Assembly (NCBI RefSeq): GCF_000710915.1
Contig: NZ_BAUA01000174.1
Span: 1-64,000, forward strand
DNA from: Nocardia brasiliensis IFM 10847
GTDB taxonomy: Bacteria; Actinomycetota; Actinomycetes; Mycobacteriales; Mycobacteriaceae
DNA: 64,000 nucleotides
Direction of reading: 5' to 3'
Shown here: piece after piece, positions 1-64,000 of the stretch
How positions within the stretch are numbered: position 1 is the first letter of the stretch
Layout: every line of letters begins with the position of its first letter
Position numbers and translations under genes: made by a program
The notes under the pieces: model-generated
What the model saw: only the letters and a program-made list of their open reading frames with translations
What the model was told of the DNA's origin: nothing
The model's database searches: none

Positions 1-887
1 TTCTCCTTGTCCGCGCGCCCGCTGAGGCGTTCCACCCCGCGGAGCAGGGCACTGTGATCGAGTCCGCCGTCGCCGTTCGCCTTGGCGGCGGCCACCAGCT
101 GAGCGACCAAGGCGCCCAACGGAACCACGATCCCGGCCTCGCGGGCCGCGGTCGTGACGATGCCCATGTCCTTGTGGTGCAGATCGATTCGGAAACCGGG
201 CTCGAAGGTGCGCGAGAGCATGTTGTCCTTCTTCTGCTCGAGCACCTTCGATCCGGCCAGCCCGCCGCCGAGCACGCGCAGCGCCGCCTCGGTGTCCACG
301 CCGTACGCCTCGAGGAAGAGGACAGCCTCGGACAGGGCCTGGATGTTGGCGGCGACGATCAGCTGATTGGCCGCCTTCACAGTTTGGCCGCAGCCGTTGG
401 GGCCCACGTGCACGACGGTCTTGCCGACCACCTCGAGGATCGGTTGTGCCGCCGCGAAATCGGCCGGGTCGCCGCCGACCATGATGGACAGCGTGGCGCC
501 GACCGCGCCCGCTTCGCCGCCGGAGACGGGCGCGTCCAGTAGCCGGAAGCCTCGCTGCGCCGCCTGTTTCGCGAGTTCGACCGTGACATCGGGCCGGATG
601 CTGGAGAAGTCGATGATCAGCGCACCGCGTTCGGCGCTGTCGAACACGCCCTTCTCCCCGGCCAGCACGTCCTGCACGTCGGGGGAGTCGGGCACCATCA
701 CGCAGATCACCTCGGCGCCGTGCACGGCGTCGGCGATCGAGGTGGTGGCGCGTCCGCCCGCCGCGACGAGCGGCGCGGCCTTGTTGGTGCTGTGGTCGTA
801 AGCGGTCACCGAGTGACCGGCGGTGGCGAGGTGAACGGCCATGGGGCTGCCCATGATGCCGAGTCCGATGAAAGCGATTGTGCTCAT
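1..887 (-). CDS. glxR: 2-hydroxy-3-oxopropionate (tartronate semialdehyde) reductase, 3' end cut by window
   Basis: Beta-hydroxyacid dehydrogenase that reduces tartronate semialdehyde to glycerate with NAD(P)H in glyoxylate catabolism. The N-terminus is a Rossmann fold with the family signature FIGLGIMGSPMA (residues 5-16). The substrate-binding motif DAPVSGGEAGA and the catalytic-lysine region KAANQLIVAAN follow. About 295 residues are visible, close to the usual full length, so only a few C-terminal codons are missing. The ATG at 885-887 is preceded by AGGG. It lies 32 nt downstream of hyi on the same strand, so the two are probably co-transcribed. A glyoxylate carboligase gene would be the expected neighbour beyond position 1, but it is not in view. 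The family also contains other 3-hydroxyacid dehydrogenases; the neighbour makes tartronate semialdehyde the likeliest substrate. Confidence 0.88.
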   Translation of the reverse strand, partial: MSTIAFIGLGIMGSPMAVHLATAGHSVTAYDHSTNKAAPLVAAGGRATTSIADAVHGAEVICVMVPDSPDVQDVLAGEKGVFDSAERGALIIDFSSIRPDVTVELAKQAAQRGFRLLDAPVSGGEAGAVGATLSIMVGGDPADFAAAQPILEVVGKTVVHVGPNGCGQTVKAANQLIVAANIQALSEAVLFLEAYGVDTEAALRVLGGGLAGSKVLEQKKDNMLSRTFEPGFRIDLHHKDMGIVTTAAREAGIVVPLGALVAQLVAAAKANGDGGLDHSALLRGVERLSGRADKE

Positions 888-919
888 GCGATATCCCTGA
901 AGTCGGTGCGTGACAGTGG

Positions 920-1744
920 TTATGCGGTGGCGCCGCGGCGTTCGCGGGGCAGCCAGGCGAAGCTGTCGGCGGAGTCGCCGGACGGCTTGTATTCGAGTCC
1001 GACCCAGCCGCAGTAGCCGCCGGCCTCGAGCGCGCCGAGTTGCTGGTCGAGCGGCAGGTCGCCGGTGCCGGGTTCGTGCCTGCCGTTGTTGTCGGCGATC
1101 TGGACATGGGCGATGCGTGCGGTGTGCGCGGCGATCACCTTGTCCACGTCGTCACCGTTGACTGCCAGGTGATAGAGGTCGGCGAGCAAGGCGATATTCG
1201 TTGCGCCGGTAGCGGTTTGCACCCGGTCGAGTACCGCGAGCGCATCCGCCGCGGTGCGCAGCGGGTACCGGGTCGCGCCGCTGACCGGCTCGATCAGCAC
1301 GGTCCCGCCGATCCGAGCCGCGGCCGCGGCGGCCAGCGCGAGATTCTCGGTCGCCGCCGCGTCCTGTTCGTCGGCGGACGACTCGTCGACGCGATTGCCG
1401 TAGAGCGCGTTGAACATTCGGCAGCCGAGGCGTTCGCCGATCGCGAGGGTGGCGTCGATGTTGTCGCGGAACTCGGCGGACCTGGCGGGCCAGGACACCA
1501 GGCCGCGGTCGCCGAGCGGCATGTTGCCGGCCGCGAAGTTCAGGCCGACCAGCGCCACGCCCGCATCGGCGATCGCGGCGACGAACGCGTCGGCTTCCCG
1601 GTCGCCGGGTACGGCGCCGTCGAACGGCCACCAGAACTCGACCGCGTCGAACCCGGCGGCCCGGACCGCCGCGGGCCGTTCGAGGAGGGGCAGTTCGGTG
1701 AACAGGAGTGAGCAGTTGACGGCGTAGCGCAGCGAGTGACCCAC
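920..1744 (-). CDS. hyi: hydroxypyruvate isomerase
   Basis: TIM-barrel (AP endonuclease 2-like) isomerase interconverting hydroxypyruvate and tartronate semialdehyde. Recognisable segments are FDAVEFWWPF near the N-terminus, LNFAAGNMPLGDRG, the metal/active-site region IEPVSGATRYPL, LLADLYHLAVNGDD and the C-terminal WVGLEYKPSGDS. I chose the GTG at 1742-1744 (274 residues) because GGAGG lies five bases upstream; an in-frame TTG at 1754-1756 overlaps that ribosome site and is less likely. It is the first gene of a minus-strand pair with the reductase and is divergent from an iclR gene. The promoter region carries two IclR-type palindromes, so induction by glyoxylate or allantoin-type intermediates is a reasonable inference. 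Confidence 0.88.
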   Translation of the reverse strand: MGHSLRYAVNCSLLFTELPLLERPAAVRAAGFDAVEFWWPFDGAVPGDREADAFVAAIADAGVALVGLNFAAGNMPLGDRGLVSWPARSAEFRDNIDATLAIGERLGCRMFNALYGNRVDESSADEQDAAATENLALAAAAAARIGGTVLIEPVSGATRYPLRTAADALAVLDRVQTATGATNIALLADLYHLAVNGDDVDKVIAAHTARIAHVQIADNNGRHEPGTGDLPLDQQLGALEAGGYCGWVGLEYKPSGDSADSFAWLPRERRGATA

Positions 1745-1760
1745 GGATACCTCCAATAAA

Positions 1761-1775
1761 TTCCGCGATACGGAA
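1761..1775. promoter_or_regulatory. IclR-type operator, perfect palindrome upstream of hyi
   Basis: TTCCG-CGATA-CGGAA is a perfect 5-bp inverted repeat with a 5-base spacer, 17 bp before the hyi GTG. The same arms recur in front of the divergent iclR gene, which points to binding by that regulator. Confidence 0.7.
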
Positions 1776-1781
1776 AAGAAC

Positions 1782-1796
1782 TTCTGTTATGCGGAA
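1782..1796. promoter_or_regulatory. second, degenerate IclR-type operator
   Basis: TTCTG-TTATG-CGGAA matches the neighbouring palindrome at 9 of 10 arm positions and lies 21 bp from it, about two helical turns, so it sits on the same DNA face. IclR proteins often bind tandem sites as tetramers. Confidence 0.5.
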
Positions 1797-1880
1797 TATG
1801 CTAGAAGTCCGGCTCGGGCCTCGTCAAGGAAAGTGCGCAGCGTTCGGCGGGTCTCGGACGGCCGACTGGCCTCGGTAGAC

Positions 1881-1895
1881 TTCCGCCATCCGGAA
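1881..1895. promoter_or_regulatory. IclR-type operator, perfect palindrome upstream of iclR
   Basis: TTCCG-CCATC-CGGAA has the same arms as the site at 1761-1775 and ends 16 bp before the regulator's GTG. This position suggests autorepression. Confidence 0.68.
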
Positions 1896-1911
1896 AGATG
1901 GAGGTGGCCCG

Positions 1912-2676
1912 GTGACCGCAGCGAGCGAAGCCAGAGGACGGACCGGCGGCGTCCAGTCCATCGAGCGCGCCTTCGGCCTGCTCGAGACCATGGCCGACGA
2001 GGGCGGGATGATGGGCCTCTCGCAGCTCGCCACGGCGTCCGGTCTGCCGCTGCCGACCATTCATCGCCTGGTGCGCACGCTCGTCGACCTGGGATATCTG
2101 CGCCAGGAACCGTCGCGCCAGTACGTCCTCGGTCCGAAGCTGATCAAGCTCGGCGAGAGCTCGGCGCACATGCTGAGCGTCCGGGCGCGCCCGCAATTGG
2201 CCCGGCTCGTGGACGAACTCGGTGAGTCCGCGAACATGGCCATGCTCGACGGCGATCAGATCGTGTACGTCGCGCAAGTACCGTCGCGGCATTCGATGCG
2301 CATGTTCACCGAGGTGGGCCGTCGGGTGCTGCCGCACTGCACGGCGGTCGGCAAGGTGCTGCTGGCCGGCATGCCCGCCGAACAGACCCGAGAACTGTTG
2401 CAGCGCACCGGCATGCCGCGCTACACCGAGCACACCATCACCGATCCGGCCGAGTTCGCCGCGCAATTGGCGACCGCCGCGCAGCACGGCTACGCCATGG
2501 ACGAGGGCGAACAGGAACTCGGCGTGCGGTGCGTCGCCGTCGCGGTCCCCGACGCGCCCGCCCAGTTGGCCATCTCCGTTTCCGGTCCGGTGGGCCGGAT
2601 GTCCGAGGAACTCGTCGAGCGGGCGGTGCCGCTGCTCACCGAGGTCAGCCGGGCACTCTCGGCTGACCTGAGCTGA
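1912..2676 (+). CDS. IclR family transcriptional regulator (glyoxylate/allantoin-type)
   Basis: A 254-residue regulator with an N-terminal winged helix-turn-helix (roughly residues 15-75, including LSQLATASGLPLPTIHRLVR) and a C-terminal effector-binding domain with motifs such as VLPHCTAVGKVLLA and YAMDEGEQELGVRCVAVAV, typical of IclR/AllR proteins. The GTG at 1912 has GGAGG nine bases upstream. It is divergent from hyi and the reductase gene; both sides of the intergenic region carry copies of TTCCG-N5-CGGAA. It probably represses the glyoxylate genes and itself until an effector such as glyoxylate binds; the effector is inferred from context only. Confidence 0.88.
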   Translation: MTAASEARGRTGGVQSIERAFGLLETMADEGGMMGLSQLATASGLPLPTIHRLVRTLVDLGYLRQEPSRQYVLGPKLIKLGESSAHMLSVRARPQLARLVDELGESANMAMLDGDQIVYVAQVPSRHSMRMFTEVGRRVLPHCTAVGKVLLAGMPAEQTRELLQRTGMPRYTEHTITDPAEFAAQLATAAQHGYAMDEGEQELGVRCVAVAVPDAPAQLAISVSGPVGRMSEELVERAVPLLTEVSRALSADLS

Positions 2677-2758
2677 ATTTCGGATGCCCGCGCGCGGCGG
2701 TCGTTGTTAGCCTGCTTGCCTCAGCTTGCCTGTCCGAGCACGAAACCTAGGAGTCTCG

Positions 2759-5700
2759 GTGGTCCACGACGATCGGCCCGCGTCACCGTTCAGCGTCCTG
2801 CCGACGCGCCTCGACCTGCCCGCGGCCGAATCGTCGATCATCGAATGGTGGCGGGCGCAGCGCATTTTCGCGCGCAGCCTGGAGCGCACCGCGGACGGGC
2901 CGCGGTGGGGGTTCTACGAGGGCCCGCCCACGGCCAACGGGTCGCCGGGCGTGCATCACGTCGAAGCCCGGGTCTTCAAGGACGTCTTCCCGCGGTTCAA
3001 GACCATGAAGGGCTATTCGGTGCCGCGGCAAGCTGGTTGGGACTGCCACGGGCTGCCGGTCGAGCTGGCGGTGGAGAAGGAACTGGGCCTCAACGGGAAG
3101 CCGGAGATCGAGAAATTCGGCGTCGCCGAATTCAACGCGCGTTGCCGGGAATCGGTGCTGCGCCATGTCGGCGAGTTCGAGCGGATGACCGAACGCATGG
3201 GGTATTGGATCGATCTGGCACATCCGTACACCACCATGTCGCCGGAATACGTCGACAGCGTGTGGTGGTCGTTGCAGCGGATCTTCGAGCGCGGACTGCT
3301 CACCGAGGACTTCCGGGTGGCGCCGTACTGTCCCCGGTGCGGTACCACGCTGTCGGATCACGAACTGGCGCAAGGGTATGAGACCGTCACCGATCCGTCG
3401 GTCTACGTGCGCCTGCCGCTGGTGGATCCGGTGGCCGGCCTCGACGGTGTCGAGCTGCTGATCTGGACCACGACGCCGTGGACCCTGCCCGCCAATACCG
3501 CCGTCGCCGTCCATCCGGCGGTGAACTACGTGGTCGCGCGCACCGACGCCGGGACATTCCTTGTCGCCGAGACCCTTTCGGCCGCGGTGCTCGGGGATGG
3601 CGCGCAGCGGCTGGCCGAGGTGCCCGGCGCGGAGCTGGCCGGCCTGCGCTATCGCCCCGCCTTCGACCTGGTCGACATCCCGAACGCACATCGAATCGTG
3701 CTCGCCGACTACGTGACCACAGCGGACGGTACCGGTCTGGTTCATCAGGCTCCGGCGTTCGGCGCCGACGATCTCGTCGTCTGCCAGGCCAACGGGCTGC
3801 CACTGGTCAATCCGATCGAGTCCGACGGCCGGTTCTTCGGCGACCTGCCACTGATCGGCGGGCTGTTGTTCACCGACGCCGATCCGGTGCTGATCCAGGA
3901 ACTCCAGCGACGCGGACTGCTGTTCCGCCGCACCGATTTCGAGCACAGCTACCCGCACTGCTGGCGCTGCCACACCCGGCTCATGTACTACGCGCAGCCG
4001 TCCTGGTACATCCGGACCACCGCGGTGCGCGAGCAATTGCGGCACGAGAACGAGCGGACCAACTGGTTCCCGGAGACCATCAAGCACGGACGTTTCGGTA
4101 ACTGGCTCGACAACAACATCGACTGGGCTCTCTCCCGCAGTCGCTACTGGGGGACCCCACTTCCGTTGTGGCGCTGCGAGAACGGGCACGTGACCGCAGT
4201 CGGCTCGCGCGCCGAACTCGGCACTCTGGCGGGCGCCGACGTGTCGAGCATCGATCCGCACCGTCCGTACATCGACGCCGTGACCTTCGCCTGTCCGCAG
4301 TGCGCGACCACGGCCACCCGCGTGCCCGAGGTGATCGACGCTTGGTACGACTCGGGGTCGATGCCGTTCGCCGCCTTGGGCTATCCGCACGTCGAAGGCA
4401 GCGTCGCGGCGTTCCAGCGCAACTATCCGGCGCAGTACATCTGCGAGGCCATCGACCAGACGCGCGGCTGGTTCTACACCATGATGGCGGTGGGCACGGT
4501 GGTGTTCGATCGGTCCGCGTACGAGAACGTCGTGTGCCTCGGGCTCATCCTGGCCGAAGACGGCCGCAAGATGAGCAAGCACCTCGGCAACGTGCTCGCC
4601 CCGGTCCCGCTGATGGACGCGCACGGCGCCGACGCACTGCGCTGGTTCATGGCCTGCTCGGGTTCGCCGTGGTCGGCGCGCCGGGTCGGCCCCGGCCCGC
4701 TCGACGAGATCACGCGGCGTCTGCTGATGACGTACTGGAGCACCGCGTCCTTCTTCGCGCTCTACGCGAGCAACTCAGCGTGGCAACCGGATTCGGCACG
4801 CCCGGTGGCCGAGCGCCCGGTGCTCGACCGGTGGATTCTGGGTGAACTGCACACGCTCACCGCGGAAGTGGATGCCCGGCTCGAGTCCTACGACACGACC
4901 GGCGCCGGTCGTCTGCTCGCGGAATTCGTCGACGCGCTGTCGAACTGGTACGTGCGGCGCTCACGGCAACGATTCTGGGACGGCGAACAGGACGCCCTGT
5001 CCACGCTGTTCGAATGCCTCGAGGTCGGCACGCGGCTGCTGGCTCCGTTCATCCCGTTCCTCACCGAACGGGTGTGGCAAGACGTCGTGCGACCGGGCCT
5101 GCCGTCGGCCCCGGATTCGGTGCACCTCGCCGAATGGCCCGGTGCCGACCGGGCATTGATCGATCCGGTGCTGGCCGAGCAAGTACATACCGCGCAGGCG
5201 CTCGCGGAGGCAGGCCGGGCGGCGCGCAAGGCGAGCAAGGTGCGGGTGCGGCAACCGTTGGCGCGGGCGTTCGTCGGCCTGCCACCGGGCGCCGACCTGC
5301 CGCGCGAACTGCTCGACGACGTAGCGGACGAACTGAACGTCAAGAGCCTGCAACGGTTGCAGTCCGCGGCGACGGTGCTCGACATCGGGGTGAAGGCGAA
5401 CTTCCGGGCGCTGGGCAAGCGTTTCGGCAAGCAGACCCAGGCGGTGGCCGACGTGATCCACCGCGCGGACGCGGCCGAGCTGGTCACCCAACTGCGCGAC
5501 AACGGCTCGGCGACAGTGGATTTCGACGGCGTACCGGTCGTGCTCACCGCCGGCGATGTGCTCGTTTCCGAGCTGCCGCGCAGCGGCTGGGTGGTCGAAT
5601 CCCAGCGTGGTGTCACCATCGCGCTGGACACCGAGATCACCCCGGAACTCGCGGCCGAGGGAAGTGCCCGGGATGTGGTACGCGTCGTCCAGAACGCCCG

Positions 5701-5908
5701 GCGCGAAGCGGGCCTGGCGGTCGCCGACCGCATCGTGCTCACCGTCGCCGCGGCGGCCGAGGTGGCGCAGATCGTGCGTCAGCACGAAAACTTCATCGCG
5801 CGCGAGACGCTCGCGACCACCGTGGTATATGCGGATTCGGTCGAGGACGGATTCACCGGCACCGTCGGCACTTCCGCCGAGATCGCGGTGCGGGTCGAAC
5901 GGGTCTGA
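2759..5908 (+). CDS. ileS: isoleucyl-tRNA synthetase
   Basis: Class I aminoacyl-tRNA synthetase of 1049 residues that charges tRNA-Ile in the cytoplasm. The nucleotide-binding HIGH-type segment is GPPTANGSPGVHH (55-67) and the second signature is KMSKH (604-608). GWDCHGLPVELAVEKELG, the editing-domain segment WTTTPWTLPANTAV and the anticodon-binding C-terminal half are all present. This is the long actinobacterial/eukaryote-like class resembling Streptomyces IleS. The GTG at 2759 is favoured by AGGAG seven bases upstream; an in-frame TTG at 2726 lacks a good site. Only 82 nt separate it from iclR, so there is no space for the T-box leader that precedes ileS in several actinobacteria. It converges with the kinase gene, with one base between the stops. 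Confidence 0.95.
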   Translation: MVHDDRPASPFSVLPTRLDLPAAESSIIEWWRAQRIFARSLERTADGPRWGFYEGPPTANGSPGVHHVEARVFKDVFPRFKTMKGYSVPRQAGWDCHGLPVELAVEKELGLNGKPEIEKFGVAEFNARCRESVLRHVGEFERMTERMGYWIDLAHPYTTMSPEYVDSVWWSLQRIFERGLLTEDFRVAPYCPRCGTTLSDHELAQGYETVTDPSVYVRLPLVDPVAGLDGVELLIWTTTPWTLPANTAVAVHPAVNYVVARTDAGTFLVAETLSAAVLGDGAQRLAEVPGAELAGLRYRPAFDLVDIPNAHRIVLADYVTTADGTGLVHQAPAFGADDLVVCQANGLPLVNPIESDGRFFGDLPLIGGLLFTDADPVLIQELQRRGLLFRRTDFEHSYPHCWRCHTRLMYYAQPSWYIRTTAVREQLRHENERTNWFPETIKHGRFGNWLDNNIDWALSRSRYWGTPLPLWRCENGHVTAVGSRAELGTLAGADVSSIDPHRPYIDAVTFACPQCATTATRVPEVIDAWYDSGSMPFAALGYPHVEGSVAAFQRNYPAQYICEAIDQTRGWFYTMMAVGTVVFDRSAYENVVCLGLILAEDGRKMSKHLGNVLAPVPLMDAHGADALRWFMACSGSPWSARRVGPGPLDEITRRLLMTYWSTASFFALYASNSAWQPDSARPVAERPVLDRWILGELHTLTAEVDARLESYDTTGAGRLLAEFVDALSNWYVRRSRQRFWDGEQDALSTLFECLEVGTRLLAPFIPFLTERVWQDVVRPGLPSAPDSVHLAEWPGADRALIDPVLAEQVHTAQALAEAGRAARKASKVRVRQPLARAFVGLPPGADLPRELLDDVADELNVKSLQRLQSAATVLDIGVKANFRALGKRFGKQTQAVADVIHRADAAELVTQLRDNGSATVDFDGVPVVLTAGDVLVSELPRSGWVVESQRGVTIALDTEITPELAAEGSARDVVRVVQNARREAGLAVADRIVLTVAAAAEVAQIVRQHENFIARETLATTVVYADSVEDGFTGTVGTSAEIAVRVERV

Positions 5909-5909
5909 G

Positions 5910-7640
5910 CTAGAGGCGCGCCTCCTGCCGCAGCTGCGCGAACCACGAAACCTCGTTGGCCGAGGCCATGTTCGGGTCCGCGAGGCGATGGCGGACACCG
6001 GCGACGAAGCTGTCGGCGACCGCCTCGTCGCCCGCCGCCAGCAGCAGCGCGTAGCGGATGACGTGAGTGCGCTGGGGAGCGCGGCCGAAGCGGATGTCGA
6101 AACCGTACTGCTCGCCCAACTCGTCGGCGTGCTGCACGATATCGCGCCAATCGGCGTCGATCATCGGATAGTTCGAGCGGTGCGGACCGCTCAGGCTGCC
6201 GACCAACTGCCGGTCGTACAGGGACGTGACGACCTCGGCGGCGTCGAATGCCGTGGCGAGGCCGCACAGGTCGGCCACTGTGTCCACGGCGTGCCCCCGA
6301 TAGGTGAGTGCGGCGGTGGGGGCGAGCTTGGCGGTGAAATAGGTGGCGAGTTCTTCCGGACCCCAGCCGTCGCCGTAGGACTTCAGCTCGGCATACGAAT
6401 CACCGGTGCGGACATCGTCGACGAGCCAGTTGAGCAGCGCGGCACGGCCGCGACCGGCCAGCGCGCGGGCGGCGGGTTCCGGATAGCCCGCCATCGCGGC
6501 GCCGAGCGACGCGCTGTCGTGAAACGTGCCGACGCCGGGCAGTGCGAACGGCATCAGGGCCCGCCGCGCTCGGCTCGCGGGTTCCTCGGCGTTCGGCGCG
6601 GCGCGGTGCACCGCCGGGGCTTTCCCGGCGAGCCACGCCTCGACCTCGGTGAACCCCCAGCGTTGCCGCGGATCTCGGGTCAGCAGGCCGGTCAGCAGTC
6701 GCTGCCACCGGCTGCGCATCGCGGGCCGCAGCGCCAGGTCGTCCAAGGCGGCCAAGGAGATATCGCGGGTGTTCACCTCGGCGTCGATGGTGCTGTCCGC
6801 CAGCTGCCTGCCCGCGTCGTCCTCGAAGTAGCCGCGGCCGACGGGCACTCGGTAGAGCACCATGCCGACACTCCACCAGTCGTCCTCGACTCGCCAGCGT
6901 TGCGGCGCACCCGGTGCGCTGTAGGCGGCGGTGCCCTGACCGGTATTGGTGATCTTCGACCGGCCGCCCAGATCTACCGCGAGGCCGAAGTCGGCGAGCA
7001 CCAACTCCAGCGGCGAATCCGAACGCACCAGAATGTTGCGGGGATTCACGTCTCCGTGCACGAGTGTGCCGCCGTCCGGCCGCTGCAACGCGTGCAGCTT
7101 CGTCGCGAGCTGGCGCAGCACCTCCACCGCGAGATCCGCTGTGCCACCGTGCGGATCACGCTCCCGCAAGAAGCTGTCGAGCGAGCCGAACCGGCAGTAC
7201 TCCATCACCTCGAAATGGATGTCCAGGTCGCTGCCGCGCTCGAAGACGCGCACCGAATGTTCGGCCCGGAAGCTGTTCCGGTACTGCGGCGCCTCGAAAT
7301 CCACGCGGTAGCGGGGCACCTGGTGGAACAGCTTGATCGCGAAGTCGTGCCCGTTGGTGGCCCGGCACAGCCACACCGTCGCCTCGCCACCGCTGCCGAG
7401 CTTGCGCTGCACGGTGAATCGGGAAGCCAGCGCGGGCGGCAGCGGCTGGAACGCATCGTGCGGGCTGCTGTCGATCCGAGTCTGCGGCGCGGGCGGGCGC
7501 GGGGCGGTCTCGCTGTGCGCGGTGCTGCCGGGATCATCGAGCCGAGTCGGCGGCGCACTGGTGCCGGTGCGATCCAGTCGCGTCTGCGGTGCCCCCCGCC
7601 GACCGGAATCGGGGGCGTCCATGCGTGTTTCGTCAGCCAT
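5910..7640 (-). CDS. Ser/Thr protein kinase with N-terminal TxxD repeats
   Basis: A 576-residue cytoplasmic protein. Residues 1-60 are a disordered tail with four near-identical motifs, TRMD (T5), TRLD (T20), TRLD (T32) and TRID (T54). The Hanks-type kinase domain starts near 75: glycine loop LGSGGEATV (81-89), catalytic Lys103 in FAIK, catalytic loop HGDVNPRN (Asp197, with HGD in place of HRD), and ADFGLAVD (Asp217). A conserved but unrecognised C-terminal region of about 200 residues follows; no membrane segment is seen. The ATG at 7640 has GAAGGAG upstream and overlaps the phosphatase stop by 8 nt. It is the last gene of a 12-gene operon. pThr-x-x-Asp is a classical FHA-binding pattern, and an FHA protein is encoded two genes upstream. 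Confidence 0.85.
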   Translation of the reverse strand: MADETRMDAPDSGRRGAPQTRLDRTGTSAPPTRLDDPGSTAHSETAPRPPAPQTRIDSSPHDAFQPLPPALASRFTVQRKLGSGGEATVWLCRATNGHDFAIKLFHQVPRYRVDFEAPQYRNSFRAEHSVRVFERGSDLDIHFEVMEYCRFGSLDSFLRERDPHGGTADLAVEVLRQLATKLHALQRPDGGTLVHGDVNPRNILVRSDSPLELVLADFGLAVDLGGRSKITNTGQGTAAYSAPGAPQRWRVEDDWWSVGMVLYRVPVGRGYFEDDAGRQLADSTIDAEVNTRDISLAALDDLALRPAMRSRWQRLLTGLLTRDPRQRWGFTEVEAWLAGKAPAVHRAAPNAEEPASRARRALMPFALPGVGTFHDSASLGAAMAGYPEPAARALAGRGRAALLNWLVDDVRTGDSYAELKSYGDGWGPEELATYFTAKLAPTAALTYRGHAVDTVADLCGLATAFDAAEVVTSLYDRQLVGSLSGPHRSNYPMIDADWRDIVQHADELGEQYGFDIRFGRAPQRTHVIRYALLLAAGDEAVADSFVAGVRHRLADPNMASANEVSWFAQLRQEARL

Positions 7641-8385
7641 CGTCGTCTCCTTCGCCGTCACAGGCCACAACCTGCAGAACGGTCACGTTGTCGCCGCCGC
7701 CGCCCGCGATGGCCAGATCGCGGAGCTGTGCGGGCAGGTCGGCCGCGCCTGCCGCGAAGAGTCGTTCGATCGCTTCGGGTTTCGTGTAGTCGTCGAGGCC
7801 GTCCGTGCACAGCAGCATGCCGGGGTACGAAGGCAGGCGGCAGTCGAAGAACGCCGGATCGAGCAGGGTGCGCCGGCCGCCGCCGAGGGCCTGCTGTAAC
7901 CGATTCGATCGGGCCGCACGGTGATCCAGCGACAGCTGGGCCAGATAGCGACCTTCCAGCCGGTAGGCGCGCGAATCGCCGACGTTGAACACCAGCGCGG
8001 ATCCGTCCGGGTGCACGGTCACCCCCGCCACGGTGCAGCCCATGCCGCGCAGGTCGGCTCGTTGCTCGCCGAGGTCGTCGAGTGTCTCCGAGATCCGTTG
8101 CAGCAGCGCGCCGATGACGGCTCTGGTCTGTTCGGGCCCGGCCGACGCGGCGACCGTCGCAGGCGCGGTGAGGGATTCGCAGGCCAACCGGCTGGCGGTC
8201 GCGCCCCCGGCATGGCCGCCGAGCCCATCGCAGACGACGAGTGTGGTGGGGCGGTCGACGCGTAACTCGGTGGTGATCGGCGCGGGCATCGCGCCCTGCA
8301 ACGCCCAACCGCCCCAGCCCAGCGCGTCCTCGTTGTGCGCGCGGGTCAGTCCGCGGTGGGTCACCGCGGCGATCCGGATCCGCAT
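7633..8385 (-). CDS. PP2C-family Ser/Thr protein phosphatase
   Basis: A 250-residue metal-dependent phosphatase comprising only the catalytic domain. PP2C motifs in order are THRGLTRAHNEDA near the N-terminus, VVCDGLGGHAGG (metal-binding Asp and Gly), NVGDSRAYR, LLCTDGLDDY and the C-terminal GGGGDNVTVL. All metal-ligand aspartates seem present, so it should be active. The ATG at 8385 shares one base with the stop of the FHA gene (TGATG); longer reading upstream is coding for the FHA protein in another frame. It sits between the FHA and kinase genes, so it probably reverses phosphorylation by the adjacent kinase, including that of the kinase's own TxxD tail. Confidence 0.9.
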   Translation of the reverse strand: MRIRIAAVTHRGLTRAHNEDALGWGGWALQGAMPAPITTELRVDRPTTLVVCDGLGGHAGGATASRLACESLTAPATVAASAGPEQTRAVIGALLQRISETLDDLGEQRADLRGMGCTVAGVTVHPDGSALVFNVGDSRAYRLEGRYLAQLSLDHRAARSNRLQQALGGGRRTLLDPAFFDCRLPSYPGMLLCTDGLDDYTKPEAIERLFAAGAADLPAQLRDLAIAGGGGDNVTVLQVVACDGEGDDDG

Positions 8386-8825
8386 CAGGGCTCCCATTCG
8401 ATGGTGACGGGCACGTCGGCGGCGAGCCGCAGGGTGTCGCCGCGACTGATCGGGTGCTCTTCGTGCTGTGGTATCCGGACGTCGTTCACGAACGTGCCGT
8501 TGGTGGAGGTATCGGTGAAATACAGGCGATCGCCGTCGTAGCGCAGCTCCCCGTGGAAACGCGAGACATTGGTGTAGTTCTCGAAAACCACTGCGGCGGG
8601 GAACCCTTCGTCGCGGCCGATGCCCACGAGCTGGCCGGGCAGGATTCGCAGTCGTGCGCCCGAGGCGAGGACGAGTTCGAGCGGCCCACCGCGCGAGGAG
8701 GTTTCGGGTTCCGGTGGCGCCGACGTATCCGGCAGGTCGTGGCCGCAGTTCGGGCACATCAGCGTCGGTGCGCCGCGGCTGCCGCAGGCGGGACAGGTGA
8801 CTTCTCCGTCGGTCAGGTCAGCCAT
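8385..8825 (-). CDS. zinc-ribbon/FHA-domain phosphothreonine-binding protein
   Basis: A small adaptor of 146 residues. The N-terminus has a two-knuckle zinc ribbon with Cys11, Cys14, Cys24 and Cys27 (CPACG and CPNCG), then a Pro/Ser linker, then an FHA domain from about residue 55. Its diagnostic residues are visible: GIGR, SRFHGEL and DTSTNGTFVND. The ATG at 8825 overlaps the radical SAM stop by 13 nt. FHA domains bind phosphothreonine peptides; the likely partners are the TxxD repeats of the kinase in the same operon. The zinc ribbon may dock it on another operon product. The binding partners are inferred, the domains are read directly. Confidence 0.88.
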   Translation of the reverse strand: MADLTDGEVTCPACGSRGAPTLMCPNCGHDLPDTSAPPEPETSSRGGPLELVLASGARLRILPGQLVGIGRDEGFPAAVVFENYTNVSRFHGELRYDGDRLYFTDTSTNGTFVNDVRIPQHEEHPISRGDTLRLAADVPVTIEWEP

Positions 8826-9469
8826 GACGCGTCGTCCAGCTCGATGTCCTGCTCGGACAGCGCCGCGGTCAGCGCCGCCATATGACCTGGCAACGGAATA
8901 CCGACCAGCCGAACGGTTCCGCTCTCCACGTGCACGCCGAGTTCTCGTCGTTGCACGGCATAACTCGTGAAGTCCGGTCCGAGGTAGCGTTCGCGGCCGA
9001 GGTCGGTCAGCACGTGCACGTGCTGGTTCGATGAGCCGCGCAGCGGTTCGCACCCCGCCTTGGCGGCGACGAACGGCTCGCTCACCAGGACGTCGACGGC
9101 GTCGAACACCCACGCGCATTTCGCGCGTAACCATTTCGCCGAGCGGCCGGAGAACAGCAGGACGTCCAGCGGCGCACCGGTTTCGGCGTTCCGGCGCTCG
9201 ATTCCGGCCAAGAGGGCACGCAATGCCTCGGGTTGGTCGGTGGGCTCGCCGCCGGAGATGGTCACGCCGTCCAGCGGTCCCGGAGTGCGCCGTAACCACT
9301 CGAGGACCCGTCGGACATCGCAGCGCGTCGCTTCGTCGGATGCCCAGGTATCGCGGGCCAGGCAGCCACGACAGCCGATCGTGCAGCCTTGGAACCAGAC
9401 GCCCGCGCGGGTGCCGAAGCCCAGATTGCTCACCGGATAGTGCAAGCGTGACAACAACATCGACGTCAT
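8813..9469 (-). CDS. small radical SAM protein (activase-like, single 4Fe-4S)
   Basis: A 218-residue protein with the radical SAM cluster motif CTIGCRGC (Cys29, Cys33, Cys36) just after VWFQG, followed by the SAM-binding GGE motif in VTISGGEPTDQPE. This short architecture resembles NrdG/pyruvate formate-lyase activases and other minimal radical SAM enzymes; no SPASM or extra cluster domain is visible. The ATG at 9469 is joined to the ATPase stop by an ATGA overlap; an ATG 18 nt upstream is also possible. It is encoded between the AAA+ ATPase and FHA genes. There is no glycyl-radical enzyme nearby, so the substrate is unknown; a protein or peptide of the same operon is the obvious candidate. 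Confidence 0.8.
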   Translation of the reverse strand: MTSMLLSRLHYPVSNLGFGTRAGVWFQGCTIGCRGCLARDTWASDEATRCDVRRVLEWLRRTPGPLDGVTISGGEPTDQPEALRALLAGIERRNAETGAPLDVLLFSGRSAKWLRAKCAWVFDAVDVLVSEPFVAAKAGCEPLRGSSNQHVHVLTDLGRERYLGPDFTSYAVQRRELGVHVESGTVRLVGIPLPGHMAALTAALSEQDIELDDASWLT

Positions 9470-11304
9470 GCCAGGGTCACCGTCCATCCGTCGTCCGACT
9501 CGGCCAGATCCGTCACCGTCGCCGCGTCGGTACCGGACGGCAGGTCGAACAGCGCCCGCGCCAGCGGATTGACCAGCAGTGCCTCCACCGCGGCGGCCAC
9601 ACCGCCGCCGCCGAAGTCGAGCCGGGTCAGCGCCGCGGCCAGCAGCTGCTTGCGGACCGCGTCCTCGACCGTCACCGTGATGCCGGTGGTGGCGCGGACC
9701 CGGTCGATGACGTTCGAGACGAACTGCGGAACCAACTGCGCGGCAGTTTCGTCGGAGATGAAATCGAAGATCACCACGTCGTCGCCGATCCGGCGCAGCA
9801 ACTCCGGCCGGCCGATCTCCTTGGTGAAGTAGTCGGCGATCGCCGCTCGGATGGTCGATTCGACCGTCGTGTACGGCGTGCCCCGGGCCACGATCGGCAC
9901 CCGCTGCCCGGTCGAATCCGTCCGGTACACACCGAGATTCGAGGTGAACACGATGAGCGTCTCGGAGAAGTACACGGTAGACCCGCTGCCGTCGGTCAGC
10001 CTGCCGTCACCCAGGATCTGCAGGAACTTGTCCAGAATCCGCGGCGCGGCCTTTTCGATCTCGTCGAACAGGATCAGCCGGAAAGGCTGCTGGCGCACCG
10101 CGTTCGTCAGTTCGCCGCCCGCGCTGTGCCCGGTGTATCCCGGTGGCGCGCCGATCAGCCTCGCCTCGGTGTGCTCGGCGGAGAACTCGCTCATATCGAA
10201 CCGGACGAACGCGTCGGCGCGGCCGAAGACGAGTTCGGCGATCGACTTGGCCAGTTCGGTCTTGCCGACTCCGGTCGGTCCGGCGAAGAACAGCACGCCC
10301 TGCGGGCGGGTGCCGCTGCCCGCCGTGTGGGCGCCGGTCAGTCCCATCGCAGAACGGATCAGGATGTCGACCGACTTGCGCACGGCGACCGGCTGGCCGA
10401 GCACCTTCGCGCCGAGCAGCTTCGTGCCCATCCGGATCCGCTGCTTGAGCGCCGCGTCCTGCCAAGGGTTTTCGGGGATGCCGACGCGAAAGGTGCGGAT
10501 GGCGTCCTCGATCCGCTCGGCCGGAATCCGCCGATCGATGGCCAGGCGGTTGATCTCCTTGATCGAGCGCAGCGTCAAACCACTGGTCTGCCCGGCGTAG
10601 CTGTCGACGACGGCGTGGTACTGCACCGAATCCCGCAGGGGCGCTTCAGGGAGCGACGAGATGAGCAGCGCGACCACCGCGCGACGTTGCGCGAGCCCGG
10701 CGGCCGGAATGGAGACCACCCGGGCGAGCTGTCCGCTGATCATCCAGTGCGGCAGGTCGTTTTCCCGGTCCAGCAACCAGAAGACCGTGTTGTACAGCGA
10801 TGTCCGATGTGGTCCCGGCACGGTGCGCCGGGGCGCGCCGGTCATCAGCCGCTCGGCGGTGATGAAGACGCGGTGCAGTTCCGCACTGCCCAGATCCGCG
10901 GCGGGGACCAGCCGGGAGGCCGAGTCGATGATCAGGCAACAGGGGCGTTCGGAGAGCACGACATCGTGCAGCACCCGGCGCAGCAGCGGTAGCGGATCGG
11001 TCGGTGTCCGGGAATTCGACGAGGCGGCGGCGCCGACGATCGCGGCGGCTACGCCGCCGTCGTCCATCATGACGCGCGCGCCGTCCACCGGATCGAGTGC
11101 GATCACCGACCGATGCCCCGCCTCCGCCAGCACGCTGCGCAGCGCCTCCGCCACGCTCACCAGCCTGGTCACAGTGCCGTCGGGGCCGGGCAGCAGCACG
11201 AGATCGCGCAGCGCGCCAGTGACCATGATCTGCGGGTTCGCGGCCAGCGCCACATCGATCTCGCGCAACCAGGACGGCAGCGCCTCGACCACGGGGGAAC
11301 TCAT
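9466..11304 (-). CDS. ClpA/ClpB-like AAA+ ATPase with degenerate N-terminal half
   Basis: A 612-residue protein. The C-terminal half is a ClpB-type D2 AAA+ module: Walker A GPTGVGKT (342-349), Walker B ILFDEIEK (411-418), the pore-loop-type GAPPGYTGH, sensor-1 region VFTSNLG and the arginine-finger segment GRPELLRRIGD. The first 280 residues look like a diverged ATPase: a Walker-B-like LIIDSAS is visible but there is no P-loop. It probably forms a hexameric remodeller or a switch rather than a processive unfoldase. The ATG at 11304 overlaps the preceding stop (ATGA), and the radical SAM gene follows with the same overlap. The substrate and any partner protease are unknown; a CHAT protein lies three genes upstream. 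Confidence 0.85.
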   Translation of the reverse strand: MSSPVVEALPSWLREIDVALAANPQIMVTGALRDLVLLPGPDGTVTRLVSVAEALRSVLAEAGHRSVIALDPVDGARVMMDDGGVAAAIVGAAASSNSRTPTDPLPLLRRVLHDVVLSERPCCLIIDSASRLVPAADLGSAELHRVFITAERLMTGAPRRTVPGPHRTSLYNTVFWLLDRENDLPHWMISGQLARVVSIPAAGLAQRRAVVALLISSLPEAPLRDSVQYHAVVDSYAGQTSGLTLRSIKEINRLAIDRRIPAERIEDAIRTFRVGIPENPWQDAALKQRIRMGTKLLGAKVLGQPVAVRKSVDILIRSAMGLTGAHTAGSGTRPQGVLFFAGPTGVGKTELAKSIAELVFGRADAFVRFDMSEFSAEHTEARLIGAPPGYTGHSAGGELTNAVRQQPFRLILFDEIEKAAPRILDKFLQILGDGRLTDGSGSTVYFSETLIVFTSNLGVYRTDSTGQRVPIVARGTPYTTVESTIRAAIADYFTKEIGRPELLRRIGDDVVIFDFISDETAAQLVPQFVSNVIDRVRATTGITVTVEDAVRKQLLAAALTRLDFGGGGVAAAVEALLVNPLARALFDLPSGTDAATVTDLAESDDGWTVTLA

Positions 11305-12407
11305 TGTTCGGCACTCCGTTCCACGGCGGATCGGCGGACGGTCGCGGCCGTCTGCGGCGCGGGCACGACTTCGACGGCGGCCAATCCTGCCCCGGACTGC
11401 CGGAACCGATCGGGTACTACGCCATGTGCGCGTAGCCGATCCGGCAGTGCGCGGAGGTCGGCACAGATCTCGCCCTGCGCGGACAAAGTGACTTCCTCGG
11501 GCTCCGCACCGGTCTGCACCGTGCGAATATCGATCTCCCCGTTGACGATCCGGGCTCGCACGCCCATCGCCGCCGATCCGGGCGCGGTGAGCACGATCGA
11601 TCCGGCGGTGTCCATGGCGACGGGTGTGACCGCATAGCCGAGGTCCGTCAGGGCCTGCTGCACCGCGTCGAGCACGAATCGGCGCTCGCGCGTGGCGTCT
11701 TCGTGTGCGATCCGTTCAGCGACGCGTGCGCGGGCCTGTGCCAGCTCCGCCGTCGGATCGAGCCCACGGTCGAGAAGGCGTTCGGCGCTGTCGAGTAACC
11801 GGGCGATGCTGCTCGGGTCGGCCAGTTCTGTTGCGGCGGCGCGTAGTTCTGCGAGTTGCTCGCGATCGGCCGTTGCCCTGCGGGTTGCCGTGTTGGCGGC
11901 GGCGATGCGCGAATCGAGTTCGCTGAGCAGCATTTCGGCCCGCGCCGGGTCGGTGCACCGGAGCACCGCCGCGCCCGCCTGCACGAGCTCGGGCGCCGGG
12001 ACGAGCAGGGTGGTGAGCAGTCGATCGACACGTGTAGTCAATCGAGCGTGGGTGGACGTATCCGGCTCGGCGCGCTCGATTTCCGACCCCACGGGCTGAG
12101 TTCGGGCAAGGTCGGCGAGCGCCGTCGCCACGTCGCGGCTGACCTGTTCGGCCCGCTGCTGGGTTTGTGCCTGTTGGATGGCGGGTTCCGCCGCGGCGAG
12201 GGCGGTCTCCCATTGTTCGCACGCCGCGTTGATCTCCGCGGACGTCGTGTACCGGCCGGCGGGTGCTTGGGGCGCGGGAAGGCCGACCGCGGTGCACCGT
12301 GCGGACACCCGGGCGGCGCGCGCGCCGAGCACGCGCAGCCGCCGCTGCGCCTGTGCGCGCAGGGTGTGTTCGGGCACGACCTGATAGCGGATGGCGGCAC
12401 TGCTCAT
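11301..12407 (-). CDS. alanine-rich coiled-coil protein of unknown function
   Basis: A 368-residue protein that I do not recognise. It is rich in Ala, Arg, Glu and Gln and has long predicted helices (roughly residues 10-40 and 60-240) with heptad-like spacing, for example ALAAAEPAIQQAQTQQRAEQ and RRATADREQLAELRAAATEL. A shorter beta-rich C-terminus carries GSIVLTAPGSAAMGVRARIVNGEIDIRTV-like strands. No signal peptide or membrane segment is seen. The ATG at 12407 follows the membrane-protein stop by 3 nt and its own stop overlaps the ATPase start, so it is firmly part of the operon. A structural or adaptor role between the ATPase and the membrane protein is possible but unproven. Confidence 0.65.
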   Translation of the reverse strand: MSSAAIRYQVVPEHTLRAQAQRRLRVLGARAARVSARCTAVGLPAPQAPAGRYTTSAEINAACEQWETALAAAEPAIQQAQTQQRAEQVSRDVATALADLARTQPVGSEIERAEPDTSTHARLTTRVDRLLTTLLVPAPELVQAGAAVLRCTDPARAEMLLSELDSRIAAANTATRRATADREQLAELRAAATELADPSSIARLLDSAERLLDRGLDPTAELAQARARVAERIAHEDATRERRFVLDAVQQALTDLGYAVTPVAMDTAGSIVLTAPGSAAMGVRARIVNGEIDIRTVQTGAEPEEVTLSAQGEICADLRALPDRLRAHGVVPDRFRQSGAGLAAVEVVPAPQTAATVRRSAVERSAEQ

Positions 12408-12410
12408 CGG

Positions 12411-12983
12411 CTACCCGCTCGCTCGCGTGCCGCGGTAAATCCCGTAGGCCAGGTGCCCCACCACGGCGAACGCCGACGGTAACCACCAGGCACCGGCCCC
12501 CGCGCCGCTCAGCGCCTGAAAACCGAAGAGCGCCGCGCCCCCGGCGAAACCCCATGTGGCAAAAGGCGATACGACTTCTCGACCGATCGGATACGGGAAC
12601 TGGAACGCGAGCACCGAGAGGGCGGCCACGGCGCTCAGCAGTGCGATCGACACGTACAGCCAGAGGGAGCCGAAATCGGCGAAAGAGACCCTGCGTACGT
12701 CGTAGGCAGCAAACCACACCGTCTCGGCGATGTGCTCGCTGAACGCGGCGGCCATGGCCCCGAACGCGGAGACCAGCAACGCCGTGAACACGGCCTGGAC
12801 CGCGAGCCGACCGGCTCTGATCAGCACACGGCGGCGCAGGTCCGCGGCCTGACGCTGCCGGGCTCGCAATTGCTCGGTGACCCGCGCGTCGCGGAGCTGC
12901 CGGTCGGCCGCCGCCTCGTCCCGCGCGGTATCGGCTGCGGCGTCCACCAGCAGGACGAGCGCGAGCATTCGATTCGACAGCAT
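12411..12983 (-). CDS. small integral membrane protein of the CHAT/AAA+ operon
   Basis: About 190 residues, not assignable to a family. The N-terminal 60 residues are charged and helical. At least four hydrophobic stretches follow: AVFTALLVSAFGAMAAAF, LWLYVSIALLSAVAALSVLA, FATWGFAGGAALFGFQALSG and AWWLPSAFAVVGHLAYGIY. The start is uncertain: I give the ATG at 12983, but an in-frame TTG at 13094 directly after the CHAT gene would add 37 residues and would fit the tight gene packing better; a GGGAG sequence lies just inside that extension. It is the only obvious membrane protein of the operon and so may be the place where the complex is anchored. Confidence 0.65.
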   Translation of the reverse strand: MLSNRMLALVLLVDAAADTARDEAAADRQLRDARVTEQLRARQRQAADLRRRVLIRAGRLAVQAVFTALLVSAFGAMAAAFSEHIAETVWFAAYDVRRVSFADFGSLWLYVSIALLSAVAALSVLAFQFPYPIGREVVSPFATWGFAGGAALFGFQALSGAGAGAWWLPSAFAVVGHLAYGIYRGTRASG

Positions 12984-13103
12984 GGGAACGGCTAACCGCG
13001 CGGGGAAGTGGTGCGCGAGTACTGCATGGGTTGGCCTTTCGTCGGCGGCGGACAGTCGCCACGGGGCGTTGCCGTCGATTCTCCCGCTGCGCAAGGGGCG
13101 TCG

Positions 13104-14573
13104 TCAGTCGTGCGATCGACCGACAGCGGCGTCGTGCGCCTGGCTCGGCCCGGCGGGTTCGCGCGCGGGCGCGACGGTGCTGGTGAGTGCGGCCCAGACG
13201 ATCGGGGAACACGACGTCGCACCGGTGTCGCGCCAGGCGCACAGCTGCTCGCGCTGCCAACGCGCCAGTGCGGCAACGGGATCGGAGTCGTTGTGCGCGT
13301 CGTCGACCTGCAGGGCGAGTTCCGTGGTCGGGCGTCGCGCGGGCGGCAGGCCGAGACAGGAGCGGAAGGCGGCATCGGTGGGCAGCACCCAGCGGGTGGT
13401 GGTGACCAACTCCGCGCCCGCGTCGAGCGCGGCCATGATCAACCCGAAGGTCTCGGCGGACCGGAAGTCGACGCCGCCTTCGCACGCGATGATCGCGACC
13501 CGGCTCGGCATCGGCCAGATCTCGTGGCCGAACTGCGGGCGGGTCGCGCCGTAGCGGGTCCATACCTCGGGGTCGTCGGATCGGGTTGTGCCCAAGAGGA
13601 AGTCGAGCGCGCAGAGCGGAAGATGCGCGCCGCGGGTGTCACCCGGGGCCCCGCCGCGCGGCGCGGCCAGACCCCACACCCCACCCGGCTCGTCGGGCGG
13701 TCCGACGACATCGCCGAGATGAATTGCCGCGGAGCCGGGTTCGTTCGGCGTCGCCGAGACATGGCCGAAGTACAGAAATCTGGAGCAGCCCCGAATCAGT
13801 GCCGCGCTGAGTTGCACCCGGGTGACTTCGCCCTGCACCGGCACCAGGGCAGGCACGGGTCGCGCGGCGCGGTCCTGCCCCCGGCGGCGATGCGTACCGC
13901 GGCCGGCCGTGCGGCGCTCGCGCACGACCCGGCTCTCGAACGCGCCCAGCGCGCCGAGGTCGTCGAGATGGCGAAAGACGTTGTGCAGTGCTGGTTGTGC
14001 GCTGGCCGGCAGAACAGGGTCGATCACGTGCAGTGGCGGCAGCTGTCGCTGCTGGGCCCAGGGCACCGGCGGCCTGCTGCGGCCGACATGCAGTGTCGCG
14101 GGTGGGTCGTAGACGATCTCCGCGATATCCAGCAGCCGGCGGTCACCGTCGAGCACGAGCAGTTCCCACGGCACCTGGGCGAGCCGGGCACTCGGGGTGA
14201 CCCTGATCCGGATGCGCCGAGCGTCGGCGTACTCGGCCAGCCGGTTGCGCACGTCGCGGGGCAGCAGCGCGTCGGCGAGGCGCGTCGACAGAGCGTGTTC
14301 GGTGGCGTACGCGGCGAAGGCGCCGATGGTGAGCGCACGTCGCACGGCCTCGGGGTCGGATTCTTGCCGAGCGTCGCCGCCGTTCCCGGTCGCCGGCGGG
14401 CGCGGGTGTGGCAGTGCGTCTTCCAGGGCGCCGAAGACCCTTTCCCGTTCTCGGGCATCGAGTCGGCAGACAGTGGGCGTGCGCGCCGCGTCCAACCAGG
14501 TCCACGACAGGTAGGTGTCGCCCGCATCGGCGGCGCGTACGAGCAGTTCGATCTCGGCGGCCGGGTCGTTCAC
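13104..14573 (-). CDS. CHAT-domain (caspase-like) protease
   Basis: A 489-residue protein. The C-terminal half shows the CHAT pattern: a strand ending in the catalytic His, FLYFGHVSAT (His271), a Ser/Gly-rich segment SAAIHLGD, then VAIIACEGG with the catalytic Cys364, and AGAELVTTTRWVLP. The segment EIVYDPPATLHV before it also fits the family. So the Cys-His dyad looks intact and it should be a cysteine protease. The N-terminal 130 residues are helical and unrecognised. The GTG at 14573 overlaps the previous stop (GTGA). CHAT proteases act as executioners or regulators in bacterial conflict and cell-death systems; here it is accompanied by TPR, ATPase and phospho-signalling proteins. Confidence 0.75.
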   Translation of the reverse strand: MNDPAAEIELLVRAADAGDTYLSWTWLDAARTPTVCRLDARERERVFGALEDALPHPRPPATGNGGDARQESDPEAVRRALTIGAFAAYATEHALSTRLADALLPRDVRNRLAEYADARRIRIRVTPSARLAQVPWELLVLDGDRRLLDIAEIVYDPPATLHVGRSRPPVPWAQQRQLPPLHVIDPVLPASAQPALHNVFRHLDDLGALGAFESRVVRERRTAGRGTHRRRGQDRAARPVPALVPVQGEVTRVQLSAALIRGCSRFLYFGHVSATPNEPGSAAIHLGDVVGPPDEPGGVWGLAAPRGGAPGDTRGAHLPLCALDFLLGTTRSDDPEVWTRYGATRPQFGHEIWPMPSRVAIIACEGGVDFRSAETFGLIMAALDAGAELVTTTRWVLPTDAAFRSCLGLPPARRPTTELALQVDDAHNDSDPVAALARWQREQLCAWRDTGATSCSPIVWAALTSTVAPAREPAGPSQAHDAAVGRSHD

Positions 14574-16033
14574 GTGGGCCCGTCCTGCGCATCGTCGGCC
14601 GGAACCTGCTCGGCCAGTAGCGGCTCGGTCCCGGGCGCGAGATGCAGCGCACTGCCTTCCAGCGTCGAGATATAGCCATCGATGGCATCGAGTCGCGCGT
14701 CGAGCTGGTCACCCAGCGGCTCGTCGTCCGGCGAGATGCGCGCGGCCAGTACTTCCAGCCGATCCAGCGCGTTGTTGGTCAGCGATCTGGCGCGCACGAG
14801 CATGCCCTCGGCGCGTCCCCGCAGCTGTTGCTGTACCGCGTCCGGCGCGTCGGGATCGGTGGCCGCGGCCGCCGCGACGGCCCCGCGGTGGGTGGACCAC
14901 GCGTCGATCATCAGACGGTCGATCGAGCGCAACGCGCGCCCGGTGGGCGTGCAGCGCAGGACGCCCGGCCCCAGGTCGGCCGAGAAGACGCCGAAGACGG
15001 GGTCCTCGCCGTGGCGCCTTCGGAAACTGAGTTCGCCCAACAGCATTCGCTCCCGCAGGTGCATCGCGGCGGTGCACAACAATCGGCCGCTCTGCCCGTC
15101 GGCCGCATAGGCGCGCAGGACGCCGGCCTCCCGGCACAGCGCGTCCACCTGATCCGCGAGGGGCACGTGCACGCGGACCGTCTCATAGCCCCGGTCTCCG
15201 GTGCGCGTCGTGGTCAGCACCCGGATCTCCGGTTCGCGCGATCCAGCCCAGCGCAGGATTCGCGCGGGCACCGCGAGCAGATCCACTTCCTCCGGCAACT
15301 GCGCCGGTGTCACGCCAGGCTCCGTGCCGCCGCCCAAAGTGAATGCCGATACCGAATCACCGCTGCGCGCAAGCCATTCGAGCAACGGACTCAGCCGACG
15401 CGCCGCAACGGCGGTTTGCCGGTGCGCGAGCCGCTCGGCGAGCGCGGTCACATCCGTGCCGACGTCGACGCCCGCGGCGGCTCGTTCACACTGCTGCGCA
15501 ACGTCGTTGAGGGTGGCCGCGGCGGCCGGGGTGAGTTGGTCTGTCAGGCTCGCGGTGGCGAGCGCGTCGAGCACCGGCGCAGCCCAGCCCAGCGTGACTG
15601 CCGCCAGCGCCGAATCGCCGACGCCTTGATCGGCCGCTGCGGCATCGAGCAGCAGCGCTCCCTCGTGGAGCGGCGCCGGAAACCGTTGCGACACAGCAGC
15701 TACCAGTGCGCGCCGGGTCCATGCCGGACCGAGCCGCAGCGGGGTGTCCGCGGTGGTGCCTGTCCCGGCGCGGACCTGCTCGACGAGCGCGGTCACGTCC
15801 TCCGTGCAGGCAGTGGCCAGTGGGGTGGGATCCGCCTGTGCGGCAACGGACCAGGCGAGGACCGTCCCCGGGTCGGCGGCGTCCACTGTCACCGACACGC
15901 CGGGCCCGACCGCGACCGTGACCTCGGCGACCGCCGCCTCCGATGTGGACCGCCACACTGCGGGCGGTGCGCCGAGCGGTATCGGGATGCCGCCGACTCG
16001 AATCGCCGGGAGCGGTCTGTCCGGTCCGGTCAT
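14570..16033 (-). CDS. unrecognised protein of the CHAT/AAA+ operon (487 aa)
   Basis: A 487-residue cytoplasmic protein without a family I can name. The start ATG at 16033 is fixed by an ATGA overlap with the upstream gene; reading further upstream is in that gene's territory. The N-terminal 100 residues look beta-rich, with IRVGGIPIPLGAPPAVW and a segment of alternating Val and Ala resembling VAEVTVAVGPGVSVTVDA. The middle is alanine-rich helices; PEIRVLTTTRTGDRGYETVRV is a likely beta hairpin, and the C-terminus (from about 390) is again helical. Its stop overlaps the CHAT GTG. Translational coupling on both sides implies a stoichiometric partner of its neighbours. Confidence 0.6.
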   Translation of the reverse strand: MTGPDRPLPAIRVGGIPIPLGAPPAVWRSTSEAAVAEVTVAVGPGVSVTVDAADPGTVLAWSVAAQADPTPLATACTEDVTALVEQVRAGTGTTADTPLRLGPAWTRRALVAAVSQRFPAPLHEGALLLDAAAADQGVGDSALAAVTLGWAAPVLDALATASLTDQLTPAAAATLNDVAQQCERAAAGVDVGTDVTALAERLAHRQTAVAARRLSPLLEWLARSGDSVSAFTLGGGTEPGVTPAQLPEEVDLLAVPARILRWAGSREPEIRVLTTTRTGDRGYETVRVHVPLADQVDALCREAGVLRAYAADGQSGRLLCTAAMHLRERMLLGELSFRRRHGEDPVFGVFSADLGPGVLRCTPTGRALRSIDRLMIDAWSTHRGAVAAAAATDPDAPDAVQQQLRGRAEGMLVRARSLTNNALDRLEVLAARISPDDEPLGDQLDARLDAIDGYISTLEGSALHLAPGTEPLLAEQVPADDAQDGPT

Positions 16034-17352
16034 GCCCCGCCCCTCGACTGTTCGACCGCCCACCGGACGGCATGCAGGATGACATCCGCAGCGGCGACGG
16101 GGTCCATCGCCAGCGCGTGATCCGGGCGTTGCTGTGCCCAGGCCGCTGCGCACCAGGCGGTGAGTGCGGCGGTGTCACCGATCAGGAGTTCGGCTTCGAG
16201 GCCGGGCAATCCCAGCAGCCGCAGCACGAGGTCGTATTCCGCCGCCGCACCGATGCCGAGTGGGATCTCGGCACGGTGCCGGATCAGACACGTCCGCAGC
16301 GCGGTGAGCAATTCGTCCCTGGCGGTGCCGTGATCGGCGGTGTCCGCAGCCGCATGATCGCCGAACTGTCTGTGTGACTTCATTTTCGCCTCGCCGCGCA
16401 CGAGCCAGCCCAGGCGCGCGTAGAACATGCGCCGAGCATCCTCGTCGGTCATGGCGCAGCCGCGGCGGATCGCCCGCAGCAGCGCGCGGTGGGTGCGCGC
16501 CCTGGCCTCGGTCAGGTGTTCCGACCGGCGTTCGAGCTGGACGGGCGGTGGCACGCCGGCCAGGGTGTGCCGCCGGATCGCCGCGACGACGTCCTCGTAC
16601 TCCTTGTCCACGAACCGGAGCAGGTCCTCGGTGCGCGCCGATGCCTGCGGTGCGGTGGGCAGATCCAGGTCGTATTCCGCGATGAGGCGGTCCGCACTGT
16701 CGATCAGCCGTGCGATGAGCGGTTCGACCGCGTCGAACGGCAGCCCGCAGCGATCAGCGACGGCGACGTGGTCGCGGTCGAGCATTCTCGCCTGATCCAG
16801 TACGCCGTCGGCGAAGGCGAGGACCGCCGACTGCCGATGCGCGCCGCGGTGTTCGACGGCGTCCGCGGCGACCTGCGTCACGAACGACGTGGCCATCTGC
16901 TCGGTGCCGAGCACGCCGGGTTCGGCGGCGGAGCCACGCACGAGGCGGAGGTGGACCGCGGTGCAGGCCGTCGAGCGGGCTTGTTCGCGGAAAGGATCGC
17001 GCAGCTTGTTCGGAATTCCGGTCGGACGCAACGCCCAGGTCGCGTAGTAATACGAGACCACGTAGCGCGCGAGCGGATCGGCGAAGTCGCCGTACAGGTT
17101 TCGGACGCGCCGCCACCCGGTCAACTCGGTCGTCGGTGGCGCACCCGCGCAGACGGTTGCCGCTCGGCCGTAGCGGCGGGCGACCCAGTCGGGTTTCGAC
17201 AGATCCAGCGACCACGCGTTCACCTGATGGGTCAAGCACTTACGGTCCACGGGAACCCGCGCAGCCGATGCACGCACCCAACGATCGACGAAGGCACGCC
17301 GTGTGTCGAGTTCCTCGGTTTCGGTAGTCGTTGCGGGCAATTCGGCTACCAC
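16030..17352 (-). CDS. unrecognised helical protein of the CHAT/AAA+ operon (440 aa)
   Basis: A 440-residue protein that I cannot assign. It is mostly helical and rich in Arg and Ala, with several Trp/Tyr-containing segments (VVSYYYATWALRPTG, MFYARLGWLVRGE) and no membrane segment. YVVSYYYATW might form a buried hydrophobic helix. The GTG at 17352 overlaps the TPR stop by 7 nt, and its own stop overlaps the next ATG by 4 nt. Its position between the TPR protein and the other unknown suggests a role in the same complex. An effector function cannot be excluded because no enzymatic motif is visible. Confidence 0.6.
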   Translation of the reverse strand: MVAELPATTTETEELDTRRAFVDRWVRASAARVPVDRKCLTHQVNAWSLDLSKPDWVARRYGRAATVCAGAPPTTELTGWRRVRNLYGDFADPLARYVVSYYYATWALRPTGIPNKLRDPFREQARSTACTAVHLRLVRGSAAEPGVLGTEQMATSFVTQVAADAVEHRGAHRQSAVLAFADGVLDQARMLDRDHVAVADRCGLPFDAVEPLIARLIDSADRLIAEYDLDLPTAPQASARTEDLLRFVDKEYEDVVAAIRRHTLAGVPPPVQLERRSEHLTEARARTHRALLRAIRRGCAMTDEDARRMFYARLGWLVRGEAKMKSHRQFGDHAAADTADHGTARDELLTALRTCLIRHRAEIPLGIGAAAEYDLVLRLLGLPGLEAELLIGDTAALTAWCAAAWAQQRPDHALAMDPVAAADVILHAVRWAVEQSRGGA

Positions 17353-19946
17353 ACCGCCACCTCCCCAGGACGCTCGATGGGCGCGTAGGCGGCGTCGGCG
17401 GCCGCCAGGTACGGGGCGAGCGCCACGTGCCCATCGGGCATGCGCAGCCGCGGTGGCGGTCGCATCGGCAGGATCGCACCGGAGATCAGCGCGGCCGCAC
17501 CGCTGATGCCGGATTCGGCCAGGCTGTGGTCGGTCGTCGTATCCGACATGTCTGCGCCTGAGACGGCGAGCGCGGCGAGGGTGGCCTGTAGGTCACCGCC
17601 GTCGTCGGCCGAATGATGCTCGGCCACATGGGTTCCGGAATTGATCGTGGTCTCGATCAGATCGGCCAGGAGCGTGGTGTCGCCGAGTTGATCCGCCCAC
17701 TGGAACATTCCGGCCTGGATCACCGCGTTCATCTCGCGCCAGGAGATGCGGGCCGCGGCGGAGGCGAAGCCGAAGCGCTGGGCGTCGACGAAAACCGCTG
17801 CGGGCAAGCCTTGTTCGAGCGCGACGCGCACGTCGCCGGCTTCGGCGGCTGCCGCCGCGCCGATCAGATCGCATTTGGCGGCGGTGACCACGTCACCGAT
17901 GTCGAGGGTGACCTGTCGCGCAGCTCTCGCGCGCGCGAGAGCTGCGTCGTAGTGCCCGGAGATCAGTTCGGCGCAGCCGAGATTGAGCAGCCCGACGGCG
18001 TGATAGCGACCATTGGCGGGGTCGGAGTCGAACACCGTGAGGACGGATTCGGTGAGTTCGGCGCCGATACTGTGGTCGCCCTGCATGATGAGCGCGCCAC
18101 CCAGGCTCAGCCGGGCGACGGCCGCCTGGAACAGCAGACCCGAGCGCGTCAGCTCGGCCGCGGCCGTGCGGAACGCGTCCGCTGCCTGCCGGTAGCGACC
18201 GGCCCGCATGTGCAGCCCGCCGATGAGTGATTCGGTGTGGGCGGTGAAAGGGTGGTGTTCGAACTCGTGCAAACCGGCACGTCCGCGCTCGAGTGCTTCC
18301 TCCGCTTCGGCGCAACGTCCGGTCTGGTAGTACACGAGGCCGAGATGTAGATCGGCGGTGGCGAGTTCGGTGCGGAGCCCGAGCAGGACGTATGCCTGGC
18401 GGGCGCGGATCAGCAGATCCTCCGCCACGGCGTAGTGGCTCAGATGGTATTGACAAAGGCCGCTGAATTCCAGGCACTGAGCGGCCACCGCCCATTCCTG
18501 TGCCTGCTCGGCACCGGCTCGCACCTCGTCCAGCATCGTCAGCGCTTCGGTGAAATCACCACCGCCGTGCACGATCAGCCGACTTTCCTCCAGGAGACAG
18601 GAGCGGAGCAGTTCCTCCGAGTCGGCGTAGCGGCGTGCCTGCGCGAACAGGTGCCGAGCTGCCTGGATACGCCCGCGATGACCCTGTACCACACCGGTAT
18701 CAAGGAGACACTGCGCGTAACGCGGGTCGCTGCGATGATTCTCGAAGACCGCGGTCGCATCGCGCAGCAACTCCGCGGCCTCGGCGAAATCGCCCATCGA
18801 GATTCGCACCGTGGCGAGGTGCATATCGCATTCGGCTACGTCGAGCAGTTCGCCCGCCCCCACATAATGCGCTCGCGCACGCCGATAGGCCGCCGTGGCG
18901 TCCTCGTAGTCGCTGCAATTCTGTAGCACTATCCCGAGGGTCACATCAGCGGCTGCGGCGAGGCCGGGTTCATCCGCCGCCAGCCACTGTGCGCGGACAA
19001 CGGTGAATTCGACGATCGCCGCGCGTAACCGGCCCGCGCGCAGGTGGAGTTCGCCTGCCCGGAAACGGGACTGACCCGCCTGCAAATGCCTGCCCGCTGC
19101 CGCATACCCCGCGCCGGCCGCGCTGAACGCGGCCGCCGCATCCTCCTTGCGTCCGTCCGCGAGGTACAGCTCGGCGAGTTCCTCATCGCAGTTCGCGGCC
19201 CCAGCAGCATTCCCCTCGACCGTTGCTGAGGCCTTCGCGCGAACGAATTCCTGTTCCGCCGTGGCGGTCTCACCCAACTCCCGGCACGCCAGCCCGATCG
19301 CGTAGGAGCATGCGCCGGTCCGCGACAGCTCCCCGGCCCGCTCGTAAAGCTCTCGGGCGGTGCGATGTTCGTCGCGGACCCGGTGCGCGTCCTCGATTTC
19401 CATCGCCGCCTCGCCGCAGGACTCCCGGCATTCGGCGGCCTCGACGATCCGGTCGACGGCGAGGTAGCGCTCGGCGGCGCGTCGCCACACGATCATGGCT
19501 TCGCGGAACTGGCCCGTGTCGGCGAGCGCGCTGCCGAGGATCGCGTCGCAATCGGCCTGCTCTTCGAGATCGCCGAAGCATTCGAGCCCGGTGGCGGCCC
19601 GGCGCAGATACGGCACCGCGCGCTCGGGCTGTTCCAGCACATCGAAGCCACGGCCGGCCATTTCGGCGCATTCGACGGACAATTCGGTGAGCGGCCCCGC
19701 GGCGAGCAGATCCGCGGCACGCGCATACGCGTCGGTCGCCTGCTCCACCTGTTCCGATTCCGCGTGCGCGGCGCCGATTCCGTAGAGGCATTCGGCGGTG
19801 CGTTCGGTCTGCTCCGCGCCGTCGCATTCGGCCAGCGCGGCGGTGAACGCGCCGATCGCGTCGGCGGCGTTCCCGTCCTCGAGCAGGGCTAGGCCGTGCA
19901 GGAAAACGGCGCTCGGCCATGGTGATGCAGGCGGGGGAGCGGTCAT
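17346..19946 (-). CDS. large tetratricopeptide-repeat protein
   Basis: An 866-residue protein made almost entirely of about 40-residue helical repeats with TPR-like spacing: FLHGLALLEDGNAADAIGAF, CLYGIGAAHAESEQVEQATD, ADVTLGIVLQNCSDYEDATA, CLEFSGLCQYHLSHYAVAED, ADLHLGLVYYQTGRCAEAEE and MLGNLGC-like blocks through about residue 740. Cysteine is unusually frequent for a TPR scaffold. The last 100 residues contain a non-repeat tail. The ATG at 19946 overlaps the microprotein stop (ATGA). TPR proteins pair with CHAT proteases in known peptide-sensing systems, where the TPR part recognises the trigger. That is the likeliest role here, but the ligand is unknown. Confidence 0.8.
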   Translation of the reverse strand: MTAPPPASPWPSAVFLHGLALLEDGNAADAIGAFTAALAECDGAEQTERTAECLYGIGAAHAESEQVEQATDAYARAADLLAAGPLTELSVECAEMAGRGFDVLEQPERAVPYLRRAATGLECFGDLEEQADCDAILGSALADTGQFREAMIVWRRAAERYLAVDRIVEAAECRESCGEAAMEIEDAHRVRDEHRTARELYERAGELSRTGACSYAIGLACRELGETATAEQEFVRAKASATVEGNAAGAANCDEELAELYLADGRKEDAAAAFSAAGAGYAAAGRHLQAGQSRFRAGELHLRAGRLRAAIVEFTVVRAQWLAADEPGLAAAADVTLGIVLQNCSDYEDATAAYRRARAHYVGAGELLDVAECDMHLATVRISMGDFAEAAELLRDATAVFENHRSDPRYAQCLLDTGVVQGHRGRIQAARHLFAQARRYADSEELLRSCLLEESRLIVHGGGDFTEALTMLDEVRAGAEQAQEWAVAAQCLEFSGLCQYHLSHYAVAEDLLIRARQAYVLLGLRTELATADLHLGLVYYQTGRCAEAEEALERGRAGLHEFEHHPFTAHTESLIGGLHMRAGRYRQAADAFRTAAAELTRSGLLFQAAVARLSLGGALIMQGDHSIGAELTESVLTVFDSDPANGRYHAVGLLNLGCAELISGHYDAALARARAARQVTLDIGDVVTAAKCDLIGAAAAAEAGDVRVALEQGLPAAVFVDAQRFGFASAAARISWREMNAVIQAGMFQWADQLGDTTLLADLIETTINSGTHVAEHHSADDGGDLQATLAALAVSGADMSDTTTDHSLAESGISGAAALISGAILPMRPPPRLRMPDGHVALAPYLAAADAAYAPIERPGEVAVW

Positions 19947-20095
19947 CGCTGCCAGTTGCCGCCGTGGGAGTTGCAGACCAGCCCGGTGTTCTTGCAGGCG
20001 CCGCAGTTCATGTGGCCGAATATGTTGGAGCCACCGCCGCGACCCTTACACGACTGGCAATCGTTCAGATGTTTCGCGCATTTCTCGCACTGCAT
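19943..20095 (-). CDS. 50-residue CxxC-rich microprotein, first gene of the operon
   Basis: A very short gene (ATG 20093-20095, stop TGA 19943-19945) whose stop overlaps the TPR start by 4 nt. The product has eight cysteines in 50 residues: MQCEKC at the start, then CQSCKGRGGG, CGACKNTG, and a final single Cys in LVCNSHGG. CQSCKGRG is exactly the DnaJ zinc-finger pattern CxxCxGxG, and CGACKNTG resembles its second half, so a zinc-binding knuckle is the straightforward reading. It starts with GAGAAAG about eight bases upstream. Because the operon also encodes a radical SAM enzyme, it might instead be a modified peptide; that alternative is speculative. Confidence 0.72.
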   Translation of the reverse strand: MQCEKCAKHLNDCQSCKGRGGGSNIFGHMNCGACKNTGLVCNSHGGNWQR

Positions 20096-20227
20096 GACGG
20101 TATCTTTCTCGTTGCTTCGAGCCGGATTCGGCGAATATCGAGAACGATACGGAGCGGGCGCGGCGGGCAGTATCCGCCGAACAGATGAATCGGCCGAATC
20201 AGCAAGGGCCGCCGCAAAATCCGGTCG
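20096..20227. promoter_or_regulatory. probable promoter region of the 12-gene operon
   Basis: This 132-bp gap between the microprotein ATG and the stop of the upstream regulator is the only sizeable non-coding stretch ahead of the operon. It contains an inverted repeat ATTCG-G-CGAAT at 20126-20136, a candidate operator. No convincing -35/-10 pair could be fixed by eye. Confidence 0.4.
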
Positions 20228-20974
20228 CTATCCGTAGGGGCGCACCACGTCGGCGTTGCCGTGGCGGCGGCACCAGCTGACGATGTATCGCATATGCAGC
20301 CCGCACCAGCGGGCGACGGCGGGCAGGGTCATCGGCACGAGCGGATCGTGTTCATTTCGCGCCCTGATGATCGGCCCCAGATAGTGATTGGTGACCTTGT
20401 TCGCGGTGTTGAGGCCGACACCGGCGACCTCGGCCAGGGAGGCGAGGTCGACCGCGCCGCCCGCCGCGATCGCGCCCGCGAGGCGGGCGGCGGTGTTGCC
20501 GCGCCTGCCCTCGAACAATTCACACAGGGGGCGCGGCAGGGTCGTCGCGCCCGGCGGCGGTGGGCGGCGGCCGAGGGCGGCCGTGCGGATCGCGGCGAGC
20601 AACGGCTCGACGCCGGCCGACTTCTGGCACACCGCGGCCACTTCCGGACGCCTGCGGGCCTCCTCCAGATGTTCGCGTTCCATGCTGTGGCCCTGGGCGG
20701 CCAGGATCACCGGGGCGACCCGGTCGGCCTCGTGCATCGTGCTGAGCACGTCGAGGCCGTCGAAGGCGAGTTCGAGCGCCAGTTCGGGGCGGTTCCACAC
20801 CAGGTCGGTGAGCACGACATCGAAGCGCACGTTGTCCATGATGTGGCGGCGGACGTCGTCCTTGTCGATCGCGACCGCCACGGTCGAGCGGGGGAACACC
20901 GAGGCGATCACGGGCTCGATCACCCGGCCCAACGGCGATGCCACCAGGATGCGGTAGTCCATGCCGGCGATCAT
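20228..20974 (-). CDS. receiver-like/HTH transcriptional regulator (atypical response regulator)
   Basis: About 248 residues. The N-terminal part reads as a receiver domain: strand RILVASPLG, candidate phospho-acceptor Asp57 in VVLTDLVWN, and a conserved Lys in VCQKSAG. The usual acidic pair after the first strand is replaced by Ala-Ser (12-13), so metal-dependent phosphorylation may be lost. The C-terminal part has a helix-turn-helix, LASLAEVAGVGLNTANKVTNHYL, probably DNA-binding. The start is not certain: ATG 20974 (used) or ATG 20962. It lies directly upstream of the 12-gene operon on the same strand and is divergent from a free-standing LuxR HTH gene; either could control the operon. Confidence 0.65.
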   Translation of the reverse strand: MIAGMDYRILVASPLGRVIEPVIASVFPRSTVAVAIDKDDVRRHIMDNVRFDVVLTDLVWNRPELALELAFDGLDVLSTMHEADRVAPVILAAQGHSMEREHLEEARRRPEVAAVCQKSAGVEPLLAAIRTAALGRRPPPPGATTLPRPLCELFEGRRGNTAARLAGAIAAGGAVDLASLAEVAGVGLNTANKVTNHYLGPIIRARNEHDPLVPMTLPAVARWCGLHMRYIVSWCRRHGNADVVRPYG

Positions 20975-21111
20975 CGCGCGCACCTGCGGATCGAGCAAGA
21001 TGTTGCCGGTATGTCGCGGGCAGTGGTGTGTCCATGCTCGAAATCGCCGCAGGCATGCAGCATTACCCGCTGTATCCGGCGCGAGTTCCGCGCATTGTTG
21101 ACGGGCGTCGA

Positions 21112-21133
21112 TGACATCGTTTCGGTGACATCG
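21112..21133. promoter_or_regulatory. direct repeat TGACATCG x2 in the divergent regulator promoter
   Basis: Two copies of TGACATCG at 21112-21119 and 21126-21133 are spaced 14 nt start to start, in the 232-bp region between the receiver-like regulator and the LuxR HTH gene. A direct-repeat operator for one of them is possible. Confidence 0.35.
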
Positions 21134-21206
21134 CCACCGCCACAACCCCATCCGTTCGTCGCAGCCTCGGGAGCATGCGACGCGCGGACCTCTCCAGGGA
21201 GCATCG

Positions 21207-21464
21207 ATGTCCGAACCGCTCGGCTACCCGGCCTACGAATGCCCGGCCCTGAGCCCGCGCGAAAAGCAGGTCTTGCTCGTCTGGCTGCGCTGCGACTCCA
21301 AAGCCGCCGCGGCCCGCACCCTCTACCTCTCCGTAGCGACGGTCAACACCCACATCGCCCGCATCCGAGCCAAATACGCCGCCGCCGCCCGCCCCGCCCC
21401 CACCAAAGCCGCCCTCTTCGCCCGCGCCATCCAGGACGACCTCGTCACCCTCGACGAATGGTGA
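21207..21464 (+). CDS. free-standing LuxR-type HTH protein
   Basis: An 85-residue protein consisting only of a LuxR/GerE DNA-binding domain. LSPREKQVLLVWLRCDSKAA and the recognition region LYLSVATVNTHIARIRAKYA are typical, and no receiver or sensor domain precedes them. It is divergent from the receiver-like gene, so the pair looks like a response regulator split into two polypeptides. It ends 16 bp from the convergent ABC-F stop. Target genes are not known; the adjacent 12-gene operon is the nearest candidate. Confidence 0.8.
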   Translation: MSEPLGYPAYECPALSPREKQVLLVWLRCDSKAAAARTLYLSVATVNTHIARIRAKYAAAARPAPTKAALFARAIQDDLVTLDEW

Positions 21465-21480
21465 ACCCCCCGTCAGTCGT

Positions 21481-23163
21481 TCAGCGGGTGCGTTGGACGC
21501 GGGGTTCGGTCCAGATGGGGGTGGGGGATTCGTAGACGGTGCCGTCGGAGCCGAAGACGAGGAAGCGGTCGAATTGGCGGGCGAACCAGCGGTCGTGGGT
21601 GACGGTGACCACGGTGCCCGCGAAATCGGCGATGCCCTGTTCGAGGGCTTCGGCGGAATGCAGGTCCAGGTTGTCGGTGGGTTCGTCGAGCAGCAGCATG
21701 GTGACGCCGGACAGTTCGAGCAGCAAGATCTGCAGCCGCGCCTGCTGACCGCCGGACAGGTCGTCGAAGCGTTGTTCGGCGGCCTGCACGAGGCCGTAGC
21801 GGTCGAGCACGCGGCTGGCGGCCTCGCGGCCCATACCGTCGCGATGCTCGTTGCCGGTGTGCAGGATTTCCAGCAGGGTGCGATCGGCCAGGTCCGGCCG
21901 GGCATGGGTCTGCGCGAAATATCCCGGCCGGACGCGCGCGCCGAGGGCGGCGACGCCGGTGTGCGGTACCGGCGCGAGGTCGAGATCGCCGACGGGGCGA
22001 TGCTCGGCATCGGGATCCGTACCGCCGGTCGCGAGCAGACGCAGGAAGTGTGATTTGCCGGATCCGTTGGCGCCGAGCACCGCAACGCGGTCGCCGTACC
22101 AGATCTCCGCGTCGAACGGCCGCATCAACCCGGTGAGTTCCAACTGCGTGCACACCAGCGCCCGCTTGCCCGTCCGTCCGCCGCGCAAGCGTACGGAAAC
22201 GTTCTGCCGCAACGGAATCGCCTCCGGCGGCCCGGCCGCCTCGAACTTGGCCAACCTGGTCTGCGCGGCGTGGTAGCGCGCCGCCACGCCGTCGTTGTAT
22301 TTCGCCTTCTCCCGTAACCGCAGCACCAGCGCCCGCAGTTTCGCGTGGTCTTCGTCCCAGCGCCGGCGCAGTTCGGCCAGGCGTGCCGTACGATCCTCGC
22401 GCGCTTGGTGATAGCCGGCGAAGTCACCGCCGTGGATCCACGAGCCGGCCCCGCTGACCCCGGGTTCGAGGGTGATGATCCGGGTGGCCGCGTTCGCGAT
22501 CAGCTCCCGGTCGTGACTGACGAACAGCACGGACTTCGCCGACGCCGCGATCGTGCGTTCCAGCCACTGCTTGCCCGGCACGTCCAGATAGTTGTCCGGC
22601 TCATCGAGCAGCAGCACTTCGTCCGGCCCCGCGAACAACGCCTCCAGAACCAGGCGTTTCTGCTCGCCACCGCTCAGCGTGCGCACCGCCCGCCACTTGG
22701 CGCGATCGAAGGCGACGCCGAGCGCGGTGGTGGTCACGTTGTCCCAGAACGCCTCGATCTCGTAGCCGCCGATGTCACCCCACCCGGTCAGCGCATGCGC
22801 GTAGGCCAATTGCGTTGTCTCGTCGTCGGTTTCGATCAACGCGTCCTCGGCGGCGTCGAGCGTTCGCGCGGCGGCCCGCACCGGTGGTGCGGCCACCGAG
22901 AGGAGCAGGTCGCGGGCGGTCGATTCGTCGTCGATCTGCCCGATGAACTGACGCATGACGCCCAGCGATCCGGACCGGGTCACGGCGCCCTCATCGGCCG
23001 TGACGTCGCCGGCGATGATCCGCACCAGCGTCGTCTTACCGGTCCCGTTCGGCCCGATCAACGCGGCCTTGACGCCCTCACCGATACGAAAGTTCACCCC
23101 GTCGAGGAGCTGTCGTCCATCCGGCAGGAAATAGTCGACATCGGAAACATCTACGTGGGCCAC
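21481..23163 (-). CDS. ABC-F family ATP-binding protein
   Basis: A 560-residue soluble protein with two ABC ATPase domains and no membrane domain. Domain 1: Walker A GPNGTGKTT, signature LSGGEQKR, Walker B LLLDEPDNYLD. Domain 2: GANGSGKSH, LSGGQQAR, LLLDEPTDNLD. The linker between them (around residues 245-310) is the helical, Arg/Lys-rich segment expected for ribosome-binding ABC-F proteins. The family acts in translation (EttA/Uup-like) or in ribosome protection against antibiotics; sequence alone does not separate these. The GTG at 23163 has GGAG five bases upstream. It is divergent from the sugar transporter operon. Confidence 0.9.
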   Translation of the reverse strand: MAHVDVSDVDYFLPDGRQLLDGVNFRIGEGVKAALIGPNGTGKTTLVRIIAGDVTADEGAVTRSGSLGVMRQFIGQIDDESTARDLLLSVAAPPVRAAARTLDAAEDALIETDDETTQLAYAHALTGWGDIGGYEIEAFWDNVTTTALGVAFDRAKWRAVRTLSGGEQKRLVLEALFAGPDEVLLLDEPDNYLDVPGKQWLERTIAASAKSVLFVSHDRELIANAATRIITLEPGVSGAGSWIHGGDFAGYHQAREDRTARLAELRRRWDEDHAKLRALVLRLREKAKYNDGVAARYHAAQTRLAKFEAAGPPEAIPLRQNVSVRLRGGRTGKRALVCTQLELTGLMRPFDAEIWYGDRVAVLGANGSGKSHFLRLLATGGTDPDAEHRPVGDLDLAPVPHTGVAALGARVRPGYFAQTHARPDLADRTLLEILHTGNEHRDGMGREAASRVLDRYGLVQAAEQRFDDLSGGQQARLQILLLELSGVTMLLLDEPTDNLDLHSAEALEQGIADFAGTVVTVTHDRWFARQFDRFLVFGSDGTVYESPTPIWTEPRVQRTR

Positions 23164-23252
23164 AGGGCTCCAGACAACCCGTTCCGTCCGATCGTCGCAA
23201 CCGAATTTCGCAATGCGCGCCGGTACCGGGCGTCTTGTGACACCGTCTGAAG

Positions 23253-24638
23253 ATGGGATCGAAAATGCGGGTGCTCGCGGTGGCGGTGAGCGTCGGTGTG
23301 TCCTTGACGGGGGTGACGGCCTGCGGGTCGGACGGCGACGGCGAGTCGCTGACGATCACCGCGAACGCGATCAATTCCGCGGGCGGGAAGAACGCCGCCG
23401 AAGCGAAGTGGATCGAAGACTGGGTCATCCCGGAATTCGTGGCACAGCAGCGAGCCAAGGGCGTCACCGTGCGGGTGAAGTTCCAGGCGACGGGGGTGCC
23501 CGACGAGGACTACAAGAGCCGGATCGCCAAGGATCTGAAGACCGGCACCGGCGCGGATGTCGTTTCGCTGGACGGGATCTGGGTCGGTGAGTTCGCCGAG
23601 GGCGAGCAGATCGCGCCGCTGGACGAACTGGTCGGCGCCGACAAGGTCAAGGCGTGGGACGGCTGGCGGCAGATGCCGGAATCGGTGCAGCGGTTGCTGT
23701 CCTACAACGGTGCGCAGTACGGCATCCCGCAGGAGACCGACGGGCGGGTGCTGTTCTTCAACCGGAAGCTGTTCGAGCAGGCGGGTTTACCGGCGGACTG
23801 GCAGCCGACCGGTTGGGACGACGTGCTCGCGGCGGGCCGCAAGCTGAAGACGGTGCCCGGTGTGCTTCCGGTGCAACTCGACGCGGGCACGAGTTTCGGC
23901 GAGGCGACGACAACGCAGGGGGTGCTGCCGCTGCTGGCCGGCACGGGTAGCGAGTTGTACGAGGACGGCAAGTGGGTGGGTAACACCGCGAAATTCCGTC
24001 GGGTGCTGGAGTTCTACCGCACGCTGTACGGCGAGAAACTGGGCGACGCGCAATTGCAGCAGGACGCCAAGGGCCGGGAGAAGAGTTTCGAGAAGTTCGC
24101 CGAGGGGCAGGTCGGAATCCTGTTGGAGAGCGACTATTTCTGGCGTGGAGTGCTGAACCCGGCTGGGGGCAGCGCCCCGATGGCCGACCGTGACACCGCG
24201 GTCGGCTGGGCCCGGATTCCGGCGACCACGCCGGGTACCGGGGTGCGTGGGCAGGACTTCGTGAGCATGTCCGGTGGCGGTGGCCGGGTGCTCAATCCGA
24301 AGAGCAAGAACATCGAACTGGCCTGGGAGCTGCTGCAATTCATGAACTCGCCGGCGGCGTTCGCGCAACTGCTGGCCGCCGGCGGCCCGCGGATCACCGC
24401 GCGCCAGGACGTGAATGCCGATGTGCTGAGCGGTGATCCGTTGCTTACCTTCGTATCGCGACAGGTCTTGCCGACCACGTCGCTGCGCCCCGCCTTACCG
24501 GAATACGCCCGGGTGTCGAAGGCGATCCAGCAGGCGACGCTGGACGTGATCACCGGAACGAGCCCTGCCGACGCCGCCGCCGAGTACGGCGCCGCGGTGG
24601 CCGAGGTGGTGGGCAAGGACAAGGTGGCCGGTGACTGA
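23253..24638 (+). CDS. extracellular sugar-binding lipoprotein of an ABC importer
   Basis: A 461-residue family-1 solute-binding protein. A short signal peptide ends in a lipobox, GVTAC, with the lipidated Cys at residue 24, so it is anchored outside the cytoplasmic membrane. The mature part has typical features: GADVVSLDGIWVGEFAEG, YGIPQETDGRVLFFNR and WDDVLAAGRKLK. The ATG at 23253 starts the signal; a second ATG four codons later is also possible. It is the first gene of a four-gene operon with overlaps of 8, 4 and 1 nt to the following genes. The substrate is likely an oligo- or disaccharide but cannot be read from the sequence. Confidence 0.9.
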   Translation: MGSKMRVLAVAVSVGVSLTGVTACGSDGDGESLTITANAINSAGGKNAAEAKWIEDWVIPEFVAQQRAKGVTVRVKFQATGVPDEDYKSRIAKDLKTGTGADVVSLDGIWVGEFAEGEQIAPLDELVGADKVKAWDGWRQMPESVQRLLSYNGAQYGIPQETDGRVLFFNRKLFEQAGLPADWQPTGWDDVLAAGRKLKTVPGVLPVQLDAGTSFGEATTTQGVLPLLAGTGSELYEDGKWVGNTAKFRRVLEFYRTLYGEKLGDAQLQQDAKGREKSFEKFAEGQVGILLESDYFWRGVLNPAGGSAPMADRDTAVGWARIPATTPGTGVRGQDFVSMSGGGGRVLNPKSKNIELAWELLQFMNSPAAFAQLLAAGGPRITARQDVNADVLSGDPLLTFVSRQVLPTTSLRPALPEYARVSKAIQQATLDVITGTSPADAAAEYGAAVAEVVGKDKVAGD

Positions 24639-25524
24639 CCGGGCCGCAACCGATTCCGATGTGGCGGGACTGGGACGCTGGAAGGCGAGCGCGTTCGTCA
24701 CACCGGCGCTGCTGCTGATCGCGGCGTTCCTGGTGTTCCCGGCGCTGTGGCTGCTGTGGATCGGGCTCACCGACCTCACCGTGTCCGGGCGCACCTCCGT
24801 ACACGTTTCGGTGGTGGGACTGGACAACTACGGCAAGGCGCTGACCGATCCGCTGTTCGGCAACAGCGTCTGGATCACCCTGCTTTTCGTGTTCGGCTCG
24901 GCGATCATCGGGCAGAACTTCCTCGGCTTCACCTTGGCCTGGTCGCTGCGCGACGTGCCACGCTGGCTGCGTGCGGTGGTGGAAAGCCTGGTACTGCTGG
25001 CCTGGATCCTGCCCGCCAGTGTGGTTGCGGTGCTGTGGATCGCGATGCTGGACCGCGACGAAGGAACGGTGAACCGGCTGCTGGACAGTCCGGGTTACGC
25101 CTGGATGATCGAGCACCCGCTGGTCGTCATCATCGTGTTCAACATCTGGCGCGGCACGGCGTTTTCCATGCTGCTCTATTCGGCCGCGCTGTCCACGGTG
25201 CCGCCATCGCAACTGGAGACTGCGCGCCTGGCGGGAGCATCCGGCCCACAGGTGTTGCGGGACGCGGTATTTCCGCATGTGCGCGGGCATGTCCTGACCA
25301 ACACCCTGCTGATCAGCCTGTGGACGTTCAACGATTTCACGCCGTACCTGCTGACCCGTGGCGAACCGAACCATCGCAGCGAAACCCTGCCGATCTTCCT
25401 GTACCGGCAGGGCATCGATGACGGCGCACTGGGTTACGGCGCCGCCGCCTCGGTGCTGATGCTGCTGATCAATCTGGTGCTCGCACTGTTCTATCTACGA
25501 CTGTTGCGGCGGAGGCCGGCATGA
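24631..25524 (+). CDS. sugar ABC transporter permease (MalF-like)
   Basis: A 297-residue inner-membrane permease with six predicted hydrophobic segments, the first being FVTPALLLIAAFLVFPALWLLW. The EAA loop that contacts the ATPase is LETARLAGASGPQVLRDAVFP. The GTG at 24631 overlaps the binding-protein stop by 8 nt. It pairs with the next permease to form the heterodimeric channel of the CUT1-type importer. Confidence 0.9.
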   Translation: MTDRAATDSDVAGLGRWKASAFVTPALLLIAAFLVFPALWLLWIGLTDLTVSGRTSVHVSVVGLDNYGKALTDPLFGNSVWITLLFVFGSAIIGQNFLGFTLAWSLRDVPRWLRAVVESLVLLAWILPASVVAVLWIAMLDRDEGTVNRLLDSPGYAWMIEHPLVVIIVFNIWRGTAFSMLLYSAALSTVPPSQLETARLAGASGPQVLRDAVFPHVRGHVLTNTLLISLWTFNDFTPYLLTRGEPNHRSETLPIFLYRQGIDDGALGYGAAASVLMLLINLVLALFYLRLLRRRPA

Positions 25525-26345
25525 ACCCCGGGCAGGTCGTCGCCAGGATCGGGTTCTACACCTTTGTCGCGGTCGTCACCGGCTGCTTCGCGCTGCCGAT
25601 GCTGTGGCTGGCGTCCGCCCCATTCGACGCGACGCCCGGCTACGCCCCTCGAATCCCGGAAAAACCTACCCTGGAACACTTTTCGGCACTGTTCGACAAC
25701 GATCTGACGATGGGATCGCTGTGGAACTCGATGCTGCTGTCCGCGGCGTGCATGGTGCTCGTCGTGGCCGCCGCGGCGCTGGCGGCCTATGCACTGTCGC
25801 GCGTGCGGATTCCGGGCCGGGACGCGCTGCTGTACCTGCTGCTACTGCTGTCCAGCGTGGTGACGGGCACGGCGGCGATGGTGCCGATCTTCCTGATGAT
25901 CTGGAAGGTGGGGCTGCTGGACCGGCAACTCGGCGTGGTGCTGGTGTTGTCCGGCGGCCTGCTGCCCGCGGCGATTTTCATCCTGAAGGACTTCATGGAC
26001 TCGGTGCCCCGGTCCTACGAGGAATCGGCGCGGGTGTTCGGCGCGGGCCCGCTGCGGATACTGCGCGACATCGTGGTTCCGGTGGCGCGGCCCGGCCTGG
26101 CCACGATCGCGGTGTGGACCGTCGTGAATGTGTGGGGCAGCTACCTGGTGCCGTTCCTGCTGCTGCGCGATCAGGACAAGCAGCCTGCCGCCGTGGTGGT
26201 GCGCACCTTCTACGACGAGGGCGGCGCGGCGCAGCTCGGGCCGATTTCGGCCTTCTCGCTGTTGTATTCGATTCCGGTTGTGCTGATGTATTTGTTCGTC
26301 AACCGGCGCTACGGCTTTCGGCTGCACGGAGGGATCAAGGCTTGA
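25521..26345 (+). CDS. sugar ABC transporter permease (MalG-like)
   Basis: A 274-residue permease with six hydrophobic segments, starting with IGFYTFVAVVTGCFALPMLW. The EAA loop is YEESARVFGAGPLRILRDIV, followed by the conserved VPVARPGLATIAVW. The ATG at 25521 is embedded in an ATGA overlap with the previous stop, and its own stop shares one base with the ATPase ATG (TGATG). It is the second half of the membrane channel. Confidence 0.9.
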   Translation: MNPGQVVARIGFYTFVAVVTGCFALPMLWLASAPFDATPGYAPRIPEKPTLEHFSALFDNDLTMGSLWNSMLLSAACMVLVVAAAALAAYALSRVRIPGRDALLYLLLLLSSVVTGTAAMVPIFLMIWKVGLLDRQLGVVLVLSGGLLPAAIFILKDFMDSVPRSYEESARVFGAGPLRILRDIVVPVARPGLATIAVWTVVNVWGSYLVPFLLLRDQDKQPAAVVVRTFYDEGGAAQLGPISAFSLLYSIPVVLMYLFVNRRYGFRLHGGIKA

Positions 26346-27355
26346 TGGCGCAGATCGAACTGGTGGAGCTGACCAAGGAATTCGCCGGTGGCGTGCAAGC
26401 ACTCGACGGTTTGTCTTGCACGATCGAGGACGGCGAGTTCTTCGCGCTGCTCGGCCCTTCCGGATGCGGCAAGACCACCTTGCTGCGCACCATCGCCGGA
26501 CTGGAAAGCCCGACCAGCGGCCAGATCCGGATCGGCGACCGGGATGTCACCCGGCTCGCACCCGGGCGCCGGGATGTGGCCATGGTGTTCCAGGACTACG
26601 CGCTGTTCCCGCACATGTCGGTGGCGGACAACATCGCCTACCCGTTGAAGGTGCGCGGCGCCGACCGGCGCAGCCGGGTCGCGAAGGCGACCGAGACCGC
26701 GGAGCAGCTGTCCCTGCAAGGGTTGCTGGCGCGGCGGCCCGCCGAACTGTCCGGCGGGCAGCAGCAGCGGGTCGCGTTGGCTCGCGCGATGGCCTGTCAT
26801 CCGAAGGCGTTCCTGTTCGACGAACCGCTGTCCAACCTGGACGCTCGGCTGCGGCTGGAAGCGCGGACCTTCCTCAAGAAACTGCAACGTGAGCTCGGCG
26901 TGACCACAGTGTTCGTCACCCACGATCAGGCCGAGGCGCTGGCACTGGCCGATCGGATCGCGGTGCTCGCGGCCGGGCGGATCCGGCAGCTGGGCACGGC
27001 CCGCGAGGTATTCCGCAGGCCCGCCGACACTTTCGTGGCCAACTTCATCGGGTCCACGCCGATGAACCTGATTCCGGGTGAGTCGGTCGGGTTGGCCGAT
27101 TCGGTCATCTGGGGCGCGCGGCCCGAGTACCTCGAGTTCTCCGGCACCGCGGTGGCGGGGGCACTGCACGGTCAGGTGTCGACGGTCGAGCACCTCGGTG
27201 CGACCGCACTGGTCACCGTGACCGGGGACGGGTACACCGTGGGCGTGACGGTGCCGGAGGCGGCGGAGCCGGAGCCGGGTACCGAAGGCTGGGTCGTTCC
27301 GCAGGCCGATCGGGTGCTGCTGTACGACGCGGAATCAGGCCTACTGCTGCCCTGA
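26345..27355 (+). CDS. sugar ABC transporter ATPase (MalK/UgpC-like)
   Basis: A 336-residue ATPase. The nucleotide-binding domain has Walker A GPSGCGKTT, the Q-loop in VFQDYALFPHMSV, signature LSGGQQQR, Walker B AFLFDEPLSNLDA and the switch His in VFVTHDQAEA. A shorter C-terminal regulatory OBD-like domain (about residues 240-336) follows. It completes the importer encoded by the three preceding genes. MalK-type ATPases can serve more than one importer, but here a dedicated one is encoded. The operon stops at 27355, 52 nt before the next gene. Confidence 0.92.
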   Translation: MAQIELVELTKEFAGGVQALDGLSCTIEDGEFFALLGPSGCGKTTLLRTIAGLESPTSGQIRIGDRDVTRLAPGRRDVAMVFQDYALFPHMSVADNIAYPLKVRGADRRSRVAKATETAEQLSLQGLLARRPAELSGGQQQRVALARAMACHPKAFLFDEPLSNLDARLRLEARTFLKKLQRELGVTTVFVTHDQAEALALADRIAVLAAGRIRQLGTAREVFRRPADTFVANFIGSTPMNLIPGESVGLADSVIWGARPEYLEFSGTAVAGALHGQVSTVEHLGATALVTVTGDGYTVGVTVPEAAEPEPGTEGWVVPQADRVLLYDAESGLLLP

Positions 27356-27407
27356 CGCCGAAATTCCGTGGGGTGTCCGGCGCTTGGGCCGCTAGTCTCG
27401 AGACATT

Positions 27408-29030
27408 ATGACAACGCAAGCCCCGGTGGGTGCCGAACCGCCCATCGATGATCGGTACGACGAATTCCTGGACGGGGTGCGGCGGACGTTCGCAGCGAAA
27501 ACCGCCGAGAACGCCGCGCTGTTCACGGTCGACACCGGTGATCTGTTCGACGTGTTCCTCGACGCGCTCACCCCGGAACTCGCCACGGCGAACAACTGCG
27601 GCACCTGCCGGGCGTTCCTGCGCCGATACGGCGGATTGGTCTGCGTCGATTCGGACGGAACCGCGAAATCCGTGCTGTGGTCGACGCACGATATTCCGCC
27701 GAGCTATGCCCGCGCCGTGGCCGCGCTCGCCGATGCGGTCGAGCGCAGGCCGATCACATCGCTGTTCCGGTCCAGCGCGGCGAATTGGGGCTGTGCCGAG
27801 CGCGGTTCGTGGACTCATCTCGCGCTCACACCCGCTGAGCACCTGCTGCATCGGCCGACGGCGCTCGCCTCGACCGGTCAGTATGTCGCGGCGAAGAACG
27901 CCGACCGGGAAACACTCGGACGCGCCCTCGTCGAGTTCCCGGCTCCGATCGTGAAAAAGGCAGTGGCACTGCTGCGCACCGAACAGCTCTACCGCTCGGA
28001 CGCGATACTCGGTGCCGGTCAATGGCTTTCGACAGTGCACAAGCAACTCGGCGCGGTCCGGGGGCACGGCGCGGCCGCGCAACGGCAGCGCGACAATCTG
28101 GTCTGGCTCGCCGCCGCGACCGCACCGGCGGGGTTCTGCCACGTCAGGAGCGGCATGACCGGCACGCTGCTCAGCGATCTCGCGGCGGATCTGCCGTACG
28201 AGAGCGTCCAGCGGCGGTTCGCGGAAAAGATGAACCCGCTGCAGTACCGCAGGCCCACCGCGGCCCCGACGGCGGCGATGATCGCGCGCGCCGAAAAGGT
28301 CATCGGCGAACTCGAAGCCGCCGGATCGCTGGCTCGTCGTTTCGCGAAACTCGCCGATGTGCGCCCGATTTGGGCGCGGACGGCGCAGACCCATCGTTCC
28401 GGTGGGGTTTTCGGGCATCTCGTACCCGCTGAGAAGCGCAGGGGCGGAGCCGATCTCGACGTCGGCCCGGTGGTGCTCACCTGGACGAAGTTCGCGCGCA
28501 CCGTGCTGCCGGACGCGGATCGGATCGAGTACGAAGTGCCCGGTTCGGCAACCAGTTACGGTGCGATGGTGACCGCGGCGGACCCGGCCGCGCCGCCGAT
28601 CGTGCAGTGGGATTCGCCCGACCGTCGCAACCCGGTGACCTGGTACGTCTACGTGAACGGTTCCCCACCGAAGCAGTGGGGACTGCGCCCCGGTGAGCAC
28701 CGTGACGTGACCGCCGTGGTCGCGCACCCCGCCACCTGGTACGTCGAGGACGACCGTACGGCGCGCGAACAATCCGTGCTGTTCGCCCTCGCGGGCGCCA
28801 CCGATACCGGCTACACCAACGGCGCAGGATTCTTCCCGGAGTTCCTCAAGAGCGAATTGCACGAAATTCGGCAGACTTTGGCGGCGCACGCGCAACAGGC
28901 CGTGGTGGCCGGCAAGAACGACGCCGAGGTCTGCGGACTGCTGATGTCGAAAGGCGGCAGCCTCGGGCATACCTTCCGGGTTACCAGCGCCGGAATCCGC
29001 ACGCGCTACACCATCGATCGCTGGGACTGA
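27408..29030 (+). CDS. unrecognised 540-residue protein
   Basis: A cytoplasmic protein of 540 residues that I cannot place in a family. A CxxC pair lies in NNCGTCRAFLRRYGGLVCVD (residues about 63-82). The centre is helical (QWLSTVHKQLGAVRGHGA, MNPLQYRRPTAAPTAAM). The C-terminal half has beta-rich stretches such as WYVYVNGSPPKQWGL, then a conserved-looking NGAGFFPEFLKSELHEIRQT. Length and normal codon use argue for a real gene. The ATG at 27408 is 52 nt past the ABC ATPase stop, so read-through from the transporter operon is possible. Similar proteins of unknown role are, in my recollection, found in phages and actinomycetes, but I could not check this. Confidence 0.6.
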   Translation: MTTQAPVGAEPPIDDRYDEFLDGVRRTFAAKTAENAALFTVDTGDLFDVFLDALTPELATANNCGTCRAFLRRYGGLVCVDSDGTAKSVLWSTHDIPPSYARAVAALADAVERRPITSLFRSSAANWGCAERGSWTHLALTPAEHLLHRPTALASTGQYVAAKNADRETLGRALVEFPAPIVKKAVALLRTEQLYRSDAILGAGQWLSTVHKQLGAVRGHGAAAQRQRDNLVWLAAATAPAGFCHVRSGMTGTLLSDLAADLPYESVQRRFAEKMNPLQYRRPTAAPTAAMIARAEKVIGELEAAGSLARRFAKLADVRPIWARTAQTHRSGGVFGHLVPAEKRRGGADLDVGPVVLTWTKFARTVLPDADRIEYEVPGSATSYGAMVTAADPAAPPIVQWDSPDRRNPVTWYVYVNGSPPKQWGLRPGEHRDVTAVVAHPATWYVEDDRTAREQSVLFALAGATDTGYTNGAGFFPEFLKSELHEIRQTLAAHAQQAVVAGKNDAEVCGLLMSKGGSLGHTFRVTSAGIRTRYTIDRWD

Positions 29031-29069
29031 GTCGACGCGACGTGCCGGTCCGGTGTGGCGATCGCTCGT

Positions 29070-30470
29070 TCAGTCGGTGACGTGTCCGCTGCGGACCGGG
29101 CAGGCCCGCGCCTCCTGCGCGTCGAGATCGGCGAAGTACCGGGCGCAGGGGCGTAGGCGGCGGGCGTCGAGCACCATCCAGGTGCCGAGCACGAGCTGGG
29201 TGAGGCCGCGCCAGACGTCCTCGAACCGATCACGCGCCCGCAGCCCGGTCAGCATGGTGCGCAACACGATCGGTGACGGCGGCCGGTCGGCGGCCAGCAG
29301 CAGGCACGGGGCACGGTGCGGGATGGAGCGGGTGTGCGAGACCGACGAGTGCAGGCGGTAGCCGTCCAGCACCGTGCGCGCGACCGCGCGCATCGCGATC
29401 GGTGACAGCCGCCAGGCCGGGCACGGGCGATTGGCGGCGACGCCGAACGGGATGTGGTGGGTGTCCTTGGCGCGGTGCGTGATCCACCGATCGGGGTCGA
29501 AGCGGTCGGGGTCGAGGTGACCGGTGCGCTCGAACTGCTGATAGTTGAAGCACAGCACCGTGCCCGCGGGGATCGTGTTCCCGTCGCCCACCGCGATATC
29601 GCCGGTGGTGATCCGGTGCGCGATGCCGAAAAGCGGAAACTGACGCAAGGTTTCGTCCAGCACGTGCTCCAGGTACGAGCTGGCGGGTTCGGCCAGGATG
29701 CGGCGCTGCACGCCCTGGTGCCGGGCGATGGCGAGCAGCAGATGCGCCATGCCCTCCGACATCTGGACGACGGCGGTGTTGAAGAACGCGCCCTGCAGGT
29801 AACAGGCGTGCTCGCGCGGGCTGAACAGGGCGGGCAGTCGATGCGGCACCTCGCCCGCCTCTATCCGGACGAGCAGGTAGCGGGTGAGGCGGTCGCGCCT
29901 GCGCATATGCCGCAGCCCGGTGCATTTCAGCGACGTCACCACATCGTCGGCATTGCCGACGATGAGATCCCGGGCCGCCCGCGGGCACGGCTCACGAAAG
30001 ACCAACTCGTAGAAGAACTCCGCCCAGATCGGCATCATCAGGTCGCGCAGCCGCACCAGTGTCACCGGGCCGGTGGGTAGCTCGGCGAGTATCCGGCGGG
30101 CGCAGCGTGCGGCGAGCTGCTCGATCTCGGCGGTCGGCAGGGAGAGCACGGCCCTGGTGGTGCGTGCCGCTTCGGCGTAGCGGGGGCCGTCCTCCAAATG
30201 TTCCTGATGTACTTCGGGCCCCGGTGCCAGCCAATACCAGAACAGATCCGAGAGAGCCGCTCCTCTGCTGCGACCGTTGGCCGCCGGATGCTCGTACAGG
30301 CGCTGGAACAACTCCGGGCCGCCGCGCTCGCCGGGTAGCGTGATCTCGTTGCCGCCGTTGACTTTCGCGAAGATCCAGACCCGTAGGGCCACCACCGCCT
30401 GGGGCAGCCAACGGGATACTGCCCAGAGTGCGCCGGTCGTCGCGAGTAGCAGCCTCGTTCGCCTCAGCAC
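29070..30470 (-). CDS. cytochrome P450-like protein with atypical heme loop
   Basis: A 466-residue protein. A hydrophobic N-terminus (LLLATTGALWAVSRWLPQ) may anchor it to the membrane, unusual for bacterial P450s. The ExxR motif is ETLRQFP in the K helix, and ERTGHLDPDRFDPDRWI is the typical PERF/DPDRF region. The heme loop reads PFGVAANRPCPAW: a Cys ligand with Arg at -2, but one residue too many between Phe and Cys and no Gly at -4. The tail after the Cys is about 100 residues, longer than usual. The GTG at 30470 overlaps the oxidase stop by 7 nt. It is the last of four enzyme genes and probably hydroxylates their common product. Confidence 0.75.
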   Translation of the reverse strand: MLRRTRLLLATTGALWAVSRWLPQAVVALRVWIFAKVNGGNEITLPGERGGPELFQRLYEHPAANGRSRGAALSDLFWYWLAPGPEVHQEHLEDGPRYAEAARTTRAVLSLPTAEIEQLAARCARRILAELPTGPVTLVRLRDLMMPIWAEFFYELVFREPCPRAARDLIVGNADDVVTSLKCTGLRHMRRRDRLTRYLLVRIEAGEVPHRLPALFSPREHACYLQGAFFNTAVVQMSEGMAHLLLAIARHQGVQRRILAEPASSYLEHVLDETLRQFPLFGIAHRITTGDIAVGDGNTIPAGTVLCFNYQQFERTGHLDPDRFDPDRWITHRAKDTHHIPFGVAANRPCPAWRLSPIAMRAVARTVLDGYRLHSSVSHTRSIPHRAPCLLLAADRPPSPIVLRTMLTGLRARDRFEDVWRGLTQLVLGTWMVLDARRLRPCARYFADLDAQEARACPVRSGHVTD

Positions 30471-31546
30471 CGCGCCGCCGCCCCTCGGATCGTCACCAGG
30501 TCGGTGTCCAGTTCGGACAGCGCCGCCACGCCGCAGAGGGTCAACGTCTGCTCGACCTCCGTGCGCAGGGTGTCCAGCACTTCCGCGACGCCCTTGTCGC
30601 CGCCGACGGTCAAGCCCCACAGCACCGGTCGCCCGAGGCCCACTGCCCGCGCGCCCAGTGCGAGCGCCAGCACGACATCCGAGCCGCGGCGCACGCCTCC
30701 GTCCAGAAAGATCGGGATCCGATCGGCCACACCGGCCGCGATCGCGGGCAGGGCGTCCAACGTCGCGGGTGCGGCATCGAGTTGGCGTCCACCGTGATTG
30801 GACACCAGGATCGCGTCGGCGCCGAATTCGATCGCCAGCCGCGCGTCTTCGGGGTGCATGATCCCTTTGAGCACCAACGGAAGTGCCGTCACCTCGCGCA
30901 GCCACTCCAGGTGGTCCCAGGTGAAGGTGGGCGACATCGCGATACGCCGGAGCCCGTTTCCGGTCGTGCCGGGCAGGCCGCGCATGTTCTCGGCACAGAG
31001 CCCGGCGGGCAGATCGTGAAAGCCGTTGCGATCGTCTCTGGTGCGCCGCCCCAGGGCGGGGGAGTCGACCGTCACCACCAGTGCTGTACAGCCGGCGCGC
31101 TCCGCTCGTCGCACGAGTTCGGTGGTCACCTCCGGCTCGGGCTGCAGGTACAGCTGGAACCACACCCGTGCGTCCCGGTAGATCTCGCGGGCCGCGGCAG
31201 TGATCTCGCCGATGGCCACGGTCGCGGCCATGCTGGCGATCAGCACGAGTCCGGCCGCGGCGACCGCCCTGGCGGTCGCGCGTTCCCCCTCTGGGTGGGC
31301 CAGGCGATGAAACGCGGTGGGCGAGACGAACACCGGCATCGTGCTCGGATCGCCGAGTAGGGTCGTCGTGATGGACCGGCCGCTGGTATCTCGCAACACC
31401 CGCGGCAGCAGCGCGAGGCGGCGGAAGGCCTGCTCGTTGTCGGCCAGCGCGATCTCCTCGCCCGCCCCGCCGGCGAAGAAGTCGTAGTGCGCGGGCTCGA
31501 GCAGCTCCCTCGCCCGCTGCTCGAGCGCGGCCGGTGGGCAGGTCAC
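30464..31546 (-). CDS. FMN-dependent alpha-hydroxy acid dehydrogenase/oxidase
   Basis: A 360-residue TIM-barrel flavoenzyme of the lactate/glycolate oxidase family. The N-terminal YDFFAGGAGEE, the FMN-binding PLVLKGIMHPEDA and the active-site SNHGGRQLD (catalytic His) are all present, followed by IFLDGGVRRGSDV, which binds the FMN phosphate. It oxidises an alpha-hydroxy acid to the keto acid. The GTG at 31546 overlaps the monooxygenase stop (GTGA). The substrate is unknown; the operon context (acyl ligase, monooxygenase, P450) suggests a step in a specialised pathway rather than lactate use. Confidence 0.88.
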   Translation of the reverse strand: MTCPPAALEQRARELLEPAHYDFFAGGAGEEIALADNEQAFRRLALLPRVLRDTSGRSITTTLLGDPSTMPVFVSPTAFHRLAHPEGERATARAVAAAGLVLIASMAATVAIGEITAAAREIYRDARVWFQLYLQPEPEVTTELVRRAERAGCTALVVTVDSPALGRRTRDDRNGFHDLPAGLCAENMRGLPGTTGNGLRRIAMSPTFTWDHLEWLREVTALPLVLKGIMHPEDARLAIEFGADAILVSNHGGRQLDAAPATLDALPAIAAGVADRIPIFLDGGVRRGSDVVLALALGARAVGLGRPVLWGLTVGGDKGVAEVLDTLRTEVEQTLTLCGVAALSELDTDLVTIRGAAARC

Positions 31547-33111
31547 CGGGTGGGCTCCGGGGCGGGCAGCGCGGTCGCCAAGAAGTCGAGCAGCGGCTTG
31601 CGGTGCACCGTTTCGTGCGTCCACTCGTTTTCGAGGTTCTCCGTGATGTGATGCTCGGCGATCCAGCACCCGTCGCGGTACTGCCGGAGGACCGGGTGCA
31701 GATACCGGCCGTCGAGGGCGTGTTCGGCGTCGGACTGGGCGATGCGCCGCGCGTTGATGTCGAACGGGTCGAAGCGGTCGTGATCCTTGCCGTACTCGAG
31801 GGTGATCACCAAGTAGGTCTCCACCTGGCCGAAGTCTCCTGCCGCGATGGCGGTTCCGAGGTAGTCGACCGGTAGTTCCGTCCAGTACCGCGCCTGCGCG
31901 TCGGGCCCGACCGTGACCAGATCGCCGAGGAAGCCGAACATCTGCCACAGCGCCGAGGTCCGGTTCACCCGCTCGAGGATCGCCTCGCCGATGTCGGCCG
32001 CGGCCGTGCCGAGTTCGCGGTGCGGCCAGACCCGCTGATGGTGTCGCTGTTCCAGAATTCGGTGCAATGCCCTTGTCCCATAACGGAACCCGTGGATGAA
32101 GCCGCTGGTGGACTGCTTGAAATCACGCTCCTGCGTGATCGTGCCCGCGAAGTACAGCCCCGGCACCGTGGTCGACTCCCACGCCGGGGTCTGGGCCGGG
32201 AAGCGATCGTTGATCGCCAATTCCGGCCTGCACTCCGGGGCGAAGATCGAAGCGTCGAAACGGAATCCGGTCGCCACGATCACCCGGTCGTAGCGGATGC
32301 CCTTGGTGACCTCGTCGGCCCGGGAGAAGCTCACCGTCACCAGATACGACCCGTCCGACTGCCGCGCGATATCGACCACGTTGCCGTCCAGGATCGCGTT
32401 CTGCGACTTGAGCTGATAGGTATCGAGGAAGTTGTTGTTGACCGCGCGCAGATGGCCGACGAAGTGGGTCTGCCAGGCCAGCCGCACCGAATGCGGTCCG
32501 GCGACATGGATCAGCGCGGTGGTCTCGGCGAGGTTGTCGGCGGTCTCGAAGGCCGAGTTGCCTTTTCCGATGATCAGCACCCGCTGATCGGTGAAATCCG
32601 CCGGGTCGACCGATACTTCGCTGTACAGTTCGGCCGTCTCGATACCAGGGATATCGGGTACATAGGGTTTCGAGACGCCGGTGGCCACGATCAGCCGGTG
32701 GGCGCGCAGCACCTCGCCGTGCTGATCGACGACCTCGAACAGATCCGGTCGGCTGATCCGTTCCACCCGGGTGTCGTAGCGGATCGACAAGCCTTGTCGC
32801 ACAGCGTAATCACGGAGATAGCGGACCATATCGTCGGCGTCCGGAAAGAAGCGTCGCGAGTAGTCCTTGAACAGCGGGCCCGGCAGCAGCGAATTCCAGT
32901 CCATGCGCAGATTCAGCTCCGGATCGTCCCAGCCCGTGTGCACCTTGTTGATCGAGATGAGCCGGCGGTGCCGGGGATACCTGGTGAAGAACGTGCCCGC
33001 GGCGGGCCCGCCCTCAACGATCAGATAGTCGCGGCCCGCCTGCTGTAGGTGGTGACCCATTTGGAGACCCGCCGGTCCCGCGCCGATGATCAGGTAGTCG
33101 AGTTCGGACAA
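31543..33111 (-). CDS. FAD-dependent NAD(P)H monooxygenase (FMO/FOXRED2-like)
   Basis: About 522 residues with two dinucleotide-binding folds: IIGAGPAGLQMGHHL at the N-terminus for FAD and VLIIGKGNSAFETADNL in the middle for NAD(P)H. The ATG motif VIVATGFRFDASIF and VPGLYFAGTI complete the flavin monooxygenase pattern. The overall length and segments such as RRLISINKVHTGWDD recall FOXRED2-like proteins. The TTG at 33111 (five bases after GGAGG) is the likeliest start; a TTG at 33123 overlaps the ribosome site. It follows the acyl ligase by 23 nt and overlaps the oxidase start. It probably inserts oxygen at N, S or a carbonyl. Confidence 0.85.
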   Translation of the reverse strand: MSELDYLIIGAGPAGLQMGHHLQQAGRDYLIVEGGPAAGTFFTRYPRHRRLISINKVHTGWDDPELNLRMDWNSLLPGPLFKDYSRRFFPDADDMVRYLRDYAVRQGLSIRYDTRVERISRPDLFEVVDQHGEVLRAHRLIVATGVSKPYVPDIPGIETAELYSEVSVDPADFTDQRVLIIGKGNSAFETADNLAETTALIHVAGPHSVRLAWQTHFVGHLRAVNNNFLDTYQLKSQNAILDGNVVDIARQSDGSYLVTVSFSRADEVTKGIRYDRVIVATGFRFDASIFAPECRPELAINDRFPAQTPAWESTTVPGLYFAGTITQERDFKQSTSGFIHGFRYGTRALHRILEQRHHQRVWPHRELGTAAADIGEAILERVNRTSALWQMFGFLGDLVTVGPDAQARYWTELPVDYLGTAIAAGDFGQVETYLVITLEYGKDHDRFDPFDINARRIAQSDAEHALDGRYLHPVLRQYRDGCWIAEHHITENLENEWTHETVHRKPLLDFLATALPAPEPTR

Positions 33112-33134
33112 CGTCTCCTCCAAAATGTCTGGCG

Positions 33135-34532
33135 TTACCGTGGATACAGCTCCAGCAAGGCCTTCTTGTCCGGCTTCCCGCTCGCCGCCGTCGGGGCTTG
33201 CGGCACCACCGTGTAGGACTGCGGCACACTCGATTCCCCGAGTTCGGCGCGCACCAGGGCCGACAGTGCGATCGAGTCCGGCGTACGGCCCGGACGCGGT
33301 ACCACGAAGGCGTGCACCGCTTCACCGCGGCGCTCGTCCGGCGCGCCGACGACGTAGGCCTGGTCGATATCCGGGTGCCCGGCCAGCAGTCGTTCGATCG
33401 GACCCGCGTACACCGGCAGCGCGTCCACGATGATCACGTCGCGTGCCCGGCCGGTCAGGTAGAGGTAGCCGTCCGCGAGATAACCCAGGTCTCGGGTGCG
33501 TACCCAGCCGTCTACGAGGACATCGGCGGTTTCTGCCGGGTCACCGAGGTACTCGGACATCATGTACTCGTTGCGGACATAGATTTCGCCGTCCCGGATG
33601 TCCACCGCGACGCCGGGTAGCGGGCGACCGACCGAAGCGAGTACGCCGCTGTCGATTTCGGCGGGCGTCAATGCGGTCAAGCCACCGGTCTCGGTCTGCC
33701 CGTAGGCCTGATGCACCACCGGACCGAGCATCCGCACCGCGTCCGCGAGCCGATGCGGGGCCAGCGGCGAGCCCGCCACCACCATGGCGCGCAGGCTGCT
33801 CGTGTCCGTCGGGGTGGCGCGCAGTGCGTCCAGCATCTGGTAGAGGCGGGGCACGTTCATGATCGTGGCGGTGATCCGCAGGCGCTCGATGACCTCTGGA
33901 AAAAGTTCTGTGCCAACAGGTTCCGGGATAACCGCGGTGCCGCCGGCCAGCAGGCACAGCGCGAGATAGTCCTGTACCACCGCACTGGCCAGTGTACCGA
34001 ACAGCAGGTAGCGCTCGGCGCAGGCGGCGAGTGCGGCCGTCTCCGGGCTCCACGTCGGCTTGCCCCACGACCAATGCGCGGACATCGCCCGATAGGTCTG
34101 CGCGCACCCCTTCGGCAGGCCGGTGGTGCCGCTGGTATACGCGACACGGGCGATGTCACCCGAACGCGCCTCGACCGTCACCGGCTGCGCCGGGCCCGCC
34201 AGCAGCGCGCGCACCTGCTCGTCATCCAAGACCGCGTCCACCCCGTTGCTCAGCACATGCTGCAGCTGCCGCGCACTGAGCCCCGGCCGCACCCCGACGA
34301 CGCGGCAGCCGAGGGTATAGGCCGCCAGATACGCGGCCAGCGATTCGGCGCTGACATCCACCCGCATCGCCACGCCGCGACCAGGACCGAGCCCCCGTTC
34401 CCGCAGCCCGCCCGCGACGGTGCCCATCATCGTGAGCAACTGCCCCCTGGTGACGGTGCGCGCACCGTGCTCGACCACGACTTTTCCCGGCTCCACCTGC
34501 AACGCCCGCACGATCGACCCGGGAAAGCTCAC
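33135..34532 (-). CDS. acyl-CoA/acyl-AMP ligase (ANL superfamily)
   Basis: A 465-residue adenylating enzyme. Core motifs: YTSGTTGLPKG (A3), YGQTETGG (A5), DLGYLADGYLYLTGRARDVI (A7-A8) and the catalytic Lys in ASGKPDKKAL (A10). It is shorter than most family members, with a compact N-terminal domain. I use the GTG at 34530-34532; no strong ribosome site precedes it, so a leaderless transcript is possible. It is the first of the four-gene enzyme set reading toward 29070. It probably activates an organic acid as a thioester or AMP ester for the following oxidative enzymes. Confidence 0.85.
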   Translation of the reverse strand: MSFPGSIVRALQVEPGKVVVEHGARTVTRGQLLTMMGTVAGGLRERGLGPGRGVAMRVDVSAESLAAYLAAYTLGCRVVGVRPGLSARQLQHVLSNGVDAVLDDEQVRALLAGPAQPVTVEARSGDIARVAYTSGTTGLPKGCAQTYRAMSAHWSWGKPTWSPETAALAACAERYLLFGTLASAVVQDYLALCLLAGGTAVIPEPVGTELFPEVIERLRITATIMNVPRLYQMLDALRATPTDTSSLRAMVVAGSPLAPHRLADAVRMLGPVVHQAYGQTETGGLTALTPAEIDSGVLASVGRPLPGVAVDIRDGEIYVRNEYMMSEYLGDPAETADVLVDGWVRTRDLGYLADGYLYLTGRARDVIIVDALPVYAGPIERLLAGHPDIDQAYVVGAPDERRGEAVHAFVVPRPGRTPDSIALSALVRAELGESSVPQSYTVVPQAPTAASGKPDKKALLELYPR

Positions 34533-34673
34533 CCGACCATGATAAGAACTGCACGGTCGGAATAGTTTGATATTCAACAAGTTTGGCCACTTCGACAAGG
34601 GATCTGACCGTCAGCGCATACTTTGTTTTGTCCTGTCCGATGAGTTTCGTGCGTCCGGGAGGTCTGTTCAGTC

Positions 34674-35225
34674 ATGCGAAAACTGATCTATTCGTTCACC
34701 GTCTCCCTGGACGGTTTCGTCAACGACCGGGACGGCAAAATCGACTGGTCGGAGCCCGACGACGAACTGCACCAGTTCCACAACGACCGGTATCGCGAGA
34801 TCGAGATCTCGCTGCACGGCCGTCGCCTGTACGAGTTGATGGCCGAATACTGGCCGCACGTTCCCGCGGATGCGTCGCCCATCGAGCGCGAGTTCGGCCG
34901 GCTCTGGACGGACAAGCCGAAGGTGGTCTTCTCCAGGACGCTCACCGAGGTCCAGTGGAACAGCAGGTTGGTGCGGGAGAACGCGGTCGAGGAAGTCCGC
35001 AAGTTGAAGGCCGAGGGCGACGGGGTGATGGAGGTCGGCGGGGCGGAGCTCGGCGCCGCGCTGATCCCGCACGGCCTCGTCGACGAGTACTGGCTGTTCG
35101 TCGCCCCGGTGGTCCTCGGTGGCGGTACCCCGCTGTTCCCCTTGCTGGACAAGCGAATCCAGCTCCGCCTGGCCGAGACGAAGCATTTCGACAAGGTGGT
35201 GCTGCAGCGCTACGTGCTCGACTGA
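34674..35225 (+). CDS. dihydrofolate reductase/RibD C-terminal family protein
   Basis: A 183-residue reductase of the RibD_C family. MRKLIYSFTVSLDGFVN at the N-terminus, LHGRRLYELMAEYW, and the NADPH-binding-type VMEVGGAELGAALI followed by VVLGGGTPLFP fit well. Proteins of this group are widespread in actinomycetes and rarely have known substrates; a true folate role is unlikely. The ATG at 34674 is preceded by GGGAGG at a somewhat long distance. It is divergent from the acyl ligase operon and convergent with the rrf2 gene. Confidence 0.85.
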   Translation: MRKLIYSFTVSLDGFVNDRDGKIDWSEPDDELHQFHNDRYREIEISLHGRRLYELMAEYWPHVPADASPIEREFGRLWTDKPKVVFSRTLTEVQWNSRLVRENAVEEVRKLKAEGDGVMEVGGAELGAALIPHGLVDEYWLFVAPVVLGGGTPLFPLLDKRIQLRLAETKHFDKVVLQRYVLD

Positions 35226-35250
35226 CTCGACCACGCAGCACCGAACCGCC

Positions 35251-35733
35251 TCAGCTCCGAGTGTCGCGCAGCCAGCCCCGCACATCGGCCAGCGCGGTAC
35301 CGCCGCTGTCGTCATCGATGCCCGCGGCCAAGTCGGCGACCGAGACCCCGGCGAGCGCGCGCGACCACGCCTGCTGCGCGGCGGCCATGGTGCGGGCGAT
35401 CGCGCACGGACGCACACACTGTCCGGCGGGAATGCCCAGTGGTCCACGCTGCCGGATCTCCGCGCAGCGGTAGGCCGGTTCGGTTCCGTCGATCGCCTGC
35501 GTGATGTCGAGCACGCTGATCTGCGCGGCCGGTCGGGTGAGGGTGTACCCGCCGACCTGACCGGCCGTGGACCGGACGATGCCCGCTCGGGACAAAGCCT
35601 GTAGGTGCTTGGCCGTGTACGCCGGTGGGGTGCCGTGCAATTCGGCCAGCCGAGCCGCCGGTACCGGCTCCTGGCTCTGGCTGAGCGTGACACAGCTGTG
35701 CAGGGCCCACTCCACACCGTTCGACATCTTCAC
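35251..35733 (-). CDS. Rrf2-family (NsrR/IscR-like) regulator
   Basis: A 160-residue winged-helix regulator. The N-terminus has VEWALHSCVTLSQ and the HTH region PAARLAELHGTPPAYTAKHL, followed by the Rrf2 wing GIVRSTAGQVGGYTLTRPA. Three cysteines spaced CX15CX3C (within RCAEI, GQCVRPC) could bind an iron-sulphur cluster as in NsrR. The start is GTG 35733 or ATG 35727. It is divergent from the MFS and nitroreductase genes; two palindromes with ATCTCGGA/TCCGAGAT-type arms lie between. It most likely represses them and responds to a redox, nitro or NO-type signal; the signal is inferred. Confidence 0.88.
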   Translation of the reverse strand: MKMSNGVEWALHSCVTLSQSQEPVPAARLAELHGTPPAYTAKHLQALSRAGIVRSTAGQVGGYTLTRPAAQISVLDITQAIDGTEPAYRCAEIRQRGPLGIPAGQCVRPCAIARTMAAAQQAWSRALAGVSVADLAAGIDDDSGGTALADVRGWLRDTRS

Positions 35734-35748
35734 GACCCCATCCTACCG

Positions 35749-35773
35749 ATCTCGGACACGATATATCCGAGAT
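35749..35773. promoter_or_regulatory. Rrf2 operator 1
   Basis: Perfect 8-bp inverted repeat: ATCTCGGA at 35749-35756 and TCCGAGAT at 35766-35773 with a 9-base AT-rich spacer. It starts 15 bp upstream of the regulator's GTG. Confidence 0.75.
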
Positions 35774-35781
35774 GTGATAGA

Positions 35782-35805
35782 ACTCGGATAGAAAATGTCC
35801 GAGAT
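35782..35805. promoter_or_regulatory. Rrf2 operator 2
   Basis: ACTCGGA at 35782-35788 and TCCGAGAT at 35798-35805, same 9-base spacing as operator 1 and one mismatch in the outer arm. It covers an alternative ATG at 35795, which supports ATG 35822 as the MFS start. Confidence 0.72.
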
Positions 35806-35821
35806 AAACCTGGGGTACCTC

Positions 35822-37012
35822 ATGACAGGGATTGCATCCCGCACCGCACTGGGCGCCGCCGCGATCGCGTTGTTCGCCGCCGCCGCGAACCTGCGCCCGG
35901 CCATCGCGGCCGTCTCACCACTGGTGGACCGCATCCAGACCGACCTGGATCTGTCCGCGACCGGCGTGGCCTTGCTGACCACCGTTCCCACGCTGGCGAT
36001 GGGCGTGTGCGCACCGCTGGGCGCATATGTGGGACGCCGCTTCGGATTGCAGCGCGGAGTGCTGCTCGGGCTCGCGATCATCGCGATCGCCACGGCAGCC
36101 CGCTCGGCCGGCGCATCCACCTGGCTGCAATTGAGCAGTGCGGCGATCGTGGGGGCCGGTATCGCGATCGCGCAGACCCTGTTGCCTGCCGTGGTCAAGA
36201 CGCGTTTCGCCGATCGGGCCACGCTGGTGACGGGCATCTACACCGCCGGTCTCGGGCTCGGCGGAGCGGTGGCGGCCGGTGTCAGCGCGCCGTTGGCCGA
36301 CCTGCTGGGCTCCTGGCCGGCAGCGCTGGCCTCGTGGGCGATTCTCGCGGTCGCGGGGATGGTGCTGTGGTCCGGTGCGAAAGGCGCGCTGGGGCTGGAA
36401 GGCGTTGCCGCCCTTGCGGGTCCGGCGACTCGGAGTCTGCCGTGGCGCAGCGGTCCGGCCTGGCGGATCACCATACTGTCGGCGGTCAATTCGGCGCTGT
36501 ACTACTGCGAATTGGCTTGGGTCGCACCGCTGCTGCACAACAGTGGGGGCTACAGCGCGTCCGCGTCCGGCGTCATGCTGACGGTCATGATCGCCATCCA
36601 GGTCGTCGCGATGCCTGCCGTGCCGATGCTGCTCGGCGAGCGTCAGGACAAGCGTGGCGGCCTCGCGGTCACCATGATCGTCACTGCCGCAGGCTTTCTG
36701 GGCCTGGCCCTCGCGCCGGACACGGCGACGTGGGTGTGGATCGTCGCCCTCGGCGTCGGGCACGGCGGCCTTTTCACGCTCGTGCTGACCATGCCGGTGC
36801 TGGTGGGCCGCGATCCCGGTGAAGCCGGACGGATCAGTGCGCTGGCGTTCTTCGTCGGCTACGGCAGTGCCGCGGCGGCTCCCGTGCTGGTAGGCGTACT
36901 ACGGGACAGCACAGGCGATTTCCGGCTCGCATTCGTCCTGCTCGCCCTGCTGGGCGTGCTCGCCCTGCTGCCCATTTTCCAATTGCGACCCGCCCTGAAT
37001 CGAAAGGCATGA
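35822..37012 (+). CDS. MFS transporter, CynX/NimT-like
   Basis: A 396-residue 12-helix transporter. The first helix reads ALGAAAIALFAAAANLRPAI, and AAVSPLVDRIQTDLDLSATG with LTTVPTLAMGVCAPLGAYVGRR is the characteristic loop of the CynX/NimT branch, which includes the E. coli 2-nitroimidazole exporter. Hydrophobic helices continue to ALLGVLALLPIFQL. The ATG at 35822 is used because the earlier ATG at 35795 lies inside an operator. It is 3 nt upstream of a nitroreductase gene in one operon under the divergent Rrf2 regulator. Export of a nitro-aromatic or similar compound is the natural inference. Confidence 0.85.
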   Translation: MTGIASRTALGAAAIALFAAAANLRPAIAAVSPLVDRIQTDLDLSATGVALLTTVPTLAMGVCAPLGAYVGRRFGLQRGVLLGLAIIAIATAARSAGASTWLQLSSAAIVGAGIAIAQTLLPAVVKTRFADRATLVTGIYTAGLGLGGAVAAGVSAPLADLLGSWPAALASWAILAVAGMVLWSGAKGALGLEGVAALAGPATRSLPWRSGPAWRITILSAVNSALYYCELAWVAPLLHNSGGYSASASGVMLTVMIAIQVVAMPAVPMLLGERQDKRGGLAVTMIVTAAGFLGLALAPDTATWVWIVALGVGHGGLFTLVLTMPVLVGRDPGEAGRISALAFFVGYGSAAAAPVLVGVLRDSTGDFRLAFVLLALLGVLALLPIFQLRPALNRKA

Positions 37013-37015
37013 ACG

Positions 37016-37609
37016 ATGGAATTCACCGAAGTACTGCGCGGCCGCCGGATGGTGCGCCACTACCGACCTGATCCGGTGCCTGCGGAGACGCTGCGGCAAG
37101 TCGTGCGGGTTGTCCGCCGGGCTCCCAGCGCCGGCTTCAGCCAGGGCCATCGGCTCGTGGTGATCACCGATCCGCCACTGCGCCGGCAATTGGCGGCGGT
37201 CGCCGAACCCTGGTATCTCGAACACGGTCATCAACCGTGGATTTCGCAAGCTCCGGTGCACATCGCCCTCGGGATACGAGAAGCGTCCTATCACGAGCGC
37301 TACACCGAACCCGACAAGCTCGCCGACAACACCGAAATCCCTTGGCCCGTACCGTTCTGGTGGTTCGACGCCGGCGCGCTGTTCACCCTGCTGCAACTCG
37401 CCGCGATCGACGCGGGACTCACCACCGGCTTCTACAGCCCCGCCCCGCCCGAACAACTCGACGCCCTCGCGAAGATCGCCCAGTTCCCCGACGACGTGGC
37501 ACTCGCCGGCATCCTCACCCTCGGCTATCCCGCCGCCCCGGACGCCGCCCCCGACCGCCGCCTCGCCGACCGCCGCAAACCGCTCGAAGAATTGGTTGTC
37601 TGGCGGTGA
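37016..37609 (+). CDS. nitroreductase family protein
   Basis: A 197-residue FMN-dependent oxidoreductase. The N-terminal LRGRRMVRHYRPDPV binds FMN phosphate, RRAPSAGFSQGHRLVVI and FWWFDAGALFTLLQLAAIDAGL are the typical dimer/flavin segments, and GILTLGYPAAPD is the family's end motif. It reduces nitro groups or quinones with NAD(P)H. It is co-transcribed with the MFS gene (3-nt gap) under Rrf2 control, so transport and reductive detoxification of one class of compound seem linked. Confidence 0.88.
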   Translation: MEFTEVLRGRRMVRHYRPDPVPAETLRQVVRVVRRAPSAGFSQGHRLVVITDPPLRRQLAAVAEPWYLEHGHQPWISQAPVHIALGIREASYHERYTEPDKLADNTEIPWPVPFWWFDAGALFTLLQLAAIDAGLTTGFYSPAPPEQLDALAKIAQFPDDVALAGILTLGYPAAPDAAPDRRLADRRKPLEELVVWR

Positions 37610-37726
37610 GCAGAAGCCGCCTGCGCGCGGGCGTACGTGATGGCCGCGCAGGCCCTGGTTACATTCGGCTGAGATCGCCATGAACCTGTCCTGGCTGCCA
37701 TTGTCATCTGACTTCATGATCGCGTC

Positions 37727-38512
37727 ATGCCTGGTGATCATGTGCCTCTGCCTGACCTCGATCGTCTCGGCGGCCTGCGGTGGGTCGAGCGCACCCGAGG
37801 TGTGCTGACCTGGCGTGAGCAACGCCAGTTCCTCGGCGCGGCTACCAAGATGATGGCAACCGCTCTGTCGGGTCGAATGCGGCTCGCGATTCGGGGAGCG
37901 TCCAACGACGCAAGCACGCTGGAAACTGTCGACTTTCGACCGCCGGACAGTAAATTCGCTCGTGAGGTCATGAAAGCGTGCGCCGAGCAGAGTCCGACGG
38001 TATCCGCGCACTCGTACCGAACCTGGATATTCGGCAGCGCTCTGAGCGCGATCGACGCTACGCCCATGGATTCCGAACTGTTCTTCGGGGCGGCGCTGCT
38101 GCACGATCACGGAATCGAGCAACCGGTCCCAGGGGAGGATTTCACGTTGCGAAGCGCCGCCCGTGCGCGTTCCTGTGCGCACGTCGTGGGGCTGCCGGAG
38201 CGGTCAGCCGTTGCATTGGCCGATGCGATCACGGCGCATTTCATGCCGGATCTGACGAGTGATCGCGACGGAGCGCTGGCGACCTACGTCAGCCAGGGGG
38301 CGATGCTCGATCTCGCGGGTTTGCGTGCCGAGAAACTGACTCGGGACTTCCGGGCGAAGGTCGCCCGCGCTTACCCGCGAGACCGATCGGTTGCGAACGA
38401 GATCGCCCTGATTCGCAAAGAGAGCCGGCTCAATCCACGTAGTCGGATGGGTCTCGCTTACCGTCTAGGAATGACTACGGCACTGCGTCTGTCCCCGATG
38501 CGACGTGATTGA
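37727..38512 (+). CDS. HD-domain protein, cyanamide hydratase-like
   Basis: A 261-residue protein. AHSYRTWIFGSAL supplies the first His and LLHDHG (in LFFGAALLHDHGIEQ) the HD pair, as in cyanamide hydratase-type HD proteins. HAFHAG-like metal ligands are represented by DAITAHFMPDL. A metal-dependent hydrolase or hydratase is likely; the substrate is not known and a dedicated cyanamide role should not be assumed. No signal peptide is seen. The ATG at 37727 has no strong ribosome site. It stands alone between the nitroreductase and the convergent phospholipase gene. Confidence 0.72.
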   Translation: MPGDHVPLPDLDRLGGLRWVERTRGVLTWREQRQFLGAATKMMATALSGRMRLAIRGASNDASTLETVDFRPPDSKFAREVMKACAEQSPTVSAHSYRTWIFGSALSAIDATPMDSELFFGAALLHDHGIEQPVPGEDFTLRSAARARSCAHVVGLPERSAVALADAITAHFMPDLTSDRDGALATYVSQGAMLDLAGLRAEKLTRDFRAKVARAYPRDRSVANEIALIRKESRLNPRSRMGLAYRLGMTTALRLSPMRRD

Positions 38513-38529
38513 TCGGTTCGGGGCGGCGA

Positions 38530-39060
38530 TCAGTTCTGACCCCAGTGTGTCGCTTCGGTCATGTACGCGTACACGGAGGCGGCGCGGTGGCACAGCGAGA
38601 AGGCGTTGGATTGGATATCGGAGTACGCGTTCCGGCAATTGACCAGAAGTTCTTGGTAGAACGCCGCGTTACACGGGCCGTAGCCGGTCTCGCGCCACCC
38701 TTCGGCTCGCCGCGCGTCGACCACGTCGTAGCACATGTCGTGCCGTGCGCACGGGCCCTCGAAGTTCGCGCTGCCGAACTGATCGAACGACGAGGTGCAG
38801 AAGTCATGTCGGGCAACCGGTTCCAGGGTCGGGTTGTAGACATAGTCGGCCGGCACATCGATGTAGGGCAATGCGGGGTCCGGGTCGCGCTTGTCTCGGC
38901 TCGGCTCCGGCTCGGACGACCAGAGCGTGCCCAGCCGGGCGTCCAGCGGATATTGCGGGGTAGGTGTCGCGTTCGCGGTGGACATAGCCGACGTGATCAG
39001 CACTGCCGCGAACCCGGTGATGCCGAGAATGCGTCTGATCCTGGAAGCGTTTTTGCTCAT
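38530..39060 (-). CDS. secreted prokaryotic phospholipase A2
   Basis: A 176-residue protein. The N-terminus is a signal peptide (ILGITGFAAVLITSAMSTANA, cut after residue 31 or so). The mature part carries the actinobacterial PLA2 core: FGSANFEGPCARHDMCYDVV with the catalytic His-Asp pair and Ca-binding region, and paired cysteines before and after (FCTSSF, GPCNAAF, NCRNAY, SLCHRA). It should hydrolyse the sn-2 ester of phospholipids outside the cell. The ATG at 39060 has GAGGGG upstream. It lies downstream of the DevR/DevS genes on the same strand with a 232-nt gap. Confidence 0.85.
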   Translation of the reverse strand: MSKNASRIRRILGITGFAAVLITSAMSTANATPTPQYPLDARLGTLWSSEPEPSRDKRDPDPALPYIDVPADYVYNPTLEPVARHDFCTSSFDQFGSANFEGPCARHDMCYDVVDARRAEGWRETGYGPCNAAFYQELLVNCRNAYSDIQSNAFSLCHRAASVYAYMTEATHWGQN

Positions 39061-39292
39061 CGATACCCCTCTGTCGGTGTAGGGCGCGGAATGCGCAATC
39101 GCATCGCTTGCTGCGATGCGGATTCACCTTCACCTGCGTCGCGATATTCGACAAGCGGGCGGATTCGACAATGCCGAACCGACTCGAAATGAGCGGTCCA
39201 CGAAAAATTGCGGCATCGGAGCGGCAGTTTCGGTCCAGGGGCGAAAGGCCTTTATTTATGGGAAATTTCCTCGGCCGAAGCCGGGAAATGTC

Positions 39293-41089
<1,797 letters not shown>

Positions 41090-41740
41090 TCAGCCTGGGT
41101 TCTTGTCTCGGACGTTCAGCTGCGAGGCGAGTACGGCCGCCTGCGTACGCCGTTCGAATCCGAGCTTGGTCAAAAGCCGTGAGACATAGTTCTTCACCGT
41201 CTTCTCGGCCAGGAACATGCGGCCGGCTATCTGCCGGTTGGTCAGCCCCTCGCCGAGCAGCGACAGCAGAGCCAGTTCCTGCTCGGTCAGGTCCGCGAGC
41301 GGCCCGGATCGTTCTTCGGCATCCGTGCGGAGTTTCGCCATCAAGGTGGCCGCGGCGCGGTTGTCGAGTAGCGATTTGCCCGAACCCACGTCGCGGATCG
41401 CGCTGATGAGTTCGAAGCCTTTGATGTCCTTCACGACGTAGCCGCCCGCGCCTGCCAAGATCGCATCCAACATCGCTTGCTCGTCGGTGAAGGAAGTGAG
41501 GATGAGGCAACGGAGTTCGGGATCCGCGGACAGGAGTTCGCGGCACAGCTCGATGCCGTTGCCGTCCGGCAGGCGCACATCCAGAACGACCACATCGGGT
41601 CGCTGCGCCGGAATCCGAGCGAGGGCCTGGGCGTAGGTTCCCGCCTCGCCGCCGACTTCCATGTCGGGCTGTTGACCGATGAGATCGCCCACGCCGTGCC
41701 GCACTATTTCGTGATCGTCGACCAAGAACACACTGATCAT
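41090..41740 (-). CDS. devR: DevR/DosR-like NarL-family response regulator
   Basis: A 216-residue response regulator. Receiver: acidic pair Asp8-Asp9 ([12 protein letters not shown]), phospho-acceptor Asp54 ([11 protein letters not shown]), Thr in LILTSF and Lys in GYVVKDI, all intact. The LuxR HTH follows ([40 protein letters not shown]). The ATG at 41740 has GGGAGAG upstream. The devR-devS order and the 33-nt gap indicate co-transcription. It probably switches on hypoxia/NO genes through DosR-box-like sites, several of which lie in this window. Confidence 0.9.
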
Positions 41741-41813
41741 GCTCGAACTCTCCCTTCGCCTTCGAGCCTTACGCACGCGGCGCGCTCGGGAAATGTGAAT
41801 AGTGCCCTTGGTT

Positions 41814-41832
41814 CGAGGGCCAAAGACCCTCG
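41814..41832. promoter_or_regulatory. inverted repeat upstream of devR
   Basis: CGAGGG at 41814-41819 and CCCTCG at 41827-41832 form a perfect 6-bp inverted repeat 73 bp before the devR ATG. The core GGGCCAAAGACCC loosely resembles a DosR box. It could be an autoregulation site or a terminator-like hairpin of the tnpB fragment. Confidence 0.3.
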
Positions 41833-41985
41833 ATCGGTGCGATCAGGGCCGTTCGGCGGCCGAATGCGATCCAACGCGCAGCCGAGGTCCTCGCTTCGAA
41901 GGCCGTCGGACCCTTCTTCGCGGCCGCGCCATCGACGAAGTGGTGGACCCGTTCGGCGTTCGGGGAGTGCTCCGCGGCAACGACG

Positions 41986-43176
41986 TCACCGGTGGGTTGG
42001 TGTGCGTGTCTTGGCATCCTCGTGCCTTGCCCCGGCAGGCAAGGACGATTCCGTCTGGCGTGGGTAACGCCTACGGCGGGTTCCTGTTTCGTGGCCGAGT
42101 GCCGGGACGGGTCCTGGCCTCTTGTCGGCTCCACAGGCGTTTCTGCTCTCCGCCTGCCCGGCGGCGAGAATTGTGCGGGCGGCACGGTCGGGGTGATGCG
42201 GACCGGGCACGGGTGATGGCGAAACTTTGCCGAAGCGCCGTCCATAGCGAGCGGCCTTCTGATCGAGCATCCGGGTGAGGACGGTCCAGCTGTCGTCGTC
42301 GGTCGAGCGGGTCCGGCGCGACGGAGCCTTGGCGCGGTAGGGCAGTCCTTCGATATACACCGCTTGGTTTTCGCGGATGATCGCTGTCGACTGCTTGTGC
42401 GCCCAGTCGCGCCGGGTGTCGTTCAGTGCCGCAAGGGCTTTGGCGACCGCGAGCCGAGCCTCGAGCTGATTCTTGCTGCCCGGCTGCTTTCTGGACAGTG
42501 TTCGCCGCGCCCGGTCCAGTCTGCGTTGCGACCGCCGGAGGAATTCCGGAGGGGCGATTGTGGCGCCGTTGCTCAGCACCGCTACTGTGCCCGTCCCTCG
42601 GGCGATGCCGACCTGAGCCGATTGTTCGGGTAGCGGGTCGGCGGTGGATTCGACCACGAAGGAGGCGAAGTAACGACCTGCGGTGTCTCTGATCACCGTC
42701 ACCGACGTCGGTTCGGCGGGCAGCGGCCGTGACCAGACCACTTTCACCGCACCGATTTTGGGCAGACGTAGCCGACCTCCCGCGGTCACGGCGAAGTGAG
42801 CGTTGCGGGTGAATCTGATGGACTGCCGGTCATGGCGGGACCGGAACTTGGGGAGTCCGACGGTGGGGCCCAGTCGCCGACCGGTCGCCGAGGCGAAGAA
42901 GTTCCGATACGCGGTGTTCAGGTCCGCGAGAGCCTGCTGGAGAACCACTGCCGATACGTCTGCGAGCCACGCACGTTCGGCGGTTCGCTTGGCCGCCGTC
43001 AGCCGTCGGGACAGCTCCGCGTCCGGTATCCAATGACCGGCAGCGCCGGCGCGTTGGCGCGCGTCCAGGGCGTCGTTGTAAACCACTCGCGCACAACCGA
43101 AAGCCCGTGCGAGCGCGGCCTGCTGCGACTCGTCCGGATAGCAGCGGAAGTTGTAACGCAGTTGGATGGAGCGCAT
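41986..43176 (-). pseudogene. tnpB: TnpB (IS605/IS607-type) with lost catalytic Asp and zinc finger
   Basis: A 396-residue reading frame clearly homologous to TnpB: RYNFRCYPDESQQAALARAFG at the N-terminus (about 20 residues), KFRSRHDRQSIRFTRN, the helix LDRARRTLSRKQPGSKNQ and ILAAGQAESRNACG. In the RuvC-I motif the Asp of GIDLG is Ala192 (VGIARG); Glu276 of the second motif is kept. After RRFGKV the zinc-finger segment (about 40 residues) is missing. The typical end KQEPAVG is in another frame, so a late frameshift is likely. No tnpA, element ends or guide RNA region could be identified. Decay is the simplest reading; a nuclease-dead, repurposed TnpB is an alternative. Confidence 0.75.
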
Positions 43177-43301
43177 CGGTCACCTCCCCCTGGCTGATGT
43201 CTGTGCCGGTAGCGGCAATGAAATGAACGCCGGTGTGGATCGATGTTTTCACGATAGGCAAACTTCGCGTCGTAGGAAAAGAGGGAATGGTCCATCAGCC
43301 G

Positions 43302-43317
43302 GGGACTTTCCGTCCTG
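43302..43317. promoter_or_regulatory. DosR-box-like site upstream of flavodoxin-like gene
   Basis: GGGACTTTCCGTCCTG resembles the mycobacterial DosR site (GGGACTTTCGGCCCTG type; half-sites GGGAC and GTCCY with a 4-base spacer). It ends 49 bp before the next ATG. Confidence 0.55.
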
Positions 43318-43365
43318 ACCCTGTGGGCCGTACGCCTCTGTCGAGAACCGCCGGGTGAAGCCAGC

Positions 43366-43929
43366 ATGAATGACATGGGAACGCCGAGTGCTCGCATCGC
43401 AGTGATATTCGCTACGGCCCAAGGGTCCACCCGCGACATTGCGGAATACTTCGGGCAGGACCTGACTGCGCGAGGCGCCGAGGTCGTCGTCGCGGGCGTC
43501 AACCACGCTCCGCAGCTCACCGGGTTCGACGCGATCATCCTGGGTAGTGCGATTCATCATCGTGAATTCCTCCCGCCGGCAGCATCGTTCATCCGCGCGC
43601 ACGCGGATATCCTTGCCAAGAAACGGGTCTGGCTGTTCAGCGTCGGTCTCGGGCCCGCGCTCGTCGGGCCGATAGGCCGGCGGCTGGGCCGGAAGGTGCC
43701 CAAGGAAATCGCCGCACTGCGCGCATTGGTCGCACCCGAGGACTATCACGCTTTCGCCGGTCACTACGAACGGGCCGGGGTCGACTTCAAGGCCCGCACG
43801 ATCTATCGGCTCCTCGGCGGCACGCGGTACGGGGACTTGCGCGACTGGGCCGAGATCGCCGCATGGTCGGCGAAAATCGGGGAGTCGCTCGGGCTGCCGC
43901 AGACCGCGGTAACCATTGTTCGCCCCTGA
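43366..43929 (+). CDS. flavodoxin-domain protein (HemG-like)
   Basis: A 187-residue flavodoxin-fold protein. The FMN phosphate loop is FATAQGSTRDIAEYFG, and DAIILGSAIHHREFLP matches the family of menaquinone-dependent protoporphyrinogen oxidases (HemG/flavodoxin-domain). It may shuttle electrons with FMN in the cytoplasm. The ATG at 43366 is used; a second ATG three codons later is possible. A DosR-box-like site lies just upstream, so induction by low oxygen is likely. Confidence 0.82.
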   Translation: MNDMGTPSARIAVIFATAQGSTRDIAEYFGQDLTARGAEVVVAGVNHAPQLTGFDAIILGSAIHHREFLPPAASFIRAHADILAKKRVWLFSVGLGPALVGPIGRRLGRKVPKEIAALRALVAPEDYHAFAGHYERAGVDFKARTIYRLLGGTRYGDLRDWAEIAAWSAKIGESLGLPQTAVTIVRP

Positions 43930-44042
43930 ATTCGTGCGCCGAGGTGTGTCCGCGGTTTGCTGCGCCCCGCCCGGCTGCCGGCCCCGCCGACGGCAGAGCG
44001 GTGCTCACTGTCCAGCTCTGGGTGAGCACCGCGCCGCCTCGG

Positions 44043-44981
44043 CTACCGCACCAGCTGGAACTGTTCGGTGACGGAATTGATCGCCGCGCTGACATCGGTC
44101 AGGCCTTGTTGTAGCTGCCTGGCCACCGGCTCGACTGCGGCCGCGACCGGTGCCGCGGCGTCCTGGCGCTGCGTGTACGCGAACCCTTCGAGGTCGTTCA
44201 GGTTCTGCTGAGCGAGACCCTGATTGGCTTGCGAGGCGGCGGTCGCCGCACCGATCGCGGCGCCGAGGCCTGCGCCGATCGCCGCCCCGACCGGAGTGGC
44301 GATGGCCGCGGTGCCCAGACCCACGGCGGTCGCGACGCCCGCACCGGCGCCTGCGCCGATAGCGGTGCCGGCCAGTGGTCCGACGACGGCTCCCGCGATA
44401 GTTCCGGCCACACCGCCGACGATGCCACCGATCACCGCGCCCGGGATGCACCCGACGATCAGGGCCGGCAGCCCGACGACGCAACCGAGTGCCATTCCGG
44501 TGAGTGTGCCGATCGTGGCGGCACCGACGCCGCCGATCACCAGACCGGCACCGGCGCCGATGCCGGCGCCGATCGGAACGGCCGCCAGACCGGTGCCGAG
44601 TCCGGTGATCGCCCCTACGGTCGCGCCGGCGGCCGCGCCGCCGATCCCGCCGATCGCCGCACCGTCGGCCGCGCCGTCGAGTGTGGCCGCGGACAACAGT
44701 TCCCGCCGACGCTGATCTACCAGTGGAAAGTATTCGGGTTTGATGATGATGTCGCTCAAGACCCCATTTGTTCCCGGTTCGAAATCGGTGCCCCGGCCCT
44801 GGCCGACGTTGTCCCAGGGGGCGACGACGGGCTGGGCGACGTCCGCTGCGGCGGTACGAAGGAGGGGATTGGCAACCTGAGCCACCGGTTCGGCCGAAGC
44901 GAAGCACTGGCCCGATGCAATTCCTGCCGTTGCTACGACAGACACGATTCCCATTCGCGCAAAGCCATGTCTCGCGGACAT
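44043..44981 (-). CDS. secreted Gly/Ala-rich glycine-zipper protein
   Basis: A 312-residue protein with an N-terminal signal peptide (GIVSVVATAGIASGQCFASA). Residues 100-245 are a long run of Gly/Ala-rich helices with GxxxG spacing (AAIGGIGGAAAGATVGAIT, GIGAGAGLVIGG, AGTIAGAVVGPLAGTAIGAG), typical of glycine-zipper membrane-inserting segments. The C-terminus is a short coiled coil, AVEPVARQLQQGLTDVSAAIN. Such proteins usually act in the envelope, but the role is unknown. The start is ATG 44981 or an ATG nine codons later. DosR-box-like sites lie in the upstream gap shared with the second devR gene. Confidence 0.75.
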   Translation of the reverse strand: MSARHGFARMGIVSVVATAGIASGQCFASAEPVAQVANPLLRTAAADVAQPVVAPWDNVGQGRGTDFEPGTNGVLSDIIIKPEYFPLVDQRRRELLSAATLDGAADGAAIGGIGGAAAGATVGAITGLGTGLAAVPIGAGIGAGAGLVIGGVGAATIGTLTGMALGCVVGLPALIVGCIPGAVIGGIVGGVAGTIAGAVVGPLAGTAIGAGAGAGVATAVGLGTAAIATPVGAAIGAGLGAAIGAATAASQANQGLAQQNLNDLEGFAYTQRQDAAAPVAAAVEPVARQLQQGLTDVSAAINSVTEQFQLVR

Positions 44982-45513
44982 TCGTTCTCCTTTGGTTCGA
45001 TCATTCGACTGCTAGGCGATACCGAGATTTCGCATAGCCGGTACGGCATCACGGACGATCGTTGGAATTCTCGAATGTATTTCCGAGAACTGATGCCGAG
45101 TGACAATCGAACCATTGCGACTGTTCCTTGAATAGAAGTCCGGAGTCACCGGACGCCGGGACATCGTGTCCGGATACTTTGTGACCACTGTCCTGTGTGC
45201 CGATTATTCGGCGCGACCGATCACCTCGATAGACGGTCTGTCCCCGGAACGGCGATGTCCGGCCCGGGCGGGACAAAAGTCATGAAATACATCGCCCATT
45301 GGTCGGATAACATGGTGACCTTTGCCCGCAGGATGATCCGACCGATTCCGATACATTGGGCCGCAAAGTAGAGTCGGCGGCTCGTGCGCTCATGACTCGA
45401 TCAGCTCGGATGGGATCTGTGCCGAATCCGGCGCGAACGCGAGACCTGTTGTCCGAGCTGTGCATCGGGCGCAGTGCCGCCCGCCGGAAGTTCTGCTGGA
45501 GGGGTTGGTTGGC
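44982..45513. promoter_or_regulatory. 532-bp divergent intergenic region with DosR-box-like sites
   Basis: No gene is supported here. Candidate boxes: GTGACCACTGTCCTG at 45181-45195 (one mismatch in the first half-site), GGGACAAAAGTCATG at 45270-45284, and a weaker GTGACCTTTGCCCG at 45315-45328. All have the 4-base spacer between GGGAC-type and GTCCY-type halves. They may serve the glycine-zipper gene on one side and the devR paralogue on the other. Confidence 0.45.
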
Positions 45514-46161
45514 GTGACTAGAGTGTTCCTGGTCGATGGGCATCACATCGTCCGGCGCGGGATTGCCGACCTGATCGGAGCCGAACCCGATCTCGAGTTG
45601 GTCGGTGAGGCGGAGACGGTGTCCCGGGCCATCGAAGACATCCTGCGGCTGCGTCCTGACGTGGTCGTGCTCGAAATCAGGCTGCCCGACGGTGACGGGA
45701 TAGCGCTGTGCCGTGAACTACAGAGTCACGGATTGGGCGCCCAGTTGCTGATCCTCACCGCGTTCATCGATGAGAAGTCGATGCTGAACGCCATCCGGGC
45801 GGGAGTCAGCGGTTACGTCATCAAGGACATCGGCACGGTGGAGTTGGTCGACGCCATTCGTGAGGTCGGGTCGGGCAAATCGTTGCTCGACAACCGCGCC
45901 GCCGCCGCGCTCATGTCCAAGCTGCGGGCGGACGGGGCCGCGCGGCGCGGTCCCTTCGCGCAGCTCACCGCTCAGGAGCGCACGCTGCTCGAGCTGCTCG
46001 GTGAAGGACTGTCGAATCGCCAAATAGCGGAACGAATGTCGTTGGCGGAAAAAACGATCAGGAACTACGTGTCGCGCCTGCTGACCAAACTGGGGGTCGA
46101 GCGACGAAGTCAGGCGGCGGTGCTCGCCCTGGAGCTGCGGCCGTCCGGCAGTATGCGATGA
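45514..46161 (+). CDS. DevR-like regulator with degenerate receiver (Asp54 to Glu)
   Basis: A 215-residue NarL-family protein closely related to the devR product at 41090-41740: [32 protein letters not shown] and the Lux[22 protein letters not shown]. In the receiver, the phospho-acceptor is Glu54 (VVVLEIRLPDG) and the second acidic-pair residue is Gly9, while Lys in GYVIKDI is kept. Phosphorylation by DevS is thus unlikely; Glu may mimic the phosphorylated state. The GTG at 45514 has GGAGGGG upstream. Its stop overlaps the next ATG (ATGA). It may compete with, or bypass, the normal DevR. Confidence 0.88.
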   Translation: MTRVFLVDGHHIVRRGIADLIGAEPDLELVGEAETVSRAIEDILRLRPDVVVLEIRLPDGDGIALCRELQSHGLGAQLLILTAFIDEKSMLNAIRAGVSGYVIKDIGTVELVDAIREVGSGKSLLDNRAAAALMSKLRADGAARRGPFAQLTAQERTLLELLGEGLSNRQIAERMSLAEKTIRNYVSRLLTKLGVERRSQAAVLALELRPSGSMR

Positions 46162-46727
46162 ACGGTCACTGGTCGACACCGCACGAGCGGGACGCCGGAG
46201 CGGGTCTCGCGACCTACTTGGCTGCCTGCGGAGTGAGATATGAGCAGCTGCGGCCGGGTTCGACCGGTGTACCGACGGTGTCGATCGTCCCTCCGTCACC
46301 CTGGACGCAGGTGGATCGCGGATATTTCCGCGATGTCTATGCGATCTGGGCTCGGCCGCCGATCGAAGGCTACGGCTGGGTCGACAACGCGGTGCTCGTC
46401 CTCATCCGATTGACTCCTGGTGCCGATCACATCGAGCTGCTCACGCACGCCGTATTCGACGCACGCCGACTGCCCGGCTGGGATGAAATCTATGTCGAGG
46501 AAACGCGGTACGAGGGTTATCCGTCCTGCCTCATCGCGGGCATCTATGTCGTCGACTCGCTACGACTGCGGGCCGACACCCGATACATCGTCATAGGCGA
46601 TAGCGGTTGTCAGTATCTGGTGCAGTTCACCATCACCAGCCAACTGTCCTCTTTTTCCGAGGCTGCCGGATGGGCCTCGAAAGAATTCGATCAATTCAAA
46701 GGCTGGTGGGTGACCCTGCCCCGATAG
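46158..46727 (+). CDS. LpqN/LpqT-like protein without signal peptide
   Basis: A 189-residue protein resembling the LpqN/LpqT fold of mycobacteria: PTVSIVPPSPWTQVD near the N-terminus, NAVLVLIRLTPGADHIEL, and YLVQFTITSQLSSFSEAA near the end. The mycobacterial relatives are exported lipoproteins, but no signal peptide or lipobox is visible here, so this copy is probably cytosolic. The ATG at 46158 overlaps the regulator stop by 4 nt, so the two are translationally coupled. Assignment is moderate; it could be a related but distinct family. Confidence 0.6.
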   Translation: MNGHWSTPHERDAGAGLATYLAACGVRYEQLRPGSTGVPTVSIVPPSPWTQVDRGYFRDVYAIWARPPIEGYGWVDNAVLVLIRLTPGADHIELLTHAVFDARRLPGWDEIYVEETRYEGYPSCLIAGIYVVDSLRLRADTRYIVIGDSGCQYLVQFTITSQLSSFSEAAGWASKEFDQFKGWWVTLPR

Positions 46728-46758
46728 CGCCCGTCATAGATATGCAGGAGGTACGACA

Positions 46759-47319
46759 TTGACGAATTCCATTGCCGTCGAAATACGCGATACCGGTAGT
46801 GCCGAAGGGCGCGGCATGAATGTATTGATTGTCGTCGAGTCTTGTTTCGGGAACACCGCGCACATCGCGGAGTCCGTCGCCGAGGGGATTCGTGCGCATG
46901 GCGGCAGCGTCACGGTGGTCGGTGCGCACACCATGCCCGCACTCGACGACGTCGATCTCTTGCTGGTGGGGGCGCCTACGCACAATGCGGGTCTGTCTAC
47001 ACCGACATCACGTCGTCAAGCGGAGGCCCATGGTGCAGTCCGATCCGTGACCGGTGTGCGGGAGTGGCTCGATGCGCTGCCCGCGCGGCTGAACGTCCGT
47101 GCCGCGGCGTTCGACACCGTCGCAGGCAGAAGCATCTTCACCGGGTCCGCGGCGCGACGGATCGTGAAGCGACTGCAAGGGCACGCCTGTGATGTGCTCG
47201 GGCGAGAAAGCTTCCTGGTCGTCTCCCGCGTGGGGCCGCTGGTCGGCGACGAGTCCGCTCGGGCCGAGCGTTGGGGTAGCGAGCTGGCCGACAGACTGTC
47301 CCGCTTCGGAACGGCATGA
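46759..47319 (+). CDS. flavodoxin family protein
   Basis: A 186-residue flavodoxin-fold protein. The FMN loop is IVVESCFGNTAHIAESVAEG (about residues 24-43) and the second binding segment DLLLVGAPTHNAGLSTP. The TTG at 46759 is a good start, with AGGAGG eight bases upstream; an ATG 19 codons later is the alternative. It is 31 nt downstream of the LpqN-like gene on the same strand and probably in the same transcript. Together with the gene at 43366 it makes two flavodoxin-like proteins in this island. Confidence 0.82.
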   Translation: MTNSIAVEIRDTGSAEGRGMNVLIVVESCFGNTAHIAESVAEGIRAHGGSVTVVGAHTMPALDDVDLLLVGAPTHNAGLSTPTSRRQAEAHGAVRSVTGVREWLDALPARLNVRAAAFDTVAGRSIFTGSAARRIVKRLQGHACDVLGRESFLVVSRVGPLVGDESARAERWGSELADRLSRFGTA

Positions 47320-47381
47320 GTAGTCAGATCAGCTGCGGCACAGCGGCAGCCGTGCGTGTGCCCGGTTGCCGCGGCCGAAGC

Positions 47382-47843
47382 TCAGGTCGAGGCGTGGCTG
47401 GGAGGCGCGGTCGGCACGCCGCCGGCCACCGCACATACCGCGTCGAGCACGACGGCCTGAATCGGAAGGGTTGTGACGTAACCCGGTTCGACCACCCACA
47501 CCGGTGACCAGCCGAGCTGCCGATCCGAATGCGGAAGCATGATCCGGCTGCCGCGTGCCACGATCGTGACGCCGAGTTCGTCCAATCGCCGCACGAGGTC
47601 CGGATCGAGGCTGTCGGCCGGGTAGCGGACGAGGAACCCGACGCGATTCGACTTGGTGTGCAACATGACCGGCGCGGTGTGTACGGCCGTGGATACCTCG
47701 TACCCGAGTACTCGCGGCATGGTGACCATGCCGAACCGGTCGTCGGTGAGCAGACAGGGATGGGAGCCGAGTAGGGAAACCGGCAGACCGCGGTCGCGGT
47801 AGGTCGTCCAGATCCGTTGTGGGGTGGTGCAGTTCGCGAACAT
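47382..47843 (-). CDS. hypothetical protein (153 aa)
   Basis: I do not recognise this gene. The 153-residue product has a plausible globular composition: IWTTYRDRGLPVSLLGSHPC, VMLHTKSNRVGFLVRYP, LVRRLDELGVTIVARGSRI and PVWVVEPGYVTTLPIQAV. No signal peptide or membrane segment is seen. The ATG at 47843 is used; a GTG/TTG start further up is possible, because the frame is open a little longer. A strong DosR-box-like site lies 144 bp upstream, between it and the divergent WhiB-like gene. Confidence 0.55.
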   Translation of the reverse strand: MFANCTTPQRIWTTYRDRGLPVSLLGSHPCLLTDDRFGMVTMPRVLGYEVSTAVHTAPVMLHTKSNRVGFLVRYPADSLDPDLVRRLDELGVTIVARGSRIMLPHSDRQLGWSPVWVVEPGYVTTLPIQAVVLDAVCAVAGGVPTAPPSHAST

Positions 47844-47986
47844 CCTGTCGGTATCCCTCGAGTCGTGGTGCCCGTCGGCCTCCGGAACGGTTCAGTGTGC
47901 AGTCCACTCGCGAAGGTAGCGCCTGATCCGCTTGTCGGGCAGAGCAATTCGGCTCTACTGGACCGGACTGCGGGCAGCGGAGGCGT

Positions 47987-48001
47987 GGGACGTAAGTCCT
48001 G
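47987..48001. promoter_or_regulatory. DosR-box-like site between hypothetical and whiB-like genes
   Basis: GGGACGTAAGTCCTG, with GGGAC and GTCCT half-sites and a 4-base spacer, is the best match to the DosR consensus in the window. It lies 108 bp before the whiB-like ATG and 144 bp before the divergent ATG at 47843. Confidence 0.6.
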
Positions 48002-48108
48002 ACCGGCATGACGAATATCACGGACATGAAACCGGAGGAGTTTCGGCCCTACCGAGGTGTGCCATTCGGCTCTCGATGCGGAGAATGGCGATATTCGATT
48101 CTACGGAT

Positions 48109-48495
48109 ATGAGACCTTCGGTGGTGTTAGATCGGGCGGCACAGCTGCTCGAGCGCGATGCGGGGGAGTGGGCGGGAAGCGGGAGCTGTGCACAAAGCGA
48201 TCCGGAAGAATTCTTCCCCGAGGCCGGCGAGACCTCGCTGCTCGCGGTGCGTATTTGTGGCCGGTGCGAAGTACGCGAATCCTGCCTCGAGTACGCGATG
48301 GAGCACAGCGAGGTCTTGGGTATCTGGGGCGGGCTCACCCGTCGGCAGCGGATCAAGCTGTCCCGGCTGCGCGCGAGTCGGGAGCGATCGCGCGGGGCGG
48401 CAACGCGCAACGGGGCCCGGCGTCCTCGTGCGATAGAGATCGTGGTGACCGCAATGGACGGCGCCGGTCGCCATACCGTTGTCGACTGCCGGTGA
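48109..48495 (+). CDS. WhiB-like iron-sulphur transcription factor
   Basis: A 128-residue WhiB protein. The four [4Fe-4S] cysteines are Cys27, Cys50, Cys53 and Cys59 (CX22CX2CX5C, visible as ICGRCEVRESC), and LGIWGGLTRRQR is the G(V/I)WGG turn. A basic C-terminus (RASRERSRGAATRNGARRPR) should contact DNA or RNA polymerase. The start is uncertain: ATG 48109 is used, ATG 48085 or ATG 48076 are in frame. A DosR-box-like site lies upstream. It fits the hypoxia/NO theme, as WhiB clusters sense O2 and NO. Confidence 0.88.
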   Translation: MRPSVVLDRAAQLLERDAGEWAGSGSCAQSDPEEFFPEAGETSLLAVRICGRCEVRESCLEYAMEHSEVLGIWGGLTRRQRIKLSRLRASRERSRGAATRNGARRPRAIEIVVTAMDGAGRHTVVDCR

Positions 48496-48563
48496 CGATC
48501 GGCCTGTATCCGGTGGCACAAAGGCCCTCGTGCGACGAATACGGTTCCGGATATTCGTGTTAC

Positions 48564-49196
48564 ATGAGCCTTGTCGAACCGACCCGGATCGAAATGGCCG
48601 ATGCGGCATCCTCAGCGCCGCCGAGCCGTTTGTCCGTCGCTCGACCGAGCACCGCGTGGGTGCTGCTGCTGGCCGCGTCGGCGGGTTGGCTGGCCTCGTT
48701 CACCTTGACGGTGGAGCGGTTCAAACTCTTTGTCGATTCGAGCTATCGGCCGTCGTGCAGCATCAACCCGATTCTGTCGTGCGGGTCGGTGATGGCGACG
48801 CCGCAGGCGGCCGTTTTCGGTTTCCCCAATCCGATCATCGGCGTCGTCGCGTTCTCGGTCGTGCTGCCGCTCGCGCTGTTGAGCGTGGCCAGAATCGCGC
48901 TGCCACAGTGGATCTGGATCGGACTCTGGATCGGCACGGCCTGCGGTGTCGGGTTCGTGTGCTGGCTCATCTTCCAGACGCTCTATCGGATTCACGCGCT
49001 CTGCCCCTACTGCATGGTGGTGTGGGCGGTCGTCACCCCCATGCTGGCCGTGCTGAGCAATCAGCTCAGTTCAGCGCTGCCCCGGCCGGTGCGTGCGATA
49101 GTCGGCTGGCGCTGGACCGTGGTAGCGCTCTTCTGCACAGCCGTTGTGCTGCAGGTCTTCCTAGCGTTTCAGGACTACTGGTTGTCGCTCGTCTGA
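48564..49196 (+). CDS. vitamin K epoxide reductase (VKOR) family membrane protein
   Basis: A 210-residue integral membrane protein with about five hydrophobic helices. The VKOR redox pattern is complete: the loop pair Cys65 and Cys73 (SCSINPILSCGSVM) and the CxxC pair Cys147-Cys150 (LCPYCMVVW). It reoxidises a periplasmic thiol oxidase (DsbA-like) with quinone, supporting disulphide formation outside the membrane. No thioredoxin domain is fused. The ATG at 48564 is used. It follows the whiB-like gene by 68 nt on the same strand. Confidence 0.9.
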   Translation: MSLVEPTRIEMADAASSAPPSRLSVARPSTAWVLLLAASAGWLASFTLTVERFKLFVDSSYRPSCSINPILSCGSVMATPQAAVFGFPNPIIGVVAFSVVLPLALLSVARIALPQWIWIGLWIGTACGVGFVCWLIFQTLYRIHALCPYCMVVWAVVTPMLAVLSNQLSSALPRPVRAIVGWRWTVVALFCTAVVLQVFLAFQDYWLSLV

Positions 49197-49291
49197 AGGC
49201 GCCGACCCGTTCCGCTGCTGCCCTCCTCGCGGTGCGTGCCGAAGACTCCGCCAGGGACGTTCTTCGCCGAGTTCGGAAACGTCGTTGCTGG

Positions 49292-50728
49292 TCAATAGGC
49301 CGGTGGTTGGTAGGGAAGGGTGGGTGCCAACAGGGTGAGCAGGCCCAAGACGATGGGCAGGAGCGCCGCGAGGTAGATGAACGTGTAGCCGACGATGTCG
49401 CGTGCCTCGAGCGACAGCACGCCGAGGAGCGGGAGCATCCAGAACGGGTTGATCAGGTTCGGCAGCGCCTCCGCGGCGTTGTAGATCTGCACCGTCCAGC
49501 CGAGGTTGACGTGTGTGTCGTTCGCCGCCTGCATCACATACGGCGCCTCGATGATCCATTTGCCGCCGCCGGAGGGAATGAGGAAGCCGAGGACCACGGA
49601 GTAGGCGCCGATGAGCAGTGGGAAGGTGGTGGCGTTGCCCGTCGCGGTGAACAGCGAGGCGAGGTGGTGGGAGATCGAGGTGCCGGGGCTGTCGGTGGCC
49701 TTGGTGAGAATGGCCGCGGTCCCGGCGTAGAAGGGAAATTGGATGAGGACACCGCCGGTGGCAGGCACGGCTTTGGTGACTGCGGCGAGAAATCGGCGGG
49801 GGCGCCAGTGCAATAGCATGCCGAGGCCCAGGAACAGCAGGTTGTAGGTATTGAGCCCGGAGATGGCGACGAGGGGGTCCTTGGCGGCGAATTCCTGGAT
49901 CGCCCACCCGCCGACCAGGACGACGACCACGATGGTGAGCAGCGGGCTGTATTCGAGCCATTCGCCGGGACGCGAGCGCGGCATGTCGTCTTCGACCGGG
50001 TCGCGGGGATCGATGCCGAGATCGGTGGCGGTAACGGCGGTGTCGGCGCGGGGCGCGGTCAGAAACGCGATGGCCACACACACCGTGACGACGACTGCGG
50101 CCACAACGAGTGACTGCCAGGTGAAAATGGTGGCCCGGAACGGGATGACGCCGGTGATGGGCAGCAGCGACTGCGGAATGCTGGCGGGGTTGGCCTGTAG
50201 TTGCGCGGCCGACGAGCTGAGGCCGAGAGCCCAGCTCCCGCCGAGGCCGAGGTAGGCCGCTGCCGACGCGGCCCGATAGTCCATGCGCAGCTCGCGGCGC
50301 CCGGCGAGTCGCCGGACCAGCAGCGCGCTGAAGATGAGACTGAAGCCCCAATTGAGCAACGCCGACAGTAGGCTGACCGCGGCGACGACGGCGATCGCCG
50401 CACGCGGAGTGCGGGGCACTCGGGCGAGCCCGGTGATGGCCCGCTGGACAGGGCGGGCGGTGGCGACGACGTAGCCGCCGATGGCGACCATCGCCATCTG
50501 CATCGTGAACGGGATGAGGTCCCAGAAGCCGTTGCCGAAGACCGCGGCGACATCGGCGGGCCCGGAGCCGATCGCCAGCGCGGCGATGGCGACCACCGCG
50601 ACGATGAGCAGTGCGAAGACAAGGGTGTTGGGGAACCACTTCTCCGACCAGGCCGCACTGCGGGTTGCGAATCGGGCGAGCAGGCCGGCCGGTGGGTCGG
50701 CGGCGAGCTGGGAATCGGGCACAGACAT
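49292..50728 (-). CDS. AtoE-type short-chain fatty acid transporter
   Basis: A 478-residue polytopic membrane protein with about 12 hydrophobic helices. ATRSAAWSEKWFPNTLVFA, LNWGFSLIFSALLVRRLA, LGLGGSWALGLSSSAAQL and FLIPSGGGKWIIEAPYVMQA are characteristic of the AtoE/short-chain fatty acid transporter family. It is last in a three-gene minus-strand operon, 16 nt after the ornithine-cyclodeaminase-like gene. The start is ATG 50728. Substrates of actinobacterial members are mostly untested; an organic acid is likely. Confidence 0.88.
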   Translation of the reverse strand: MSVPDSQLAADPPAGLLARFATRSAAWSEKWFPNTLVFALLIVAVVAIAALAIGSGPADVAAVFGNGFWDLIPFTMQMAMVAIGGYVVATARPVQRAITGLARVPRTPRAAIAVVAAVSLLSALLNWGFSLIFSALLVRRLAGRRELRMDYRAASAAAYLGLGGSWALGLSSSAAQLQANPASIPQSLLPITGVIPFRATIFTWQSLVVAAVVVTVCVAIAFLTAPRADTAVTATDLGIDPRDPVEDDMPRSRPGEWLEYSPLLTIVVVVLVGGWAIQEFAAKDPLVAISGLNTYNLLFLGLGMLLHWRPRRFLAAVTKAVPATGGVLIQFPFYAGTAAILTKATDSPGTSISHHLASLFTATGNATTFPLLIGAYSVVLGFLIPSGGGKWIIEAPYVMQAANDTHVNLGWTVQIYNAAEALPNLINPFWMLPLLGVLSLEARDIVGYTFIYLAALLPIVLGLLTLLAPTLPYQPPAY

Positions 50729-50744
50729 GCGAACTCCTGAGTGG

Positions 50745-51683
50745 TCAACCGGCGTGCCGGAGGACGTGGTGGTGGACCAGCGTCGCGGCGGTCAGGTCGG
50801 CCAGGGCCGTGCCGACTGCTTTGAACACGGTGATCTCGTGGTCGTTGCGGCGACCGGGAGCTTCATTTCGACAAAGCTCGGGCAGCGTGGCGGCCACGTC
50901 GTCACGGGTGATGACACCGGCGGCGAGTGGCTGGGTGAGGTCGCCCGATTCGTCGAGCGCGTTGTCGCTGTCGACGTAGACGACGCCGCGGGTCAGGCAG
51001 GCGTCGTCGGCTTCGCGCATCTCCGGGCGGAAGCTGCCGACGAGGTCGAGGTGCGTGCCGGGGCGCAGTAACTCACCGCGGATGATCGGGCTGGTGGCGA
51101 GCGTCGCGCAGGAGATCACGTCGGCGTCGGGGATCGCGGTGTCGAGGTCGACGGCGACGCGAGCGTCCGTTCCGGCGGCCCGCAGCCGTGCGACCAGGGC
51201 TTCCGCGGAGGCGCGGTGTTGATCGTGGACGAGCACGGTGGCGATGTCGAGGACCGCGGCGTGTGCTGCGGCGATGAGCGAGCCGACGTGCCCCGCGCCG
51301 ACGACGAGATGGACTCGGCTGTCGGGGCGGGCCAGATAGGACGAGGCCAGTGCCGCGGTGGCGACGGTGCGCCGCCTGGTGAGTTCGTTCCCATCGATGA
51401 CCGCCAGGTGTTCGCCGGTGTCCGCGCGGGCCAGGACGTAGGCGGAGGACAGGGCCGGGCGACCGTGCGCGTTGTTCTGGGGGAATACGTTCACGAGTTT
51501 GACGCCCAGCAGCCCATCGGCCTGCCAGGAGGGCATCAGGAGCAACGTCGACCCGGTCTCGTCGATCTGATGATGGTGGCGCGGTGGGGTTGTGGCGCCG
51601 CGGGCGAAACCCGCTCGCAGGGCTGGGATCAATATGTCGAACGGCAATGCGTCGACGGTCTCGTCGGCGGAGACGATGAGCAC
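50745..51683 (-). CDS. ornithine cyclodeaminase/mu-crystallin family protein
   Basis: A 312-residue NAD(P)-dependent enzyme. The family core is visible: LLMPSWQADGLLGVKLVNVFPQ-like substrate region, the loop ELTRRRTVATAALASSYLA and the nucleotide-binding HLVVGAGHVGSLIAAAHA. Members act as ornithine or lysine cyclodeaminases, ketimine reductases or alanine dehydrogenases, which cannot be told apart here. The GTG at 51683 has AAAGG upstream. It lies 17 nt downstream of the molybdoenzyme stop, so it belongs to the same operon. Confidence 0.85.
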   Translation of the reverse strand: MLIVSADETVDALPFDILIPALRAGFARGATTPPRHHHQIDETGSTLLLMPSWQADGLLGVKLVNVFPQNNAHGRPALSSAYVLARADTGEHLAVIDGNELTRRRTVATAALASSYLARPDSRVHLVVGAGHVGSLIAAAHAAVLDIATVLVHDQHRASAEALVARLRAAGTDARVAVDLDTAIPDADVISCATLATSPIIRGELLRPGTHLDLVGSFRPEMREADDACLTRGVVYVDSDNALDESGDLTQPLAAGVITRDDVAATLPELCRNEAPGRRNDHEITVFKAVGTALADLTAATLVHHHVLRHAG

Positions 51684-51700
51684 GGTCGGACCTTTCGGAA

Positions 51701-54700
51701 TCAGGCGTCGAGCACGACGTCGGACGTCGGCACGGACTGGCAGGTGAGGCAGTGATCGTCGGGCAGCTCGCTCCCGACGGCGACGAGGTGTGCCACCGTG
51801 CCGTCGAGCACCCGGACCGCGCAGCTTTCGCATTGGCCGACGCGGCACCCGCTGGGCACGGACAGACCCGACTGCTCGGCGAGCTGCAAGAGGGTGCCAT
51901 CCGATTTGCGCCACGCCACGTCTCGGCCCGAGCGGGCGAACCGAACGGTCGCGGTCGCATCGTCGGCGATGCGCACCGGCACAGGCGCGGCGTGGAACTT
52001 CTCGGCGAAAATGTCGAATCGGGGAACACCTCGGCCTACCAGGCCGGCGGTGAGTTCATCGAGCATGTCCGTGGGGCCGCACAAGTAGAAGCGCGCTCGC
52101 CGGTCGATCAGGGCGGGGTCGACGTCGGAGGCTGATACCCGCCCGCGCAGGTGGTGACGGTCGCCCGCACCCGGCCGGCTGTAGTGGTCGATCACGCGCA
52201 GGGACGGCAGATGCGCGGCGAGGGCGGCGATCCGGGCCCGGAAGGGGTGGCGCGCGCCGTCCCGGTTGCCGTAGTGGAGCACGACTTCCGGGGCAGCCGA
52301 CGGGGTGAGAGCGAGTGTTTCGAGGTAACTGAGGAACGGGGTGATCCCGATGCCTGCGGCAAGGAGCACGATCGGGCGGGAGTGGACGAGGGGCACGGCG
52401 AAGCCACCAGCAGGAGGCGTGACGAGCAGGCGGGTGCCGGGCCGGAGCCGGTCGTGCACGGCGGTGGAGAAGCGGCCGCCGGACACGCGACGCACCGCGA
52501 TCGTGTACAGCTCCTGAGCAGCCGGTCCGGCGGGTCCGGTCAGCGAGTAGCTGCGGGTCAGATCGGGTTGATCGGGCCAGGCGACTGTGATGTGTTGCCC
52601 GGCGCGGAACGCGGGTAACGGTGTCCGGTCTACGGGCCGCAACTGCACCGCCAGGATCTCCTCGGTTTCGAGTTCGCAGTGCTCGATCAGGAACTCGCGC
52701 TGCGCACGCCACCGTGTCGAGTGCGCGAGCTGGACGTCACAGGGCACCGCGCGCAGCCCGACGGAGCCACTGATCGGATCGCGGCTGCCGTCACCGACCA
52801 GGAGGTTGTAGTTGGCGCCGTTACCGGCGAGCGGATCCGCACCGGGCAGGGCGAGGTCCGAAGCGGCCTGCCACCAGCCGTATTCGGCGACGACGACGTC
52901 GCGGTGCAGGTCCGAGTCGATCCGTGCGCGCATACCGACCGTGGCACGCGATGTACTGATCCGCACCCAGTCGCCGTCGCAGATCCCACGCGCGGCGGCG
53001 AGTTCGGCGCTCAGCTCGACGATCGGATCGGGGAAGCGTTTACGCAGCGAGGAGATTCCGCGGTGCTGGCTGTGACAGAAATAGCCGTTCTTCGCGCAGG
53101 TGAGCACCAGCGGATAGGACGGGTCCGGTGCCGGCGGCTCCGCCACCGGTACTGCGGATTGTCCGTGCTGGGCGAGCATCTCGGAGTAGAGCTCGACCCG
53201 GCGGGTCGGGGTCGCGAACCCGGTGACCGTTCCGTCGTCGGACTCCTCGGCGTATTTGCGGTAGCGGACGTGTAACGGCAGATCCATCCCGCCGGGGCGT
53301 TCGCGCAGTTCGGCCGCGGTGACCGCGAGCGGAGCAAGCTGATGGTTCCAGCCGTCCTCGATGCGTCCGTGGAAGAAGTCCTCGCCGTGCCCCAGCCGGA
53401 CGGCCAGGTCGAACGCGATCTCGGTGTCCGAACGCGCCTCGCCCTCGGGCTCGACCAGCTGCGGCCGCAACTGCACTCGCTGCTGAGCGGCGACGCTGAT
53501 CTCGAACCCGGCTCTGATCGCTTCGCGCTCCCACGGCGTGTTGACCGGCAGCAACAGGTCGGCGAAGCGAGAGGTGGGGTTTTCGAACAGGTCTAGATGA
53601 ACTGCGAAGTCCAGGCTGCGCAGGGCGTCGGCGGTCCGCCGCGGATCAGGCTGGGTCAGCAGGAGATTCCCACCGAAGGACACCAGCGCCCGTACCGGAT
53701 ACGGCTCACCCTGGAGCACCGCCTGGCAGAAGTCGCGGGCATTGATCCAGCCCTGCGCCGGTGGTCCCAGCGGGAAGCTTTCGAGGCCAAGGGCTTTCGC
53801 GCGCTGGGCGGCTGCGAGCTGGCCGGGACCGGTGACCGGATTGACCGGAGGTTTGGGCAGCAACACGTTGCCGCCAGGGGCGTCGTAGCTGCCCGTGAGC
53901 GCGTAGAGGGTGGCGATCGCTCGCTCGGTCTGGGTCGCGTTGACATGCTGACCGACCCCGGACCACGTTGCGTACGACACCGATCGTGCCGCGCCGAGTT
54001 CCGCGGCGAATGTCTCGATCGCTGCCGGGGCGACCGTTGTCACCGCCGCGGCCCGGTCGACAGGCCAGGCGGCGCAGGCAGCGGCATAGCGGTCGAAGGC
54101 GGGCACACAGTCGATCGGTCCGCGTCGGGTGAGCACCCGCCGCCGGCCGCGCAGCGCGAACCGTTGCGCACCGTTCGGCGCGCGGGTGGTGTCCAACGGC
54201 TCCGCCCGACCGGACAACTCGTCCCACACGACATAGCCCGGCGTCCCGGGATGCAGGTCCGAAGCTCGCAGGAACGCGCCTGTGTCGAGCCGGACCAGTA
54301 GCGGCGCATTCGTCCACGATCGGACGAACTCCTCGTCGTGGCCGCGTCGGGCGAGTAGTCGACCGGCCACGCTCAATGCCAGCGCGCCGTCAGTACCGGG
54401 GCGTACCCGCAGCCAGTGGTCGGCCTGTAATGCGCTGGTCGACCGGCGCGGGTCGACGACCACCAGCCGTGCCTCCCGCGCCCGGGCGAGTGCCGCCGAC
54501 TGTGCCAGCCAGGATTTCGCCGGGTTGTGGCCCCACAGCACGGCGAGGTCGGTGTTCGCGTAGTCCGGCGCGGGCAGCGCGCTCCCGAACGTGAAAGCGT
54601 GCGCGAAATCCTTGTGCCAATTACAGATCTCGGTCGAATACAGCGTGTTCGGGCTGCCGAACACCCGAATGAATCGCTCGACCCAGTCGATGGAATCCGA

Positions 54701-55048
54701 CATCGGCGTGCCGCTCGGCGAGGTCACCGAGAACGCGACCGCCTCCGCGCCGTTTTCCGCACGGATACGGTCCAGTTTTTCAGCGACCTCGGTCAAGGCT
54801 TCGTCCCAGCCGATTTCTCGCCAGCGCGGGTCGGGATCGGATTTGGGCGTGGTCCGTCGCAGTGGCCGCCGCAAGCGCTCGGGGGAGTACACCAGCTCGG
54901 GAGCGGCACGACCCTTCGGGCACATCGCCGCACCGGTGGGATGTGCGGAATCCGGCCGGACATCGCGCAATACGCCGTTCTCGACCGTGTAGACAGCGCC
55001 GCACCGGGAGCGGCACAGCGTGCAGTAGCCGCGCACCTCAGCCATCAT
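51701..55048 (-). CDS. molybdopterin oxidoreductase fused to FAD/NAD(P)H reductase and 2Fe-2S ferredoxin
   Basis: An 1115-residue, self-contained electron chain. Residues 1-760: MopB-type catalytic part with N-terminal [4Fe-4S] cysteines 9, 12, 16 and 43 (CTLCRSRC, AAMCPKG), Cys142 (STEICNWHKDF) as probable Mo ligand and the dinucleotide-binding C-terminal beta barrel. Residues 780-1010: ferredoxin-reductase domain (RSYSLTGPAG, LLAAGIGITPFLSYL, FYLCGPTDM). C-terminus: plant-type [2Fe-2S] domain (SGCRVGQCESC, HCLTC). Electrons can thus go from NAD(P)H to Mo or back. ATG 55048 or 55045. It heads a three-gene operon divergent from a GntR regulator. The substrate is unknown; nitrate or formate would be guesses. 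Confidence 0.88.
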   Translation of the reverse strand: MMAEVRGYCTLCRSRCGAVYTVENGVLRDVRPDSAHPTGAAMCPKGRAAPELVYSPERLRRPLRRTTPKSDPDPRWREIGWDEALTEVAEKLDRIRAENGAEAVAFSVTSPSGTPMSDSIDWVERFIRVFGSPNTLYSTEICNWHKDFAHAFTFGSALPAPDYANTDLAVLWGHNPAKSWLAQSAALARAREARLVVVDPRRSTSALQADHWLRVRPGTDGALALSVAGRLLARRGHDEEFVRSWTNAPLLVRLDTGAFLRASDLHPGTPGYVVWDELSGRAEPLDTTRAPNGAQRFALRGRRRVLTRRGPIDCVPAFDRYAAACAAWPVDRAAAVTTVAPAAIETFAAELGAARSVSYATWSGVGQHVNATQTERAIATLYALTGSYDAPGGNVLLPKPPVNPVTGPGQLAAAQRAKALGLESFPLGPPAQGWINARDFCQAVLQGEPYPVRALVSFGGNLLLTQPDPRRTADALRSLDFAVHLDLFENPTSRFADLLLPVNTPWEREAIRAGFEISVAAQQRVQLRPQLVEPEGEARSDTEIAFDLAVRLGHGEDFFHGRIEDGWNHQLAPLAVTAAELRERPGGMDLPLHVRYRKYAEESDDGTVTGFATPTRRVELYSEMLAQHGQSAVPVAEPPAPDPSYPLVLTCAKNGYFCHSQHRGISSLRKRFPDPIVELSAELAAARGICDGDWVRISTSRATVGMRARIDSDLHRDVVVAEYGWWQAASDLALPGADPLAGNGANYNLLVGDGSRDPISGSVGLRAVPCDVQLAHSTRWRAQREFLIEHCELETEEILAVQLRPVDRTPLPAFRAGQHITVAWPDQPDLTRSYSLTGPAGPAAQELYTIAVRRVSGGRFSTAVHDRLRPGTRLLVTPPAGGFAVPLVHSRPIVLLAAGIGITPFLSYLETLALTPSAAPEVVLHYGNRDGARHPFRARIAALAAHLPSLRVIDHYSRPGAGDRHHLRGRVSASDVDPALIDRRARFYLCGPTDMLDELTAGLVGRGVPRFDIFAEKFHAAPVPVRIADDATATVRFARSGRDVAWRKSDGTLLQLAEQSGLSVPSGCRVGQCESCAVRVLDGTVAHLVAVGSELPDDHCLTCQSVPTSDVVLDA

Positions 55049-55064
55049 GTTACTCCTTAGTAAC
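55049..55064. promoter_or_regulatory. inverted repeat over the molybdoenzyme ribosome site
   Basis: GTTACT (55049-55054) and AGTAAC (55059-55064) are perfect arms with a 4-base spacer and cover the AAGGAG ribosome site of the molybdoenzyme gene. It could be a regulator half of the GntR site next to it or a translation-control hairpin. Confidence 0.5.
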
Positions 55065-55078
55065 CGGCTACCGGTTAC
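55060..55078. promoter_or_regulatory. GntR-type operator
   Basis: GTAACCG (55060-55066) and CGGTTAC (55072-55078) form a perfect 7-bp inverted repeat with a 5-base spacer in the gap between the molybdoenzyme and gntR genes. Size and symmetry fit FadR-type GntR proteins. Confidence 0.62.
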
Positions 55079-55149
55079 CGATTGCCGGTGACAAGTAAGA
55101 TGCGGGAAAGAGGCGGGGAAGTCAAGACCGAGCGTCGAAAGGCAGGTAG

Positions 55150-55806
55150 TTGACCGAGGACGGAGCAGTGCGACTGCAGCACACCAACTTGCGCGATCAA
55201 GTGCTCGAGGTCGTGCGGCAAGCGATGGTGTCCGGTGAGCTCCAGCCAGGAGACATCTACTCGGCGGCGGCGCTCGCGACCCGGCTGGGCGTATCCAGCA
55301 GTCCGGTCCGTGAAGCGATGCTGACGCTGGTCACGCAGGGTTTGATGGAGCCGGTGCGCAACCGTGGTTACCGAATTGTCGCGATGACCGAACAGGATCT
55401 GGACGAGATCTACGAGCTGCGTCAGTTGCTCGAGATCCCGGCCACGCTCGCAGCGGGAGCGAAGATCGAACCCGAGGACCTGGACCGGCTCGCCGGTTTG
55501 GCCGGGGATATCGAAAGCGCGGCCCGGGCCGGAGATGTCGCCGGCTTCCTCGAGGCGGACCGCCGGTTCCATCTGGACTTGCTGGCACACGGCGGAAATC
55601 GTCGGCTGGTGGACAGCATCGCCACCCTGCGGGACCAAACGCGTCTGTACGGATTGGACAAACTTGCCGAGGGCGGCCGGCTGATCGGGGCAGCCGTCGA
55701 ACACCGAGAAATCCTCGCCGCCATCTCGTCGCGCGATTGGGCCGAGCTGGAAAGGCTGATGCATACGCACCTGCGCCACACTCGCGCGGACTGGGCGAGT
55801 GGCTGA
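55150..55806 (+). CDS. GntR-family (FadR/FCD) transcriptional regulator
   Basis: A 218-residue regulator. The N-terminal winged helix (LRDQVLEVVRQAMVSGELQPG, ATRLGVSSSPVREAM) is followed by an FCD effector domain with the metal-ligand-type residues in ADRRFHLDLLAHGGN and HREILAAIS. It starts with TTG/ATG-like codons near 55150; 'TTGACCGAGG' is the reading used. It is divergent from the molybdoenzyme operon and probably represses it through the palindromes between them; the effector is likely an organic acid. Confidence 0.88.
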   Translation: MTEDGAVRLQHTNLRDQVLEVVRQAMVSGELQPGDIYSAAALATRLGVSSSPVREAMLTLVTQGLMEPVRNRGYRIVAMTEQDLDEIYELRQLLEIPATLAAGAKIEPEDLDRLAGLAGDIESAARAGDVAGFLEADRRFHLDLLAHGGNRRLVDSIATLRDQTRLYGLDKLAEGGRLIGAAVEHREILAAISSRDWAELERLMHTHLRHTRADWASG

Positions 55807-56013
55807 ACTGCGCGAGTCGGTGCTCGACCGCGGGAAAGGCGTTGCCGGCGCCGATCATCGCGCTTCGACTTGCCGCACGGGCGGACCGGGACCGGCATCG
55901 GCCGGCTGAATGGAGTTGAAAGCAGCGCGGCCGCAACGTTTTTAGTGCAACATTGATCGTGTGGTTCCTGGCCGCGGGGCTCGGCACCAACTAGCTGGCG
56001 CAGGAGACCGGTC

Positions 56014-56364
56014 ATGGTTGAAATCAATCTCGTGCTATCCGCCCAGGACCTGCCGGACACCGACACGCTAGGGGAGACGGACCCCTACCTGAAACTCTAT
56101 GTTCAGCGCGCCGGAGCTTGGGTGCTGGCCACCATGACCGAGATCCGCAAGAACGACCTGAATCCGCGCTACGCGCCCTGCGTCGTCGATGTCGGCGACA
56201 GTGAGGGGTCCGCCATCCGGATCGAGGTGTGGGACCACGATCGGATGGGCAGCGACGAATTGGTCGGCAAAGCCGAACTCTCGGTGTCCGAGTTCCTGCG
56301 CGCCGGGGGAAACGCCACCCTGCCCTTGCCGGGCGGAGGGCAGGTCAACGTCTCGACGTTGTGA
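56014..56364 (+). CDS. single C2-domain protein
   Basis: A 116-residue protein that is just one C2 domain. The strand-loop pattern LSAQDLPDTDTLGETDPYL followed by IEVWDHDRMGSDELVGKAEL supplies the acidic residues that bind Ca2+ in loops 1 and 3. Such domains target membranes or proteins in eukaryotes; they are scarce in bacteria. No signal peptide is present. The ATG at 56014 has AGGAG upstream. It stands alone, with a 207-bp gap after gntR in which I see no gene. Confidence 0.82.
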   Translation: MVEINLVLSAQDLPDTDTLGETDPYLKLYVQRAGAWVLATMTEIRKNDLNPRYAPCVVDVGDSEGSAIRIEVWDHDRMGSDELVGKAELSVSEFLRAGGNATLPLPGGGQVNVSTL

Positions 56365-56407
56365 TGGAGCGAAGGCGCGGCTCGCCCACCGGTGTCAGGT
56401 GGGTGGC

Positions 56408-56758
56408 TCAGCGGCTCGCGGGTGGTAGGCGGTCGGTCGGGGTGAGGATGTCCGATCGCACGTCGAAGAGGAACGGTACGTCGGCGGGGCCGCCGGACAA
56501 CCACCATGTGCTGACAATTGCTATGTCGTCGTTGATCTCTTCGATCGTGCACTGGATCGTGGTGGGGCGGGGATAGGTCGACGTCGGCGACAGTTCGCCG
56601 CCGAAAAGGGCGCTCTTGCCTACCAGTTGGTGAGGTCGGCCGTGCGCGTCTGCGAATTCGACCAGGACGATCCCCGGCTGCGGATCGTCGCTGAGCCAAT
56701 GGATAGCGCTGGCCGGCAGTTCGCAACCATCGCCCTTGCCCAAACTCTGTTGCACCAC
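56408..56758 (-). CDS. hypothetical protein (116 aa)
   Basis: Not recognised. The product is a small, probably beta-rich protein (GIVLVEFADAHGRPHQLVGK, TTIQCTIEEINDDIAIVSTW, DVPFLFDVRSDI) without signal peptide or membrane segment. The start is GTG 56758 or GTG 56755. It is convergent with the C2-domain gene and divergent from the RidA gene. Confidence 0.6.
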   Translation of the reverse strand: MVQQSLGKGDGCELPASAIHWLSDDPQPGIVLVEFADAHGRPHQLVGKSALFGGELSPTSTYPRPTTIQCTIEEINDDIAIVSTWWLSGGPADVPFLFDVRSDILTPTDRLPPASR

Positions 56759-56873
56759 AACACCTTATCGAGATGACGGCCCGCCGGTAAATCAGCGCGC
56801 GGCAGCGCAGGCGATTGGTCTGAAGCGACAAAAAGCGGTTGGCGAAGATTCGGCCGGCGAGAAGAATCGAGCC

Positions 56874-57281
56874 GTGACGAAGACTGTGACGCTGATCAGA
56901 TCCGACAAGCTGGCCACTGTCGCCGAATACGCTTATGCCGCTACGGCTCCGGCGGAGGCGCGACTCATCTTTCTCGCCGGTGCGTGCCCGCTGAATGCCG
57001 ACGGCAGCACCGCGGCGGTGGGGAATTATGCGGGACAGGCCGCGAAGGCGATCGAGAACCTGCAGATCGCGTTGCGCGAGGCCGGCGCCGAACTCGAGAA
57101 CGTGATCAACACGCGGGTGCTCGTCGCCAGTGCCCGACAGGAGGATTTGGTCACGGCCTGGGAGGTCGTGCGGGACGCGTTCGCCGAACACGATGTGCCC
57201 AGCACCCTGCTGGGCGTCACGGTGCTCGGCTACGACGACCAACTGGTGGAGATCGAAGCGGTGGCCGCCGTCGTGGATTAA
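56874..57281 (+). CDS. RidA family protein
   Basis: A 135-residue member of the RidA/YjgF family: RLIFLAGACPLNADGST, YAGQAAKAIENLQIALREAGA and LLGVTVLGYDDQLVEIEAVA are typical. RidA proteins hydrolyse reactive enamine/imine intermediates from amino-acid metabolism. The GTG at 56874 is used on homology grounds. The conserved Arg expected near the middle is seen in NTRVLVA. It is not obviously in an operon. Confidence 0.85.
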   Translation: MTKTVTLIRSDKLATVAEYAYAATAPAEARLIFLAGACPLNADGSTAAVGNYAGQAAKAIENLQIALREAGAELENVINTRVLVASARQEDLVTAWEVVRDAFAEHDVPSTLLGVTVLGYDDQLVEIEAVAAVVD

Positions 57282-57340
57282 TAGGCAACAGTACTTTTGA
57301 CGAGTTCGTAGCCGTCGGGTCCGTTTTGGCGCGGGTAGGT

Positions 57341-57654
57341 TCAGCGCCCCGGTCTCGATGGCCACGGGCTCGAGGATGCCGGACACGTAGCGAGGGGTGT
57401 CGAGGCGAGCTGCGGCCTGGACGAAACCTGCTGCGGTATAGACGTTTTCCTCGTCAGGGGCTGAGGCGCGCGGGGGTGGGTCCAGCGGGCGAGTAGGACG
57501 GTGGCGTCGTCCGGCAGGTTTCCGTGCTGGTGGGTGAGGATGGCGTGGATCAGGCGGCGCGCGGTCTCCGGCGACGGGGTGTCGGCATGCGGACGATGCA
57601 CACCGAAGCAGTCCGATAGCCGATCGAGGAATACGAGAACTGTTGGCCGAATCG
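57341..57654 (-). pseudogene. remnant of a PP2C/SpoIIE-type phosphatase C-terminus
   Basis: The minus strand is open from about 57654 to a stop at 57341. The segment LIHAILTHQHGNLPDDATVLLARW matches the conserved end of SpoIIE/RsbU phosphatases (DDATVLLxRW), but nothing of the rest of the catalytic domain is present. The remaining sequence after it is frameshifted or unrelated, Pro/Ser/Arg-rich. It fills most of the 378-bp gap between the RidA and MFS genes. A small functional gene is unlikely. Confidence 0.5.
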
Positions 57655-57659
57655 GGACT

Positions 57660-58892
57660 TCACGCGGCGGTCAGCGCGGTTCGGCGGCGCAGCGCCGGGC
57701 CCAGGGCGTGCTGGCCTGCGAACAGTGCGACGCCGACGAGCGCACAGGCCGTTGCCAGGGTCTCTCGTCCGGCGTGGTTCAGCAGGACGGTGCCGACCAG
57801 CGGGCCGAACACTCCGCCGATACTCCAGGTGGCCGATGCGACGCCCATGTACTTTCCGCGCAGGTCGGCCGGCGCGATCGCGGCGAAGACGCCGCCGAAC
57901 ATGACCGCGATACCGATCTGGCCGAGGGTCCAGGCCAGAACCGATGCCGCATAGGCGGTGCTGCTGTGTGCGAGAGCGCTGAAGGCGGTGCCGGCGCCGA
58001 CCATGAGCATCGAAACAGCCAGCACCACACTGGGATTGCGATGTGCGAGCAGCCGTACCGCCAGCGGCTGCCCGACGACGATGGCGGCGCCGTTCATCGC
58101 CAGCATCGTGCCGTACATCGCCGGGCTGTGGCCGTCTGCGGTCATGATGAGCGGCAGCGTGGCGAATGTCTGCTGGAACAGTGTGAAGTAGACGACGTAG
58201 ATCAAGGCCATCGCGATCATCAGTGGGTCGCGCAGCAGTACCGGCAGCAGGGCGCGCGGCGCGAGTTCCGCTGTCGGCGGGCGGGTTTCGGGGACCCGGT
58301 GCCAGACGATCAGCGCCGCGAGGACCGAGGCGGTGGCGTTGATCCAGAACAAGAGCCCATACCCGTGCTGGGCAAGGATCCCGGCCGTGACCGTGGCGAC
58401 GGAGAAGCCCAGGTTGGCTGTCCAGAACAGCAATCCGAAGGCCCGGATGCGTTGTGCTGGTGGGAGATCGGCCACCATGGCGGCTCCGGCGGGGCGAAAC
58501 AGGTCTGCGGTCAGTCCGAGTCCGAGGGCGGCTGCCCAGATCGCGGGCATGGCGTTGGCCGAGCCGAGCGCGACAAGCGCGAGGGCGGTCCCGAGGAAAC
58601 CTACGAGCATGGTGTGGCGTCGACCGATGCGGTCGCCCAGCCAGCCGCCGAGCAGCTGGGATCCGATGCCTCCGATACCGACCGCCGCGACCACCGCACC
58701 GGCGGTCGTCGGTGTCAGCTGCCGTTCCTGTGTCAGATAGAGCACCAGGAAAGACTGTGCGACGCCGCCTGCTCGGCTCACGAAATGTGTTGCCGCCAAG
58801 GCCCAGACGAGGTCCGGCAGGTTCAGCCGCAGTCGGGAGGGTTCGCGGACGAGTACTGCGGCGGTCGGCGCGGCGGGGGCGTAGGTGGTCAT
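57660..58892 (-). CDS. MFS transporter
   Basis: A 410-residue, 12-helix transporter. The loop 2-3 signature is LGGWLGDRIGRRHTMLVG, and the substrate-binding helices include HFVSRAGGVAQSFLVLYL and TATADLFRPAGAAMVADLP-like segment at helix 4. It is most like drug-efflux (DHA1) members. It is divergent from a LysR gene with an inverted repeat between, the common arrangement of a regulated exporter. The ATG at 58892 is used. Substrate unknown. Confidence 0.85.
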   Translation of the reverse strand: MTTYAPAAPTAAVLVREPSRLRLNLPDLVWALAATHFVSRAGGVAQSFLVLYLTQERQLTPTTAGAVVAAVGIGGIGSQLLGGWLGDRIGRRHTMLVGFLGTALALVALGSANAMPAIWAAALGLGLTADLFRPAGAAMVADLPPAQRIRAFGLLFWTANLGFSVATVTAGILAQHGYGLLFWINATASVLAALIVWHRVPETRPPTAELAPRALLPVLLRDPLMIAMALIYVVYFTLFQQTFATLPLIMTADGHSPAMYGTMLAMNGAAIVVGQPLAVRLLAHRNPSVVLAVSMLMVGAGTAFSALAHSSTAYAASVLAWTLGQIGIAVMFGGVFAAIAPADLRGKYMGVASATWSIGGVFGPLVGTVLLNHAGRETLATACALVGVALFAGQHALGPALRRRTALTAA

Positions 58893-58929
58893 GTGAACGA
58901 ATCTAAGAACTGGAGTGCATCGAGAAAAG

Positions 58930-58954
58930 CGATCATTTCTTCTCGATTTGATCG
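58930..58954. promoter_or_regulatory. candidate LysR-binding inverted repeat
   Basis: CGATCA (58930-58935) and TGATCG (58949-58954) form a perfect inverted repeat with a 13-base spacer between the MFS and LysR genes. Confidence 0.45.
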
Positions 58955-58974
58955 GTATTGCTTATGCTTATGCG

Positions 58975-59931
58975 ATGGCTGAAATCGAGCTGCGCCACCT
59001 GCGCACCATGGCCGCCATCGCCGCGGAAGGAACATTCGGGCGAGCGGCGCAGCGCCTCGGCTACACCCAGTCCTCGGTGAGTCAGCAGATCGCCGTGCTG
59101 GAGAAGGCCGTCGGCGGTGCGGTGTTCGACCGTCCCGGCGGGCCCAGGCCCGTGCGGGTCACTCCGCTCGGCGAAGTGGTCCTGCGTCGCGGACGTGTCC
59201 TGCTCACCGAGGCAGACGAACTGGCCGACGCGGTCGACCGTTTTCGCGCCGGCCACGGTCGCATCGACATCGGAACTTTCCAAGCCGCGACCAAGCTGAT
59301 CCTTCCGGCGGTCGTGCGTCGGCTACTGACCGAGCATCCGCACTGCGACATTCGGTTGTCGGAGGTAGAGCCGGCCGATCCCCAGCTCGGCGGTCTCGAC
59401 CTGCTGTTCCACTACGGAAGCGTCGACGCCGATGTGGAATGCGTAGAGCTACTCGACGAGCCGTACCTCTTGGTGGCAGGCGTTGGTGCATTCCCCGAGG
59501 GGCCGGTGCGGACGGGGCTGCTCAACGACGCCCCGATCGTCGCCTGGCCGCCCACTCATCACCAGACGTGGCTGGAACGGACCCTCGCTGCCAAGGGCGC
59601 GCGGCCGCGCATAGTGTTTCGAACGACCGGCCACGAAACCATCCTGGCCATGGTGCGAGCGGGCATAGGCTCAGCAGTGCTGCCGGCGCTGGCCCTCCAC
59701 GGATCCGACGTGTGGTCCGACGGCGAACTCAGTGTCCATCCACTGCAACCGGCGCCCTCCTGCCCGTGGTACCTCTACTGGCCGACCGGCCGCGCCCCCG
59801 CACCCCTCGCGGCCCGAGTCATCGACATCGCCACCACTGAGGCCCAGGAACTGGGCGGCGAACTTGCGCGACTCATCGACCGGACAGGAGCCGTCACGAG
59901 CCTGAAAACTTCTGTCCCGCCGGATAATTGA
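58975..59931 (+). CDS. LysR-family transcriptional regulator
   Basis: A 318-residue regulator. The HTH is LRTMAAIAAEGTFGRAAQRLGYTQSSVSQQ (about residues 8-37 by position), and the effector domain follows with GRIDIGTFQAATKLILPAVV and HETILAMVRAGIGSAVLPAL. The ATG at 58975 fits the family N-terminus better than an ATG 60 nt upstream. It is divergent from the MFS gene and most likely controls it. Confidence 0.88.
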   Translation: MAEIELRHLRTMAAIAAEGTFGRAAQRLGYTQSSVSQQIAVLEKAVGGAVFDRPGGPRPVRVTPLGEVVLRRGRVLLTEADELADAVDRFRAGHGRIDIGTFQAATKLILPAVVRRLLTEHPHCDIRLSEVEPADPQLGGLDLLFHYGSVDADVECVELLDEPYLLVAGVGAFPEGPVRTGLLNDAPIVAWPPTHHQTWLERTLAAKGARPRIVFRTTGHETILAMVRAGIGSAVLPALALHGSDVWSDGELSVHPLQPAPSCPWYLYWPTGRAPAPLAARVIDIATTEAQELGGELARLIDRTGAVTSLKTSVPPDN

Positions 59932-60341
59932 GCCGATAGCAGGGGAGCACACAACCGCAGCGCCGGGTCAAGAGTCGAACTGCACCTGCTCCCAAGGCAG
60001 GGCGAGCAGGACGTCGATGAGCCGATCTGCTTCGCCGTGCTCGACCAAGTGGCCGGCGTAGCGTAGAGAATGGGCCGTCGGCCTTGGCCGATTAGTGCCA
60101 GGCTGATTGTCCGCCGTGGCCTCGCCGTCTTCAGTGCCCGCGGCAAGCCGTGCCGAAAAGTGTTGCGATATCGAACAATCCGGGTTTCTCTCGGCCATTC
60201 GCGACTCGTTACCCTCGATGGGTCGAAGTGACGATGGTGGCTGGGACTGCGCGGGCTCACCCGGCTCGACGCCGAGGTCGTCGAGCGCGCCTGCAACATC
60301 TCGACCGTCATGTCGTCTGCTGGCGAAACCGATGGCGGGAC
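59932..60341. other. 410-bp region without a supported gene
   Basis: On the minus strand 59968-60198 is open for 76 codons (SLRYAGHLVEHGEADRLIDV in its second half) and could be a small gene, but the first half has poor composition. On the plus strand near 60236-60342 there is a short open stretch, LRGLTRLDAEVVERACN, without a start. Both may be remnants. I see no repeat or RNA gene. Confidence 0.35.
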
Positions 60342-61877
60342 TTAGGTGAATTCGGCGAGATACTTCGTGACGGCTTGGGAGTCGCCGGCGTCGGAGATCA
60401 GTCCGATATAGCCGTCGGGTCGGATCAGGACGAGCGTTTGGTCGGTGGAGGCATAGGCAGTCGCGAGGGTGCCGGCGGTATCCGCGAATTCATCTGTTGC
60501 CAGTGGCTTCGCGACGAGGTGCAGTACTCGGGGCGGGTTGCCGGGAAATATCGGGCTCAGTCGGGGGCCGAAGTTGAGCAGGGTGAAGCGGCCCTGGCCG
60601 ATCAGGTCGAACAGGCGATGGACCCCGTCGGCGGTGGCAAGCTCGGTCGCGTCGGGCGCGCGGTCTCCGGCGCGCAGGCGCGCCTGGTCGTCACGGTCGT
60701 CGCTCGCCAGAACGGATCCGCGGTATCCGACGTCGAGCTGGATCGTGCTGGCGTCTCTGTCGACCGAGATCACGTTGGTCTGAACGATTTTGGCCAGGCG
60801 GGCGTTCGACAGTGCGAGGACGTGAGCGGCGACGGGACGTCGCTCGGACTCGTACGAATCGAGCAGCGCGAGCGGCGCGCCGTCGTTCACCACGGCAGCG
60901 AATTTCCATGCGAGATTGTGTGCGTCCTGGATTCCGGTGTTCATGCCCTGGCCGCCGGCCGGTGAATGGATGTGTGCCGCGTCACCGGCGAGGAAGGTGT
61001 TCCCTGTCCGGTAATGGTCGGCCAGCCGAATATTGGCGCGCCACATCGAGATCCACTCGGGTTCGTGTAGTCGGATGTCGGTGCGGCCCGTCCTTTGGTC
61101 GACAGTCGCCTGCAAGTCGGCGAGGCTGAGCCGGGGTTTTGCGCCCGGTGGGAGGGACGCGACGTATTGGAACACTTCGGTGGAGGGCAGCGGGCACAGG
61201 CTCAACAACCCGGTCGGGTGCGCCCAGGTCTTCCATGCGTCACGACTCACGCCGGAAACTGGAAGGTCCGCCACGATCATTCGCACGTCCTCCCGCGTCT
61301 CGCCGGCGAAGGTGACCCCGGACTGTTTGCGGACGATGCTGTGTCCGCCGTCGGCGCCGACGAGCCAGCGCGCATCGATGGTGGTCGAGATGCCATCGGT
61401 GACTATCTCGGCCGCGATGCCGTCCTCGGTCTGGGTGTAGCCGACCAGCGCGGTGTCGAATTCGACTGCGCCCCCGAGTTCTTCGAGCCGAATCCGGAGG
61501 GCTTCCTCGACTCGCCACTGCGGCGTGATCACGCTTGCCGGGTACGGAATGTCCGGCCGGTCGGTCAAGTATTCGGGGGTCGTACCACCGTGTGTCACCT
61601 GCCCGTCGGGGCCGGTCGCGTTCATAGGCATCGCCATCTGGCCGTTCGCGATCACTCGTTCGACGATGCCGAGGTCCTCGAAGATCTCGAGGGTGCGCGG
61701 TTGCACGCCCTTGCCGCGTGAACCTGGCCGGGGGCCGGGTGCGGAGTCGATCAAACGGAACGACACGCCGCTGCGTGCAAGTTCGACGGCCATCGTCAGC
61801 CCGGTCGGCCCGGCCCCGACGATCAAAACCGTGGTGGCGTTCGTTTCTGCGGAAGTGACGTCGTGCAACTCGTCCAT
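60342..61877 (-). CDS. class A FAD-dependent aromatic monooxygenase
   Basis: A 511-residue flavoprotein hydroxylase of the phenol/pentachlorophenol monooxygenase type. FAD-binding VLIVGAGPTGLTMAVELARSG at the N-terminus (about 20 residues), DG motif ARWLVGADGGHSIVRKQSG, and the GD motif NTFLAGDAAHIHSPAGGQGMN; a thioredoxin-like C-terminal domain (ILHLVAKPL, GTLATAYASTDQTLVLIRPDGY) follows. It inserts oxygen into an aromatic or polyketide substrate. The ATG at 61877 has AGGAG upstream. It is divergent from a TetR gene, with two related palindromes between, so a substrate-inducible pair. Antibiotic-inactivating homologues exist, but none is specifically indicated. Confidence 0.88.
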   Translation of the reverse strand: MDELHDVTSAETNATTVLIVGAGPTGLTMAVELARSGVSFRLIDSAPGPRPGSRGKGVQPRTLEIFEDLGIVERVIANGQMAMPMNATGPDGQVTHGGTTPEYLTDRPDIPYPASVITPQWRVEEALRIRLEELGGAVEFDTALVGYTQTEDGIAAEIVTDGISTTIDARWLVGADGGHSIVRKQSGVTFAGETREDVRMIVADLPVSGVSRDAWKTWAHPTGLLSLCPLPSTEVFQYVASLPPGAKPRLSLADLQATVDQRTGRTDIRLHEPEWISMWRANIRLADHYRTGNTFLAGDAAHIHSPAGGQGMNTGIQDAHNLAWKFAAVVNDGAPLALLDSYESERRPVAAHVLALSNARLAKIVQTNVISVDRDASTIQLDVGYRGSVLASDDRDDQARLRAGDRAPDATELATADGVHRLFDLIGQGRFTLLNFGPRLSPIFPGNPPRVLHLVAKPLATDEFADTAGTLATAYASTDQTLVLIRPDGYIGLISDAGDSQAVTKYLAEFT

Positions 61878-61887
61878 CGAGTCTCCT

Positions 61888-61907
61888 AAGAAAGTAAAAC
61901 CTTTCTT
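61888..61907. promoter_or_regulatory. TetR operator 2 (half-conserved)
   Basis: AAGAAAG (61888-61894) and CTTTCTT (61901-61907) with a 6-base spacer share their arms with the larger palindrome at 61926-61949 and lie just before the monooxygenase ATG. Confidence 0.6.
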
Positions 61908-61925
61908 GAACAGTAGCTCGGATTG

Positions 61926-61949
61926 CTTAGAAAGGTGGACCTTTCTAAG
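61926..61949. promoter_or_regulatory. TetR operator 1, 24-bp palindrome
   Basis: CTTAGAAAGGT (61926-61936) and ACCTTTCTAAG (61939-61949) are perfect 11-bp arms around a central GG. It ends 8 bp before the TetR ATG. Confidence 0.8.
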
Positions 61950-61957
61950 GTGGGACA

Positions 61958-62572
61958 ATGGTCACAGCGGAGACGAATCCCGTGCGGTCGGCGGGCCGAC
62001 GGCACGGAGCGGCACTCGAAGCTGCCATCCTCGACGCCGGCTGGGACGAGCTGACCGAGGTCGGTTATGCCCGCCTGACCATGGGATCCATCGCCAAACG
62101 TGCGCACACCAGCGAGCCGGTCCTGTATCGCCGCTGGGCGAACAAGGACGAACTCGTGCTCGCCGTCTTGGACAGATACCGGGCGACGCATGCCGTTGCC
62201 GTTCCCGACACCGGCAATCTGCGTGACGACCTGATCCAATATCTGACCGCGCTGAGCAAATCCCTTGCCGGGTACTTCGCCATCACGGCGGCCGCGTCCT
62301 TGTCGGGCTTGCTCGCCGCCACCGGCATGTCGCCCGCGCAGATCCGCGAACGTGCCATGGGTGGCCAAGCACTACCGCAGCGACGAACCGTCTACCGGCA
62401 GGCTGCAGCCCGAGGAGAGCTCGAAGGCGTTCCAGCGGCGGTGCTCGCCGTGCCGTTCGATCTGGTGCGGCACGACCTCCTGATGGACCTCGAACCCCCT
62501 GGCCCCGAACGCATCCACGCGATCGTCGAGGAGATCTTTTTGCCCCTCGTGCGGGCTTACCGACCAGGCTGA
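61958..62572 (+). CDS. TetR-family transcriptional regulator
   Basis: A 204-residue repressor. The N-terminal HTH is TMGSIAKRAHTSEPVLYRRW after LEAAILDAGWDELTEVGY; the C-terminal ligand domain resembles the TetR_C group with PLVRAYRP at its end. AGGTGGG precedes the ATG at 61958. It is divergent from the FAD monooxygenase gene, and the strong palindrome overlaps its own promoter, so it should repress both genes until a ligand binds. Confidence 0.9.
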   Translation: MVTAETNPVRSAGRRHGAALEAAILDAGWDELTEVGYARLTMGSIAKRAHTSEPVLYRRWANKDELVLAVLDRYRATHAVAVPDTGNLRDDLIQYLTALSKSLAGYFAITAAASLSGLLAATGMSPAQIRERAMGGQALPQRRTVYRQAAARGELEGVPAAVLAVPFDLVRHDLLMDLEPPGPERIHAIVEEIFLPLVRAYRPG

Positions 62573-62610
62573 GAACTACTGGGCGGCCGGGCATGAGGTC
62601 GGTGGATCGG

Positions 62611-63462
62611 TCAGGTGCGGTAGAGCTCGGTGAGCAGCTCGAGTACGGTGCGGGTGGCGGGGTGGGGGTCGTCGCGCCACCAGATCAGTTGTACGGCGAT
62701 CGGTTCGGCGTCGCGTACCGGTAGGTAGACGATGCCGGGGCGGGGATATTGGTCGACGACGGATTCCGCGGTGACCCCTACGCAGCGGCCGGTGGCGATG
62801 ACTGTGAGCCAGTCGTCGATGTCGCGGCTCTCCTGTTCGGCGGGGCGCGCGTCGGCGGGCCACAGATCGGCGGTGGTCGTCCCGGTGCGCCGGTCGACGA
62901 GCAGGTCGCGGCTGCTGAGATCGGCCAGGCGTACCGAGCGGCGCGTTGCCAGGGGATCGGCGGTGGCGATTGCGCACCAGCGTGTTTCCAGGCCGATGAT
63001 GGCGCTCTCGAAGCGGCGGTCCGCCAACGGTTTTCGGATGACGCCGAGGTCTGCGGTGCCCTCGGCCAGGCCTGCGCTCGGGGAGTTGATGCGAAGCAGG
63101 TGCAGTTGGGTCTCCGGGTGTGCTGCCTGCCACCGGTGTTGAAAGGTGATTGTGCGTCGGCCGAGTGCCGACCAGGAGTGGCCGATACGCAGTTCGACGT
63201 GGCCCGATGTCGCGTCCTGGATCAAGTTTTCGACCTCGCTCAGCACGCGCCGGGCGTGCGCCACGACGCGTAGTCCGATCGCGGTTGGCGAGGTTTCGCG
63301 CGATGTGCGCCGCAGCAGCCGGACGCCGAGGCGCTGCTCGAGCGCCGACAGTGTGCGCGAGACCGCCGCCTGTGAGACGCCGAGAGTGATCGCGGCGTCG
63401 GTGAACGTGCCCTCGTCCACGATCGCGACGAGGCAGCGCAACTGACGCAGCTCGATATCCAT
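62611..63462 (-). CDS. LysR-family transcriptional regulator
   Basis: A 283-residue regulator with HTH LVAIVDEGTFTDAAITLGVS followed by QAAVSRTLSALEQRLGVRLL, and a shorter effector domain (VELRIGHSWSALGRR, WLTVIATGRCVGVTAESV). The ATG at 63462 fits the family start; the frame is open for 19 more codons upstream but without family similarity. It is divergent from the EamA-type exporter gene, which it probably controls. Confidence 0.88.
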   Translation of the reverse strand: MDIELRQLRCLVAIVDEGTFTDAAITLGVSQAAVSRTLSALEQRLGVRLLRRTSRETSPTAIGLRVVAHARRVLSEVENLIQDATSGHVELRIGHSWSALGRRTITFQHRWQAAHPETQLHLLRINSPSAGLAEGTADLGVIRKPLADRRFESAIIGLETRWCAIATADPLATRRSVRLADLSSRDLLVDRRTGTTTADLWPADARPAEQESRDIDDWLTVIATGRCVGVTAESVVDQYPRPGIVYLPVRDAEPIAVQLIWWRDDPHPATRTVLELLTELYRT

Positions 63463-63488
63463 AACCAGATCGTATAGTTGGTGCGCGC

Positions 63489-63507
63489 CATGCATTTTGC
63501 GAATGCG
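63489..63507. promoter_or_regulatory. candidate LysR site
   Basis: GCATT-TTGCG-AATGC (63492-63506) is a 5-bp inverted repeat with a 5-base spacer, within a longer GC-box-like stretch, between the LysR and exporter genes. Confidence 0.35.
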
Positions 63508-63530
63508 CAGCCTCGGCACAGGATCTCAGT

Positions 63531-64000
63531 GTGCAAGCAGACTCCACGCGCCCGGCAGACCTTGCCGTCCTGCCCGCGAAGCCCGGCGCCGTGCCGATTG
63601 CCGGAGTGTGCGCGATGCTCGCCAGCGGCCTGTCGAACCAGCTCGGCGCCGCGATCGGGTCGTTGGCCTTCCCGGTGCTCGGCCCGGTGGGCGTGGTCGC
63701 GGTCCGTCAGTGTGTCGCGGCGGCGGTGCTGCTCGCGGTCGGCCGGCCGCGCTTTCGGTCCTTCACGCGCCGCCAGTGGGGGCCGGTGTTGCTCCTCGCG
63801 ATCGTCTTCGGCGTGGTGAATCTGTCGCTCTATTCCGCGATCGACCGGATCGGTCTCGGCTTGGCGGTGACCCTGGAGTTCCTCGGTCCCCTTACCATCG
63901 CGCTGGCCGGCTCGCGCCGACGCGTGGACCTGGGCTGTGCCGTGCTCGCCGTGGCGGGAGTCGTCGTGCTGATGCGCCCGCGCCCCACTGCCGACTATCT
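63531..64000 (+). CDS. EamA/RhtA-like exporter, 3' end cut by window
   Basis: The frame is open from a GTG at 63531 to the end of the window (156 codons). It reads a DMT-type transporter: GVCAMLASGLSNQLGAAIGS, LGPVGVVAVRQCVAAAVLLA, LLLAIVFGVVNLSLYSAIDR and LGLAVTLEFLGPLTIALAGS resemble the threonine/homoserine exporter RhtA. At least four hydrophobic helices are seen. The GTG has only a weak ribosome site (GGATCT); a start slightly downstream is possible. The divergent LysR gene is the likely regulator. Confidence 0.8.
   Translation, partial: MQADSTRPADLAVLPAKPGAVPIAGVCAMLASGLSNQLGAAIGSLAFPVLGPVGVVAVRQCVAAAVLLAVGRPRFRSFTRRQWGPVLLLAIVFGVVNLSLYSAIDRIGLGLAVTLEFLGPLTIALAGSRRRVDLGCAVLAVAGVVVLMRPRPTADY

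Follow-up and report, generated by a model that had tools for sequence, protein, structure and literature searches.

T-x-x-[D/E] motifs in the N-terminal tail of a Nocardia kinase: a candidate docking array for the FHA protein of the same operon

What reads a tetrapeptide that occurs four times in the N-terminal tail of a bacterial kinase? The question is raised by a Hanks-type Ser/Thr kinase of Nocardia brasiliensis IFM 10847, encoded in the window, by which is meant the whole stretch of 64,000 nucleotides analysed here. An earlier, sequence-only reading of this DNA had proposed a multivalent and reversible docking tail, created by autophosphorylation and bound by an FHA protein. From the comparison of related loci, the tail is probably a multivalent phosphothreonine (pThr) docking array, with the operon's FHA protein as its reader and the PP2C phosphatase as the enzyme that resets it. 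To our knowledge, the natural ligand is known for only a few bacterial FHA domains. In this locus sequence alone proposes a ligand, its two key positions and a reader, a proposal testable with a handful of peptides.

The kinase tail and its gene run

The kinase gene and the four tail sites lie as follows.

5910-7640, minus strand: Hanks-type Ser/Thr kinase, 576 aa, ATG at 7638-7640; kinase domain at residues 75-333 (PF00069, E 8.7e-26, 91.3 bits); family-specific C-terminal region at residues about 365-576, used as a specific marker
7443-7640, minus strand: kinase tail, residues 1-66, predicted to be disordered, with four T-R-[MLI]-D sites
7617-7628, minus strand: TRMD, T5, codons ACA CGC ATG GAC
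7572-7583, minus strand: TRLD, T20, codons ACG CGA CTG GAT
7536-7547, minus strand: TRLD, T32, codons ACT CGG CTC GAT
7470-7481, minus strand: TRID, T54, codons ACT CGG ATC GAC

The protein belongs to the PF00069 Hanks-type kinases both by profile and by its catalytic Lys, Asp, Asn and DFG. K103, D197, N202 and D217-F218-G219 are invariant in an alignment of seven sequences, and the catalytic loop reads HGD, not HRD. The sequence-only reading had placed TR[LMI]D at T5, T20, T32 and T54; all four are present, and a scan of the whole kinase protein gave no TRxD beyond them. Its description of the tail as otherwise disordered is borne out by an AlphaFold2 model from a shallow alignment (7 rows; mean pLDDT 58), in which residues 1-60 have a pLDDT of about 25-27, i.e., disorder is predicted. 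Residues 61-340 of the same model mostly have values of 52-90 per ten-residue block, with residues 221-250 low (about 27-32).

The array is unusual for the composition of the tail. The 4 copies of TRxD compare with a mean of 0.12 in composition shuffles, none of 100,000 reaching 4, and for the looser TxxD the 4 observed compare with a mean of 0.95 (539 of 100,000 shuffles reach 4). Among all stop-to-stop frames of at least 60 aa in the 64 kb (n=584), the kinase ORF alone showed motif clusters by the three patterns tried. The copies use different codons, so the array is not the result of recent DNA slippage. Kinase genes with 94% identity occur in N. brasiliensis NBRC 14402 and N. vulneris NBRC 108936, and the four sites are kept in the N. 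brasiliensis-type kinases. In the seven-sequence alignment the invariant tail columns are P18, P30 and T32.

The kinase belongs to a minus-strand run of closely spaced or overlapping genes. The order is TPR protein, two unassigned proteins, CHAT-like protein, a protein with hydrophobic stretches (by eye), coiled-coil-like protein, ClpB-like AAA ATPase, NrdG-like radical SAM protein, zinc-ribbon FHA protein, PP2C and kinase. The FHA protein and the phosphatase, which the earlier reading had assigned to the kinase operon, are indeed encoded directly upstream of the kinase with overlapping ends.

7633-8394, minus strand: PP2C-type phosphatase, proposed eraser (PF13672, E 1.1e-14)
8385-8825, minus strand: zinc-ribbon and FHA-domain protein, proposed reader, 146 aa
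8813-9487, minus strand: NrdG-like radical SAM protein (Fer4_12; PF13353, E 4.6e-20)
9466-11304, minus strand: ClpB-like single-AAA ATPase (PF07724, E 2e-42), marker for finding related operons
11301-12407, minus strand: coiled-coil-like protein (by eye), beside the ATPase in Nocardia and Mycobacterium loci
13104-14573, minus strand: CHAT-like protein, possible effector (PF12770, E 6.4e-5, 23 bits, cut-off 24)
17346-19946, minus strand: TPR protein of the same gene run (PF13424, E 1.9e-26)
2726-5908, plus strand: downstream neighbour, looks like ileS by eye

Nocardia and Mycobacterium relatives keep the order coiled coil, ATPase, radical SAM, FHA, PP2C, kinase, and the ATPase gene is present in the related loci (tblastn). 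A Pfam scan gave no match for the coiled-coil-like protein, and no vWA domain was among the Pfam matches of 8 + 6 neighbouring proteins. With PADLOC, the kinase domain is similar to those of mad6 and PD-T4-6 kinases, and the ATPase has partial matches to PDC-M37B, DolB and others. One marginal match fell to the TPR protein, the remaining ones being to the kinase and ATPase domains, and 7 of 10 proteins had no match. Two type VI secretion (T6SS) identities were rejected, TagH/Fha (TIGR03354, 38.3 bits vs a cut-off of 120.25) and ClpV (TIGR03345, 186.3 bits vs 884.95).

Tail motifs in related loci

The module is rare, occurring in 8 of 150 Nocardia genomes with the window's own counted. The kinase C-terminal marker was matched only in the window's own genome among 397 genomes of the order, and in the window's own and one further locus (L047) among 396 genomes of the phylum. 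Because this marker found so few genomes, the N-terminal half of the ATPase was used in its place; it gave related loci in 8 of 394 class genomes and 5 of 396 phylum genomes, the own genome counted in each. No kinase homologues were found on plasmids at E 1e-20. A search of the family holding L064-L066, in which the module had seemed more frequent, detected it in 11 of 61 genomes, two of them already known, and supplied 10 new loci. L081 and one of the new loci, L106, have an FHA gene, and their fetched stretches gave no kinase. Two Rhizobium loci, L077 and L080, are of one type with L075, L076, L078 and L079; their kinases were left out of the counts.

Kinases of closer relatives are 43-49% identical to the window kinase, and those of seven class-level loci about 30-32%. 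A variety of tetrapeptides is found in their tails. TRLD and TRID occur in L007/L034, TRRE, TRTD and TRVE in L008/L035, and TRIE, TRTD and TRIE in L009/L036. N. caishijiensis (L010/L037/L044) has TTID, TTLD, TTLD and TAID, and Mycobacterium sp. GA-1841 (L045) has TFIE twice. The tails of the class-level loci carry TEFD/TELD (L063), TRRD/THRD/TRRD (L064 and L065), TRRD three times (L066), TRLD/TQLD/TELD (L068) and TRLD/TRVE/TRIE (L069, where TRLE and TRFE lie in frame upstream of these). In L067, TQRD occurs five times; this tail has five near-identical 8-residue units, and the copies differ in synonymous codons. The TEAD and TDKD of the L082 kinase are within chance (1271 of 10,000 shuffles). 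Two loci depart from the acid. The L047 tail has TRLQ twice, and both kinases of L083 (Aristaeella lactis, Clostridial plasmid) have T-x-[hydrophobic]-N three times each, the two tails differing at +1 and agreeing at +3. These N and Q patterns, chosen post hoc after inspection, indicate that +3 is not always acidic.

Variants such as TRLD, TTLD and TFIE across lineages show that Arg at +1 is not the conserved part; Thr and the acid at +3 are. The TR[LMI]D pattern of the sequence-only reading is thus present here but is just one form, that of the N. brasiliensis-type kinases, of a broader T-x-x-[D/E] rule. Conservation in homologues, which that reading had named as a check, is strong for Thr plus an acid at +3.

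Pooled counts make the same point. For the 12 discovery tails with strict starts, D or E is found at +3 of 37 of 67 Thr vs 10.6 expected, and none of 20,000 pooled shuffles reaches 37 (mean 10.4, maximum 22); at the remaining offsets between -5 and +6 the counts are 3 to 14 (9.6-10.8 expected). Before trimming the count was 40 of 70 vs 11.1 expected, with 3 to 15 at other offsets from -6 to +7 (9.8-11.3 expected). The untrimmed counts include TVSD of L063 and two upstream L069 sites that precede the first usable start, all dropped from the strict set, and tail ends were set by hand near a conserved L-P ahead of the kinase domain. Ser, used as a control, has no enrichment of the acid (4 of 30 vs 4.9 expected). 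A test set of 8 tails fetched afterwards gave 22 of 28 Thr (4.2 expected; 0 of 20,000 shuffles), followed among the offsets by -4 (8 of 27 vs 4.0 expected), and Ser gave 0 of 13 vs 1.7 expected; the test loci share a family with L064-L066 and so are new sequences of the same lineage. This set counts TSND and TFRD (L101) and TGDE (L110) as TxxD/E, and it includes L105, which starts at the frame edge, and L107, with a printed start codon of GTC. All 9 testable kinases of the 10 new loci have at least two T-x-x-[D/E], where L103, at a contig edge, enters this tally and is outside the 22 of 28.

Over all 20 non-redundant tails, 59 of 95 Thr have the acid at +3 vs 14.7 expected; the non-redundant sets exclude L065 and L004-L006, and the shuffles treat the tails as independent, though they are related. 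Single tails are often within chance (L034 311, L035 274, L036 635 and L037 425 of 5,000 shuffles), so that the argument is carried by the pooled positions. Residues at +1 are identical in 42 of 52 pairs of sites within a tail vs 233 of 728 between tails; with Thr and +3 fixed, each lineage keeps to middle residues of its own. Nocardia kinases that do not belong to the family, taken as controls (22 loci, 26 frames), have no comparable array ahead of the kinase domain (+3, 5 of 34 vs 2.7 expected) or after it (28 of 389 vs 30.3 expected). In the control segments ahead of the domain +6 was raised, 8 of 34 vs 2.7 expected.

The array has been compared with the presence of an FHA gene. At FHA-bearing loci, 25 of 27 kinases (near-identical ones among the 27) have at least two TxxD/E, the exceptions being both L083 kinases with their T-x-hydrophobic-N. 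An FHA profile match was present in 9 of the 10 new loci; the contig of the tenth (L102), as well as that of L047, ends ahead of any FHA gene position. Four Rhizobium/Caballeronia loci (L075, L076, L078, L079) have the ATPase and radical SAM pair beside a kinase and no detected FHA, as judged by two FHA profiles run over all frames above 70 aa and by a Pfam check of six proteins, all from L075, L076 or L079 (L078 contributed none). The profiles are imperfect in that the first missed L082 and the second matched an L082 gene other than Pfam's FHA gene. In the N-termini of these four kinases the +3 acid is at 4 of 35 vs 5.6 expected, and +4 is raised, 11 of 34 vs 5.4 expected. These kinases begin with zinc-ribbon-like Cys motifs (by eye), and in the three Pfam-scanned loci each is a fusion with a superfamily 1 helicase and with an MTES_1575 nuclease domain. 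The four loci are related to one another and thus count for at most two independent cases. With that number in mind, the sequences support the view that the array goes with an FHA gene at the same locus and is absent from the four relatives with no detected FHA.

Putative reader, eraser and rival explanations

The proposed reader contains a PF00498 FHA domain at residues 69-134 (E 3e-14, 53.6 bits vs a cut-off of 20.7). Its G70 R71, S88 R89 H91 and N109 G110 are invariant in nine sequences. The AlphaFold2 model (mean pLDDT 78, pTM 0.60, 79-91 per block over residues 51-130) gave Foldseek matches to CEP170, FhaA and Rad53 FHA1, and the best-scoring solved structure for the FHA profile is SLMAP FHA (6ar0). 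Two residues before the conserved Ser, an Asn is invariant in the nine FHA sequences (by eye). We take this position to be that of Rad53 FHA1 Arg83, its contact for the +3 Asp, in which case the mode of +3 reading would differ from that of Rad53.

Some of the FHA proteins carry the motif themselves. Linkers of the 12 discovery loci contain 6 T.[LIVMF][DE] vs 1.0 expected (2 of 10,000 shuffles), for linkers chosen by hand and a pattern picked after the sites had been seen; the looser T..[DE] gives 10 vs 5.65 (377 of 10,000). The motifs are TILD (L034), TRVD and THID (L036), TSLD (L037), TVLD (L045) and TRLE (L069), and the window's own FHA protein lacks one in its linker. Nine FHA proteins obtained later had 2 vs 1.46 expected, not above chance, and in L107 and L108 the linker TRRD is identical to the tetrapeptide of their own kinases. 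Promising in the discovery loci and at chance level later, a self-motif in the FHA linker would be a secondary point.

The proposed eraser is a PP2C member by PF13672 (54.9 bits vs a cut-off of 24) and scores 110.9 bits against the Stp1-type model NF033484, under its cut-off of 230. Of the 25 array-bearing kinases at FHA loci, 14 have a PP2C gene next to them. For the other 11 none was found in the fetched stretch, and some stretches are cut by contig ends (the loci with no PP2C in the fetched stretch are L064-L066, L068, L069, L101, L103-L106, L109 and L110; L102 is truncated by the end of its contig). Reversal by a neighbouring phosphatase is therefore not general. This qualifies the multivalent FHA docking tail of the sequence-only reading, which gains from the Thr and +3 acid kept in 20 tails and from the association with an FHA gene.

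FHA domains often use the +3 residue as a specificity determinant, according to the available part of PMC6733907, and a TXXD motif in Cdc7 serves as a ligand of Rad53 FHA1 in the accessible text of PMC5041073. In the proposed mechanism the kinase would phosphorylate the T-x-x-D sites on their Thr; autophosphorylation in trans is the simplest way. The zinc-ribbon FHA protein would then bind pThr, with the +3 acid as a second point of specificity, and several sites per tail would increase avidity or gather several FHA molecules. The active kinase may in this way receive the FHA protein together with its cargo (the ATPase, the radical SAM protein or, in some lineages, the phosphatase), and PP2C would reset the array. 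At the sequence level the tails look like a pTXXD ligand array (Thr, acid at +3, free +1 and +2), L047 and L083 excepted. The sequences show the array itself and that it is conserved, a constraint confined to Thr and +3, the association with an FHA gene, and intact catalytic and pThr-binding residues. Phosphorylation, autophosphorylation, binding, valency effects, reversal and output are what we infer.

T-x-x-[D/E] is also the consensus of CK2-type kinases, and the constraint may stem from the kinase instead. Autophosphorylation sites set by kinase preference could act alone, as a charge switch or a release of autoinhibition, with no FHA reader. Among the rivals this is the one taken most seriously, although we think it unlikely. 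The motif is like an acidophilic kinase consensus, the tail leads directly into a kinase domain that starts at residue 75, and position -1 is most often P or E (19 and 12 sites). However, Ser has no enrichment, four related kinases of loci with no detected FHA have no arrays, and the same motif occurs in some FHA proteins. It is quite improbable that the tail is instead read by another partner, such as the coiled-coil protein, the ATPase or an unlinked FHA protein, as an array of linear motifs, phosphorylated or not. The coiled-coil protein and the ATPase are also kept beside the kinase, and an unlinked FHA protein is possible in Nocardia genomes, which encode further kinases; but the proteobacterial relatives with no detected FHA keep the ATPase and radical SAM pair and lack the array, and a requirement for Thr only is what an FHA reader would impose.

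Very little probability is given to the repeated motif being a substrate of the NrdG-like radical SAM enzyme, in the manner of a peptide modification array. A radical SAM match is present in all related loci whose fetched sequence reaches that far, and a radical SAM protein of one conflict system was suggested to modify a peptide effector in the available part of a 2020 survey (PMC7159879), yet the array is missing at the Rhizobium and Caballeronia loci, where the radical SAM gene is present along with a kinase. Low-complexity drift or DNA slippage with no function is scarcely credible. The tail is rich in Pro, Ala and Arg in a GC-rich genome, and the near-identical units of L067 and the several tails that are singly within chance are what drift might give. 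Against this, synonymous codons differ between the copies in the window and in L067, and Thr and +3 are retained from lineage to lineage, test loci included; chance and slippage were rejected on the codon differences, the offset scans and the test loci.

The ATPase and radical SAM pair is found on proteobacterial plasmids with helicase, PIN or nuclease proteins. Together with the CHAT-like protein of Nocardia, this makes a role of the module in defence or cell fate a fair guess. A fuller scheme is tentative, and we hold it to be rather doubtful. The module would be mobile with an evolvable phospho-address; autophosphorylation would build a multivalent kinase/FHA network, perhaps in the form of a condensate. 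This network would recruit the ATPase and the radical SAM protein and set off an effector such as the CHAT protein against invaders. Lineage-specific middle residues and a change of +3 from D to N would insulate co-resident modules. The tail and, in some lineages, the FHA linker would have one tetrapeptide in common, in which the reader holds Thr and +3 constant and +1 and +2 drift from lineage to lineage. Candidate arrays span several actinobacterial families, and the version with N at +3 is on a Clostridial plasmid. If the reading as a docking array is right, the natural variants TRLD, TTLD, TFIE, TRRD, TQRD and TxxN form a series for the evolution of FHA specificity at +3.

Comparison with known systems

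In the open-access literature, no description of this operon was found, nor of a bacterial kinase with a multisite TxxD tail. The FHA family probably differs from Rad53 FHA1 in having Asn at the position of Arg83 (by eye). Rad53 FHA1 and pTXXD are reportedly the subject of Byeon 2001. The likeness to Rad53 FHA1 and its pTXXD ligand lies in Thr and Asp at +3 as a recognition pair (PMC5041073, available part). GarA, OdhI and DgcB have a disordered pThr segment by the FHA domain and specificity at +3 (PMC6733907, in the part available). The resemblance extends to some of the present FHA proteins, which have T-x-[LV]-D in the linker, with pThr predicted here. Unlike in those proteins, as far as the same partial text goes (PMC6733907), the main array here is in the kinase in 2-5 copies, and +3 is acidic where DgcB has Val.

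Other likenesses are in gene content. In the T6SS threonine phosphorylation pathway a kinase, a phosphatase and an FHA protein (PpkA, PppA and Fha) work together (PMC3953482, PMC12607579, accessible sections), and condensates of PpkA and Fha have been reported in Acidovorax (PMC12607579, likewise in part). In the present locus, too, genes of these three kinds are neighbours, and a Clp-type ATPase gene lies beside them. In Agrobacterium, however, the pThr ligand described in these sections is a single TssL site, whereas here it would be an array in the kinase (PMC3953482, PMC12607579). Actinobacterial kinase/PP2C/vWA conflict systems often have a kinase with a zinc ribbon, an adjoining PP2C and NTPases, in the available part of the survey (PMC7159879). 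Pfam gave no vWA for the present gene run, and FHA-docking arrays are not mentioned in that part of the survey (PMC7159879).

The closest analogue is the MST2 linker with the SLMAP FHA domain, of STRIPAK and the Hippo pathway. In the accessible portion of PMC5663475, autophosphorylated Thr of a flexible stretch of MST2 bind SLMAP FHA redundantly, and the adaptor brings a phosphatase. The two systems share a multisite Thr array on a flexible stretch of the kinase and an FHA adaptor, here proposed from genes alone. They differ in that MST2, on the same partial source, uses pThr-Met sites in a stretch C-terminal to the kinase domain and PP2A, whereas the present case has T-x-x-D sites, an N-terminal stretch and PP2C in a bacterial operon. 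If the proposal is right, a Hippo-type multisite docking of an FHA adaptor to a kinase tail arose in bacteria too.

Kinases of the related loci

One Clostridial locus related to the window operon (L083) carries two differing kinases in a single operon, in which one FHA gene is annotated.

L083, 14808-17666: kinase
L083, 6252-7985: kinase

The motif T-x-[hydrophobic]-N occurs three times in the tail of each of these kinases. The pair offers a natural experiment on whether the residue at +3, the third after the motif threonine, is set by a reader common to both kinases. Nocardia genome G048 contains the full operon and, elsewhere, a short kinase-like fragment that is 62-77% identical to parts of residues 48-130 of the window kinase.

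L038 (genome G048), 8490-8663: kinase-like fragment

FHA proteins and other proteins of the gene run

Three FHA proteins of the related loci contain repeats.

L064, 12095-13474: FHA protein with long tandem repeats
L065, 12151-13707: FHA protein with long tandem repeats
L068, 8266-8928: FHA protein with GDTAH[QE]P repeats

In L064 and L065, tandem repeats of the GQDWPPAQGGQGA type precede the second zinc ribbon; in L068, three copies of GDTAH[QE]P lie ahead of the zinc ribbon. Three unassigned proteins, at the window positions below, belong to the same gene run as the window operon.

16030-17352: protein of the run
14570-16153: protein of the run
12411-13094: protein of the run

A Pfam scan gave no match for any of the three, and relatives are detectable in some Nocardia loci.

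Plasmid versions of the ATPase and radical SAM locus

A second version of this locus was observed on plasmids of Leisingera, Photobacterium, Acinetobacter and Moellerella (L084, L085, L086 and L087, respectively). It encodes a helicase-like AAA protein, a PIN protein, a hypothetical protein, the ATPase and the radical SAM protein, with no kinase annotated; Pfam scans within this set covered L084 and L086. Antirestriction and integrase genes lie close to the L087 module. On Rhizobium and Caballeronia plasmids (L075, L076, L078, L079), a giant protein, ~2100 residues long, comes after the ATPase and the radical SAM protein. Scanned in L075, L076 and L079, it contains kinase, DUF4011, superfamily 1 helicase and MTES_1575 nuclease domains, and zinc-ribbon-like motifs are also visible by eye. 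This arrangement looks like a plasmid-borne conflict system.
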